From: Parietaria judaica
Lineage: Eukaryota; Streptophyta; Magnoliopsida; Rosales; Urticaceae
DNA length: 64,000 nt
Assembly: GCA_954871525.1 (NCBI GenBank)
Contig: OX940862.1
Location: 44,261,732 to 44,325,731 of the forward strand
Direction: 5' to 3'
The notes under the pieces: model-generated
Seen by the model: the letters and a program-made list of their open reading frames with translations, nothing else
Told to the model about the DNA's origin: nothing
Databases searched by the model: none
Position numbers and translations under genes: made by a program
In this document: positions 1 to 64,000 of the stretch, piece by piece
Position numbering within the stretch: position 1 is the stretch's first letter
Layout of the letters: each line of letters opens with the position of its first letter

Positions 1-13
1 GTAAAAGAATTAC

Positions 14-3000
14 CAAAATTTCGGTTGAAGATGACAACCCGAGCCCCTCGACTTTTGGCTCCAAAAGCCAAAGCTCTCCCCGCTCCGCCGGCTCCAACTA
101 GCACGAATATCTTCCCGGTCATAGGCGAAGCGTGTGATGGTCCTCCATTCAGAGTCCCTCTTCTCTCTGTTTAATCCAGAACATAATGTGAAAACATAGA
201 AGACCCTTTTTGGCTTATTACTTTTTCTCATGAGAAATAAGGCCAAAAGCCAGTACCTAATCCCGGTTACACCCTATATAGTATATTCCGATGCTAAAGA
301 TTCAATTTTCAGAACTTTCAAAATCGGGCCATGCCTTGGTCCAGGTCTCGGAAATAATTGGGTCATTGGGAGCCGGACCGAGATTGAGCCAAAACCGGTT
401 TGGCTCGATATTTTTAAATACTTTATCAATGAGTAAAATAAACGTAAAAACCCAATTGTTACACTGATTTAAAATAAAAATAATTAAGATCGGGAACTTT
501 TTGTTTTTGTTCAGTTCAAATAACAAATAGTAATTAAAACTTCATTGACGAGGAACCTTTGACTCTTAAGACTCTTAAGCTAAAATTATAATAAAATAAT
601 TAATTATATTAAAACCGGGAACCCGGGAAGTTTACAAAAAACGGACTCGATATATATACCTCTCAATGCATCTTCAATGGCTGTAATACAACCTTCACAA
701 TCTGTATTGTAACCAATGAGCTTTCCATCAGATTCCCTTCTAATTATTGTATTCACTGCTCCTATGGCCTGAGATATCATTAAACAAAAGTCAAACAACT
801 TTGACCTCCTATGGAAAAACCGAAGAAAGTCAACAGGAGCCAGTGGACAACCTTAGCGAGCGGATCAACCTCGTCGCAACACTCCACCACAGCCTCCTTG
901 TGCGGAATCCCGATACTGTCAGGCGAAAGAACACAATAAGACAAGGCTCGCAAATTACCAACCTATTTCTCAAGAAGAGAGAAAATATTAGAGCTCACCT
1001 GAAACCCGAGAAGTCGGTGCTTTCGTACGTCCGGAAGAATGCCTTGACGTCATCAACGAGGAGTGGGACATAAATCCCATCGTAGCCGGTGTATCGGAGG
1101 GCTAGATTGTGGAGAACAGGGCTCTTGCTGTGGCTCACCGGGTTTGAGACTAGGCCGAAAACTCTCGTCCACGGGTTGACATGTTTGAGCTTGTAAACCG
1201 TCTTGAGGCTCACTAATGTCGGTAAGCCCGGATCGGGCTGGCTCTTCAAGGAGCCATAAACCAAAAACGCGCCAAATTTTGGGGCCAAGAGTTGGCTGAT
1301 GAGCCCTCTGCTTCCCGTCGCCATTGCGATTAGCGGCACCTGATAATGAAAATGTTGCAATGAGTATAAGAAAATTGAGAAAATTATTGTCATGGTATGT
1401 CGCGATATGGTTTTACAGATAAAAAAATCGGAGGACTACTCTCTATTACTCATTCTTCTAATTTGATTGAAAGAACGCCGAAGGGGAGTGTTTACGTGAC
1501 AATGAGTAAGTGTTTGGAAGATCGGGGCAACATCGGTGATGCAATCGACTTCAACGATGAGCTTGATGACGTCGGCCCCGGTGGACTGCATGCAGGCGAT
1601 GAGGTTGCCGAGCTTCTCCCTCGACGGCTTTCCACCGTTGACGTGACTCGATACGATGATCTGGCTGTTCGAGGGCTTGTGCTCCACCATTGTCATGTCA
1701 CAAGCTACCTAAACAACAATTAAATCTATTACAAATCGATTTTCTTCCGAAGTTCCAAAATTGAAATGGAAATTTCGTTTCCATTTTTGTAAACAAAATT
1801 AATACGTTGTAACTTTGCCTTTGATTAACAAAATTGATTATATTAATTGATTAATTAGCAGGATTTCTCTTCAATATTAGACGGATTGTTAAAATCTATC
1901 CAATGGTCTAGATGATATTAAAATAAAAAAAAAAATCGTTTCATCTATTTTGCGGAAAAGGATGTCTTTTCTACGAGAAGAAAAATGGTAATTCTGTTTC
2001 CGTTTCCATTAAAAAAAATAAACAGAATATATATATATATATATATATATATATCATTAATTGATATAAGTATATTAATACCTCATAATCAAGTTCAACG
2101 AATTCTATATCTAATTCAAGAGCCAATCTCAATACTTGCAAGCCACTGCTTCTGGAATTCTTTGATTTGTTCACCCTGACAAGTTAATATTCAAAATCAA
2201 TATCATCATCCAATATATAACATATCTTTCTTAATGTTAGCCACGATTAATTATAGTAGGTATCCACTCATATATTGAAAAAAATGGTATTTTTCGTCAA
2301 AAATAGGGCAAAATACAAGTTCGGAATAGATTTTCAAATACATTAAATCGGGAAACAAGACACGTAGAACTTGTTTTTTGAGAATAATTTTTTCAAGTTT
2401 CTCTATATAAAATGTAATTATATATATTCATCATTTGTTTACATTTGTGTCATTTAAGGACTTAAATTTGTATAAAAAAATTATTTTATTAGTAGATTTG
2501 ATTGGTTTTGCGCTGGTATGGTAAATGCACAAAACATTATATTATTACAAAAAAAATATTTTTCTACTATGCGCTCACCCGAATTAATTAATATATATAT
2601 ATGTTTTTAAATTACTTATATATATACAAATTATGTTTAGTGAGTTGGATAGGCGGCCTTGTCTTAACACACATGAGTCATTTTATTTGAACACGTGATA
2701 GAAAATAAATAGGCATCAAAGAAATGTCAAATATGTTTTTGTCTAAGTCCTTGTGTACAAATTTACAAAGAAAATATCAACGCCCTGACATCGACATGTA
2801 TTTAGTATTTACATTCAGTGTATTTTACTTATTTTAATCTTCATTATTTTTTTAATGGTATTTTAATCTTCATTATTAGCTTTATAGTTTAAACTTTATA
2901 TATATATATATATATAATATGTCAATAGCTGCATAAGTACTGTTTGTTTCTCGCGGGACGTGGGCTGTCCCGCGCGCAGACCGCAGTGGACGTCTTATTT

Positions 3001-3623
3001 GATAATTTATATTTGGGATAATAGCGGCATAAGTCCTCAACCTTTATTCAACTGGGGCGGCATAGCCCCAACCTCATTTAATAGCGGTATAAGTATCAAA
3101 AGATGATTTCCGTCCATATTTGACTAACGGAAGTAGTCAACGTTTGCGTGGTCAGCTTCTCGTCAACGTGGACGCCACGTAATCAACATGTCACCATACA
3201 TGTCATCCTCCATCACCATTAATTTTGCATTAAATTTGAATCCCTCCATCACTACATGCGAGGGCGGTTCGAACCCCTCCATCACCATTAATTTTGCATT
3301 AAATTTGATGACACGATGATGACATGTGTGGTGACATGTCGGATTACGTGGCGTCCACGTTGACGAGAAGCTGACCACGCAAATGTTGACTACTTCCGTT
3401 AGTCAAATATGGACGGAAATCATCTTTTGGTTCTTATACCGCTATTAAATGAGGTTGGGGCTATGCCGCCCCAGTTGAGTAAAGGTTGAGGACTTATGCC
3501 GCTATTATCCCTTTATATTTTATAGTGGTATCAGCTCGGTTTTTTTTTTTATTATTTTATTATATTAAAGTTCCTAGTGACCATAATTGCTTCTTTCAAA
3601 TGTTATCTAAGTCTTTTCAGGAA

Positions 3624-3656
<33 letters not shown>

Positions 3657-4572
3657 AACTATAGAAGTGACACATGTCCTAGTTAACGGCACAAAGAAAA
3701 TTCGGTTATAATAATTGAAAAAGTAGTAAACTTTTGGAACATAAAAAATACTGGACATAAGAACTTTAATCATGAAAAAGGACTAAATTTATACCACCAC
3801 AAAAGTTGAAACATTAAATACTTATGCCGAAACTAACCCTCTACATTAGGGGTGAGCATGGGTTGGGTTGGGCCGCCCCGACACTTTTGATGGACCCGAC
3901 CCGATCACTTCGGGTTCCTAAAAAAAGCCCGATCCGACCCAAAATTTTTTAATGCCCGAACCAAACCGACCTGATAAAAATCGGGTTGGGTTGGTTTGGG
4001 TCGCCATGGCCCGATTAATTAAAATTTACTCTTATATAACAAAAAATAATATGAAAAAAATACATTAATGTAACTCAAAATTCAAGTAAAAATACCCTAA
4101 ACTAATTTAATCAAACAAACATACTCTAAACAATGTAAAACATGAAAATGAGAGATTGAACGGTCTTTCAATGTAAATAAATTTGAGAATGAGAAATATT
4201 CAAAGACTAAAGATTGCACTACTTGAATAAAAATTAATATGAAATATATATTAATTATATTGGTCGGGTCGGAGACCCCGACCCGACCCAAGGTTTTGGA
4301 CCTGACCCCGACCCGAACAATGGTCGGGTCCGGCCCGATCCGACCCAATTTTCAGCGAGTTAGATTGGGCGGGTTAGATTGGGGTCGGGTGTCTAACGGA
4401 TTGGGTTGGGCCATCGGGTTGGGTCTAGAATACTGACCCCTACTCTACATATTATATAAATTCGTACAGTCTAAGCACGTTGTTGCCACTGTCATACTTC
4501 AACAACCAAAATAAACTTATACCAAAAAGACAGAACTTTTTTGTGATACCAAACTTATTCAAGAGAAGAGAG

Positions 4573-4610
<38 letters not shown>

Positions 4611-5410
4611 CCAACAAGAGACTCGTGATTTTGTTATTATATTATTTCTCTGGAATTTAATTATTTAATCTATCTAAAACATCGTGTAATTATATTTGAA
4701 TTTGATAGTATATCGGAAATGGATTTTTGTTCTGCTTGGTCATATAACTAAAAGGAAAAAAAAAAAAGATTGAACATTTTTAACATTGACAATGTATTAT
4801 GTGTAAAGTCATAAGTGTCGTTTCAATCTAAAATAGACAATAATTGTTGACAACAGTTAGCTCAAAATCTATGTACCTTTACCGGTTTACAATCCTCTAT
4901 GTCGGGATAAAATCGGGAGCTGATATTTTCTTTTCCGGTTATGCGATCCGGGTCGAAATCAGTTTCAACAAACCGGTAACTGGTGTACATTATTTTATTA
5001 GACGGAAGTTTTAATGGAATGATAAAAGCATGACAACTAATTTTCCGAACCGGCCGTGAATGCCAGTTGCTGAAAAACCGGTATCGAATTTGAAAGACCA
5101 AAGCCAGAGCCATGAGTAAACCATGTCAACATACTGGTTGGCAGTCTCAATTCGAGTCGAAAGACGAGGAGAATAGTACTTACCTTAAGGAGAGGATAGA
5201 AGGGAGCGATCTGTGGTCTACGAGCGCGTGAAGGTGAGACGCAAAATGCGAGATGGATGCCGAGTCAACACGCAACTCCACGAGGTCTGCGCCCTCCGCC
5301 TTGGCCTCGTCCATCGACGCCACTGTGGCCGCTACGCTCGAGCACTCTATCGGAGCACACACCAACACGCTCCGTTCGAACCCCATGAATGAGAGAGAGA
5401 GAGAGGCCAC
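14..5410 (-). CDS. Bifunctional 3-dehydroquinate dehydratase / shikimate dehydrogenase, 5' seven exons (gene continues past left edge)
   Basis: Exons, read on the minus strand: 5410-5184, 2175-2082, 1708-1496, 1339-999, 915-852, 768-660, 166-14. All borders are GT-AG and the phases join without a shift, giving 400 complete codons. The family catalyses two plastid steps of the shikimate pathway: dehydroquinate to dehydroshikimate, then NADPH reduction to shikimate. Residues about 10-215 are the type I dehydratase: His129 in SSHVNGG and Lys156 in GADVIKL match the catalytic His and Lys. The dehydrogenase starts near 236: SHSKS (247-251), IPHKEA with Lys298, Asn319 in GAVNT, Asp336 in YNTD, and a GAGGAG nucleotide loop (374-379). 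Two positions differ from the canonical plant enzyme: Gln194 where the substrate-binding Arg is expected (GLISQ for GLMSR) and Gly294 where Thr precedes IPHK. The C-terminal third lies outside the window. The start was chosen as the first ATG after a TATA box; no clear transit peptide is seen. Intron 1 is 3 kb and full of transposon DNA. Confidence 0.93.
2029..2054. repeat. (TA)n microsatellite in a DHQ-SDH intron
   Basis: A run of about 13 TA units just downstream of exon 2 in the gene's direction. Similar TA runs lie near 2898-2918, 3634-3652 and 61588-61600. They are simple repeats and carry no gene. Confidence 0.9.
3015..3511. mobile_element. Mutator-like MITE with very long terminal inverted repeats, in DHQ-SDH intron 1
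   Basis: The element begins GGGATAATAGCGGCATAAGT and ends with the reverse complement. The two arms (about 3015-3186 and 3341-3511) pair over roughly 170 bases, so the unit can fold into one hairpin. It is flanked by an exact 9-bp duplication TTTATATTT (3006-3014 and 3512-3520), the size expected for Mutator-like elements. The centre holds two direct copies of a block of about 35 bases (near 3208-3243 and 3272-3308). It has no coding capacity. The terminal motif is shared with the fold-back element at 7203-9060. Confidence 0.9.
3847..4442. mobile_element. Non-autonomous hAT-type element in DHQ-SDH intron 1
   Basis: The ends are TAGGGGTGAGCA and, at the right, the imperfect inverted copy ACTGACCCCTA. 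Subterminal regions are rich in GGGTTGGG and CCGACCC blocks, as in many plant hAT elements. An exact 8-bp duplication CTCTACAT flanks it (3839-3846 and 4443-4450), which is the hAT signature. The interior is AT-rich with no transposase, so it would depend on an enzyme made elsewhere. Confidence 0.9.
4575..4609. repeat. (TA)n microsatellite
   Basis: About 17 uninterrupted TA units in intron 1 of the DHQ-SDH gene. No function is implied. Confidence 0.95.
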
Positions 5411-5455
5411 CAGTAAACAAAGACAACAACTTCCTGAAGATCTTTTTCAACAGTG

Positions 5456-5466
5456 ATATTTATAGA
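5456..5466 (-). promoter_or_regulatory. Probable TATA box of the DHQ-SDH gene
   Basis: On the minus strand this reads CTATAAATATC, about 46 bases before the ATG at 5410. A TATA box this near would give a very short 5' leader, which is possible but unproven. No other good TATA motif lies nearer the start. Confidence 0.5.
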
Positions 5467-7193
5467 GTATTATTTTCAAAGAGTGAATCTATTCAACACA
5501 AAAAGGGAAATCAGATATATTAATATAAAAAAGGAAGTATAAATGATAACCCTAAATTATTATATTAATGCCCTATAGTCCAATACCATTATTATATAAA
5601 CAAATTGATGAAGTATCAACCCCAACAGATTGTAATAGAAAGAAAGAATAATCATCATGTGATTGAGTGATTTCTCATGCACTGTCAAATCCCTAATGGT
5701 GGTTTATTTATTATTATCCTCCATTACACAATCATGTAGCCTAGCTTATGATGATATATCATGGTGAGTAATTGGTATTTAACACAAAAATACCAATTAC
5801 TCACTATTCACCGTAAGATCACTCTCAATTCACTTTTGACTCACTGAATTAGATATAGTTTTTGAAAGCGCCCTCTCTTATATTTTAAAAAAGTAGCATA
5901 GTGCTTATCAACTTCAGTCTTGAGTTTGTTGAGCCACGGGCAAAGAGTCATTTTTACCTATGTCGAAATCGCAAAATTAATATTCAATACAAAATATAGA
6001 AGATATTTTTCCAATTAATACCTACATCCTAGTATGACACTTCTAGCGTTTTTTAGAAGCAAAATTACTAATCAAATCTATACAGTCAGTATTTTGAGAG
6101 CCCCTAAGTTAGACTATTATAAGATTAGATTGGGATTAATTTGGGTGTTCTTTTTATTTTTTATTCTAGGAATAGGCCTACTTTGCTTCTTTGTAGGTCC
6201 GCTCCTAACCTGCCTCTACAGCGTTTAAAATGACGAAAACGTTTAACACAACCTAAATTTACTTTTTACATTATAGTTTTTTCTACGACAATATTGTCTT
6301 TTACACTTTGCAAAACTACCACATTGCACCCTACTTGTTCAATGTCATGTAAAAATTGTAACTTGGAGTTTGACTCGCCGAGTTAGACATTTTTTTTTAA
6401 ATGAGGTGGTTTTATTGGCCAAGATTACATATACTCGCATTACATGATATAATCGGAATAGTAAAACAAACTGACACTATCAGTTAAGATTACAGATATA
6501 CGAAATTTTTATGTCGCTTAGATTAAACCTAAGATCTCTCAAAAAAATCTTGTAGTAAATAATATTAAAAAACCAAACAAGCTTGGTTGTAAGACCTATT
6601 TTTTAAAATAGGTGTCTCTTATACCTTGAAAAAGTAGCATATATAGTGGCGTTATGCATTTAAAATAGGGGTGAAAATTGTGTAACCGTTTCTTGGTTTT
6701 TTTGCACGTAGACGAGCTCACATCAACTTCATTTACGACAAAACAACGAATTAAACCCTTAATTTATATTATTTAATACAACTACTTAAACCCCTAATGA
6801 TAACACTTGACAAAACAGATTTGTCCAAGTGCCAGAATTAACGGCGTTATAAGAATGAAGTGGTCAACTTCCAAATCCGACTTTGGTATTTTTGTCACAA
6901 CTTTTAACCTTGAAGTACACTTAAGGATTCTTCGACCAAACGGTCTTTGAGTATTTTTCCCATCATCAACCCTGGTTTTTTATATTCACTTTATGTCGCC
7001 TTATTTTTAAATATTTCAGCACTAAGAAAACCTGTCTAAACTCTAAATTATTGCCAACTTTCTTGGGAGTCTCGTTGGGTATTATTTTATATTATCTAAT
7101 TATATATTTTTTGTCCTCGTGCAATGTAAGCCACCAATTATATACGTGACACAAACTGTTGGACACACATGCCATTTGGTGTTATCGTTATTG
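5467..7193. other. AT-rich upstream region of the DHQ-SDH gene, no gene seen
   Basis: No reading frame with recognisable content and no exon-like stretch on either strand. It holds a perfect short hairpin (5764-5804) and otherwise unremarkable AT-rich sequence. The proximal few hundred bases are the likely promoter of the DHQ-SDH gene. Confidence 0.6.
5764..5804. repeat. Perfect 17-bp hairpin with 7-base loop
   Basis: GTGAGTAATTGGTATTT at 5764-5780 is followed, after seven bases, by its exact reverse complement at 5788-5804. It lies about 350 bases upstream of the DHQ-SDH start. It could be a transposon remnant or a structured site; nothing decides between them. Confidence 0.85.
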
Positions 7194-7202
7194 TTCTTAC
7201 AA

Positions 7203-9060
7203 GGGATAATAGCGGCAAAAGTTGTTAAAGTTAGGTCAAGTGTGCAAATAAGTGGCCAAACTGATTTAGTATCGGCATAAGTAGCCAAAGTTAACTGAAC
7301 CATGGACAGTACAAATTCCATCCATTTCATGTCAACGCCGTTAGCCACGTCGTTTCCACAAGTGTTGAGCTTTGGCCACTTATTTGCACACTCAGCCTAA
7401 CTTTAGCCACTTTTGCCGCTATTATCCCTTATTTTTTACGTTCCAAAGTATTTTTTAGGGTTTATCTAGATATTTTTTGTTTTTTTTTCTTTTTCTTAAG
7501 ATTTGACTAAAACTTTTTCCGAAAGAACTGATTCCGTTTTTAAAATTTAGAACGCTGAATATCACTCTCAATTTTGAAAACATTACAATGTGTAATCGAT
7601 TTCACATGTAATTTACGATCATAGGATTTGACATAAAACGTCTATATACTTAATTGTTAGGGACCATTAGATTTTTTAAAGGAATAAGTACAAATACCCA
7701 TTTAGCCACAAGTTTTTTTTTTTAATTACTCATTGTGTGTATTGAAATGAACTAAAATATGTATGTTTTAATACGTTTGTACAAAATAAAAATTTTGTTA
7801 ATAATGTTGGCTTAACATTGTTAGTTAGAGTCGAGGCTAAAATCAAGACATTGTAATATTATTTTATTGAGATATATTTAATTGTTAGGGACCCAAAATT
7901 TTGTTTAAGGAAATACCCATTTAGCCACAATATATTTTTTAAAAAAATTACTCATTACGTGTATTAAAATGTACCAAAATGGGTAGTGTTTTACTTTGTA
8001 AAAAAATGATAATCTCATTAAAATTTTTGGCCTCGTTGTTAGTTAGAGCCGGGACTAAATCGAGACTTAGTAATATTATTTTATTGAGATTATTAATTTA
8101 AATGAAATTTTACTGGACGAAGTAGTCTTTCGGTCTATAATGCCAAGGCTTCATGGTTAATAGTTTGGCACACCAAGATACCATAGTTTAAAAAAATAAA
8201 AAATTTAACAGTAACATCAATGATTTGATATGGGTTTTGAGATTAGTGAAAGTGACTAATACCTTCTTGTTCTATTTCTTGTTCCGTAAGATGGTTTTCT
8301 TTTTATTTTTTCTATTTCGACCCCTAAATCATGAAAAGGTAATTTGTACAGGGCCGAGAAGCTCAAAAAATTGTTAGTATTGTCTATCCCGTACCCTGGT
8401 GAACCAAACAGAGCGTAAGTCTTCCAAGCATGGAGAGGCTAAACTAAGCACTAGTAACCCCTACATTTTGCGCAAAGTTAACAAAAATGGTTTTTTTTTT
8501 TTTTGTAAGTTATGTGTGGTGATTTCAAATGACTAAGTCCATAAAAGCATGGTACAATAAAATTTCATAAAATTATAATATTAATAAAATAAAATAATGG
8601 TCCCTAACAATTAAATATATAGAGGTTTTATGTCAAATCCTATGATCGTAAATTACATGTGAAACCGATAACACATTTTAATGTTTTCAAAATTGAGAGT
8701 GATATTCAGCGTTCTAAATATAAAAAAACGGAATCAGTTCTTTCGGAAATCAAGTTTTAATCAAATCTTAAGAAAAAGAAAAAGAAAAAATATCTAGATA
8801 AACCCTTAAAATACTTTGGAACGCAAAAAAATAAGGGATAATAGCGGCAAAAGTGGCTAAAGTTAGGCCGAGTTTGCAAATAAGTGGCCAAAGCTCAACA
8901 CTTGTGGAAATGATGTGGCTAACGGCGTTGACATGAAATGGATTGAATTTGTACTGTCCACGGTTTGGTAAACTTTGACTACTTATGCCGATATTAAATC
9001 GGTTTGACCACTTATTTGCACACTTGGCCTAACTTTAGCCACTTTTGCCGCTATTATCCC
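7203..9060. mobile_element. Fold-back Mutator-like element with arms of about 467 bp
   Basis: The arm at 7203-7669 is repeated in inverse orientation at 8595-9060, with a spacer of about 925 bases. The outer ends are GGGATAATAGCGGCAAAAGT, the same family as the MITE at 3015-3511. A 9-bp duplication flanks the whole unit with one mismatch: TTCTTACAA (7194-7202) and TTCTTATAA (9061-9069). Each arm begins with a 226-bp block (7203-7428 and 8835-9060) that itself has inverted ends, so a smaller MITE was probably duplicated or incorporated. The spacer carries two diverged direct copies of a block containing TTAGGGAC and CCCATTTAGCCACAA (near 7655-7715 and 7881-7935). No transposase is encoded. Confidence 0.82.
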
Positions 9061-9850
9061 TTCTTATAATTATTTAATGTTGTTTGTTTGTACATGTACT
9101 TAATTATTTAATTTGTTCTTATAATTATTTAATTGTTTGTACAATTAACTTTATGATATCTTCACAGAATAATTTTGATATATATAGTTCATCATAGTAT
9201 AATGAGTATTTGGCATAATGCCCCTCAATTTTTTGCATGTTACACTTTATTCATCCACTTAACATTAATTTAAATATCAACGTTTCTTATAGTTTTCTTT
9301 ATCGAGGTGGCACCTTAGTATTATTGGTTCAAATTACATGTATTTGTATTATAAAATATATATGGGGTTCTTAAGAAAAATAGCCAATTTGAAACATAAG
9401 TTTTGCAAAATAGCCAAACTTTGGTTAATTTTGTAAACTAGCCAATTAACCATTTAAGTGAAATTCTAATTACATTATTTCCCTTAATATTTAAATACAA
9501 AATTAAATATAAATAAAAATTAATGTCGACGTAAATTGTGGGTGATTAATCTGAAAAAAATAATTACATTAATTGAGAATAATAACATTATTAAGTATCG
9601 TTATTTATTTTGACGTAAATTGTGGGTGATTAGAATTATTATTTATTTGGTAACAATAAATTCCAACCACCATTCCATTAATTTAGCTGATTTGAAATTT
9701 AAATGAGGTACATTGACCACATTCAACCTTCTCTCTAATCGCACCACACCGAGCTCTCTCCATATCCTTCGAGCTCCCATTGCCATCGTTAACAGCAATC
9801 ACCGGAGATTAACAGCGAGTGCATCACCGGCGAGGCTTCATCCTCCATTA

Positions 9851-10013
9851 ACGTAAATCAACAACGAATCAACGTAAATCAACAACGAATCAACGTAAAT
9901 CAACAACGAATCAAGGTAAATTAACAACGAATTAACGTAAATCAACAACGAATTAACGTAAAACAACAACGAATCAACGTAAATTAACAACGAATCAACG
10001 TAAATTAACAATA
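9851..10013. repeat. 21-bp minisatellite, about eight copies
   Basis: The unit is close to ACGTAAATCAACAACGAATCA, with single-base variants (AAATTAAC, AAAACAAC, GAATTA). It lies inside the Pack-MULE, directly beside the captured exon, and is absent from the rest of the window. Confidence 0.95.
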
Positions 10014-10036
10014 AAAATTATTATTCATATTAAAAT

Positions 10037-10570
10037 TTAAATACAATAATCAAATATTTTAAATAAAAAAATAATCTCTCTCTCTCTCCCGTGAGACCGC
10101 CGAAGTTTCGCCGTCGATCGCCGTGGCCTCGGTGTTTCCGAGCGAGTGCTCCAATGGAGGAGATCCTTCGCGCGTGACGGGGGCAACGAAATCTCATCGT
10201 CGTTGGAGGCGCCGGAGCCGGCGGCGCTGCTCCCCCTCGCAGACGGGGATCCCAACGGCCTGAAAAATGACTTCCTGCCCTCGGCGCTCCATTCCTCATC
10301 CTCGCCGGAATCGTCGCTGTCGCCGGCCAAGTCCCCGTAGAACTCGACGAGCTCGTTGTCGGGCTGCAGCGCAACATTGGGGGAGGAGCTCGAGCGGGGC
10401 TTGGGCGGCGTCTCGCAGACGCAGTCGTCGTCACGGTGGAAGAAATGGACGGAGGTGATCTCGGTGTCGGCAAAGCTCACGCGGCGAGCACGCTTCCTCT
10501 TGATGTGCAGGGCGCGATTCTCGCCCTCCGACTCGCTGCGGGGGGTCTCGTCGGGGACCTTCGACGCCAT
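10037..10570 (-). pseudogene. Captured N-terminal exon resembling plant kinetochore scaffold KNL1/Spc7
   Basis: An open frame of 177 codons starts at the ATG at 10570. Residues 23-40 hold a basic stretch followed by RRVSFADTEITSVH. The RVSF at 30-33 has the form of a protein phosphatase 1 docking site, as in the N terminus of KNL1 proteins. Further on are an acidic DSDDSGEDEE segment and a GRKSFFRPLGSPS stretch, which I recall as typical of plant KNL1-like proteins. After about residue 128 the similarity stops and the frame becomes basic, low-complexity sequence. The full protein would continue for many hundreds of residues, so this is a fragment. It is very GC-rich beside its AT-rich surroundings and sits wholly inside a Pack-MULE. 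The family call is from memory of the motif order; a different serine-rich nuclear protein is possible. Confidence 0.55.
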
Positions 10571-10583
10571 GGATTCGCTAGGA

Positions 10584-10768
<185 letters not shown>

Positions 10769-11211
10769 AGAAAGGGAAGCTGATTTGTATTATTATTTTT
10801 TCTTTTTTTTAATTAAATTAATAAGTAATCAGTTACCATGATTTGTGGGATAATGTTAATTACCATTTTAATTAATTACGAAAATAATAAACGAAATTGA
10901 TTAATTAAATGGTATTTTAGTATTACAATTTCAATTAAATATGCCACCTCATGTTAATTGGCTAGTTTACAAAATTAACCAAAGTTTGGCTATTTTGCAA
11001 AACCAATGTTTCAATTTGGCTATTTGGTGCAATTACTCAATATATATGCACGATAAGAACAACCGACATTGTTGGCCGCATGAACTATGGCCAAAATTAC
11101 ATATATATGCAATCTTGTGTCTCAATAAATTGAACCTAAGACCTATCAAAGAGTCTTGTATGTGGACTTAACACTAGACCAAACAAATTTTGTTTAGGTT
11201 ATAACTTTATA

Positions 11212-11417
11212 CAGTAAAAGCTCTATAAATTAATGTTGTTGCGACTGGAGTATTTTATTACAGTAGAACCTCGTTGAATTAATACTCGATAAATTATAAC
11301 CTCGCTAAAATAATACTTTTATATGGTCCCGACTCTAACTAGCATGAACAAATTTTTCCTCGTTAATATAATAAAATTCTCCAGTCCCAACAATATTAAT
11401 TTATAGAGCTTTTACTG
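11212..11417. mobile_element. Small MITE flanked by TA
   Basis: It begins CAGTAAAAGCTCTATAAATT and ends with its inverse, pairing over about 50 bases including the block ACTGGAG. The dinucleotide TA borders both sides, which fits a Tc1/Mariner-type insertion, although a two-base duplication is weak evidence. No coding capacity. Confidence 0.65.
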
Positions 11418-11528
11418 TATATTATTGAGGTAAAAGTTGGTCATGCTACTTAGAGTCAAGATGATACAAAAATTATTTTATCCAAATTATTAATTTATCG
11501 AGTATTAATTTAACGAAATTCTATTGTA
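11264..11528. repeat. Second inverted repeat, interleaved with the MITE at 11212-11417
   Basis: A segment near 11264-11300 (AGAACCTCGTTGAATTAATA) pairs with one near 11485-11528 (TATTAATTTAACGAAATTCT). This hairpin starts inside the previous element and ends outside it. A degenerate single copy of the same motif lies near 12815-12850. It may be an older MITE of a related family into which the first inserted, or the reverse. Confidence 0.6.
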
Positions 11529-11531
11529 ATC

Positions 11532-12184
11532 TTAAAATCTAATATTGCTATGTACTCATTGTAAAATGAGTAGAAATTCTAACTTGTTGGCAAATACGTA
11601 ATTTGTTTTAGAGTTATTTTATCAATTATTTTTTCATAAGATTTTCATCTTAATACTTCAACAATTGCCAGGCACGTTAATTTCGTAAAAGCAATCTCAT
11701 AATCTATTTAATTGAAAAACGTGACTTCAATCTGTATTTCAATATTTAGACTGAAAAAACTCGTACAAAAGGATATTTTCGATAAGCAAACATAACTACC
11801 AATCCTAAAGGAGATCGTTTTACGTTAATGGAAGGAAAAAAAAACTTTATTAATAATAATAAAAAATACAATGAATGACATAGTAATACGGTCCAAAACG
11901 ACTTTCCTTATATGCAATATATTTGGGCACTTTACTGAATCAAAAAGGAAGGCAAAAAAAAAAAAATAGTAGAAATTCTAGATTCAGATCTGGATTCCTT
12001 TTTGGTTTCAGAGATTTTCATGTGAAATTGAAACCACATGAAATAAAACCATCCACTTTCATGGAGCCATGCTGCCAGGGTGAACATTGGCCTAATGACT
12101 GATCTGCTTCGGGTTTTCGACATGATTCCGAGACTGCTCAGCAGCAGAGATGGGACCCAAAATCTCTCCCATCTTAATGGATCC

Positions 12185-12227
<43 letters not shown>

Positions 12228-14012
12228 GTCCGGAGGAAAATGGTCCCAAGACATGTTTGTCTCATGTCATGGTTTTTTTTTTGCTTGGTTTCTTCTAGCT
12301 GATTGATTAAGCAAAAATCACAAATAATGAATAATAAAAAAGTACTATTATATAAACTTTAAGATTTGCTCCGTGAATTTATCGTGTTGAGAATATTTTC
12401 CCGTTTAATATTTTTTTTGTTGAAATTTCTCCTTCTGGTCATTAAAAAAATTGATTTTTTTTAAACAAATTAAGCCACGTGCCATCCCGCTCATGTGACT
12501 TCTTTTCTTTCATGTATATTAACTATGGCTTAAACTCTAACGAAAATTGTCGGAGTTTTAATAGGCCTGACAAAATTATAAATTTACAAGTTTAGCAAGT
12601 AAACCGTTAAAATTGTGGTAAGTTCAGATGGTAGAAAAGAGATAGTACGAGATGAAATCGTTAAAATTGCTAAATTTATATGATTAACGTCAATGAAATC
12701 TATTAGTTCTTAGCATACGAATCACGATGGTACGAGATGTAATGAAATCTATCATTAAAACTTAGATAAATAATATTTTATAAAGGAAAAAAATATAATT
12801 AATACAAAGTGATTAGTTTATCAAGTATTAATTTTAACGAGATCCCTAGTCATTCTTACTATGGACAACATAATTACATTTTCTTTTTGTTGTTAAGATA
12901 ATTCAAAAATATGATTGTTGAGATGAAAAATCACCACAACAATCACGGATATATGAATGGTGTAATAACACAATTGAAAATGGATCAAAAGAGAGAAAAT
13001 GCTCGAAAGTCGATGTTTGTGGAAGTTTGTGTATTACGTAAGCTTGCAAGAACTTGCGGTCTTATTTTATATCTCTAAGCTCGTTATTTTTAGACCTATT
13101 CTACCTAAGATTGTATTCCATCCTCATAAATATGTGCGTACTTTTGAGTTTAATTCCTTCATAACTGCCATAATCATTAGTTTTATTACATTGAACAAAC
13201 TGCTAGAAAATGCCATCATCAACTCCCTAAAAAAAGATTTCATTGCATTAATTACTTCCCGTTGATTGCCTTTATTCGCCTATTTGTCTCTCCGCTTCGT
13301 TAACCCCTTTCTCTTTTCCTGCTCTCTCATCTTCTGTCTCCTCGTCACTTATCTTCTCATCATCTGTCTCCCGGCCGTTTTTCTTTAGAGAGCATATTGT
13401 TGGTGATAGTCCTCATTGATGCGTTTCTCTTGGAAACCTCATTGCTCAGCTCCTTTATGCGTCTCTCATAGCTTTATGTCTCATCACCAATTTTCTTTCA
13501 TTCTCCCTGATCTTTATCACTAAATGTTGACTTTTCCCAGGATCGTTTTTTTTTAGTTTTTTTTTTTTTTTTTTTGGGATTTGATCTTGCTAACGTGCCT
13601 TCATTTTTAAACTTCTTTATAAAAGACAACGATAAATTTTTTTCGTATGCGAATTGACACGACCAAATCGTACCTCAAGAGTTAGCCCCCTATTTTATCA
13701 AGTACTTCAGGTAGTTAGTAAAATATGAGGCTGAAAAATGTTGCCCTTTTATTGTTGTCGACAAACTCATCGCTAATCTCCTCTGGTCGTTGAAAATACT
13801 TATCGTTGTTTTCCAGCTTCTCTTTCATCCGTCTTTGGCGATGACGGTGGCTCAAAATTCTCTCCGTTACTTGATGGCTACTCATTCGCCGCGAAACCCC
13901 CTGACCAATTGCTGATTTTACACGAGTGTCAGAACCATCGCGTCTGTTCACTTCGGTGCGTATGAGAATCCACTCGAGTGAACCTCGGGTACCCAGTTGT
14001 CGGCCAATCTTA
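11532..14012. other. Intergenic stretch, no gene recognised
   Basis: AT-rich sequence with a 38-base poly-T run (about 12186-12223). A pyrimidine-rich segment (about 13260-13540) and a moderately GC-rich tail (13700-14000) may be remnants of an older element. A short frame on the minus strand at 13715-13951 has no recognisable domain and no support, so it is not called. Confidence 0.5.
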
Positions 14013-16753
14013 TGTTGGAAATCGGTGGTATCAAGACGACTTCCTTACCACGATAATAGCCTCCGAGGCGTCCCGGTAACATTTAAAAATTCATTTTAAA
14101 GCGGAAATCTTGTTACCGAACCGACGACACGGATATCGGGTAACAGTTATTTTGTTAAGATCTGATAAATATTTTGAATTTAATATTTTCATAATCATTA
14201 TTAATAATCTAGTCGAATAGGAAATAAATAGAAAGTTGTAAATGGTTGCATTTATTTACCCAATGCATAAGGCTGTACCTCAACTGACGATTCCGGCTGC
14301 GCGTTTTGACTTGGACAGGGCTCCGCCGGTGCTGAGGGAAACTCCCGTGATCTTCCGGGATATTCTCCTGGATTCCTCGTACCGAAGCGTGGGATTCGCA
14401 GGCAGAACTCCGTAGCAAAATTTAACTAACGGTTCTTTTAAAGCTACCGGAAAAAATATCTCCTAAGCCGAACCAGAAGAGAGATCAGAAGCAGAAAACT
14501 CGCAGACCCTTGAGAAAGAGGGAGAGCTCGAGTTTTTGCTCTGGGGAAGGTGTAAAAAATTTGTAGAATGAGCCTCCTATTTATACGCTCAAGCTGTAAC
14601 CGATTTGGAGATTTTCCCTCCCATTATTCGAATTCTATTAATTAAATATAATTAATTATTTCAATCCAATAGTCCAGATTCAATATCATCTAAATCCAAT
14701 GGATATAATTAATCAGGGATTTAATTAAATAAATAATAATACATGATAAGATCAAAATATTTAATCTTATCATCATATGAATAAAATTTGAATTATATTA
14801 TATATACATATTTAAAATTCGAATTTGATGATGATAATCTAGATCCAATGGTTAAAAATAAATCTTAAACCAATCCAATGGATCAAATCAATTAGGGATA
14901 AAGTCAAATACCATAGGGTTTTACAAAACCCTAATTCAAACTCTTATCCATAATATTATTAGAATTTATATATTATATATATGTAATTAATTAATTTCTA
15001 ATCTGACGGCTAAAGATTAAATCTCAAAACCGATCCACCGGACACAATTAATTAAGAAAATTCAAAATTCCTAAACCTGGTCACCAAGTTTCAATTTCGA
15101 ATTACATTTAGGGTTCAAATCAATTATCTCAATCCAACGGTTGATATTAAATCATAACCGATCCTATGGATTAAATTGATTTTAGGGTTTTACCAAAATA
15201 CCAAAACATTAGGTACTTATGCCACAAATATAAATTCTCCAATTTACATATTCGAATTTAGCTAGGGTTTATATTGTCCAGACCCTAATTCGAATTTACA
15301 CATGTAACAATATATAAATATATATTTTTATTTATTAATATAAATCTTTTAATTATTTATTAGATATTTATAATTAAATCCAAATAATTAAATTATATTA
15401 ATAAAACCTAATCTCAATATCACACATTAAATGTCATGGTGCAACACCATCATTTAAATTCGTGACATGTGATTTAATTTCATAGTTTATCGAACCGAGT
15501 CATAAACTTAGAAAATCTATAAATCACAAACCGTAAGACAGAATGACTTGATTCAAAAAGCAAAGTTGCTAAGAATTTAATTTAAAACAACATAGTGCTG
15601 TTAGAAAATCTAAATTCTAACTTTCTTTTTATCTTGTAATTCCGTGTACCAAATATGATACCTTTGCCACGTTGACGATAAAACTAACTGACGTCTGACA
15701 CAGACTTGTCAGTTTTATAAGTCGAGCCAAATGATTAAACATTATCCAGAATGTATTTTAATCACGTACGTATCATCCGTTACGGAGCTATCCTGGGGAC
15801 CATGGACCCGTATCACTTAAGCTCCAACGAATTGCAAGTAGTTCGTCAAACCTCGAAGTGTTTCCACTATAGACCCGAGGCTGCACTCTTTAGTTATACG
15901 GTATATATTATTCCCTTATAACAGCAGGGTGTCCATTAGATTCAATCAAATACGGGTATTGTCCTTTCACTTGATGACTCACACATGAGCAGGCGGTTTT
16001 TACCGTAATGCCCCTCAATGCATTTTTATCCTTGACTCAGCCAGAAATTTTATGAGCAACCCACTTATGGTTTCGATTCATAAGTTGTGCATGGGTACCT
16101 TCACTTCTCACCATTGACAACCAAGGGAATCATCATGACTCTGATGAGAGCTGTGTGATGCCCATTTCTATGATCAAGCTATCCTTACTACTGACTATCA
16201 TGTTCCCAAAATAATAGTGTTGGGAATAGCGGTAATATCTTGTGTTCTTTAACGGTTAAATCAAAGAACAATCAAGCCAGTAGCTCGGACTTATGATCAC
16301 TCAGGACTTAGAACTTATATCCATTTAATCATCATTTTGTAACTCAACTACAAGTTATCAGTGACGGTCTTCTCGAGTTTAAGTCAGGTCCAGTCCAATA
16401 TGAAGACGCTTCATACTTAATGCACTTCTAGTGAGTGTGACACACACATAATCCAGAATAGGATTGTCACTTAGTCACATTAATAACCTTACCGATTAAT
16501 GGGCTCCCACCCTGTTAATCAGGTCACGGACATTTTAATTCATTTATTATGATTATTAATTCTTCCTCACATGACTCTGTTGTTATAATAATAACATAAT
16601 TGCATCCTTTATGAACGAAGGAATCAAACATTCTATTTTACTCTACCGGAAACTATAATAAGATTACATAATAAGTATCATCTTTATTCAACGACTTGTC
16701 ATAATCTTTTACAAATAGATAAATATCTTGTTTAAGAACACATATGCCCAGCA
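14013..16753 (-). mobile_element. Solo LTR of the long-LTR Copia family
   Basis: This 2.74-kb sequence matches the LTRs at 17085-19852 and 24587-27359 along its whole length, in inverse orientation. It begins TGTTGG and ends GCCCAGCA. A perfect 5-bp duplication TCTTA flanks it (14008-14012 and 16754-16758), so it is a complete solo LTR left by recombination between two LTRs, not a broken piece. On the minus strand its promoter segment keeps a TATAAATAGGAGG box near 14570-14585. Confidence 0.92.
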
Positions 16754-16758
16754 TCTTA

Positions 16759-17079
16759 GCCATTAATCATGTTTGGCGGTCTTGATCCTCAACCATTGGA
16801 TTTGACGCTAGCTGGAGTATTTGAACTCTGGATCCCAATTCCTAATTTATTCTTTACTCTCACACCATTTTCTCCTTGATTTCCTTTGTAAACCCTCTAT
16901 CAAAGCCTTGATTTTTTTTTGTTCTTATCAAAGCTCTCGATTCCTTTTACTAATTTCTCAATCTTTCTTCTTTATTCCCATGATTCCAAATTATTTTATC
17001 TTTCTCATGATCACACTATGAATTATTTTATTTTCTCTTTATCACACTATAAATTCTTTCTCATCATGATGAAGAAGGT
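16759..17079. other. Pre-insertion sequence between the solo LTR and the Copia element
   Basis: About 320 bases of older DNA separate two insertions of the same family in opposite orientation. It is pyrimidine-rich with no usable frame. It directly preceded the sequence now at 27360 before the Copia element landed, so it may be the upstream part of the decayed gene there. Confidence 0.6.
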
Positions 17080-17084
17080 CACTG

Positions 17085-19852
17085 TCTTGGACATATATGT
17101 CCTTAAACAAGATGTTTATCCATTTGTAAAAGATTATGACAAGTCGTTGAATAAAGATGGTACTCATTATGTTAATCTTATTATAGTTTCTCTAGAGTAA
17201 AATAGAATGTTTGATTCCTTAGTTCATAAAGGATGCAATTACGTTATTATTATCACAACAGAGTCATGTGAGGAAGAATTAATAAGCATAATAAATGAAC
17301 TTAAAATGTCCGTGACCTGATTAACTGGGTGGGAGCCCATTAATCGGTAAGGTCATTAATGTGACTGAAGTGACAATCCTATTCTGGATTATGTGTGTGT
17401 CACACTCACTAGAAGTGCATTAAGTATGAAGCGTCTTCATACTGGACTGGACCTGACTTAAACTCGAGAAGTTGTCACATAAGACCGTCACTGACAACTT
17501 GTAGTTGAGTCGCAAAATGATGATCAAATGGATATTAGTTCTAAGTCCTGAGTGATCATGAGTCCGAGCTGCTGGCTTGATTGTTCTTTGATTTAACCGT
17601 TAAAGAACACAAGACATTACCGCTATTCCCAACACTATTATTTTGGGAACATGATATTCAGTAGTAAGGATTGCTTGATCATAGACATGGGCATCACACA
17701 GCTCTCTTCAGAGTCATGATGATTCCCTTGGTTGTCAATGGTGAGAAGTGAGAGGTACCCGTGCGCAACTTATGAATCGAAACCATAAGTGGGTTACTCA
17801 TAATATTACTAGCTGAGTCAAGGATGAAAATGCATTGGGGGGCATTACGGTACAAACCGCCTGCACATGTGTGGGTCATCAAGTGAAAGAACAATAATCG
17901 GTATTTGATTGAATCTAATGGACACCCTGCTGTTATAAGGGAATAATATATACCGTATCAGTAAAGAGTGCAGCCTCGGGTCTATAGTGGAATCACTTCG
18001 AGGTTTGACGAACACCTAGCAGTTCGTTGGAGCTTAAGCGATACGGGTCCATGGTCCCCAGGATAGCTCCGTAACGGATGATACGTACGTGATTAAAATA
18101 CATTCTGGATAATGTTTAATCATTTGGCTCGACTTATAAAACTGACAAGTCAGTGTCAGACGTCATATAGTTTTATCGATAGCGTGGCAAAAGTATCATA
18201 TTTTGGTACATAAAAGTAACTGATAAAAATAAAGTTAGAATTTAGATTTTCTAACAGCACCATGTTGTTCTAAATTAAATTCTAAGCGACTTTGCTTTTT
18301 GAATCAAGTCATTCTGACTTACGGTTTGTGAGTTATGGATTTTCTATGTTTATGACTCGGTTCGATAAACTATGAAATTAAATCACATGCCACGAATTTA
18401 AATGATGGTGCAGTGTTGCACCATGACATTTAATGTTTGATAAAGAGATCAGGCTTTATTAATATAATTTAATTATTTGGATTTAATTATTAATATCTTA
18501 TTAATAATTAATTAATAATTAAAGGATTTATATTAATAAATAAATAATATATTTATATATATTTTTTATGTGTATATTCGAATTAGGGTTTGGAGATAAC
18601 AAACCCTAGCTAAATTCGAATATCTGAATTGAAGATTTTTATTTTTGCGGCATAAGTACCTGAAGTTTGGTATTTTGGCAAAAACCCTAAAATTAATTTA
18701 ATCCATTGGATCGGTTATGATTTAGTATCAACCGTTGGATTGAGATAATTGATTTGAACTCTAATGTAATTCGAAATTGAAACTTGGTGACCAAGTTTAG
18801 GTATTTCGAATTTGCTTGATTAATTATGTCCGTTGGATCGGTTTTGAGATTTTAGCTTTAAACGGTTGGATTAGAAATTAATTAATATTATATATATGAT
18901 ATTAAATTCGAAAATATTTGTGATAAGAGTTCGAATTAGGGTTTTGTAAAACCCTAGGGTATTTGACTTTATCCCTAATTGATTTGATCCATTGGATTGG
19001 TTTAAGATTTATTTTTAACCATTGGATCTAGATAATCATTAACAAATTCGAGTTTAAATATATATGTATAATATAATTCGAAGATATATAATATGATGAT
19101 AAGATTACATGTTTTAATCTTATCTTGTATTATTTAATTAATTAAATCCCTGATTAATTATATCCATTGGATCTAGATGAGATTGAATCTGGATCATTGG
19201 ATTGAAATAATTATTTATATTTAATTAAAGGAATTCGAAAATTGGGAGGGAAAATCTCCAAATCGGTTACAGCTTGAGCCTATGAATAGGAAGCTGATTC
19301 TACACATTATATACACCTCTCCCCAGAGCAAAAACTCGAGCTCTCCCTCTATCTCTAGGGTCTGCGAGTTTTCTGCTTCTGATCTCTCTTCTAGTTCGGC
19401 TTAGGAGATATTTTTCTCCGGTAGCTTTAAAAGAACCGTCAGTTAAATTTTGCGACGGAGTCTTGCCAGCGAAGCCCACGCTTCGGTAGCGAGGAATCCA
19501 GGAGAATATCCCGAAAGATCACGGGAGTTTCCCTCAGCACCGGCGGAGCCCTGACCAAGTCAGAACGCGCAGCCGGAATCATCAGTTGAGGTACGGCCTT
19601 ATGCATTGGGTAAATAAATGCAACCATTTACTGCTTTCTATTTGTTTCCTGTTCGACTAGATTATTAATAATGAATATGAAAATATGAGATTCGAAATAT
19701 TTATCAGATCTTAATTTTTGTTACCCGATATCCGTGTCGTCGGTCCGATAACAAGATTTCCACTTTAAAAATGAATTTTTAAATTTTACCGGGACGGCGC
19801 AGAGGCCATTATTGCGGTATGGAAGTCGACTTGATACCTTCGATTTCCTACA
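17085..19852 (+). repeat. 5' LTR of the Copia element
   Basis: It starts TCTTGGACATATATG, where the family has TGTTGGACATATATG, and ends GATTTCCTACA. The first dinucleotide has therefore mutated from TG to TC. Its TATA position near 19280 reads CCTATGAATAGG, a damaged TATA box compared with the 3' LTR. The LTR is unusually long for a Copia element. Confidence 0.93.
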
Positions 19853-19854
19853 AA

Positions 19855-19871
19855 TGGTATCAGAGCCATGG
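19855..19871 (+). other. Primer binding site, initiator tRNA-Met type
   Basis: TGGTATCAGAGCCATGG begins two bases after the 5' LTR. TGGTATCAGAGC is the usual plant Copia site complementary to the 3' end of initiator methionine tRNA. It fixes the plus-strand orientation. Confidence 0.92.
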
Positions 19872-21715
19872 TTCAAGGATAAATAATTTCAAAATTTAAT
19901 TTAAAGGTTTAAAGAACGAATTATTTGATGAATAAATTAATAATTAAAATTGAAATTTATTTCTGGATATTTTAATTTTAATTTAAAATTAGATTATTTC
20001 CCGACCCGAGAAATCGTGACGGGAAAAATGGCCGGACTGCTAGGCGCAGCCCAGCCCGTGGCAAGGGCTGACCAGGGGCTGCCTCTGCAGCCCCAGGGTC
20101 AAAAACCCTAGGTGCCACGGGCCAGGCCCGTGGTAAAGCACACGCCAGGGTGAGGCCCAGGGCGAAACCCTTGCGGGTTGCCCTGGCGAGCAGCGCCTGG
20201 GCCTCGCGCACTGTGTTGCGGCCCACGCTGCTTGGCAGCGGAATGGGCCTGCGGGCCCAGCGCGAAGTGGGCGCTGCCCTAGCCTCCCCGGTTGGCTGGG
20301 CGTGGCTTGTCCTAGGGTCGTGGGCCCGGGCTTAGGCCCGAAAGGGCCCACGCACATAATTTTAATTATGGGTCGGAATTTATTCCGACCCAGTTCCCTA
20401 GGAATAATTAAATATTAATTATAATTGAAATTAAACAATTATGAATTAATAAAATATGGATGTTATTTATGGATAAATAACATTGACTTATTTTATATAA
20501 TTCATAAAATTTAAATATGGATATTATTTAGTGAATAAATAATATTGTCTTGTTTAATAATAAAATATGGATGATAATTCTTAGGAATGATATCATTGAC
20601 TTATTTTAAAATTTCATAAATAATAAATTTTAAGCCATGGTATGAATTAATTGTTATTCTTAAAGAATGGGAATCATTAAAATCTAATTATATATATTCA
20701 TCAAAGATATAATTTGTTATAACCTATTTTCATAACCCGTAAACATAGTGCTTATGTTTAATCATTATTAATATGTCGAATTAAGGATAGATATGAATAG
20801 TAAAAGAGTAAATGTAAAGTGTTCATTATTAATCGGAAAAATCTCGATTATACAATCTTGTCTGAGGAAGAGGGAATCAAAAGTGGGGCCGGTTCACCAT
20901 CCACTTCTGGGTGACCGGTTAGGACCCCTCCCATCTACCTGGAGAAAGTATGATTGACCTATCACTACCGTCAAAATAATGAACACTATAATCACTGAGG
21001 CCTTATATATAATTACGTGTCGTAATTAATAAAGCCAAAATATAAACTTTTAATGTGTCATTAAAGGAAAGTTTATAATAAGTTTTAATTAACTTACGGT
21101 ATAATAAAAACGTTAGTTTATCAAAAACAATGGCAAGTATAGAATTAATGATAAAAGGTCTCCATTATTACTGTCACAAGGTCTGCTGACCACACCGCCT
21201 CGAGTCACCCTAGAGTGACCACTCCTCTTAAGGAAAGGTGTGCTTGTGGAAGGTTTGGCACCGTGATAGTTTCAAAAGAATATGGGGACGGAGGAATCTT
21301 GGAAATGGACCGTGAGTCACCTTAGAGTGACCATTCCTTAAGGATGACGTTTCCAAGAGGATTCCGAGAACCGAAAATAATGGGTTAAGCTTGCACGGAA
21401 GTTGGTACTTCCCGACCGTCTATGATGATAGTTAATAATCATAAAGAACTGTGGTAGTTTTTAATTTGAGAATTAATTAAGTTTATGACTAAAACTTAGT
21501 TTAACCAAACTACACAGTTGATACCGCGAGTCACCTTAGAGTGACCATGCCTTAAGGACGGCAACGATATGTACAGTCGGTTAAATTATCATGAAATATT
21601 CAATGGGTTTATTAACGTTTTCCCAAGAACATGTTTGCATCATGTGACTATTTCGAACCAACCTAATTACCCAAAACATTCTACCTATAATAAAGTTTAA
21701 TAAGTTTCTTTTTCA
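19872..21715 (+). other. Long untranslated leader of the Copia element, with a GC-rich block
   Basis: About 1.84 kb lie between the primer site and the first ATG. The stretch 20000-20360 is strongly GC-rich (GGGCCC, GCCAGG and CCCAGG blocks) in an otherwise AT-rich element; frames read there are not credible proteins. From 21196 to 21560 it carries three copies of a palindrome. The same architecture is present in inverse orientation at 48313-50175. The length and structure suggest a packaging or translation-control region, by inference. Confidence 0.75.
21196..21560 (+). repeat. Three copies of a GTCAC-N6-GTGAC palindrome in the Copia leader
   Basis: GAGTCACC(C/T)TAGAGTGACC, followed by a stretch ending TTAAGGA, occurs near 21200, 21314 and 21531. 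Each can form a five-base stem with a six-base loop. The spacing is uneven, about 114 and 217 bases. The same three copies occur in the related element at 48480-48846. Confidence 0.88.
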
Positions 21716-22521
21716 ATGCCAGTTAAAATGTCCGATCCAATTATCATCTCTAATGATGAACAAGATTCCGTTAACTCCTATTCACCTCTTGAGCAAGAGT
21801 CTGAAGAGCCACTGACTATCTTTGAGAAAGATACGGAATGGTTCAAATATGATGTTGAGTATAATTTACTCACTCACTATTTCAGCCAGTATCATCTCAA
21901 AGGTCAAGCTTTCAAGAATGCTATGCTCAAGACATCTCATGATGAAATTGAGAGACTATTATTGAAAGTGAATAAAGTAACGGGACTTGTCAGTGAGGCT
22001 ATTGCAAGGGATAACAAAAGAAAGACTGAATCGAAAGCCGAACCTGGAAGGAAAGAAAGAAAGTTTGGTTTGTCTGCAATGTGTTTCCAGTGTGGAACAA
22101 ATCCGAGAGTGAAAGGCCAGCTTAGATGCAGGCAACACCTCAGTTCATCTAAGGGTAAAACCTTTTCTGAACTATACATTGAATTTTATTGGAAGAGACT
22201 CATGTCTCAGTTCCATAGATTAAAATTACATAACATTGCGAACATTTTTCAATACAGAAGTGGCTTCTGCTAAAATGAAAAATGGACATGGAGCGTTATG
22301 CATTGAATGCTGGCTCAAACCAAGAGCAAACGTACATACTATGTGCCGGAATTGCTTGCGGGCTTGGAGAGGTAAAGACTCCCCTGTTAACCCCAAGATT
22401 AGTTTTTTATTGGTGAGATTATTCTCGGATCCATAGATTAAAAATCTAATATACTCTCTTTTCTTTTTCAGGTGGCGGGAGTTCCGGCGATGGGAGCTCA
22501 GTTGCAAACGGTAGCGAGTAG
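21716..22521 (+). CDS. Captured three-exon gene of unknown family with two C-X2-C-X11-C-X2-[H/C] motifs
   Basis: Exons are 21716-22154, 22258-22371 and 22472-22521. Both introns (103 and 100 bases) are GT-AG and the phases join, giving a 200-residue protein ending in TAG. The first residues follow the family's gag start (MSDPII here, MSNPII in the copy at 48312); from there the sequence is unrelated to gag. Residues 13-45 are acidic. Residues 45-105 look helical and charged, ending in a basic patch (about 99-118). Motif 1 is Cys123, Cys126, Cys138, His141; motif 2 is Cys161, Cys164, Cys176, Cys179. Both have Pro-Arg at the same offset and CR at the third Cys, so they are likely duplicated zinc-binding units, one in exon 1 and one in exon 2. 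The C terminus (184-200) is rich in Gly and Ser. I do not recognise the family. Retained introns suggest capture at the DNA level or of unspliced RNA. It could alternatively be a domesticated accessory gene of this lineage. Confidence 0.72.
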
Positions 22522-22849
22522 TATTCGAGTTACTCGAAGAAGGGAACTTGCTAATTTTTAAGTTTGAATTCGATTTGAGTTTGTTGTTATTACAATTCTT
22601 GCATTCATTAAAGACCTCAGTTTATGTTTATAATTCTTTATCAATGAAGTTATCATTTTGAATTATTCATAAACACCTGACGTGTTACTTTGATAGTCTT
22701 CAATAAATCTTTATCAATTCATGTGTAATTGAATATCATTTTTTTATGAGATGATATACAAGATTATCATTATGTAAAAGATAACAGTGATTGTTGTCAA
22801 ATAGAGAGTGGAAACCACGGTCCCAGGATCAGAACCATGTGATACTCAG

Positions 22850-22975
22850 ACGTAGTGGGAGGTTAATATTAACAACACTACGAGTAGTCATTGTAAGAGT
22901 TTCATTAGAAACTCTGGGAATGCTCAGTCGTAGTGGGAGGTTCTTGTGAACGGTTCAACACTACGAGTAAACCCA
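22850..22975 (+). repeat. Duplicated GTAGTGGGAGGTT...CACTACGAGTA blocks before the reverse transcriptase
   Basis: CGTAGTGGGAGGTT followed by CACTACGAGTA occurs twice, at about 22852-22888 and 22929-22970. GTAGTG and CACTAC pair, so each block can form a hairpin. The related Copia copy has the same two blocks, inverted, at about 46850-46990. They sit where an integrase gene would be expected. Confidence 0.75.
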
Positions 22976-22976
22976 A

Positions 22977-24540
22977 TTGGTTTTTGACCTAGATGTTTCA
23001 AACACTAGTGTTGAAGATCCCATAAGCTTCAAGGAAGCTATGGTGGATCCTGATAAGGGAGAATGGCAGGAAGACATGAACCAAAAAATAGAATCAATGG
23101 ATTCTAATGAATTCTGGGAACTTGTAGACCTACCTGATGGCTTCAAAAAACATTGGGAATAAATGGGTATACAAGAGAAAGAGAGGAGTGGACGGGAAGG
23201 TTGAAACCTTCAAGGCTAGACTAGTGGCAAAGGGTTTTACCCAGAGAAAAGGTATTGATTTCGATGAGACCTTCGCTCCAGTCGCTAAGTATAAGTCCAT
23301 CCGGATTCTCATGGCCATAGCCTGTAGTCTCAATTACGAGATATGGCAGATGGACGTCAAAACCGCATTCCTGAACATGTACATTGACGAGAACATATAT
23401 ATGGACCAACCAAAAGGGTTCGTGCAATAGGGTCAAGAAAGGAAAGTTTGCAGATTACTCAAGTCCATTTATGGATTGAAGCAAGCTTCTAGATCTTGGA
23501 ATCTAAGGTTTGATGAGACCATCAAGACCTATGGGTTCATTTAGAATGAAACTGAAGCCTACATTTACAAACTCAATGATGAGTCCGTGGAGATTTTTCT
23601 TGTTCTATACGTCGATGATATTCTTCTCATTGGAAACAGTGTGAAAAGATTATCAGACGTGAAAGCGTGGCTATCTACGCAATTCCAAATGAAGGATATG
23701 GGAGAAGCTTGTTATGTTCTTGGTATCCTTATCTTTTGGGATCGCAATAACAGGTTTCTAGCCTTGTCACAAGCAGCCTACATAGATAAGGTGCTTGAAC
23801 GTTTTGCAATGACAAACTCCAAGGGAGGTAATTTACCAACCAGGCATGGAGTGTTCCTAAGCAGGAACCAGTGTCCAACTTCTCCGGAAGAGCAAGACGA
23901 GATGAGGCGGGTGCTCTATGCTTCAGCAGTGGGAAGTCTGATGTACGCTATGCAGTGTACAAGACCAGACATCTGTTACGCTGTGGGAATGGTTAGTAGA
24001 TACCAATCAAACCCTGGTATGGCTCACTGGACTGCAGTGAAGAATATTCTCAAGTATCTTCGGAGAACGAGAAACTATATGTTAATGTTTTCAGGTTCAG
24101 ATCTGAATCCACTAGGATACACTGACTCGGATTTTATGTCTGACAAAGACGCGAGAAAATCAACGTCGGGAGCAGTGTACACCCTTGCTGGTGGAGCGAT
24201 ATTCTGGAGAAGCGTAAAGCAATCCTGTATCGCAGATTCCACAATCGAAGCTGAATATGTGGCTGCATCTTAAGCAGCCAAGGAATCAGTTTGGTTAAAG
24301 AATTTCAACATGGAACTGGGTGTAGTCCCAGATGTAGAAGGACCACAAACGCTATACTGTGATAACAGTGGAGCTGTGGCAAATTCGAAAGAGCCCAGAG
24401 ATCATAACAAGGCAAAACATATAGAAAGGAAATACCATCTCATTAGAGAAATAGTACGTCGTGGGGACGTGCAGGTTGTGAAAATATCCATTTACCAAGA
24501 CGTTGCCAGAGAAAATATTCAGGAGGCATCTGGATAATAT
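22977..24540 (+). pseudogene. Decayed Copia reverse transcriptase and RNase H
   Basis: Pieces of a Copia polymerase are readable in order: NKWVYKRKR and the RLVAKGF block, the MDVKTAFLN motif, KSIYGLKQASR, the YVDD catalytic loop near 23609-23620, then RNase H with GYTDSDF and EAEYVA. Damage is plain: a one-base insertion near 23145 shifts the frame, in-frame stops interrupt at 23428, 23541 and 24271, and sequence near 24490 is lost. The normal upstream integrase is absent. This copy cannot make active enzyme. Confidence 0.93.
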
Positions 24541-24571
24541 GGGCGTGAAAGACATGAGTCATCTTCTTTAA

Positions 24572-24586
24572 GTACAAGTGGGAGAT
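24572..24586 (+). other. Polypurine tract of the Copia element
   Basis: GTACAAGTGGGAGAT directly abuts the 3' LTR at 24587. AAGTGGGAGAT is the usual plant Copia plus-strand primer. The inverse occurs at 45187-45201 in the related copy. Confidence 0.9.
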
Positions 24587-27359
24587 TGTTCTACATATAT
24601 GTCCTTAAACAAGATGTTTATCCATTTGTAAAAGATTATGACAAGTCGTTTAATAAAGATGGTACTTATTATGTTAATCTTATTATAGTTTCTGTAGAGT
24701 AAAATAGAATGTTTAATTCCTTAGTTTATAAAGGATGCAATTATGTTATTATTATCACAACAGAGTCATGTGAGGAAGAATTAATAAGCATAATAAATGA
24801 ACTTAAAATGTCCGTGACCTGATTAACTGGGTGGGAGCCCATTAATCGGTAAGGTCATTAATGTGACTGAAGTGACAATCCTATTCTGGATTATGTGTGT
24901 GTCACACTCACTAGAAGTGCATTAAGTATGAAGCGTCTTCATACTGGACTGGACCTGACTTAAACTCGAGAAGTTGTCACATAAGACTGTCACTGACAAC
25001 TTGTAGTTGAGTCGCAAAATGATGATCAAATGGATATTAGTTCTAAGTCCTGAGTGATCATGAGTCCGAGCTGCTGGCTTGATTGTTCTTCGATTTAACC
25101 GTTAAAGAACACAAGATGTTACCACTGTTCCCAACACTATTATTTTGGGAACATGATAGTCAGTAGTAAGGATTACTTGATCATAGACCTGGGCATCACA
25201 CAGCTCTCTTCAGAGTCATGATGATTCCCTTGGTTGTCAGTGGTGAAAAGTGAGAGGTACCCGTGCGCAACTTATGAATCGAAACCATAAGTGGGTTACT
25301 CATAATATTACTGGCTGATTCAAGGATGAAAATGCATTGAGGGGCATTACGGTACAAACCGCCTGCTCATGTGTGGGTCATCAAGTAAAAGAACAATAAT
25401 CGGTATTTGATTGAATCTAATGGACACCCTGCTGTTATAAGGGAATAATATATACCGTATCAGTAAAGAGTGCAGCCTCGGGTCTATAGTGGAATCACTT
25501 CAAGGTTTGACGAACACCTAGCAGTTCGTTGGAGCTTAAGTGATACGGGTCCATGGTCCCCAGGATAGCTCTGTAACGGATGATACGTACGTGATTAAAA
25601 TACATTCTGGATAATGTTTAATCATTTGGCTCGACTTATAAAACTGACAAGTCTGTGTCAGACGTCAGATAGTTTTATCGATAGCGTGGCAAAAGTATCA
25701 TATTTTGGTACATGAAAGTAACTGATAAAAAGAAAGTTAGAATTTAGTCAATTTTTGGATAATTTTTAATCAATTTTTGTTCTAAATTAAATTCTAAGCG
25801 ACTTTGCTTTTTGAACCTAGTCATTCTGACTTACGGTTTGTGATTTATGGATTTTCTAAGTGTATGACTCGGTTCGATAAACTATGAATTTTAATCACAT
25901 GTCACGAATTTAAATGATGGTGCTGCACCATGAAATTTAATGTGTGATAAAGATATCAGGCTTTATTAATATAATTTAATTATTTGGATTTAATTATTAA
26001 TATCTTATTAATAATTATTTAATAATTAAAGGATTTATATTAATGAATAAATAATATATTTATACATATTGTTTTATGTGTATATTTGAATTAGGGTTTG
26101 GAGATAACAAACCCTAGCTAAATTCGAATATCTGAATTGAAGATTTTTATTTTTGCGGCATAAGTACCTGAAGTTTGGTATTTTGGCAAAAACCCTAAAA
26201 TCAATTTAATCCATTGGATCGGTTATGATTTAGTATCAACCCTTGGATTGAGATAATTTATTTGAACCCTAATGTAATTCAAAATTGAAACTTGGTGACC
26301 AAGATTAGGTATTTCGAATTTGCTTGATTAATTATGTCCGTTGGATCGGTTTTGAGATTTTATCTTTAAACCGTCATATTAGAAATTAATTAATATTATA
26401 TATATGATATTAAATTCGAATATATTTGTGATAAGAGTTCGAATTAGGGCTTAGTAAAACCCTAGGGTATTTGACTTTATCCCTAATTGATTTGATCCAT
26501 TGGATTGGTTTAAGATTTATTTTTAACCATTGGATCTAGATAATCATTAACAAATTCGAATTTAAATATATATGTATAATATAATTCAAAGATATATAAT
26601 ATGATGATAAGATTAAATGTTTTAATCTTATCTTGTATTATTTAATTAATTAAATCCTGATTAATTATATCCATTGGATCTAGATGAGATTGAATCTGGA
26701 TCATTGGATTGAAATAATTATTTATATTTAATTAAAAGAATTCAAAAATTGGGAGGGAAAATCTTCAAATCGGTTACAGCTTGAGCCTATAAATAGGAAG
26801 CTGATTTTACACATTATATACACCTCTCCCCAGAGCAAAAACTCGAGCTCTTCCTCTCTCTCTAGGGTCTGCGAGTTTTCTGCTTCCGATCTCTCTTCTG
26901 GTTCGGCTTAGGAGATATTTTTCTCCGGTAGCTTTAAAAGAACCGTCAGTTAAATTTTGCGACGGAGTCTTGCCAGCGAAGCCCACGCTTCGGTAGCGAG
27001 GAATCCAGGAGAATATCCCGAAAGATCACGGGAGTTTCCCTCAGCACCGGCGGAGCCCTGCCCAAGTCAGAACGCGCAGCCGGAATCATCAGTTGAGGTA
27101 CGGCCTTATGCATTGGGTAAATAAATGCAACCATTTATTGCTTTCTATTTTTTTCCTGTTCGACTAGATTATTAATAATGAATATGAAAATATAAGATTC
27201 GAAATATTTATCAAATCTTAATTTTTGTTACCCGATATCCGTGTCGTCGGTCCGATAACAAGATTTCTGCTTTAAGAATCAATTTTTAAATGTTACCGGG
27301 ACGGCGCGGAGGCCATTATAGTGGTAAGAAAGTCGACTTGATACCTTTGATTTCCAACA
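24587..27359 (+). repeat. 3' LTR of the Copia element
   Basis: It starts TGTTCTACATATATG and ends GATTTCCAACA. It aligns with the 5' LTR throughout, except for a short block near 25749-25785 with unrelated AT-rich sequence; the solo LTR agrees with the 5' LTR there, so the change is in this copy. Confidence 0.94.
26788..26796 (+). promoter_or_regulatory. TATA box in the 3' LTR
   Basis: TATAAATAG in the context GAGCCTATAAATAGGAAG, about 570 bases before the LTR end. It marks U3 as roughly 2.2 kb and the transcribed R-U5 part as about 0.55 kb. From here it would drive transcription outward into the sequence after 27359. Confidence 0.7.
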
Positions 27360-27364
27360 CACTG

Positions 27365-28582
27365 ATCACAAAAAATGAGATAGTGTCTGAGTTGGAGACG
27401 TCTTTCTCCCTTGTCCTCTCAAATTCTCCTTGTTCCACCATAAATGAGGAGAATATTGTGAAGATTTACCAGAAGTACTTCCACAACATTGGTGTTACCA
27501 TCCGTGTTCCCAAGAAGAAATATCACTCAGACAATATTGATGAAAGGTGGACATGCGCCTACGAGGCCTTCCCAGACACTGGTCTTCATCTTCCTTTATC
27601 GAGCCTTCTCCTAACATTCCTCAACTCCTTTCGACTCTCTCTAGGTTAGATTAACCCCAATTTCCATTGTTTTTTCATTGGTTCTTTACTGTTCGCGGCT
27701 GAACGGGTTTAGTCACTCACTCTTGAAGACCTAATGAGAATGCTCGTCATTTTGAACGAACCTCATCAACGCTGGGAGGTTCCTGATTTCTCATCGCTAC
27801 AAGACTGAACTTCTCATCGATTTTCTTAAACAAGTGACTAGGTGGTTTGAGTGTTATTTCTTTGTGTTGGTAGATAAATTTGCTCTTATCCCAAATTCAA
27901 GTTTTTTCCTACCAATTTCATCGCTTACACTGCGAGATACAAATTCTCAGCAGATAACAAGACTTTCACTTTTTCCCAGATACGAAAGGCGGACCTATGG
28001 GAACTGTTTTCCATCAATGTTCTCCGTCCTAACGTTGTCCTTGATGTCCTTACCAAAAACATACAAGAGGAAGCAATGGTGTCTGTTAAGAGGAAAATTC
28101 AAAAAGAGAGGACGAGCTTTTCAAACGTTCGGAAGACTTCCCACGCTTCAACTTCTCATCGTTCGGAAGACTTCCTATGCTTCAACTTCTCATCGTTCTT
28201 GCTGTGCAGGGATCACTTTTGGGTTCAGTTCCTCCTTCCAGCAGCAATGTTTTCAAAGAGAGTGCTTTAGGAGGAGACAAAAAAGCGCTTTTTTCTTCTA
28301 TTGTTGTTGTATCAACAACCTCGTCGACTCTTGTGATAACAAGCACTGTCAACTCTGCAAATGACTTTGCTTGTAGTCGTAGAATCCCCTAATGAATTCC
28401 TTATGGATGTTATAGTGGCGTATTAACATCTATCTTTCCCCCTGCTTGATCGTTCTCTCCCTTGATAATAGGTCTTCTTGAAGCTGGGATTTCCTTGGAG
28501 GCTCCTCGGGCATTTGATCTCTTTATTCAAGGCTCCAATTTTTACTTGTTTTGCACAGCTATTTGGAAATGTTGCTTCATTT
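27365..28582 (+). pseudogene. Decayed plant gene of the 'putative gypsy-type transposon' class, 5' part
   Basis: The first readable stretch (about 27370-27630) includes NEIVSELETSFSLVLS and ERWTCAYEAFPDTGLHLPL. The Y-E-A-F...GL-LPL core is typical of the plant proteins annotated as putative gypsy-type transposon. Later pieces (RWFECYFFVLVDKF near 27837, and a charged stretch near 28060) fit that family but are out of frame with each other, so the gene is dead. The Copia element inserted immediately upstream and an Athila-like element interrupts it at 28588; the rest continues at 35117. Confidence 0.6.
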
Positions 28583-28587
28583 ACTTC

Positions 28588-29859
28588 TGATGAGCTGGTT
28601 TATATCGATAATAATCGGTTGCTTTCACTTAGAGTTTCGTTTATCCACGAGTCATTTAATGTGTTTCTTTTAGTGTTTTAGTTTATAATTTCAGGAGTTA
28701 CATCAGTAGATAGCAATTTGATTTAAGATCGAGATGAATAGAGGCATTTGGAGCAAGTTTGGAGCACCAACGCATGGAACGATAAAAGAAAAAGAATTGA
28801 AATCGAATTCCATTCCCAAACATGCCAAAAATCCAAAATTGGCAATTATTTGGCACCAACGTCGTTCCGCTGTATATATTTTTTGTGCCTGAGCAAGAAC
28901 CCAATATTAACCATGTGCCCCTGCACAGAATTTACCGTGCCCCAGCACCACTTCTTCGCGAATCAGGTTATTTTTAGCCTAATTTTAACATAATGAGGAG
29001 GCTATGTAACAGGACTACAAAGAGGGATTAAATGACTAATTTTGGGAGAGAAAAACGTCACAAGAGACTAGGGAACGCAAAAAATTCCATTGTAGATTGG
29101 GTTTTACGAAGAAGAACTTTAGAGAAAAAGAATTTCCGTCAGATTCTCTCCATTAGTATCATCCTCTTTGCTTAATTTTCTTTCTCCATAATTTTCTCTT
29201 TGTGGTTTGGATTATACTTTCTTTGATTAATGATATTTGCTTAAGTTTGTTTATTCTATCCTTTCCTTCATGCTTTTGATTGCTTGATCACCAATTCAAT
29301 TGATTTGGTAAACCTTAAGAACTTTGGGAAAATGAAATTTATGTTTAGCCATAGATAGAATAACACATGATCTATGATGAAAGTCTTGAGTTTATATAGG
29401 ATATGAATTTACCTATGTAACATGTGTAACCCGTTAAGAACACATACTTAATGAGTCGTTCGTAATTTAATTCACATAGGAATATAGTGAGTTAGTTAGG
29501 AAAGATAACTCAAATTGAATATCGGAAGAGTTTTTTTTTATGCATTAGGGGTCTTGGTTAACAACTTGTAGTAATTTACGATCAAAGGAATGATATGAAT
29601 AATCGGATGAAGTGTTGATGAATGATTGTGATTCTATATTTTTCTATTTTTCCAAAGCTTTCAGTTTCAGTTTTAGTTTTTATTTTCCATTAGTTATTTA
29701 ATTGATCGTACTGCAAAATTTATTTTTTAAGATGAAAGAAAGGTGACATAAAACTAATAATTAGCACAACTAATAAAATCAATTCTCCGTGGGATCGACT
29801 TTTCTTATCATTATATTACTTGTTTTCGATACCTATACTTGCGTAGAAAATTCAGAACA
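28588..29859 (+). repeat. 5' LTR of the Athila-like element
   Basis: 1.27 kb, aligned with 33787-35111 through shared blocks such as GTTACAT(C/G)AGTAGATAGCAA and TGTGTAACCCGTTAAGAACA. It differs from its partner by many substitutions and some indels, and is about 50 bases shorter. Confidence 0.88.
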
Positions 29860-30091
29860 AGTTTTTGGCGCCGTTACCTGGGAATTGTTTTACGTTAGTT
29901 TTGTTAATATTAGTGAGATCATTTTTAGTCTTAATCTAAACGTTCGTTTGAATTCTAATTTTTTTAGATTATTAGGTGGGTGCATGCAGAATAATAGGAG
30001 CGGAGAACTTCTTCCAGTTAATCTTGAAATTGAAAGTACATGCCAAAAGAATAGAAAATAACGACAACAAGGTCGTAATCCAACAGTGACA

Positions 30092-30980
30092 ATGGCTGAA
30101 CCAACCGAAGGAAACCATGAAAATATGACACTAAAAGATTATGCAGCTCCACAAATGGGAGTAATTCAAACAAGCCTTGTGCGGCCACTTATTGAAGCAA
30201 ACACATTCTAGCTCAAGCCGAAAACTCTTCAGATGATTCAGAACTCAGTGCAATTTGGTGAGTCGTTGAATGATGACCCGAATGCTCATATCACGCAATT
30301 CTTGGAGGTTTGCGACACTTTTAAATTCAACGGAGTTTCGTCTGACACTATACAGTTGAGACGCTTCCGTTTTAACTTTGTGAAAAAGCAAATAATTGGT
30401 TGAACTCTCTACCAGCTGGGTCGATCACTACTTGGAGAGACTTGGCTAAGAAATTCTTGGCAAAGTATTAGCGAAGACAGCCAGGATAAGAAGCGACATT
30501 ACCTCTTTTGTGCAACAAGAATCGGAATCTCCGTCCGAGGCGTGGGAAAGTTTCAAGTAATTACTTCAAAGATGCCCTCACCATGGAGTCCCTAAATGGC
30601 TACAAATTCAGTCTTTTTACAATGGGCTGAATGGATAATTGAAAGGAAATATTAATGCAGCTGCAGGAGGCGTGGTTATGATGAAAACTATCAATGATGC
30701 CTATGAGTTACTGGAAGACATGTCAGAGAACAACTACTAGTGACTGAAAGAACGAGGAATGAAGAAGAAAGTTGCCGGCGTTTATGAAATTGATTCCATG
30801 ACATCGTTAGTAGGTCAAGTGGAATGTCTACAACCCTCAAGATACTTGTGAAATATGTGGGAGTAATCACAGCATTGACCAATACTCCATCATCCAAGAG
30901 TTGGTGCAATACGTCAGCAACATGAACAAACAGACGAACCAACCGAACCCCAATTTATACAATCCAAGGTGGAGAAATTA
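30092..30980 (+). pseudogene. Athila-type gag remnant
   Basis: From the ATG at 30092 the frame gives MAEPTEGNHENMTLKDYAAP and then a gag-like core with DPNAHITQFLEVCDTFKFNG, ordinary for the retrotransposon gag domain of Athila elements. Stops (first near 30210) and frameshifts break it. The usual C-terminal zinc knuckle region is not intact. Confidence 0.8.
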
Positions 30981-31175
30981 TCCGAACTTCTCGTGGGTAA
31001 CAACCAAGGATCCTCTTCAGCACCTATAGCTCCACCATGATTTCCTCAACAAGCACCTCAACAAGACAGAAAACCAAACTGCGAAGAGTTGACAACTCGA
31101 ATGGCCTCAAACTCAAATCAGTTCATTACGGAAGCAAAGACCCAACTTCGTAGTTACTCAGCATAAATTCGCAAT

Positions 31176-32108
31176 TTGGAGATTCAAGTTAGTCAATTAT
31201 CTAATTCTATGAGTAACTGGCGACAAGGAAACTTATCAAGCAACACAGAGACTAACCCCAAGCAATTGAAACCAATTTTCTTGCGAAGTGGAAAAGAACT
31301 CAACAAAGTACCCAAGCAACCCAAGGTGAACCCTTTTCTCAATAAAACTGATGTGAACCCGAATGGGAGTAAAAAAGAGATAGAGGACAAGAAGAAAGAT
31401 AACAAGACAACCGCAGCACCTCGTTGTCCTTACAACATGCCACCTCCGTTTCCTCAAAGAATTCACAAGCAAAAGGTGGATGCACAGTTCAAGAAATTTC
31501 AGGAAGTTTTTAAGAAGCTTCAAATCAATATTCCATTCGCCGAGGCATTAGAGAAAATGCTTAGTTATGTGAAGTTTATGAAGGATATTCTTTCCAAGAA
31601 GAGAAAATTGGGAGAGTTCGAGATGGTCGCACTAACTGAAGAATGAAGCGCTATAATCCAGAAGAAACTACCGCCAAAGCTTAAGCATTCGCGAAGTTTT
31701 ACCATACCTTGCACGATTGGTAATAAGTTCTTTGGTAGAGCTTTATGTGACTTGGTAGCTAGTATCAATTCGATGTCGCTCTAAATTTATCAAAAACTTG
31801 GGATGACGGAAGCAAAGCCCCAAAATGTTACTCTTCAGTTAGCTGATTGGTCAGTCACACATCCACACTGAATAGTCGAAGATGTACTAGTAAAAGGGGG
31901 AAAATTCATTTTTTTTTGGGCAGATTTCATCACTCTTGACATGGAGGAAGATTTCAATGTGCCAATCATCTTGGGAATGCCATTCTTAGAAACTGGAAGA
32001 AATTTTATTTACGTGCAAAAAGGAGAGCTCGCTATGCGGATACAAGACGAGGAAATTACATTCAAGGTCTTCAAAGATATGAAAGTGGAGCTCAAGATTG
32101 CCACATAA
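31176..32108 (+). pseudogene. Athila-type gag-protease linker and protease remnant
   Basis: A 156-codon open stretch (31176-31646) carries FLRSGKEL, a proline-rich PPPFPQR segment and the conserved FKKLQINIPFAEALEKM and YVKFMKDILSKKRKL blocks. Beyond its stop, pieces of the aspartic protease region continue to about 32108 (PCTIGN, then DMEEDFNVPIILGMPFL) in broken frames. No polymerase follows; the sequence from 32450 to 33770 is non-coding. Confidence 0.82.
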
Positions 32109-33786
32109 TTGATCAACTAAAAGAGAATGGAAAAGCAAAATCAACCAAGCATCGGAATGAGGTTGTCCTTTTCAAGTCGTCATTCGAGAAGCCACATAAA
32201 GTGGACTTAGAGATTTTGAGAGAGAATCAACATCAACTTGAGAGAAATCAAATGGAATTCGAGAAATGGGCAAACTTTCAAACAAAATCCATTATTTACC
32301 ATGAAGAGATTCTTCTCGAAATCGCGGGACAAATTTGACTTGAGGTACATAGACATTCTCCACCACCATTTTATTTTCCAGATGCACCTAACCAACAAGA
32401 TGATGGCGGGGGTGGCACGACCTTAGACAAGTGAAAGTGGAAACATCGAGGTAATTGTTTCTTAACCATTGTTAATAATTAGAACATTGGGGATCAATGT
32501 AAATCTTAAGTTTGGGAGTGGGAAACATTATTTTGTTTGTATTTTTGTTTTATTTTGTTTTATTTTAAGGTTGTTTTTGTAGATCTGAGTAATAATTCGA
32601 TATGATCCTACATGCTTGCTCGCTATTTTTTAATGAAAAAAAATGTTCATACTTGTATGTTTGGTGATTCTATTGTCTTGAACAAGTTGAGTACGTAATT
32701 TTGAATTATTAAAGCATTTTATTGCTGTGAGAAAGTCAATATGAACCACAAAAATTGTTTTATCCGGTTAGAAGTCTAGAACTTTTTTGATTGACTTTCG
32801 AGGCGAAATAAAGAACATTGTAGGACTAAGGAAGTGAATTAGGCCATCGTTGAACTTTTTTGAACATTTTCAAACCATCCATAACATATGAATAATCATT
32901 ATTCCTTGTTTAAGCCCAATTATTCGACAAATTTTGAACCCCATTGTCGTTTATCTCCCACAAATTTTGCAGACCCGGATTAGTGATTATCTCTATTGCT
33001 TCTCAAGTATTTTGATCGTTATACGATAGCCATATAGAGCTATATTGGACAAGTGAGAGTTAGCGGTTTTTGTTCTTGAGCTTAGAGTATGTTGGGTGCA
33101 ATCTTTATTTATTTATTTATGGTGTTTTGTTCATTGAAAAAGAAAAAACAAAGAATTAAAAAAAATAAAGAAAGAGGAATTACAAAAATAAGATGGAAAA
33201 ACAAGGTCATAAAGTACAATACCACGAGCAAGTTTGGAGTATTTTCTCAAATAGACGTTGAAGAGAGCTCTATGTAGAGGCGTCTGATGATCATGTGCTA
33301 AGAGTAATAACCACATCCAATTATAACCTTTACTCAATTATCCATATTCACACCCGTACTCACCATTGACCTTACCCTACACTTCAAGCCTTTAAAGTCC
33401 TAATGATCTTAAGTGTTACATTGTAAACAATTAGCGGAGAAAGTTCATGAAAAACGAGCCTATAGAATTCAAAACTATGATCTAACATTCGTTGTGGTAA
33501 GTGGAAACTCATCACAGTAGCAGGTGTCCAAAAATGAGAAATAAACACGAATACAAGTTTGGGGGAACCGCGGAAGGTAAGACAATAGTTGAACCAAAGT
33601 TGCGAGCAAGTGAAATTTTGAATTTCTCTACGGAAATATAGCTTTTATACATATGGTGATCATAAAAAATATATACTCACAATCGAATTTTTATTTTATG
33701 TATTAAGTTTGGGTGTTTTCTTTAAGTTTAGGACTTCTTTTTTTTTTTTGCTCGAGGACAAACATAACGATGAGTTTGGGGGTATT

Positions 33787-35111
33787 TGATGGGTCAGTTT
33801 TATACTGATAAATCAAGTACTTTCATTTAGAGTTTTATTTATCCAAGAGCCATTTAATGTGTTTCTTTTAGTGTTTTATTTAAATTTAAGGAGTTACATG
33901 AGTAGATAGCAATTTGATTGAAGATCGAGATGAATAGAGTCATTTGGAGCAAGTTTGGAGCACCAATGCATGGAATGATAAAAAAAATTGAAATCTAATT
34001 CCATTCCCAAACATGCTAAAAATGCAAAATTGACAATTATTTGGCAGCAGCGTAGTGCCACTGCAGAGATTTTCGGTCCCCCAATAAGAACCCTAGAATT
34101 AATTTTGTGCCCAAGACAGAATTTCCCGTGCCTTAGCACTACTGTTTCGTGAATTACGTTATTTTTAGCCTAATATCAACCTAAAGGAGGCTATATAAGT
34201 GTATCACAAAGAGGGATTAAGTGATGAATTATGGGAGAGAAAAACATCACAAGATGATAGAAAACGTGAAGAACGCCTATTGAGGTCGGGTTTTACGAAG
34301 AAGAACAATGGAAACAAAGAACTTCCGACAGATTCTCTCTATTAGTATCATCTTCTTTGCTAAATTTTCTTTCTCCATAATGCTTTTGATTTGTTTATGC
34401 TCTAGATTCATCATGAGCTAAACTGTTCATAGGATTGCAATCGAAATTCACATGTAGCTTGATTTGGATTATGGTTTCTTTGATTACTGACAATTGCTTA
34501 AGTTTTTTTATTCTATCATTTTCTTCATGCTTTTTATTGCTTGATCACCAATTAAATTGATCTGGTAAACCTTACGAACTTTGGGAAAAGAAATTTATGT
34601 TTAGCCGTAGATAGAATAACACATGATCTATGATGAAAGTCTTGAATTTATATAGGATACAAATATACGTATGTAGCATGTGTAACCCGTTAAGAACACA
34701 TGCTTAATGAATCATTCGTAATCTTAATTCACACAGGATTATAGCGAGTTAGTTAGGAAAGATAACTCGAATTTAATGTCAGAAGAGTTCTTTTTGATGC
34801 ATTAGGGGTCTCGATTAACAACTTGTAGAAATTTGACGATCAAATAAATGATATGAATAATCAGGTAAAGTGTTGAGGAATGATTGTGAACCTATATTTC
34901 TCTATTCGTCCTTGGCTTTCAATTTTATTTTTTATTTTCCATTATTTATTTAATTGATCATATTGCAAAATTTATATGTTTAGATAAAGTTAAGGTGACA
35001 TAAAACTAGTAATTAGCAAAACTAATAGTAACAATTCTCCGTGGGATCGTCTTTTGTTATCATTATATAACTTGTTTCCGATAAATATACTTGCGTAGAA
35101 AATTCACAGCA
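33787..35111 (+). repeat. 3' LTR of the Athila-like element
   Basis: 1.33 kb, partner of 28588-29859. It ends GAAAATTCACAGCA and is followed directly by the resumed host pseudogene. Confidence 0.88.
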
Positions 35112-35116
35112 ACATC

Positions 35117-36045
35117 TCTCTCTAATGAAGAGTTCTAAAAGCTTACGATTGACGGTGTGAAGGATCTTACTCTCGACACAGAAGGTTGGTGGGACACCCT
35201 CTTGTATGACTGGATAATCGTGGCGACGACGATTTCGCCCTATTTGTTGTCGGCATCATTCACGGTATTTCTCGTTTCAGTGATCTTATTCTGTGGGTAT
35301 AAATCTAGTATCGTCAAGGGGCGAGAGGAATCCAACTCCTATTGCCTCAAGGTATCTCACTTCATTTCTTTTGACTACTTCTTATTTGATCTCTTGTTGC
35401 TTTTCTTACCATATTCTTGTGGCATTTATATGAGGCAAAATATGAACTTGAAACAGTTTTTCTCCTTGGATAGGGTTACCGAAAGGAGATCCAAAATTTC
35501 CCTGATGAGTTTAACAAGGTTAAAGCTCAAAATCAACAACTACCCATGAACTTGAGTGCGAGAAAGATTGCAACAAGCATGCCGAAGAGACGTTGGTCTC
35601 GAAGCCGACTGAGAAGGAGGAGCAGAAAAAGGATATTCATGCAATGGCAGAGATACTTTCAAAGGACAGATCCAAACTCATCGATGAAAATGATGTTCTC
35701 CAAGCTCGAGAAAAAAAAAACGAAATCTGCCTTGAACTTGCTAGAATTTGAACTTGAGGCTGCCGCAAGGAAATAAAGTTTCCAACACAGCATCGATAAG
35801 CTTCAAAAATCTGTGATGAGGTATCAAGCTATTGATGCTTCTATTGACTCCACCACCTCTTTGTTGGCTACAAAGATAATATCTCTCTTGCCGAATATCT
35901 CTTTGCAAACACGGCAGTTGGCAAACTTCCTCAACGCGTTGTTGAATGGGAAACCCTTCAGGAGTAGTAAGCACGCAATGTCGAGGAGTTGGAAGAGAAG
36001 GATGTCGAGGACCCCAATTCTCTGCCTCTCACTATAAATATTCAT
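35117..36045 (+). pseudogene. Decayed plant transposon-type gene, 3' part
   Basis: This continues the gene broken at 28583 by the Athila-like element. The stretch at 35480-35780 encodes charged, heptad-like sequence consistent with the long coiled coil of these proteins, but frames change repeatedly. Sequence to about 36045 remains exon-like with K-, E- and S-rich codons. No complete frame exists. Confidence 0.45.
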
Positions 36046-36060
36046 TTGAAGGTCAAATCA

Positions 36061-37560
36061 TGAGATCTCCTAGCCACTGAGGCCGGTCATATTGTTCAAC
36101 ATCTTCCCCGCGCAATCTCATGTGTATGGATCCAATATCGACATTCTTCTTCCGCCAAGCTAATACCCTAAGCCATAAACCGCTAGAGAGACGGAGGTCA
36201 TTAATGTTGGCTCTCCGTAGATTAGCTATATGTAGCATTTTTGTAAAAAAATTCTTTTTGCATATATGTATCTTGTAATCAAGACTTTTTTCTTTGCATT
36301 TATGTCTGTTATATTTCTGTGTGTCTTTCAAGTACTTATCATTTTTATGGTCGTCGCGTTAATGCTTGTTTCATTAGGCTCGTTGCATATTTTAATTTCA
36401 CAAATTCTGCTCGTCGGTTGATGCTCGTCGCACAATTTATGACATAAGAAAATCTTTAAGAAAGGCAAAAATTTTAACCCCCCCTAACTTTTTCTTTTAC
36501 CTCGTCAAAATAATGTTTCCTTGGACTGAGTTCTTTTTTGACGCGATGGTCGACTTTATGTTGTGATGAGGAATCTCTCATATATTTGGGGATTGAGAGA
36601 CCACTAAGTAGCCACGGATGGACTCACTTGCATCCGAGATGCCGAGTTTTGCACTGTTTAGGGGTTATGTATCAAGGAAAAGCCCTAATACACCATTTGA
36701 AGTCTAGTTTTTGGGAGTAGCCCATTCCCTATCGGTGAGAGGGATAATTGCCTCAGCTCATAGATCTTCTAGTTAGTATCTTGTTTCTGTTCCTCATCTA
36801 GGTTCCAAGATCTTGCCAAATTAATGATCAGTAAGTATCATGACCCTAATTGATATTAAGATCCCCCTTAATTTGGATCAGCAATTGATGGTCTGCTCAA
36901 ATTTATAACCTGTAAGTATCCCGACCCTCGTTGGTATCAAGACCCCCCTTTATTCGGATAAGAAAAATAACTCTCTTCAAACTATTTAGTGACTATCCCG
37001 GCCCTTAAATTGATACAAAGACCTCCCATGAACTTGGATAAGCAATTGATGATCTCCTCAAACAATTTACAAATCCGTAGATGCTTACAAAAGTATATTC
37101 ATTAGTATATATATCAATAATATATATTAATTATAAAATACGTGTACATATATATATTGTATATGTGATTGATGAGATAATTGTTTTCAATGAGAGAATA
37201 TGTGTATATATATATATATTAATTATGAGTTGCACTTGTCCATATCATACAAGCCACCTACGTACCCTCTTCATAGGGATCAAGCTTGAACGTAATTCAA
37301 TTATTTATACATATTCCTTTAAGCATAAATTTCTTCAAGTACAACACATTCCAACTTATGATTTCCTTTACTCCATCGGCGTTCTTAAGCTCATAGTTCT
37401 AGTTTTACCACTATTGATGCGATCTAAGATCCTTCCTAATTGTTGTTGAGCATGCTTGCATTAAAGCATGCATACGTATTCTGGATAACATTTCTTAATA
37501 CCAAATCTCTTACTCGAAACGTTTTTGGTCAAACCTTTTTATCGTAACTTCCAACATTTG
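36061..37560. other. Non-coding stretch with a degenerate tandem repeat
   Basis: No recognisable gene. It contains three diverged copies of a unit of about 80 bases at 36833-37075 and short AT-rich runs near 37140-37230. It may be the tail of the decayed gene to its left or an older element. Confidence 0.5.
36833..37075. repeat. Three diverged tandem copies of an ~80-bp unit
   Basis: Each copy has the pattern TATC(A/C)(T/C)G(A/G)CCCT, then TTG(A/G)TA, AAGA(T/C)CCCCC or AAGACCTCCC, TTGGAT and CTC(C/A)AA. Copies start near 36835, 36917 and 36992. No function is suggested. Confidence 0.65.
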
Positions 37561-37689
37561 ATCTTTGATAGTTGATAATCTTTCTCAAAGCCTGCACTCG
37601 TCGCTCTTCAATGTGATCCATATGCTTTCAAGTTTTTATCGTTGGTTTCTTCGTCATCATGCGATACTTCTCGTTGCAAACTCGGGACT

Positions 37690-40600
37690 CGCACTCTGCC
37701 AGTATGACTGCATGTATCCAATTGATGAAAAAAAACAAAAAAGATTCCCTTGCTGCTCTATATTGGGTTGTGCGATAGGCTCACAACATTATTGGTAGTT
37801 CTTCTGTCCATAGTCATTTCTTCTTGTTGATACGGTTCTTGAAGTTGTTAACAATTGTCCTATTGATGGCCTCTGTATTTTCATTCTCACGTGGGTATTG
37901 AGGAGTCAATGTTTTGAGCTTCACCTTCCATCTTTTGCAGAATCCTTTTAACTGCTTCAAGATAACTTATGGACCGTAATCTTTTATTATCTCTCTAGGC
38001 CATCCAAACTTGGTGAAGATGAATTTCCAGACATAGCTCTCCACATCAATATCCTGTATGTTTGAATATGACTAGTTCTATCGATTTGAGAAGAAATCTA
38101 TCACCACCAACATAAACATTTTCCGCCTCTTTGTTGTCGGAAGCGGTCCTAAAATTTTCATCGACCATTTCATGAATGGTTATGGAAGATACACTGCTCA
38201 GACCTCCTCTGCTGGGGTGTTGATTGCTAAGGCATACTTCTAGCATTTGTGTCACTTCCTGACACGGTCGCTGAAATCAGCCTTCATGTTTTCCTGACAC
38301 GGTTGCTGCTTAATTTTTTCGGAGAAAAGATCTTCCTCAAGAGTGGTTGTTGTATTCCCCTTCGTGGTATCACGCATGACATAGCTTGAATGGCTCTAAC
38401 CGAGGAAACGTAAATATTGACCTCAAAAGCTTCTTTTATACAATGTTTGATTCAAGATTGTATGTTTGAAATTCTTGACTTGATATTCCTCGCTTCTTAA
38501 CTGTCTATTGCTAGAATCATATCACTTATGTACTCATATATTAGCTTTCGCCAGTAATGTTCTACTATGTCATGAGCCATCCTTGCAATACCGGTTTCCT
38601 CCTTATCAATGGGCTCGAAAACTTCGATCTCCATAATCTCAAAACCATCCCTTAGAAGGCTTCTTCTATGTCTTCATCCTGTGTTGCTTATCCTTTCCTT
38701 GGAATGCTCGCCTTCGATGGTTTCTACAGTTATCACCCTTTGCTCCCCTGGTTTTGTTGTCGATCTCAATCCAGCAAAGGCTTCCCTGTGCGAATTATCT
38801 CCTCGCGTGATTTTACTAAAAGGATTTTTTAAAACTTTGAGATCAGACCTTTCACCACTTGGAAATAAACTTCCATCCTCCCATCAATTTGATTAAAAAT
38901 TACTGAGGATCCGAAACTGCAACTAACCTCGTCGCTCCTGCTGCTTTCGTCAAATGCAGTCATGCGATGAGAGCTTCATATTCCGTCTTGTTGTTTGTAG
39001 CTCTAAAATTCCAACTGTAACCACTCTTTACCTGTGCTCCCATCGGCGAGATTGGGCGGATGTCTACTCTGGCTCCTTGCATGTTCAACGATCCGTCTAC
39101 CTCAAACTTCCACTCTCCATCTTCATTGATTAATTCTTTCTCATTTATTGGTAACACGATCAAAAGATCTGTTAGGAAGAACCCCAATAAGAAATTCTTG
39201 CTCATTATGTACGACGCGTGGGATAACCTTTTAAAAATATTTTAACCATGATTAGAGTCTCTTACCAATAAACTTTATTTTCCCATCTGGTTATACATAA
39301 AACAAAAATTAATTTGCCCGATCGAGATAAAATAATTAACTTTCGTAACCCATTATTTTCTGATTCAAGAACTCTGTGCCTCAGATCCACTCGCTTCTTT
39401 CGATTTTTTGTGAGAAAATAAATCGATTTTCTGTGAGAAGATAACTCCCAATTATCTTTTGATGCATTCTACGGAACTAGACCGCTAAGATGCGTGGAAT
39501 CTCCAAGAATTACCTCTAAACCCTAAAAGCAAAATCCCGGGAAGAATTTTCCCTGCGATTTCGCAGGAACTGAGAGAGGAAGAGAGAAAACAACTTTCAG
39601 GCAATTTTTGGAGTGTGTGGAGTGATTTTTGGGCTCCCCTGTTTATAGGAAATAGTCCTAACCACTTTTGATAAATTCCCTTTAACTACTTGGACAGATT
39701 ATCTCAACCACTTCGAGATATTCACTCAAGATTTGATTTAAATAATTAAATCAAATAAAGAATAAATCCAAATTTAATCTTTCAGAAAATATCTTGTAAG
39801 ATTTAAAAGTAAATCCCACATTATTTTCAAATATTTGAAATCGTCAAAAATATATATTTAATTTTGAAAATAGAAAAATAAATCAATATTATAATATAAA
39901 TCTATTTAATTATTGGTTAATTATTAATAAAAATGTTAATAATCGAATCTACTAATTAAAATTATATTAAATATTCTCTTATTAAATATTCCAGGAATAT
40001 ATTCCAATATTTAACTTCCCATGATTTTTTATTTACAAAACAGTGACAATTCCGGCTTTTGCCAAAAAACTATATTGATCATAAATCTCAAACCGTATAT
40101 GGGATTGATAAGATTTCAAAAAGATAAATTCAATAGAATTTAATTTACCAAAACCATAGGGGTGTTCAAGAAATAAATTCAATTATCTTTTTCCAGTTTC
40201 TGCATTCGACCAAAGTATTGGTACTTTTGCCACTATCATGGGAATTAGTAAATGCGTGATAACAATCACGAATCACTCTTGATTGGATTTATTCTATGTT
40301 TAATAAGTATATTAAACATAATAAATGCGATGTTGTCCTTGTGTAGCTACAAAAGGACAAATGGACAACACACCTGAGCCACGATGAAAGTGTAGAACTT
40401 TCACCAACTTCGGTAACATTCCACTGTAGCGCGAACCTGAACTCTCAAGTGTGCATAAATTATATCTTCCTGACCACATGTCTCCATTGATACAATCATA
40501 TTTCCCGAATATATATTTTCGTATTATTATGATTCTCATAAAAAGGGTAAAATTATTGTTCTTCCCTTTAAATGATACTACTTTAATCTACGATTATTGC

Positions 40601-42110
40601 AAACTACTCACTAATTGGGTTACGAATCCGTAACCTGCGCATGAGTACTTATTTTCTCCCCACAAACCATAATAAGGAGATCATAAAGTTATTATCCATA
40701 TTTGTAATCATGCATTTTGTCACGGTCAACCTTCAAATCTCAAAATAAAAGTGTTGGGAGTAGTCAACTATAAATTGAAACGATTAAATCAAATATCGTC
40801 TATGTTGAACCGCACAAACTTATATTACCTCAGGAAATCAACCATTTCATCTTATCATCATTGTAACTTTATCATACTTTCATCAATGACGAACTTATAT
40901 GAGGATTTCAGATACAAGTCTAGTCCGCCTAGTATGAAGACACTTTATACCTGATAAACTTAACAGTGCATGGATAACACTATGAGCTGGTAGTATATCA
41001 CCACAAGTATGCGATTAGATTTACCAATAGTCATTCTCGATTAGAAGCTCCCACTTCCGATCTAGACTATGGACCAATTTAAATTCTTTATTTTTGTTTG
41101 TCAAACCTCCTCACATAAACTCTGTGTAATGAAAAAACACAAATCCAAAGTTAAAGAACTACGGATAAAAAATTAAATTTTATTTATATAATCCAGTAGA
41201 TAACTATATAAGATTATTATTAATAAGTATTTGTTCATTAAAAGACATATGACCATAATCTTATACATGCAAGATTAACATCTAAATAGAGGGCATATAT
41301 GAAATATGTCCGACAAAATCAGCGAGCACTTGAGATTTTGTGCTAGTTTGAACTCCATATTCAATGTCATACGCCCTTAAATGTTAAGACCATTTTGTCA
41401 ACTTTCTAGATTTGTTAGAGCTATGTATTAAAGCCATAATTGGTTTGCATGTCATGATTACTATGGTAGGATGCCTCAAGCTAGTCGACACCTCAAACAT
41501 TGCCAGTGCTAACTTCCCCACTTCAGAATATCTCATATCTACATCGACAAAATTGTTGCCGATGTATGATATGGGTCTTTGCTCTCCATTCTTCTCTCAT
41601 AGTAGAACTCTGCTTACTGCCACATCCGTCACTGCTACAAATAAGTACATTAGGTCCCCCGCGATGGGTTTGGTCATGATCGATGGCGTTGACAAGTAGG
41701 TTTTGAACTCTTGAAAGGCCTTCTCACATTCCTCGTTCTATTCAAATTTATTGTTCTTTTTAGCATCTTGTAGAAAAGTAGATATCAACTGAACTTGAAA
41801 TTAACATGTTGAGTGTTGTGATCCTTACTGTTAGTTTCTACACCTCCTTCTTGTTGTGTGGTGATGGCATATTCTTGATAGATTCTACTTAGTCGTGACT
41901 TGCCTCAATTCCTCGTCACGTCAATAAATATTCGAGAAATTTCTTTGAGGAAAGTCGAAAGGTACACTTGGTCAGATTGAGATTCATATTGTGGCGAAGC
42001 ACATTGAAACACTCCTTCAAATGAGCGATATGAATTTACGCCTTCAAGGATTTCATGAACATGTCATTGATGTAAACTTCCATAGTCTTCGGGTCTGTTA
42101 AAGGATCATG
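37690..42110 (-). pseudogene. Ty3/Gypsy pol remnant (reverse transcriptase C-end, RNase H, integrase)
   Basis: On the minus strand the order is normal: reverse transcriptase C-end and connection (about 42110-41320, with EKLALA-like and KLTKW blocks and an ending SQVLADF), RNase H (about 39190-38950, with WKFEVDGSLNMQG and NNKTEYEALIA), and integrase (about 38290-37800, with a catalytic-core piece and a C-end reading LTPQYPRENENTEAINRTIV). A diverged solo LTR (39197-41315) splits it between the connection and RNase H. Many stops and shifts are present. It ends near the Copia LTR at 42268. Confidence 0.78.
39197..41315 (-). mobile_element. Diverged solo LTR inserted in the Gypsy pol remnant
   Basis: Read on the minus strand it starts TGTCGGACATATTTC, like the Copia LTRs here (TGTTGGACATATATG). 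It shares their layout, with spaced blocks such as a cluster near 40920-41040 resembling the U3 blocks near 16390-16530. The flanks AAATC (41316-41320) and AAATT (39192-39196) match at four of five bases. Removing it brings the Gypsy RNase H coding pieces together. The left border is uncertain by a few bases because the terminal CA is not clear. Confidence 0.6.
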
Positions 42111-42267
42111 CTAGTTTTCCTTTCAAAGACAAGGTAATGCATATAACTTATTTCCTCTTTACAAATGTGTGAAATGAGGGTTTTTTTTATTTTCAAAAAA
42201 AAAATCACGCAAGACATCACGCGTGAGAGTATAATACATGCATATATGAATGTTTTTAACAAGATAT

Positions 42268-45186
42268 TGTTGGAAAATCTGGGTTTGAATCCCGGTTCCA
42301 TTACGCCGAAATGTGCCTCCGAGCCGTCTCGGTAACATTCAGAAAATTATTTTAATGCGGAAAACTTGTTATCGGAACAACGGCACGGATATCGGGTAAT
42401 GACCATTTTAACAAGACCCAATAAATATTACAAATTTAATATTTCATAAACATTATTAATAGACTAATCGAATAGGAAATAAATAGAAAGCGGTAAATGG
42501 TTGCATATATTAACCCAATCCATAAGGCCGTACCTTGGTTGAAGTTTTCGCTGCGGACTCTGAAGTTCGGTAGGGCTCGACTAGGGCTGATGGAAACACC
42601 CGTGATCTTCCGGGATATTCTCCGGGATTCCTCGTACCGAAGTGTGGGCTTCGCCGGCAGGACTCCGTCGCAAAACTTTACCTGAGGTTCTTTTTAAGCT
42701 ACCAGAGAAACAATGATCTCACTAAGCCGAACCGAAAAGGAGATCAGAGGCAAAAACTCGCAGACCCTAGGGAGAGGGGGAGAGCTCGAATTTTTGCTCT
42801 AGGGAGAGGTGTGTAAAATGTGTAGAATGAATCCTCTATTTGCTTAAGACTGTAACCGAATTAGAGATTTTCACTCCAAAATTTGAATTTTATTTATAAT
42901 TAAATACTTTAATTATTTCAATCCAAGGGTTGAGATTTAATCTCATATAGATCCAATGGTTATAATTAAATTTTTATTTAATTAAATAAGAAAGAATTCG
43001 TAAAATCAAAAACCAATCTTATCCTCTTATTAAATATATAAAAAAAATTATTAAATATAATTGATTATCCTAATCCAAAGGTTTAGATTCAATCTCATCT
43101 AAATCCACTAGATATAATTAATTCGGGATTTAATTAAATAAGAAAGAATTGGTAAAATAAAAAATCAATATTACCTACTAATTTAAATATAACTTCGAAA
43201 CATATATATATATATATAATAATAATAATTTTGAAAACTATTAATTATCTAGATCCAACGGCTTAGGTTAATCTTGGACAGATCTAATGGATCAAATTAA
43301 TTTAGGATAAAATCAAATTCCTTAAGACTTGGTAAAATCCCAAATTCAATTTTATCCTTATCATTATTTCAATAATTATATGATATATATTTAATTTATT
43401 AATTTCCAATCCGACGGTAAAGATTAAATCTTAAACCGATCTAACGGATACAATTAATTAGGTTAAATTCGAAAACCCTAAGCTTGGTCACCAAGCTACT
43501 ATTTTTCGAATTAGGGTGAGGTTAAAAATCAATCATCTTAATCCTACGATTGATATTAAATCATTTACGATCTAAATGATAAGATTGATTTTAGGGTTTT
43601 TGCTAAAGTACCAAACTCTAGGTACTTATGCCGCAAATATGAAATCCTAACTAGGTAAAAACTCGTGTGGACTAGTTCGTGCAAGCCCACATCGATTTAC
43701 ACATCGATTTACACATGTGTTAAATATATATCATTATATATTTTATTTATTAATATAAATCTATAAATTATTAATTAATTATTAATAAAATATTAATAAT
43801 TAAATCCATTATATTAATATTTCTTGATCTCAATATCACACATTAAAATTTCACAGTGCCACACCATCATTTAGATTCTTGACATGTGATTTAATTTCAT
43901 AGTGTATCAAACCGAGCATAACCTTTGAAAATCTATAAATCACAAACCGCAAGTCGAAATGACTTGGTTCAAAAAAAAAAGTTGATTAGAATTTAATTTC
44001 CAACAACATGGTGTTGATAGAAAATCCAAATTATAACTTTCTTTTATCAGTTAATTTTGTGTACCAAGATATGGTACTTTTGCCACGCTGACGATAAAAC
44101 TATCTAACGTCTGCCACAGACCTTTCAGTTTTATAAGTCTAGCCAAATGATTAAACATTATCCAAAATATATTTTAATCACGTACGTATCATCCATGACG
44201 GAGCTATCCTGGGGACCATGGACCCTTATCACTTAAGATCCAACGAACGGCTAGTTGTTCGTCAAACCTCAAAGTGATTCCACTATAGACCCGAGGTTGC
44301 ACTCTTTAGTGATACGATATATATTATTCCCTTTATATCAGCATAGTGTCCATTGATACAATCAAATTCGGGTTATTGTCTTTCACTTGATGATTCGCAC
44401 ATGAGCAGGCAATTTTTACCGTAATGCCCCTCATTGCATTTTCATCCTTGACTCAGCCAATAATATTATGAGCAACTCACTTATGTTTTCGATTTATAAG
44501 TTGCGCACGGGTACCTCTCACTTCTCACCACTGACAACCAAGGGAATCATCGTGACTCTGAAGAGAGTTGTGTGATGCCCATGTCTATGATCAAGCTATC
44601 CTTACTAATGACTATCATGTTCCCAAAATAATAGTGTTGGGAACAGCGGTAATATCTTGTGTTCTTTAACGGTTAAATCAAAGACTAATCAAGCCAATAG
44701 CTCGGACTCATGATCACTCGGGACTTAGAACTAATATCCATTTGATCATCATTTTGTGACTCAACTACAAGTTATCAGTGACGGTCTTATATGATAACCT
44801 CTTGAGTTTAAGTCAGGTCCAGTCCAGTATAAAGACGCTTCATACTTAATGCACTTCTAGTGAGTGTGACACACACATAATCTAGAATAGGATTGTCACT
44901 TAGTCACATTAATGACCTTATAAGATTAATGGGCTCCCACCCAGTTAATCAGTTCACGGACATTTTAAGTTCATTTATTATGATTATTAATTCTTCCTCA
45001 CATCGACTCTGTTGTGATAATAATAGCATAATTGCATCCTATATGAACTAAGGAATCAAACATTCTATTTTACTCTACAAGAAACAATAATAAGATTAAC
45101 ATAATAAGTATCATCTTTATTCAACGACTTGTCATAATCTTTTACAAATGGATAAATATCTTGTTTAAGGACACATATTTCCAACA
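42268..45186 (-). repeat. 3' LTR of the second Copia element
   Basis: 2.92 kb, from TGTTGGAAAATC to CATATTTCCAACA. It aligns with the other family LTRs but is more diverged, and lacks an intact TATAAATAGG box (near 42838 the sequence reads TATTTGCTTAAG). Confidence 0.9.
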
Positions 45187-45201
45187 ATCTCCCACTTGTA
45201 C

Positions 45202-46860
45202 TTAAAGAAGATGACCCATGTCTTTCACGCCCATATTTTCCAGATGCCTCCTGAATATTTTCTCTAGCAACGTCCTGGTAAATGGATCAGCCAGATTTTC
45301 TTCCGAAGCTATTTTCACAACCCGTACGTCCCCACGACGCACTATTTCTCTTATGAGATGGTATTTCCTTTCTATATGTTTTGCCTTGTTATGGTCTATG
45401 GGTTCTTTAGAATTTTCCACAGCGCCTTTCTTATCACAGTACAACGTTTGTGGCCCATCTACATCTGGGACTACACCTAGTTCCATGTAGAAATTCCTTA
45501 GCCAAACTGATTCCTTGGCTGCTTCACAGGCAGCCACATATTCAGCTTCCATTGTGGAATCTGCGATACAGGATTGCTTTACACTTCTCCAGAATATCGT
45601 TCCACCAGCAAGGGTGTACACTGCTCCTGACGTCGACTTTCTCGCGTCCTTGTCAGACATGAAGTCTGAGTCAGTATATCCAAGTGGATTCAGATCTGAA
45701 CCTGAAAACACTAACATATAGTCTCTCGTTCTCCGAAGATACTTGATAATGTTTTTCAATATAGTCCAGTGAGCCATACCAGGGTTGGATTGGTATATAC
45801 TAACTATTTCCTCAGCGTAACAGATGTCTGGTCTAGTACACTACATAGCATACATCAGACTTCCCACTGCTGAAGCATATGGCACCCGCCTTATCTCGTC
45901 TTGCTCTTCCGGAGAAGTTGGACACTGTTTCCTGCTAAGGAACACTCAGGAGAAGTTGGACACTGTATCCTGCTAAGGAACACTCCATGCATGGTTGGTA
46001 AATTACCGCCCTTGGAGTTTGTCATTGAAAAAAGTTCAAGCACCTTATCAATGTAAGCTGCTTGTGATAAGGCTAGAAACCTGTTATTGCGATCCTTAAA
46101 AATACGGATCCCAAGAACATAGCTGGCTTCTCCCACTGTTTCCAATGAGAAGAACATAGCCACGCTTTCATGTTCGATATTCTTTTCACACTGTTTCAAA
46201 TGAGAAGAATATCGTCGACGTATAGAACAAGAAAAATTTCCACAGACTCATCATTGAATCTATAAATGCAGGCTTCAGTTTCATTCTGAATGAATCCATA
46301 GGTCTTGATTGTCTCATCAAACCTTAGATTCCAGGATCTGGAAGCTTGCTTCAATCCATAAATGGACTTGAGTAATCTGCAAACTTTCCCTTCTTGACCC
46401 TGTTGCACGAACCCTTCTGGTTGGTCCATATAGATGTTCTCGTCAATGTACCCGTTCAGGAATGCGGTTTTGACGTCCATCTGCCGAATCTCGTAATTGA
46501 GACTATAGGCTATGGCCATGAGAATCCGGATGGACTTATACTTAGCGATTGGAGCGAAGGTCTCATCAAAATCAATACTTTCCCTCTGGGTAAAACCCTT
46601 TGCCACTAGTCTAGCCTTGAAGGTTTCAACCTTCCCGTCCACTCCTCTCTTTCTCTTGTATACCCACTTATTTCCAATGGTTTTGAAACCATCAGGTAAG
46701 TCTACAAGTTCGCAGACTTTATTAGAATCCATTGATTCTATTTCTTGGCTCATGGCTTCCTGCCATTCTCCCTTATCAGGATCCACCATAGCTTCCTTGT
46801 AGCTTGTGGGATCTTCAACACTAGTGTTTGAAACATCTATACCAAGTAGGTTTACTCGTA
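45202..46860 (-). pseudogene. Copia reverse transcriptase and RNase H, partly intact
   Basis: The reverse transcriptase is open from about 46860 to 46196, with the RLVAKGF, MDVKTAFLNGY, KSIYGLKQASR and YVDD motifs. After YVDDILLI the frame is lost because a segment is deleted. RNase H continues at 45777-45202 with GYTDSDF and EAEYVAACEAAKE, ending near the polypurine tract. A local tandem duplication of about 43 bases (45910-45990) repeats the codons around QCPTSPE. Less damaged than the plus-strand copy, but still unable to give a full enzyme. Confidence 0.92.
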
Positions 46861-47469
46861 GTGTTTAACCGTTCATAAGAACCTCCCACTACGTCTGAGT
46901 ATTCCCAGAGTTTCTAATGAAACTCGAAACGCGATTACTCGTAGTTTTGTTACCATCAACCTCCCACTACGTCTGAGTATCACTTGGTTCTGATTCTGGG
47001 ATCGTGGTTTCCGCACTCTATTATGACAACAGTCATTGTTGTCAATTATTGTGACCACTTGTCACTTGGTACATCAACAACCTTACTTATTTATATCTCC
47101 ATCACTATGAATTTTATCATAAGATATCAACCTTTGGTGAAAGGTTTATCTAAGCAATGAAGAACTAAATTATTTACTCAAAATGTATAGGATCTGAAAA
47201 GAAATAAATTTATTTAACTATTTTTTAAAAATTGTAAAAAATAAAAATTGAAGGGTTTTCAACTCGCTCTTCAATAACAAGATCATTACAATAAAAAAAT
47301 TTAAGAAAATTAAATTTCGAGTCTTCTTATTGCGCCGACAGGGTTCTCCGAGACTCGGATGTCTTCTGGCAATTACTCCTTAGCTGCTGCTGATAAACAA
47401 AGAATGTCACATATTTCAGTTTTAGATCTTTGGAGAAAAGACTTTCTAAAACAAAATGTGTATTAAGAC
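46861..47469 (-). other. Spacer between gag and reverse transcriptase, integrase absent
   Basis: About 600 AT-rich bases replace the expected protease and integrase. No HHCC zinc finger or DDE core is readable. The two GTAGTGGGAGG-type blocks (46850-46990) are shared with the plus-strand copy. Beyond about 47040 the spacer no longer aligns clearly with the other copy. Confidence 0.6.
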
Positions 47470-48312
47470 ACTAATCGGGTGAGACACTCACCAATTTCAT
47501 TCTTCTTTTCATTTTGGAACTTGGGACAATCCTTTTTCCAATTTCACATTTCCTTGCAAAGGAAGCATCTTCCTTTCTCAGCAGCTTTCTTACCCCCCCG
47601 TCTTTGGCTGAAAATTCTTTCCCCACTTTTTCTTAGGACCGGGCCTTTTCTTCATCTTTGGGTTCTTAGAAGAATATCCTTTCCTGAACGCCATGTTCAG
47701 TTCGGATATCTTCTTGATCAAGCCCGAGATGTCCTCAAAGGTTTTCAATTCATTAATCAACTGTGTCAAACCATATTTCAGTTTTTTCATAATGTAATTG
47801 CTGGTGAATGGAACGAACTCCGGTGACAGCGAGTTAAGGATAATGTTGATCTGAGATTTCTCGTCCACCACGGCCTCGTGCAGCTCAGCCTCATTGAACC
47901 AGTTCGTCATGCTCATGACATGATCACGAACATACGTACCTGGTTTCATTTTGGCATTCATGTAACGACGAGTCGCATCATGTTGAGCTTGCTCAGACTT
48001 CTTACCATACATCCCTTGGAGGGACTCCATGATCTCATAAGCAGTGTCCTTTTCCTCTAACTTGATTCTCAACGATTCTGTCATGCTAGCTAGCATGTAT
48101 GCCTTAGCACGATTGTTCGCATGAATCCAAGAATCATAGAGTTCTTTCACACCTGTGGCGTTGTTAGCGGCCGGTGCAGTGGGACATTCATCAGTAAGAA
48201 CAAAACGAATGTTCTCACTGATAAGGACAATATTGATGTTGCTTTTCTACTTCGGAAAGTTACTTCCAGCTAGAGTGTTGTTTGAAAGCAGTGATATGAT
48301 AGGATTCGACAT
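47470..48312 (-). pseudogene. Copia gag with a damaged zinc knuckle
   Basis: The ATG at 48312 gives MSNPIISLLSNNTLAGSNFP; an in-frame TAG near 48250 replaces the usual Trp codon. The rest is open from about 48200 to 47590, with YDSWIHANNRAKAYML and the LKYGLTQLINELKTFE block typical of Copia gag (UBN2 class). Near 47580-47520 a CCHC knuckle is readable as CFLCKEMWNWKKDC, where the expected His is replaced by Asn. Its first codons match the start of the captured gene at 21716. Confidence 0.88.
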
Positions 48313-50175
48313 TTTAAACTGACATTGAAAAAAACCTTTTAAAACTTTATTATAGGTAGAATGTTTAGGTAAATTATTGGTTCAAAATAGTTACATGATG
48401 CAAACATGTTCTCGGGAAAACGTTAACTAAACCCTTTAACTATTTCGTGATAATTTAACCGACTGTAAACATCGTTGCCGTCCTTAAGGCATGGTCACTC
48501 TAAGGTTACTCGCGGTATCAATTGTGTAGTTTGGTTAAACTAAGTTTTAGTCATAAACTTAATTAATTCTGAAAACAAGAACCACCACAGTTCTCTATGA
48601 TTATTAACTATCAACATAGACTGTCGGGGAAGCAACAACTTCCGTGCAAGCTTAACCCATTATTTTTGGTTCTCGTGATCCTCTTGGAAACGTCGTCCTT
48701 AAGGAATGGTCATTCTAGGGTGACTCGCGGTCCATTTCCAAGATTTCTCCGTCCCCATATTCTTTTGGAACTATCACAGTGTCAAACCTTCCATAAGCAC
48801 ACCTTTCCTTAAGAGGAGTGGTCACTCTAGGGTGACTCGAGGCGGTGTGGTCAACAGACCTTGTGACAATAATAATGAATATCTTTTTTTATTTATTCTA
48901 TACTTGCCATAGTTTTACTAAGATAACGTTTTTAAAATAAAATAATTTATTTAAAACTTATTATAAAGTTTCTATTAATGACACGTTAAAAGTTTATATT
49001 TTGGCTTTATTAATTACGACACGTAATTTCATAATTAGCCTCAAGATTATAGTGTTTATCATTTCGTCGGTAGTGAGAGGTCAATGCATACTTTATCCAG
49101 GTAGGATGGAGGGGTCCTAACCGGTCACGCAGAAGTGGATGGTGAACCGGCCCCACCTTTGATTTCCTCTTCCTCAGACAAGATTGTACGATTGAGTTTT
49201 TCCGACTAATAATAAACACTTTACATTTACTCTTTACTATTTATATCAATCCTTAATTCGACATATTAAAAATCATTAAACATAGGCACTATGTTTACGG
49301 TTTATGAAAATAGGTTATAAAAAATTATATCTATGATGAATAATTATAATTAGATTTTAATGATTCTTATTCAACAAGAATAGTCATTAAATTAATTCAT
49401 GCCTTATTAATAATTATTTATGAAATTTTAAAATAAGTCAATGATATCATTCCTAAGAATTATCATCCATATTTTAATATTAAATAAGATAATATTATTT
49501 AATCATTAAATAGTATCCATATTTAATTTTATGAATTATATAAAATAAGTCAATGTTATTTGTCCATAAATAACATCCGTATTTTATTTTCAATTAATTA
49601 ATCATAATTAATTTAATTCATAATTATTTAATTTCAATAATAATTAATATTTATTCCAAGGGTACCGGGTCGGAATTTTTATCCCGACCCATAATTAAAT
49701 TATTGCACGTGGGCCCTCCGGGCCTAAGCCCGGGTCCACTGCCCTAGGAAAAGCCGCGCCCAGCCCTTCGGGGAGGCCAAGGCAGCGCACGCCTCGCGCT
49801 GGGCCCCAAGGCCCATTCCGCTGCCAGGCAACGTGGGCCGCAGGCCAGCGCGCGAGGCCCATGCGCTACGCGGCAGGGCAACCTGTTAGGGTTTCGCCCT
49901 GGGCCTCGCCCTGGTCCTTGGCTTTGCCACGGGCCTGGCCCGCGGCATCTAGGGTTCGACCCTGGGGCTGCAGTGGCAGCCTCTGGTCCTCCATTGCCAC
50001 GGGTTGGGCTGCGACTCGCAGCCCGGCCAATTTTCCCGGTCCGACATTTCGGGTCGGGAAATTATCTAATTTTAAATTAATATTAAAATATGTAGAAATT
50101 CAATTTTAATTATTAATTTATTTATCAAATAATTCGTTCTTCAAACCGTTAAATTAAATTACGTAATTATTTATC
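48313..50175 (-). other. Long leader of the second Copia element
   Basis: About 1.86 kb with the same layout as 19872-21715: a GC-rich block near the primer site (49690-50050), an AT-rich middle, and three palindromes near the gag start. No credible protein. Confidence 0.8.
48480..48846 (-). repeat. Three GTCAC-N6-GTGAC palindromes in the second Copia leader
   Basis: Copies lie near 48487-48515, 48703-48730 and 48815-48842, the inverse of those at 21196-21560, with nearly the same spacing. One arm in the first copy reads GTTAC and one in the second reads TCATT, so two of the three stems have an imperfect pair. Confidence 0.86.
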
Positions 50176-50198
50176 CTTGAACCATCGCTTTGATACCA
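50176..50198 (-). other. Primer binding site of the second Copia element
   Basis: On the minus strand it reads TGGTATCAAAGCGATGG and begins two bases from the 5' LTR at 50201. TGGTATCAAAGC differs by one base from the standard initiator-Met site. Confidence 0.88.
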
Positions 50199-50200
50199 AT

Positions 50201-52018
50201 TGTTGGAAATCGGGGTATCAGTTCCGACTTTCTTACCACGATAATAGCCTCCGAGGTGTCCCGGTAACATTTAAAAAATTATTTTAAAGCGGAAAACTTG
50301 TTACCATACCGACGACACGGATATCGGGTAATGAACATTTCGTTAAGACCCGATAAATATTCGAATTTAATATTTCATAGCCATTATTAATAATCTAGTC
50401 GAATAGGAAATAAATAGAAAGCAGTAAATGGTTGCATTTATTGACCCAATGCATAAGGCCGTACCTCTAAGACGATTCCGGCTCTGCGTTCTAAACTTGG
50501 GCAGGGCTCCGCCGGTGCTGAGGGAAACTCACGTGATCTTCCGGGATATTCTCCTGGACTCATCGTACCGAAGCGTGGGCTTCGTCGGCAAGACTCCGTC
50601 GCAAAATTTAACTGACGGTTCTTTTAAAGCTATCGGAGAAAATTTATATCCTGAGACGAACCACAAGAGAGATCAGAAGCAGAAAACTCGCAGACCCTAG
50701 AGAGAGAGGGAGAGCTCGAGTTTTTGCTCTGGGGAAGGTTTGAAAAATGTGTAGAATGAGCCTCCTATTTATAGGCTCAAGCTGTAACCGATTTGGAGAT
50801 TTTCCCTCCCATTATTCGAATTTTAATTAATTAAATTTAATTAATTATTTCAATCCAATGGTCCATAATCAATCTCATATTCAATCTCAGGAAATTAATT
50901 AAATAATAATTCATGATAAGATCAAAATATTTAATCTTATCATCATATTAATTAAATTCGAATTATATATATATATATATATATACACATATTAAAATTC
51001 GAATTTGTTGATGATTATCTAGATCCAATAGTGAAAAATAAATCTTAAACCAATCCAATGGATCAAATCAATTAGGGATAAAATCAAATGCCCTAGGGTT
51101 TCACTGAAACCCTAATTCGAATTCTTATCCTCTTTATTATTCGAATTATATATTGTATATATATAATATTAATTAATTTCTAATCCGACGGTAAAGATTA
51201 AATCTCAAAACCGATCCAACGGACACAATTAATTAAGCAAATTCGAAATACCTAAACTTGGTCACCAAGATTCAATTTCAAATTACATTTAGGGTTCAAA
51301 TCACTTATCTCAACCCAACGGTTGATATTAATTCATAACCGATCCAATGGATTAAATTGATTTTAGGATTTTGCCAAAATACCAAAACATTACGTACTTA
51401 TGCCGCAAATATGGAATATCCAATTCTCACCATTCGAATTAGCTAGGGTTTGTATTTACCAAACCCTAATTCAAATTTACACATATATGAATATATAAAT
51501 ATATATTTTTATTTATTAATATAAATCTTTTAATTATTAATTAGATATTAATAATTAAATCCAAATAATTAAATTATATTAATAAAACCTGATCTCAATA
51601 TCACACATTAAATATCATGGTGTCATACCATCATTTAAATTCGTGACATGTGATTTAATTGCATACTTTATTGAACCGAGTCATAAACTTAGAAAATCCA
51701 TAAATCACAAACCGTAAGTCTGAATGACTTGGTTCAAAAAGAAAAGTTGCTTAGAATTTAATTTAAAACAACATGGTGCTGTTAGAAAATATAAATTTTA
51801 AATTTCTTTTTATCACTTAATTCCGTGTACCAAAATATGGTACTTTTGCCATGCTGACGATAAAACTATCTGACGTCTGACATAGACCTGTCAGTTTTAT
51901 AAGTCGAGCCAAATGATTAAACATTATCTAGAATTTCTTTTAATCACGTACGTATCATCCGTTACGGAGCTATCCTGGGGACCATAGACCCGTATCACTT
52001 AAGCTCCAACGAACTGGT
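50201..52018 (-). repeat. Truncated 5' LTR of the second Copia element
   Basis: The R-U5 part and most of U3 are present, including an intact TATAAATAGG box near 50764-50775. The alignment ends abruptly at about 52018. It resembles the solo LTR at 14013-16753 closely. Confidence 0.88.
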
Positions 52019-52038
52019 AAAACATTAAACTTCATAAC

Positions 52039-53568
52039 TGATGCAGACTCGGATTATAGGAAAAACGGAAAACACTCTCTTGAACAAAAATTCATTTTTT
52101 AATTCATAATATTCATAAAACTATCCATAAACTCCTCGTATAATCTTATATATAAAGAGGAGAATAAAACTATTTTATTTTATTTCCCTAAATAAAAAAC
52201 GTCTAACCCTAAACCTAAGGAGATTATCAACCAAGTCTCCTAACTAATTCCTAAAATAATTGCTCACAGAATAAGAAATAATAAGAAAATAATCAATACG
52301 TATCAACTAAATAAATTATAATAACTACTTATGCATGAAATTAGGAGGACCCTCATGTGAAGCTACGTTCTCCATCATTCTCCAGGAGGTCGAAAAAATT
52401 CGTCCTCGAATTTGACCGCTGACTTGTGTTGCGCCTCGGCCTTCATCACCCTGCCCGTGTCGACGCCAGAGACGTCGCCGCAAAATGACTTGCTTTGATA
52501 TGCACTCTCGTCTCCAGCCCTTTCTTCCTCTGTGCTTCTCAGGGTGTCGTCGCGGGTAATCTCTGTGTTTGTGTGTCGTTTCCGAACCCGCTCTATAGAT
52601 TCTTAAACGAATTGATGCCACGGTCATCGCGAACTTCACGCCAATGCACTTACTCGGTACTGCCTCCTCGTTGGCATTGCTTGAAAAGAGAACAATCTCA
52701 TCGTTCGGAAATTGATCGTAGTCGAATTCATCGTAAACGACCTTGCCGTACTCTGAATCGTCAAACAAAGCCTCGCCATTCTCCGAATTTTCATACACGG
52801 CCTCGCCTGTACTCCTCGTCAAATGCGGGCTTGTCATACTCATCATACACCGGTTCATCGCAAGTGATATTGGCGTACTCCACCTCATCCTCGGCAAACT
52901 CGTTGTACTTCGGGATAACCACCTTGGACGCCGACTCCTCACGCCAATTTTCTAGAGTTGCGTCGCGGGAGCGCATCGCGTGAACGTGTCTACCAAAATT
53001 TCCGCGACAAAGTTGTCGTGGTCGTCTTCGGTGTCGGATTCGTCGAGAGGGGTCGGCCGTGCTTCGGGTCGCTGTTGAAGAAGCGCTTCGACAGAGCGTG
53101 TTAGGGCCTCCACTTGTCGACGGAATCCAGCGATTTCGTCACGTCTATACACCTCGTCTAAGAAAGCATCGGGAGCGGGTCTTCTCTTCGGCGCCATTGC
53201 GCAAGATCGAATGGCTCTGATACCAACTGATGTAGACTCGGATTATTAGGAAAAACGGAAAACACTCTCTTGAATAAAAGTTCATTTTTTCATTCATAAT
53301 ATTCATAAAACTGTCCATAAACTCCTCGTACAATCTTATATATAAAGAGGAGAATAAAACTATTTTATTTTATTTCCCTAAATAAAAAAACATCTAACCC
53401 TAAACCTAAGGAGATTATCAACCAAGTCTCCTAACTAATTCCTAAAATAATTGCTCACAGAATAAGAAATAATAAGAAAATAATCAATACGTATCAACTA
53501 AATAAATTATAATAACTACTTATGCATGAAATTAGGAGGACCCTCTTGCGAAGCTACGTTCTCCATCA
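52039..53568 (-). mobile_element. TRIM-like non-autonomous LTR retrotransposon
   Basis: Direct LTRs of 339 and 341 bp (52039-52377 and 53228-53568) run from TGATG(C/T)AGACTCGG to TTCTCCATCA and are almost identical. The flanks ATAAC (52034-52038) and ATAAG (53569-53573) match at four of five bases. On the minus strand the primer site TTGGTATCAGAGCC lies directly inside the right LTR. The 850-bp interior has only a short gag-like frame and no polymerase, so it needs outside enzymes. It inserted into the leader of another LTR element. Confidence 0.88.
52952..53197 (-). CDS. Short gag-like frame of the TRIM-like element
   Basis: An 81-codon frame starts about 25 bases inside the primer site. 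It opens MAPKRRPAPDAFLDEVYRRD and continues with a helical EALTRSVEALLQQ stretch and an acidic tail. The DEVYRRDE...RRQVEALTR pattern is common at the N terminus of plant Gypsy gag polyproteins. Sequence downstream in other frames (to about 52400) is acidic and repetitive (YDEYDKP, YENSENGE) and probably the rest of the same gag, disrupted by shifts. It may be only a relic. Confidence 0.55.
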   Translation of the reverse strand: MAPKRRPAPDAFLDEVYRRDEIAGFRRQVEALTRSVEALLQQRPEARPTPLDESDTEDDHDNFVAEILVDTFTRCAPATQL

Positions 53569-53573
53569 ATAAG

Positions 53574-54640
53574 GCATTAACATAAAATTACATAAATCGA
53601 ATTTATAAACTTTTATCGTTTTCATATATTGGATTTTCAAACTTATAATTAATTTATTCATATTTAATTATAAATTAAAACAATATAAACCATTTAATCA
53701 TTTTAAAATTAATTAAAATAAAAATAAAAATTAAATATCGGACCGAGATACGAGCACAGGCTTGACACGTTCTCGTACAGGCTACTTTCGGGCAGCCCGA
53801 TCAGCTCGTGCATGGCCTTCAGCCCCTGCCCGAGAAATGGTGCAGACCCGCGTCCATTTGGACCCGGGTCAGGGGCTTGACCCGGATCCGGGTAGGGTAA
53901 GACCCGGATCCGGGTCGGCTTTCTGGTCGGACCAAGGTCGGGTCGGGCACCCCGGGTCGGACCCGGGTTGCGTAATGGGTCGGGCTGGGTCAACCCAACC
54001 CGTTGACCAGGCTGGGTTTGACCCAGCCTGTGGGCCTGGTTCATAAACCAGGCCCGGTTACTTGTTTGGCTAGGGTTTCCAAAACCCTAGCCGACCCAAT
54101 GGCCCCCCGAGTGGGAGGCGCAGCCGGCAGCGCCGCCTAGACCACGGTGGCGACGGCGAAGTCGCCGCCGGTCACGGTAGTGGCGCCGCTGGATGTGTGT
54201 CCCCTTTATTATTTTATTTTATTTTATTGTTTAATATTAAAATCAAATCAAATCCCGATTCACAAAACCGGATCCCGAAACTCACAAAATTAATCATTAT
54301 TAATTTTTTACAGCTCCCACTGAAAATCTAATCACATCGAAAAATTCCGAAAATTATTTCAAATCATATATCTAATTTTCAAAAATTACTCAGACCGGCT
54401 GTGATACCACTGTTGGGTTTTCGACGACTCTTTCTCAATCGCGAAGCGAAAATCACGGGATATCATCGAACAATATAGATCTAGAATAATTACGAGAATT
54501 AAGATATTGAATTAAGATAGAACAATAAGTGTATGCTTGTATATAAGTTAATTTCATCAAGATTTAGGTTTGGTGGGCCATGGCCCAAGCTGGGTTTATT
54601 TCTTCAAACGGACACAGTTATTAGCATCTCAAATGACCAT
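53574..54640 (-). mobile_element. Remnant of a further LTR retrotransposon (leader and LTR start)
   Basis: At 54411 an LTR-like end TGTTGGGTTTTCGACGACTC is preceded by TGATACCAC, the inverse of the primer site GTGGTATCACAGCCGG. To its left lies a leader with a GC-rich block (53750-54180, many GACCCGG repeats), like the leaders of the two Copia elements. The 21 bases at 52018-52038 on the far side of the TRIM element belong to the same leader and abut the broken Copia LTR. The outer LTR end is not clear and was set near the 3' end of the neighbouring gene. Confidence 0.55.
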
Positions 54641-54686
54641 AATACAAGTGTTTGTAAGAAATTTCCTTCCTTTAAAGTGAAAACCT

Positions 54687-55639
54687 TCAATTGCTTGATG
54701 AAGTTGCCTCTGCCAGCTGTTCTATCCGTTCGGCGATCAAGTTGATTGCGGCGTTGGCCGACGAGAACGCGCCGTGGAAGCTCTCTTGATATGAAATGCT
54801 CTCCAATTCCCGGGCCATCTTCAACAGCATCTCGCCCAGATCTGTTCGTCTCTCCGTCAAACTTTTGCGGTACGAGTAGGCGGCAACCTTGCTTATTTCG
54901 ACGTTTGTGGATTCCGGGCAGTACTCGTCGTCCAGCCATTTATTCAGAGTCACTCTCAGCCACTCTGACTCCTGAATAAACGTTAATTAAGCAAGTCGAA
55001 CTCGCAAGAACGGCATCGAAATCGATATGAAAAGTACACTTCATTCGTACTGAAAACCCCGTCAGATGGACTTCATAAGTGGTTCCAAGTAACGGTTTTC
55101 ATGACCCGGATCCGTTTTTTTGTCCCGGCCCTTTTCGTTGCTTTGCGGTACGGCATAGTTTTATTGAAAATTCTGGACGCGCTACGGTGGAAGCGGAGGG
55201 ATCGGATCGGATTAGGGCTTTTACGCAAAATTCCCGAGTCGATTTAATTCAAACCTATGCTTAACCTATAATCAGATCACTAACACCTGAAAAAGCTAAT
55301 CCTAATCCCTTGTAACAAGTCTGAATTCTGCAACATATTTGGCATGAATGATCTCAAACAAGAGCAAGACAGCGAAAGCGCGTATACCTCTAAGGCCTTG
55401 GAAGGTTCCGACCACTCGTCCGGAACCCTAAGATCCTCCACCTGAGCAGCTCCTTGGTCTGCTTCATCGCGCTCAGAGCTTCGGGAATTCGAGCGGAACA
55501 GAGATCTCCGAAGAGATTGGGAGCCGGGGATTCCGTTCGGATACCGGATCGCCGGGGCCGAGACGGCGGAGCGAGAGAGGGCGATGGAGTGGCAGGTTGG
55601 AATGGCGGGTATCGAAGGAGTGAAGAGCAAGGAGGTCAT
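54687..55639 (-). CDS. Small two-exon gene, probable plastid protein of unknown function
   Basis: Exons 55639-55388 (84 codons) and 54971-54687 (94 codons and a TGA) join in phase 0 across a GT-AG intron of 416 bases, giving 178 residues. Residues 1-50 are rich in Ser, Arg and Ala, few acidic, and look like a chloroplast transit peptide. The mature part is mainly helical and hydrophilic: WLDDEYCPES (about 94-103), VAAYSYRKSLTERRTDLGEM, MARELESISYQESFHGAF and ANAAINLIAERIEQL. No catalytic motif or membrane segment is seen. I do not recognise the family. The start was taken as MTSLLFTP; an in-frame ATG 26 codons upstream is possible. AATAAA on the minus strand near 54600 is a candidate poly(A) signal, lying in the LTR remnant. 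Confidence 0.8.
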
Positions 55640-55804
55640 GGTGATTTGATTCGAAGATGGCGGGAATGAAACCCAGCAGCGACCATGGCGAGGATAAAGG
55701 AGAGAGGATAAACCCAACAGCTACTTTATATGTCATTTGGTCCTAGTTTGCCATGTCGTTTAAAAAAAACGACAACCACTCTCCATTTCGTATATAAATA
55801 CAAA

Positions 55805-56760
55805 TATATGGTCCGACTCGTTCCGGATCGAAACCGAAGCTGGGGCCAAAATTTAATATCAAATAATAGATGTTTTAAACCGCACATCTGTGGTTTTCGG
55901 TTTTCTTGCAGGCTACAATAGCCCTTTGGTAAATAAGGATATACAAAAGGGTCATTTATGTACATTCATCTTACCTTCTTTCTAATATTAAAAAATACTA
56001 GTCGTATTCATAATATTCGTTGTTGACCATGCAAAAGTTTAAAAGAAAAAAAATAAATTATTTGAATAACCGAACATTCTTAAAATTTATTAGTAAACGA
56101 CAAATAACCAAGCAGGCATACTAATCTCGTTTATTACAAGTCCCACTTACCAAACACATGGTCCGACTCCTTCTGTATCGAAACCGAACCTGGAACGAAC
56201 TTTAATATCAAATAATAGAGGTCTTAGACCACAAATTTGTGATTTTTGGTTTTCTTGCAAGCTACAATAGTCCTTTGGTAAATAAGATAAGGGTCATTTA
56301 TGTACATTGATCTTAATTTATTTTTGATACAACAAAATAGTAGTCATATTCATATATTAAATATTCATCATTGACCACATAAATGGTAAAAGAAAGAAAT
56401 AAATAAATTATCTTACCTTGATAAAACGAACGTTCCTAAAATTTATTAGTAAACGACAAATAACCAGGCAGGCACACTAATCACGTTTACCACCAAGCCT
56501 CCTCACAATTAGCGTTATAAAGCTTAGATCATTGATGATCCCCACCTTAATAAAACGAAAGTTCCTAAAATTTATTAGTAAGCGACAAATAGCCAGACAT
56601 GCGCACTAATCTCGTTTACCATCAACCCCTCACAAATAGCCTAATTAGGCTTTGATCATTGATAATCCCACCTTAATTGCTTTGCTAAAGCCTTAAGAAT
56701 GTATCAACGGTGGTGATTTAACCATAATAATAAGAACTACATCAGTAATAAACATATTAT
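55805..56760. repeat. Tandem ~355-bp intergenic repeat downstream of the ARF gene, 2.4 copies
   Basis: Two nearly full units start near 55805 and 56158 with TGGTCCGACTC(G/C)TTC, and share GCTACAATAG(C/T)CCTTTGGTAA, GGGTCATTTATGTACATT and AAATTTATTAGTAAACGAC. A third partial unit runs from about 56540 to 56695. An inverse copy lies beyond the other end of the ARF gene (62968-63440). No coding content. Confidence 0.82.
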
Positions 56761-57238
56761 TATGCAAGTATCTTCTCTTGTATATCAGTAATAATCATAT
56801 TAGTACACCAGAACTTTTTTCTTGTATAATTGCCTAAAAAAAGCCTTTTTATCAAAGAAAAAACGCACACTTATAAGACGATATAAATATATATAATAAC
56901 ATATTACATCGAGAACTTTAACCGCAAAAAAAGATTAAATATTTACTATTGTAAAAATAAAAAGATTAGGTAGTTACACCGCTTTTAACCCATTAGTGGG
57001 TAAAATATTTAGCCACAAAACCAATCTCATACCCGATATAATATCAAAACCATATTAAGAAATTCAAATTTATTTATGACAATCAAAGTCAAGCAAGCAG
57101 AGAGATCATCCTCTCCATTGTCATCATCCATCAAAAGCTTTAAAAAGGTATTAACCAGCAAAAACGACATGAAAAGTACAGACATAAACATGTTCTGCTT
57201 ATTCATTATTGCACTAAATAAAAGGAACTCACTGTCTC

Positions 57239-60200
57239 TCACTCATCACAAGAAAAGATTCCGGACTTGAGAAACTCGGGCGTCATCTCGTTCATCTCCT
57301 CCGGACAGATGAAGATCTTCCGAGCAGCGACGCAGAATGCCCTGCGATGTAAATATATTAATTCGAGTTGTCAAATAAATATGAACGTCGTCAAACCGTA
57401 TTATAGGTACGAAAATGGTATTTCAGTTCAGTGCAATATGGGGAGCGGGAAAAAACCGGAAAGGACCAAGAATTTTCAAATCCCCATTTTTTTTTAAATT
57501 AATTTTATTTCAATAACGTACTTCTTTTTTAAAATAAAAACCGGCATGTAGCGGTTTTGCTGTTATTTTTACCTGAGCAGGTTAAAAACAAGTAAAACTC
57601 GTGATTTTACGAAACCGATAGTGGGAATGGAAGGTGCTTTTGAAGTTCCCGAAAAACACTGTACTTACTGCCACTCATGGTCTCCCACGAGCATCAAGTC
57701 GCCTTCATCGTCGGTGTAGGTCAATTTCCAGCCACTGGTTCCTCCAACCAAGCATCCATTGAATTCGAACATCTGGTCGAGCTTGGCGGCGAGTTGTTCA
57801 TACCCGTCAAACTGCGCAAGGTCCACGGATCGTCCTAGGAGGGTCCCGTATTTGAGTACCTGAGAAATTTTGCTATCAGAATCCTGTACATTAGGGTTCT
57901 TAACGATGAATGGCGTGATTGAGCGAGCGACATGTAATTTTCAGCCTAAGCAATACGGTCGTTGGGAACGTATATGCGGATTAAATTCTTCAAGAAACTC
58001 AAGCATTACTAAGAATATGACTAAGATAGCATTGTTAAATCGTTTCTCAAGCAACAAGTTATGCACGACGCGTTAGGTATCAATCTTTAAATTTATATGT
58101 CGATTAACTTCAACGATAAACTCGAGCTTTGCAAAGGGTATGATCAAGAGAGTGTCATGTAACTTGTTGCTGAAGCAAAAAAAATCAATGTGAAGAATTT
58201 CTAGAAAATTAACCTAGATGAGTGAGTGATATGTAACTTGCAGCCTAAGCAACATGTTACGTCGTTTACGCAAGTTTGTAGATTAGGTCCCACGACAAAA
58301 TCGAGTGGTAAAAAAGGGTATGATTATGGAACTGTCTTGCTACTTGTTTCTTAAGAAACGAAGATTAAGTACGTTCGTGCAACCGTTTTTCAAATTATTT
58401 TGAATCATTGTCATGATAATAATACCTTTTATAACAAGATATGTTACCTTTATGCAGCTTCTGGTTTTGGCTGTGCAGTGCGCACAATCTTTCGTAGAAA
58501 CAATACCCAAAGCACCCTCGGGCGCTCTTGGCTGCGCTGATGTTGGACGGCCGGAACGAGAATTTGTAATCTCACTCTTCACTGAAGGGAGCTCCGGGTA
58601 AGGGCTGCACAAGTTGACCCCGAAAAGCCTCAACTCGTTGCCTCCGTTCTGCTCCTCATCCGAAAAGCCCTCATTGCTAGTTTCTTGACCTTGCAAGACC
58701 TCATTTTGTCCTTCATAGAAAAATCAAATGAGTTGTCTTATGATACAAACATAACACTCTATTTTGAGGTTTAGCAATTTTAAAGTTTATCCTGACCTCG
58801 GGACGATTTGGGGTCGATTCGGCGTCCCCTCTTCAAGGCGGGTTGGACGATATTGACATTTCTCTCAGGAGGTATCAATTCGATCTCCCATGGAGAGAGT
58901 CTTTTAGGAAGAGAAGAGGTTTCTGAACCTCCGTCCCATATCACCTAAAAGCCAACGAAGTTTGAGAAGAAAAAGGGACAAGTCTGTGCTTGATGGTATG
59001 AATATGGTATCCCGGAATTCTGATATTTCAGGTTTTTTTTTTTCTTTCTTTCAAATAATGGCTAGCTAACAAGTGGCGTCAAACTGAAAATTAACTGTTT
59101 AGATTAATTAGCTAGGATCTTAAATTCTCTCCGAAATATTCAGAACCGGAATTTTATGATCAGTTTCTTCCGGATTAAAGAATACAAATTCGGAATTCCA
59201 TAAGTACCATATTTACCAAATAATGTGCCATAAAGAGCTTTGGAATCACTACCTTGAGACATCTCCACTCCGAGTTTGGCCACCTTAGGCCGTCGTAGTC
59301 TTCCACGGCTATGATAGTGCCGGTGTGCCTGATTCCACAAACAGGATTTGTAAAAAGGGTTGACTTTTACAACGGATTTGCAAAATGGGAATAGGATTGA
59401 CATTCATTACCTCTTCTCTTCAAGCTCCTTGCTTTCGTAGCTGAATCCGAATCGCATCCCCGGCAAGTACTCCTTCTCAGTAGCCTCCTTGTACTTGTTG
59501 TAGCTTATAATAAACGGAGCTGGGCCCGTCCTGAAAAACATATCCCCGGTATATCGTAGATGCAAACATATAGTAGAAACTAATATGAAAAATTTACTGA
59601 GCATAATCTCGTAGGAAAGATTAGTTACCAGGGACGGTAGAACGCGACAAACATGGATATGGACGAGAGGGCATTGTGAGCGCTGGCGAATATGCCGTGC
59701 TCCATGCTGTTTTGAGGCATCACCGACGTCGCTGAGGTGACTTCTCCATGCCTTTGACCAGCATGGCGGACCCCAATGCGAAGCTCCCCGTCAGCTCCCC
59801 TGCAAGTTCCATAAATCATTAGTATCAATGTATCATCACGTATCTCTATATATTTATAATATATACATACATATATTTATATATATATATATATAAAGAG
59901 AGAGAGACCTAAGAAAGATGCAAGTATCTCCGGCAACGAGCTTCTTCGAAGAGACAAATGCGCTCCAATTACTGGTAAGCAAGTGTCGCTTCGGCTGGCC
60001 TGAAAGAGAGCACGGGTTCTCAATTCCGGAAGTTTCAATTTTCCCTCAAAGCTCAATTGTAAATGAATATGAATCAAACTCAATTAGAGTGTTTTTTTTC
60101 GAAGAAAGAAGATACTGTACCACGATATATGTGGCGGAAGCGCCATTCGAATCCATTCATGTCCTTTGCTACGAGTTCCTGAGCCGGCGGCTGCAGTGAC

Positions 60201-62482
60201 ATATCCTGCAACAGGACGAAAACGGGCTCCTAAGCGAACACAGCGCTTTTACCATTGAAAATTTCATGAAAGTTAAGGCGTACCAATGGAGGAAAGCACT
60301 GATCGGCGAAACGCTTGGGAACAGAAAACCCGCCGTGAGTGCTCGTGTCCGAAGCAGTGAGAATCTTGCTGAAGACATACACGTTTTTCGCTTGATAAAG
60401 CGGGATACGAGGATTATCATCAACCACCGGAAATGCACTTTGCTGCTGCAAAAACAAAAAGTAAACGGTCATTCTAATAAAAATCAAATACTTCAGCGTT
60501 TGCAATAAGCAGATTTTACGACGATTTTTTTTTTCCAGATTTTTGACTGTTCGCGAGAGATCATGCGAGCTGATTAGCTAACCTTGTCGGACGGAAACAG
60601 CGTAATCTCGGAGAAGACCTCGTCTGCAGGTGCCTCAGCCTGCAAAATTAGAGCAAACAAATCACTTTCAAGATGGTATAAACAAAATCTGCAGCTCGGA
60701 GAAACCGAATCCAAAAACCATAGACCTTGTTACCGAAGATCCTAATCCATAAAACAAGGTCCATGCTCCCATAACTCCACATTGAGTTTTTGATATGATG
60801 TTTGTATTTTGATAGCCGGTGCCGAAGATTCATTTGTACTGATTATCCTAATTAATGTATTATTAATTCAGTTTAGTTTAATGTATTAACTTCATGATTT
60901 ATTTATCTTTCTTTAATATTTTTTATGTATTATTGTAGATGAAAATAAAACTCGTTTTATATATTTTCAATAAGGTCCAAAATTATCCAAAGCCAAATTT
61001 AAATCAGAGATGGAATATATGACACAATCACCGGAAAAAAAAAAAAAAAAACAAAACAAAACAAAAGGAAAGGAAAGGAAAGGTATTCGATTTTTTTTTT
61101 TTAAAGAAAGGCTTCTTAACGGTAAAATTGGTACCTTCAGTCGTACGTTAACGACTTCACAAAGCATTTTTGGCGGCAAGTTATAGACGGGCATGTCCAA
61201 TCTCATGCCTCCCTCGGAGCACAGAGCCTGAACCTGAACAATCAATCCAGATAAAAGAAATTTTCGTTTACTTCGATTAAACAAAAGATCCGATTTAGGG
61301 TTTAAAGTTTATGGTCAAACCTGCTCGGCATGGCCTTGAGCGAAGTAGTAAACTACGTCGCCGAGGCGCGGGATATGGGCGCATGGACCGGCGCAGGCGA
61401 GCCAGAGCGCGTCATAAAGCTTGTCCTTCTCCTCTGTCACAAACGATCCATGAACACGTCAAAGAAGAATAAAAAGAAAACGTACTTTTGCATGGAATTT
61501 TATAAGAACAATGACTGAAAAAAGGCCGAAGTTGGTCCTGAACTTAACAAAATATGAACATTCGGTACAAAATTGAATTTTTGCATATATATATATATAT
61601 CATCGCGAGAAAATATTCAAATTTTGACATTGAGGCGATAAGAGTTCAAAGTAAAAGAATACTGACAAAATAATCAAAGTCAATAAATATAGGAAGACAC
61701 ATTTTTTTCTTTTTCTCTTTTTATGGTCGAATTCAAAAGAGAACATGTATAAAATAGTTGGATGAAGACATAAATATGTATCTTATAGGTGATTTAATAT
61801 AGTACAATGATAAAAAAAAAATAAAAAAAACTGACCAACGTTCTTAAAAAAAAAAAATTGGACGAAAAAAATATGGTAGTACAAACCCAATTTTATTTAT
61901 ATCATTTCAATATTTTAATTTTTATGCTGGTACAAACCCAATTTTTTTCATAGCCGAAGTTATCTGTGCTAATCATTTTATTTTTTTACTAAAATTTTAT
62001 CCACTTGTCAATTGATGTACATAATTTTTGATATCCCGGTAACAAAATTTCCTTTTGTTTATGATAAGTAAATGTGTCCATGACTTAACCGCATACTCAA
62101 TGTTTTGTTTAATCAAGTGATATATTGGAAGAAGTTTTGAGAAGAAAAAAAAATAGTGAATATTGAAAGTTTCAACCATAAATATTAGATAGTTACATCA
62201 ATGTGTCCTTGAGTCAACATTATTTATATCCAAATTAATTTCTATTAAATCAGTTTAAAAAGTAAAGAGTTTCCGAAAAGAAAAGAAAAGAAAAAGAGAA
62301 CATCGAGAACTTCGCCTTCGAAAAAAATTAAACCTATACAAAAATATTAGATAGTTACGCCACTATTGACAGAAAAGTAAATGAGACCGTATCTAATATG
62401 AAACACCTTTGTTGTTCACTGGAATACTAGAAGCCAGATTTCCTCTACTGAACCCAAAGAAGCCTTCTCCTTCCATCGTCAT
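57239..62482 (-). CDS. Auxin response factor, 14 exons, class B-like (probable repressor)
   Basis: Exons: 62482-62407, 61433-61321, 61233-61135, 60639-60583, 60445-60284, 60205-60121, 59999-59909, 59799-59629, 59530-59411, 59328-59253, 58944-58797, 58710-58448, 57859-57669, 57341-57239. Every border is GT-AG and the phases join to 584 residues. ARFs bind auxin response elements and control auxin-regulated genes in the nucleus. The dimerisation region and B3 DNA-binding domain occupy about 30-350: [25 protein letters not shown] with His152-Gly153, and RGQPKRH with Arg197, Pro200 and Arg202, matching the DNA contacts of ARF1. The middle region is short and charged, not Gln-rich, and has RLFGV at 427-431, a known plant repression motif. 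The C-terminal PB1 domain (about 482-570) has Lys487 on one face and DDEGD (537-541) on the other. Layout and length fit the ARF1/ARF9 clade; the paralogue is not assigned. The B3 sequence ([12 protein letters not shown]) is somewhat divergent. Confidence 0.94.
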
Positions 62483-62654
62483 CTCCTGAAAGACCCACAA
62501 AACTATAACGAAGAACAAAGAGAAAGGTGTGTATATATATATTAGTATATATAAGCTGCAATGATCTGAACACGCAGAGTATACCAGTCTCCTCACGAAC
62601 TCTCACTGTTTGCTTGTGTTTGTGGTGTGACTGTGATAGAGAGCAATGCATGCA

Positions 62655-62662
62655 TTATATAG
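62655..62662 (-). promoter_or_regulatory. Probable TATA box of the ARF gene
   Basis: CTATATAA on the minus strand, about 175 bases before the ATG at 62482. Just downstream lies ATGCATGC, which contains the RY-type CATGCA motif; its role is speculative. No clear TGTCTC auxin element was found close by. Confidence 0.5.
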
Positions 62663-62967
62663 AAAAGAAGAAGAAGAGAGAGAGTGTTATATATGTAACG
62701 GTTGATATAGTATTATAATATATTATATTGTACAAACGAAATAAGGTGAAGTTGGGATTAGTTTCGTGGGGTGTACTGTAGTTACTGTGTGACTCACACA
62801 GTCACAGTTCTGATCGTACTCTTTTTTATTTTATCTGTTCTTTTTATTATTACTACATGTGACTGACATATTAATGTATATATTTATTTTTTATACTGTG
62901 CTGTGTGTGTGTTTTCTTTGATAAAAATTATTTTTCATGCAATTTTACACCAGAAAATACTGGTATA

Positions 62968-63440
62968 ATAATATGTTTATTACTGATATAAATCTTATTA
63001 TGATGGTTTAATCACCACCGTTGATATATTCTTAAGGCTTAAGCAAAGCAATTAAGGTGGGATTATCAATTATTAAAACCTAAATAGGCTAATTGTGAGG
63101 GGGTTGGTGGTAAACGAGATTAATGTGCCTGCCTGGCTATTTGTCGTTTACAAATAAATTTTTAGAACGTTCGTTTTTATTAAGGTAAGATAATTTATTT
63201 CTTTCTCTTACTGTATGGTCAACGATTAATATTTAATATATCAATACGACTATTATTTTGTCATATTAGAAACAGGTTAAGATGAATGTACATAAATGAC
63301 CCTTTTTTAGCGAAAGGTTAAGATGAATGTACAGAATTGCCCCTTTTGTATATCCTTAATTACCAAAGGGCCATTGTAGCCTCCAAGATAACCGAAAACC
63401 GCGAAATTGCGGTTTAAAAGAGACGCACTGAGTTGTCATT
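62968..63440. repeat. Inverse copy of the intergenic repeat, upstream of the ARF gene
   Basis: Matches in inverse orientation include GGTTTAATCACCACCGTTGA (inverse near 56705-56725), the block with CTATTTGTCGTTTAC, and CCAAAGGGCCATTGTAGCC (inverse of the GCTACAATAG...CTTTGG block at 55910-55930). With 55805-56760 it encloses the whole ARF gene. Confidence 0.8.
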
Positions 63441-64000
63441 TTACAAAATATCGGTGGTAACCAGCATGGGGCATAAAACCCCCAAGAGCCACATAAAATC
63501 TCGTAAAAATCGCATAATATATATATATATTTCATAAAACTGCATCAAAACCCATAAACTCTAAAATTAAAATACTTTTAATTGAATATATTTGTAAAAA
63601 ATTATAATAAAAAACTATGAAATGCCCAAAAACCACTCAAGGTTTGAGAGAAATACTCATAGTTTCAATTAATTCATTTATGCCTATTTTAAATAATTTT
63701 TGGACCATTATAACCTTGATTTTAATTATATTTTTAATTTTTGTTAATTAATTATTATTTATTTTAATTTCAAAATTTTATTTTCTTAAAGTTAAGGTTG
63801 AATTATTCCCGTATTTATCAGATTTTCAATTAATGTGATACTTTGACCTCAATTTTTGAGTTCTACTTTTATTTCTCTGCATTTTCTCTCTTCGTTTCTC
63901 CCTCCTTCTCTTCAACAAGAGCTGTTTGCTCGCATTCATCCGAGCTCTCTCTGTCGCTCGTATTCCTCCGGCGCTACGGCACCGATGTCGCCGTCTCCTC
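63441..64000. other. AT-rich stretch ending in a possible 5' leader of the next gene
   Basis: No gene is seen from 63441 to 63840. The last 160 bases are pyrimidine-rich (CTCTC and CTCC runs) and turn GC-rich toward an ATG at 63985 (ATGTCGCCG). This looks like a plant 5' leader and start on the plus strand, but too little is visible to call a gene. Confidence 0.35.

Follow-up and report, generated by a model that had tools for sequence, protein, structure and literature searches.

The window analysed here is a 64,000-nucleotide stretch of the Parietaria judaica genome. On its forward strand lies an LTR/Copia element, element A (17085-27359), which is flanked by the target site duplication CACTG at 17080-17084 and 27360-27364 and holds the gene under study at 21716-22521. 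The 5' LTR (17085-19852) and the 3' LTR (24587-27359) are each about 2.77 kb long; aligned over 17091-19852 and 24593-27359, they are 96.0% identical, with a K2P distance of 0.0376 across 2762 sites. A further LTR of the same family, apparently solo and 90-91% identical to those of element A, was seen on the reverse strand at 14013-16750. The primer binding site, TGGTATCAGAGCCATGG, was read from the sequence at 19856-19872 (+) and is presumably of the initiator tRNA-Met type; a polypurine tract was read at 24576-24586 (+). Thus element A carries the Ty1/Copia hallmarks of paired LTRs, target duplication, primer binding site and polypurine tract, and the Copia-type reverse transcriptase (RT) profile PF07727 was matched both in element A and in a sister copy of the window, copy B (42296-52019, reverse strand). 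Between the 5' LTR and the gene runs a 1.86-kb leader (19853-21715, +) common to both copies, with a K2P distance of 0.121 between them. The gene is followed by an A+T-rich 3' flank (22522-22779, +; 25% G+C) that is absent from copy B and contains AATAAA at 22702, a possible poly(A) signal.

The RT frame of element A (22971-24537, +) is broken, with three in-frame stops and one frame-changing deletion relative to a young copy. PF07727 was matched in two pieces, 23128-23427 and 23545-24270, and RT is the sole pol domain recognisable by profile in element A. The 3' part of the frame, where Pfam gave no match, we take by its position to be RNase H. An imperfect short direct repeat (22842-22886 and 22920-22969), present in copy B too, immediately precedes the RT frame, next to the position expected for protease and integrase. 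No Pfam match to protease or integrase was found among 10 chosen open pieces of elements A and B, and the gap between the gene and the RT frame in element A is about 450 bp. Four young copies, with LTR K values of 0.0034, 0.0136, 0.0051 and 0.0119 over about 1.19 kb, carry LTR pieces at the offsets expected from element A and hence have the same internal length. Protease and integrase would not fit into an internal region of this length and layout; in these young copies, the leader was read over the 500 bases that precede the gene. Because of the missing matches, the narrow gap and the constant internal length, we conclude that the lineage of element A is a non-autonomous Copia in which no gag-protease-integrase block precedes RT. 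The absence of protease and integrase from the layout, besides that of gag, had escaped an earlier reading of this DNA made from the sequence alone (the sequence-only reading). The RT over 1.5 kb was open in five of seven young copies, one of the others having a stop and one a frameshift; the start of the frame was open for at least 70 codons in L032, L035, L037 and L039, was not listed as such for L038, L040 and L041, and both pieces were open in three of the seven.

The gene in the position of gag is predicted to have three exons. Exon 1 (21716-22154, +) contains the first codons common with gag, a helical stretch predicted at low confidence, a basic linker and motif 1; exon 2 (22258-22371, +) contains motif 2; and exon 3 (22472-22521, +) encodes a Gly/Ser-rich end with the stop codon. 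Intron 1 (22155-22257, +) and intron 2 (22372-22471, +) are 103 and 100 nt long, respectively, both with GT..AG borders and in phase 1, and the spliced product is 200 residues long with a stop right after. The sequence-only reading had described two such introns of about 100 bases, this product, and twin C-X2-C-X11-C-X2-[H/C] motifs at the end of exon 1 and in exon 2, all of which were confirmed, the motifs at 22082 and 22299. The ligands are C123, C126, C138 and H141 in motif 1 and, in the window copy, C161, C164, C176 and C179 in motif 2. The pattern C-x2-C-x11-C-x2-[CH] occurs at exactly these two places in the six frames of the window and at none in 30 dinucleotide-shuffled windows. The G+C content is 39-62% in the exons and 29-32% in the introns. 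Modelling by AlphaFold without an alignment gave mean pLDDT values of 52.8 for exon 1 and 69.5 for exon 2, which are not interpretable. The acidic N-terminus, the low-confidence helical stretch, the basic linker and the two zinc-type modules of the predicted product suggest nucleic-acid binding. An antisense open frame of 131 codons without a Pfam match was seen across the insert at 22226-22621 on the reverse strand.

The two motif exons and their introns are related to each other. The segments 22040-22257 and 22258-22471, each an exon end with its motif plus the following intron, align over their whole length as a tandem duplication, with an alignment score matched by none of 2000 shuffle pairs. 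The distance from the first Cys codon to the GT is 73 nt in both units. Across 24 aligned codons, seven residues are kept, including three Cys, and five of those seven codons differ silently; the fourth ligand is His in one unit and Cys in the other. The K between the duplicated introns is 0.42 (95% 0.27-0.61), and within the window the two introns are more alike than their exons. A known or structured RNA in the introns was rejected, with no Rfam match in 17000-28000 and fold z-scores of -0.79 and 0.28.

Copy B has gag (about 47590-48312) where element A has the zinc-motif gene, with PF14223 matched at E 6e-17 and PF07727 at E 2e-58. Homology between the two elements stops at 21744 in A and 48296 in B and restarts at 22780 and 47043, so that the segment specific to A stands for about 1250 bp of B. 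The start of the gene was said to be gag's own ATG. The residues M-S-[D/N]-P-I-I are indeed common with copy B, but the ATG that aligns with the start of B's gag comes four codons after the frame's first ATG (21716). Likewise, the claim that gag was replaced fits the anatomy, with the gene of A placed on the gag start, but its direction is not supported by the RT distances, and copy B as the ancestral state is not supported either. The RT dS is 0.16-0.21 between B and the subfamilies that carry the zinc-motif gene and 0.19-0.30 among these subfamilies themselves, measured over 450 nt with two subfamily-I copies covering 129 and 109 nt. Because B is no further from the subfamilies than they are from each other, elements with a common backbone may have exchanged their 5' cassette, which holds either gag or the zinc-motif gene. 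By eye, a strong splice-donor-like site, GGTGAGTGTC, was seen in copy B just past gag, at about 47482-47492 on the reverse strand, where the Copia shGAG introns lie. At the edge of B's LTR, 52057-52377 and 53247-53568 form a direct-repeat pair about 1190 bp apart and 94-97% identical, which resembles the LTR pair of a short non-autonomous element.

The 200-residue product had no homologue in the protein searches, which covered candidates of 110-350 aa and, with a padded query, of about 345-1100 aa sharing short words with it. The protein set does hold plant proteins, as it returned 10 relatives of B's gag, six of them named Zingiber officinale. The copia gag profile PF14223 did not match the whole product, the read-through or the N-terminal piece at E up to 10. 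The matches to zinc families in Pfam and PDB were all below threshold; the best weak Pfam matches were zf-RING_UBOX (E 0.0058 in one member) and zf-C3HC4 (E 0.017 on a fragment), and Double zinc ribbon PF18912 scored 12.7 bits against a Pfam cut-off of 27. The spacing of the Cys pairs is like that in the Double zinc ribbon, RING and GATA families of Pfam, but all scores shown lie under the curated cut-offs. The zinc-finger spacings of A20, S14 and RanBP2, considered as leads, did not surface in the profile searches. Six loci in viral contigs (37% identity over 49 residues, with candidate-only E-values) were set aside, one of them on inspection being a short coil, and 13 pattern stretches in prokaryote genome contigs contained no relatives.

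Many copies of the gene were found in the 539-Mb genome. The search returned 383 candidates, of which the best 40, i.e. the copies most like the window, were scored. These are 90-100% identical, 37 of them matching all 806 bases and the rest bases 2-806, 1-740 and 8-806. Both introns are present in all 40. The four splice dinucleotides are all kept in 36 of 40 copies on the alignment of the gene and in 35 on a longer alignment; each of the eight ligands is kept in 38 to 40. The whole frame is intact in 22 copies and broken in 18, two of the intact ones (L025 and L049) having an intron 2 that ends in AA instead of AG. The unspliced pattern of the exon 1/intron 1 boundary, allowing at most two mismatches, occurs at 142 places in the genome and its reversed control at none; together with the 40 scored copies, this places the gene in many copies of its family, as befits an accessory open reading frame. 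The spliced counterpart at junction 1 was found at no place in the genome. If processed, 40 of 40 subfamily-I copies, seven of seven examined copies of the 84% type and three of six diverged copies (L071, L072, L077, L078, L079 and L082) would match it. The absence of intronless copies at junction 1 is therefore well supported for subfamilies I and II and less so for the most diverged subfamily. At G000:C21:9492740-9508568, three copies of the gene are spaced exactly 7512 bp apart, i.e. by one LTR plus the internal part, and form a tandem array.

The sequence evolution of these copies points to a protein under selection. The dN/dS is 0.21 over the 22 intact copies and the pN/pS is 0.26 over all 40. 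Changes were placed by parsimony on one FastTree tree, on which they are not fully independent: in the gene, 66 synonymous and 31 nonsynonymous changes fall on internal branches, giving a dN/dS of 0.123, and the terminal branches give 0.725 for intact and 0.753 for broken copies. The same tree analysis of shifted frames of exon 1 gave 0.79 and 1.61. By codon position, the changes number 25/8/64 on internal and 127/82/111 on terminal branches (position 2 versus 3, Fisher p 5e-7), and none of the internal-branch changes falls in a ligand codon or a splice dinucleotide. Such a pattern is expected if the gene is required while the element spreads and can decay once a copy has inserted. The RT frame, analysed in 16 sequences, behaves similarly, with a dN/dS of 0.189 on internal and 0.652 on terminal branches. 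As judged from these substitution patterns, purifying selection acts on the zinc-motif protein and on the family's RT. The introns changed at 0.20 per site on internal branches versus 0.53 in the gene's 3' flank (p 7e-5), with similar terminal rates of 0.54-0.60 and 0.64, respectively. A special constraint on the introns is only suggestive, because the next noncoding stretch does not differ significantly from them (p 0.19) and the leader changes about as slowly (0.26).

These data bear on two simpler readings of the locus. According to one, the open frame arose by chance or is a remnant of decayed gag or integrase, and its introns are not real; it starts, after all, in the region of the gag ATG and has no homologue. 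The frame past the junction with B, however, is open for 175 codons, running on through intron 1, and an open length of 136 was reached by none of 20000 shuffles of the insert and none of 20000 shuffles of exon 1. A chance frame is ruled out by the shuffles and the internal-branch counts, and decayed gag by the missing gag profile match in exon 1 together with selection in exactly this spliced frame, unless the counts are an artefact of the tree, so that we give this reading next to no credence. According to the other, intron 1 is not spliced out, and translation continues from exon 1 to 22273. That frame is open to 22273 in the window, only five of 40 copies have stops in the stretch, intron 1 is 103 nt long in 37 of 40, and the pN/pS there in that frame is 0.50. 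Against this, the internal changes in the stretch are spread 7/8/6 over the codon positions, which is no coding pattern, and exon 2, reachable only by splicing, keeps motif 2. We consider read-through improbable.

Thirteen further loci were drawn from 100 of the 142 places with the unspliced pattern, eight at 82-85% and five at 75-77% identity to the gene, with an unbroken frame in five. Comparison of nine sequences, the five unbroken further loci and four of subfamily I, defined subfamilies I, II and III with protein identities of 0.82 (I-II), 0.67 (I-III) and 0.69 (II-III) and dN/dS of 0.20, 0.24 and 0.17, respectively, at NG86 dS values that are high (0.54-1.20). Both motifs are kept in all three. 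Motif 2 has Cys as its last ligand in subfamily I but His in II and III, an exchange that a zinc site would allow. The NG86 dS had suggested exons evolving about 2-7 times faster than introns; at fourfold sites (0.25-0.38 versus 0.17-0.23 in introns) the excess is cut to 1.4-2.1 times. One idea for this excess is that spliced mRNA escapes siRNAs. One locus, L082, is 82% identical to the window gene, but its exon 3 is 53 nt long, as in subfamily III, and it is possibly a mosaic of subfamilies.

How the gene came to the element is a separate matter. A DNA transposon or gene-piece carrier such as a Pack-MULE or Helitron may be imagined within gag, with the gene as passive cargo, and PMC4717578 describes Pack-MULEs that carry exons with introns. 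The ends of the insert, however, have no terminal inverted repeats and just one imperfect direct repeat of 15 nt, lying 8-15 nt inward, which speaks against a nested transposon; moreover, the insert stands in for the sequence of B rather than adding to it, and passive cargo would not give an internal dN/dS of 0.12. This origin is highly improbable. The sequence-only reading had offered transduction of a host gene with its introns; such a capture could have come about by template switching with unspliced pre-mRNA or DNA recombination, with later amplification and retention. The duplication of two exon-intron modules resembles the history of an ordinary gene and is old (intron K 0.42) relative to the divergence of the A and B leaders (K 0.12), and PMC13317346 describes plant LTR elements that switch template to other RNAs. 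No donor was found among the protein candidates in either size range, and the best 40 of the 383 genomic candidates are all element-like copies. The captures by LTR elements described in PMC4717578, among them maize Bs1 and TRIM, likewise place non-element coding sequence inside an LTR element but hold exons only, whereas both introns are kept here. We regard host capture as possible, though we lean somewhat against it; it concerns origin and is compatible with an accessory gene borne by the element.

The other proposal of that reading was an accessory gene that this lineage had adopted. Copy number, selection and the conserved ligands give it strong support. The locus very probably belongs to an LTR/Copia lineage that carries a spliced accessory gene of about 200 codons with twin C-x2-C-x11-C-x2-[C/H] motifs on the gag start, followed by a separate RT frame; the gene looks like a working part of the element, not decayed scrap. 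No gag was seen in the layout of the elements with the zinc-motif gene. Gag, protease and integrase would be supplied in trans by a partner. Splicing and zinc binding are expected from the conserved splice borders and ligands. One transcript could have two fates: the spliced RNA, perhaps ended early at AATAAA, would serve as mRNA, and the unspliced full-length RNA as genome for reverse transcription. We propose that the introns persist in the DNA copies because unspliced RNA is what gets reverse transcribed. The zinc-motif protein would then serve packaging by the partner's Gag, export of the unspliced RNA or something else. That it binds the element's own RNA, for packaging or handling of the unspliced form, is a plausible role, if somewhat short of a probable one. 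Because selection acts on genes of an element without gag, protease and integrase, it suggests that the products favour their own RNA, and selection acting in cis does not fit easily with dependence on a partner's Gag. A split system, in which an intron-regulated twin-zinc RNA-binding protein and the element's RT both act in cis on the unspliced RNA, with the introns as selected switches, would provide for Rev-like export or packaging into the partner's particles; we hold it to be rather unlikely.

Accessory open reading frames are known from plant LTR retrotransposons, with Grande, RIRE2, Retand and env-like cases in the review PMC7264820. As here, an extra gene without known host homologue is kept in many copies of a family, but according to that text they lie mostly between pol and the 3' LTR, whereas the present gene lies at the gag start, is interrupted by two introns and belongs to an element without gag, protease and integrase. 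For Arabidopsis EVD, PMC8892269 describes how GAG is made from a spliced RNA that ends early, with the unspliced RNA as the template for reverse transcription. EVD and other Ty1/Copia elements therefore resemble the present family in having an intron in the 5' coding cassette and, as proposed here, in dividing spliced RNA for translation from unspliced RNA as genome; the EVD intron lies downstream of gag, whereas the two introns here interrupt a different gene in gag's place. An EVD-like division of RNA would explain why the introns persist although the spliced frame is under selection. The Cer1 element of C. elegans, in which a protein from spliced LTR-element mRNA is reported to be needed for export of the unspliced RNA (PMC12786077), is by description a model for one of the functions proposed above. 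An orchid element with an RNA demethylase reading frame likewise retained an added gene over several rounds of replication, but is a Gypsy with a separate frame and a known domain, unlike the Copia gene here; the same source, a screen of 121 plant genomes, reports no domain gain in Copia elements (PMC9289625). In the literature seen, in part as excerpts and with subscription papers mostly outside its scope, no paper describing a Copia element with a spliced twin-zinc gene at the position of gag was noticed, which is weak evidence of absence.

Taken together, an orphan gene with introns appears to have travelled in the gag position of a Copia lineage, surviving both retrotransposition and the split into subfamilies while selection acted on its protein. 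The family offers a system for testing how transcripts are apportioned between splicing and reverse transcription when an LTR element has introns in its own RNA. It also raises the testable question of why selection maintains RT and an additional protein in an element that would have to take its particles and integrase from elsewhere.
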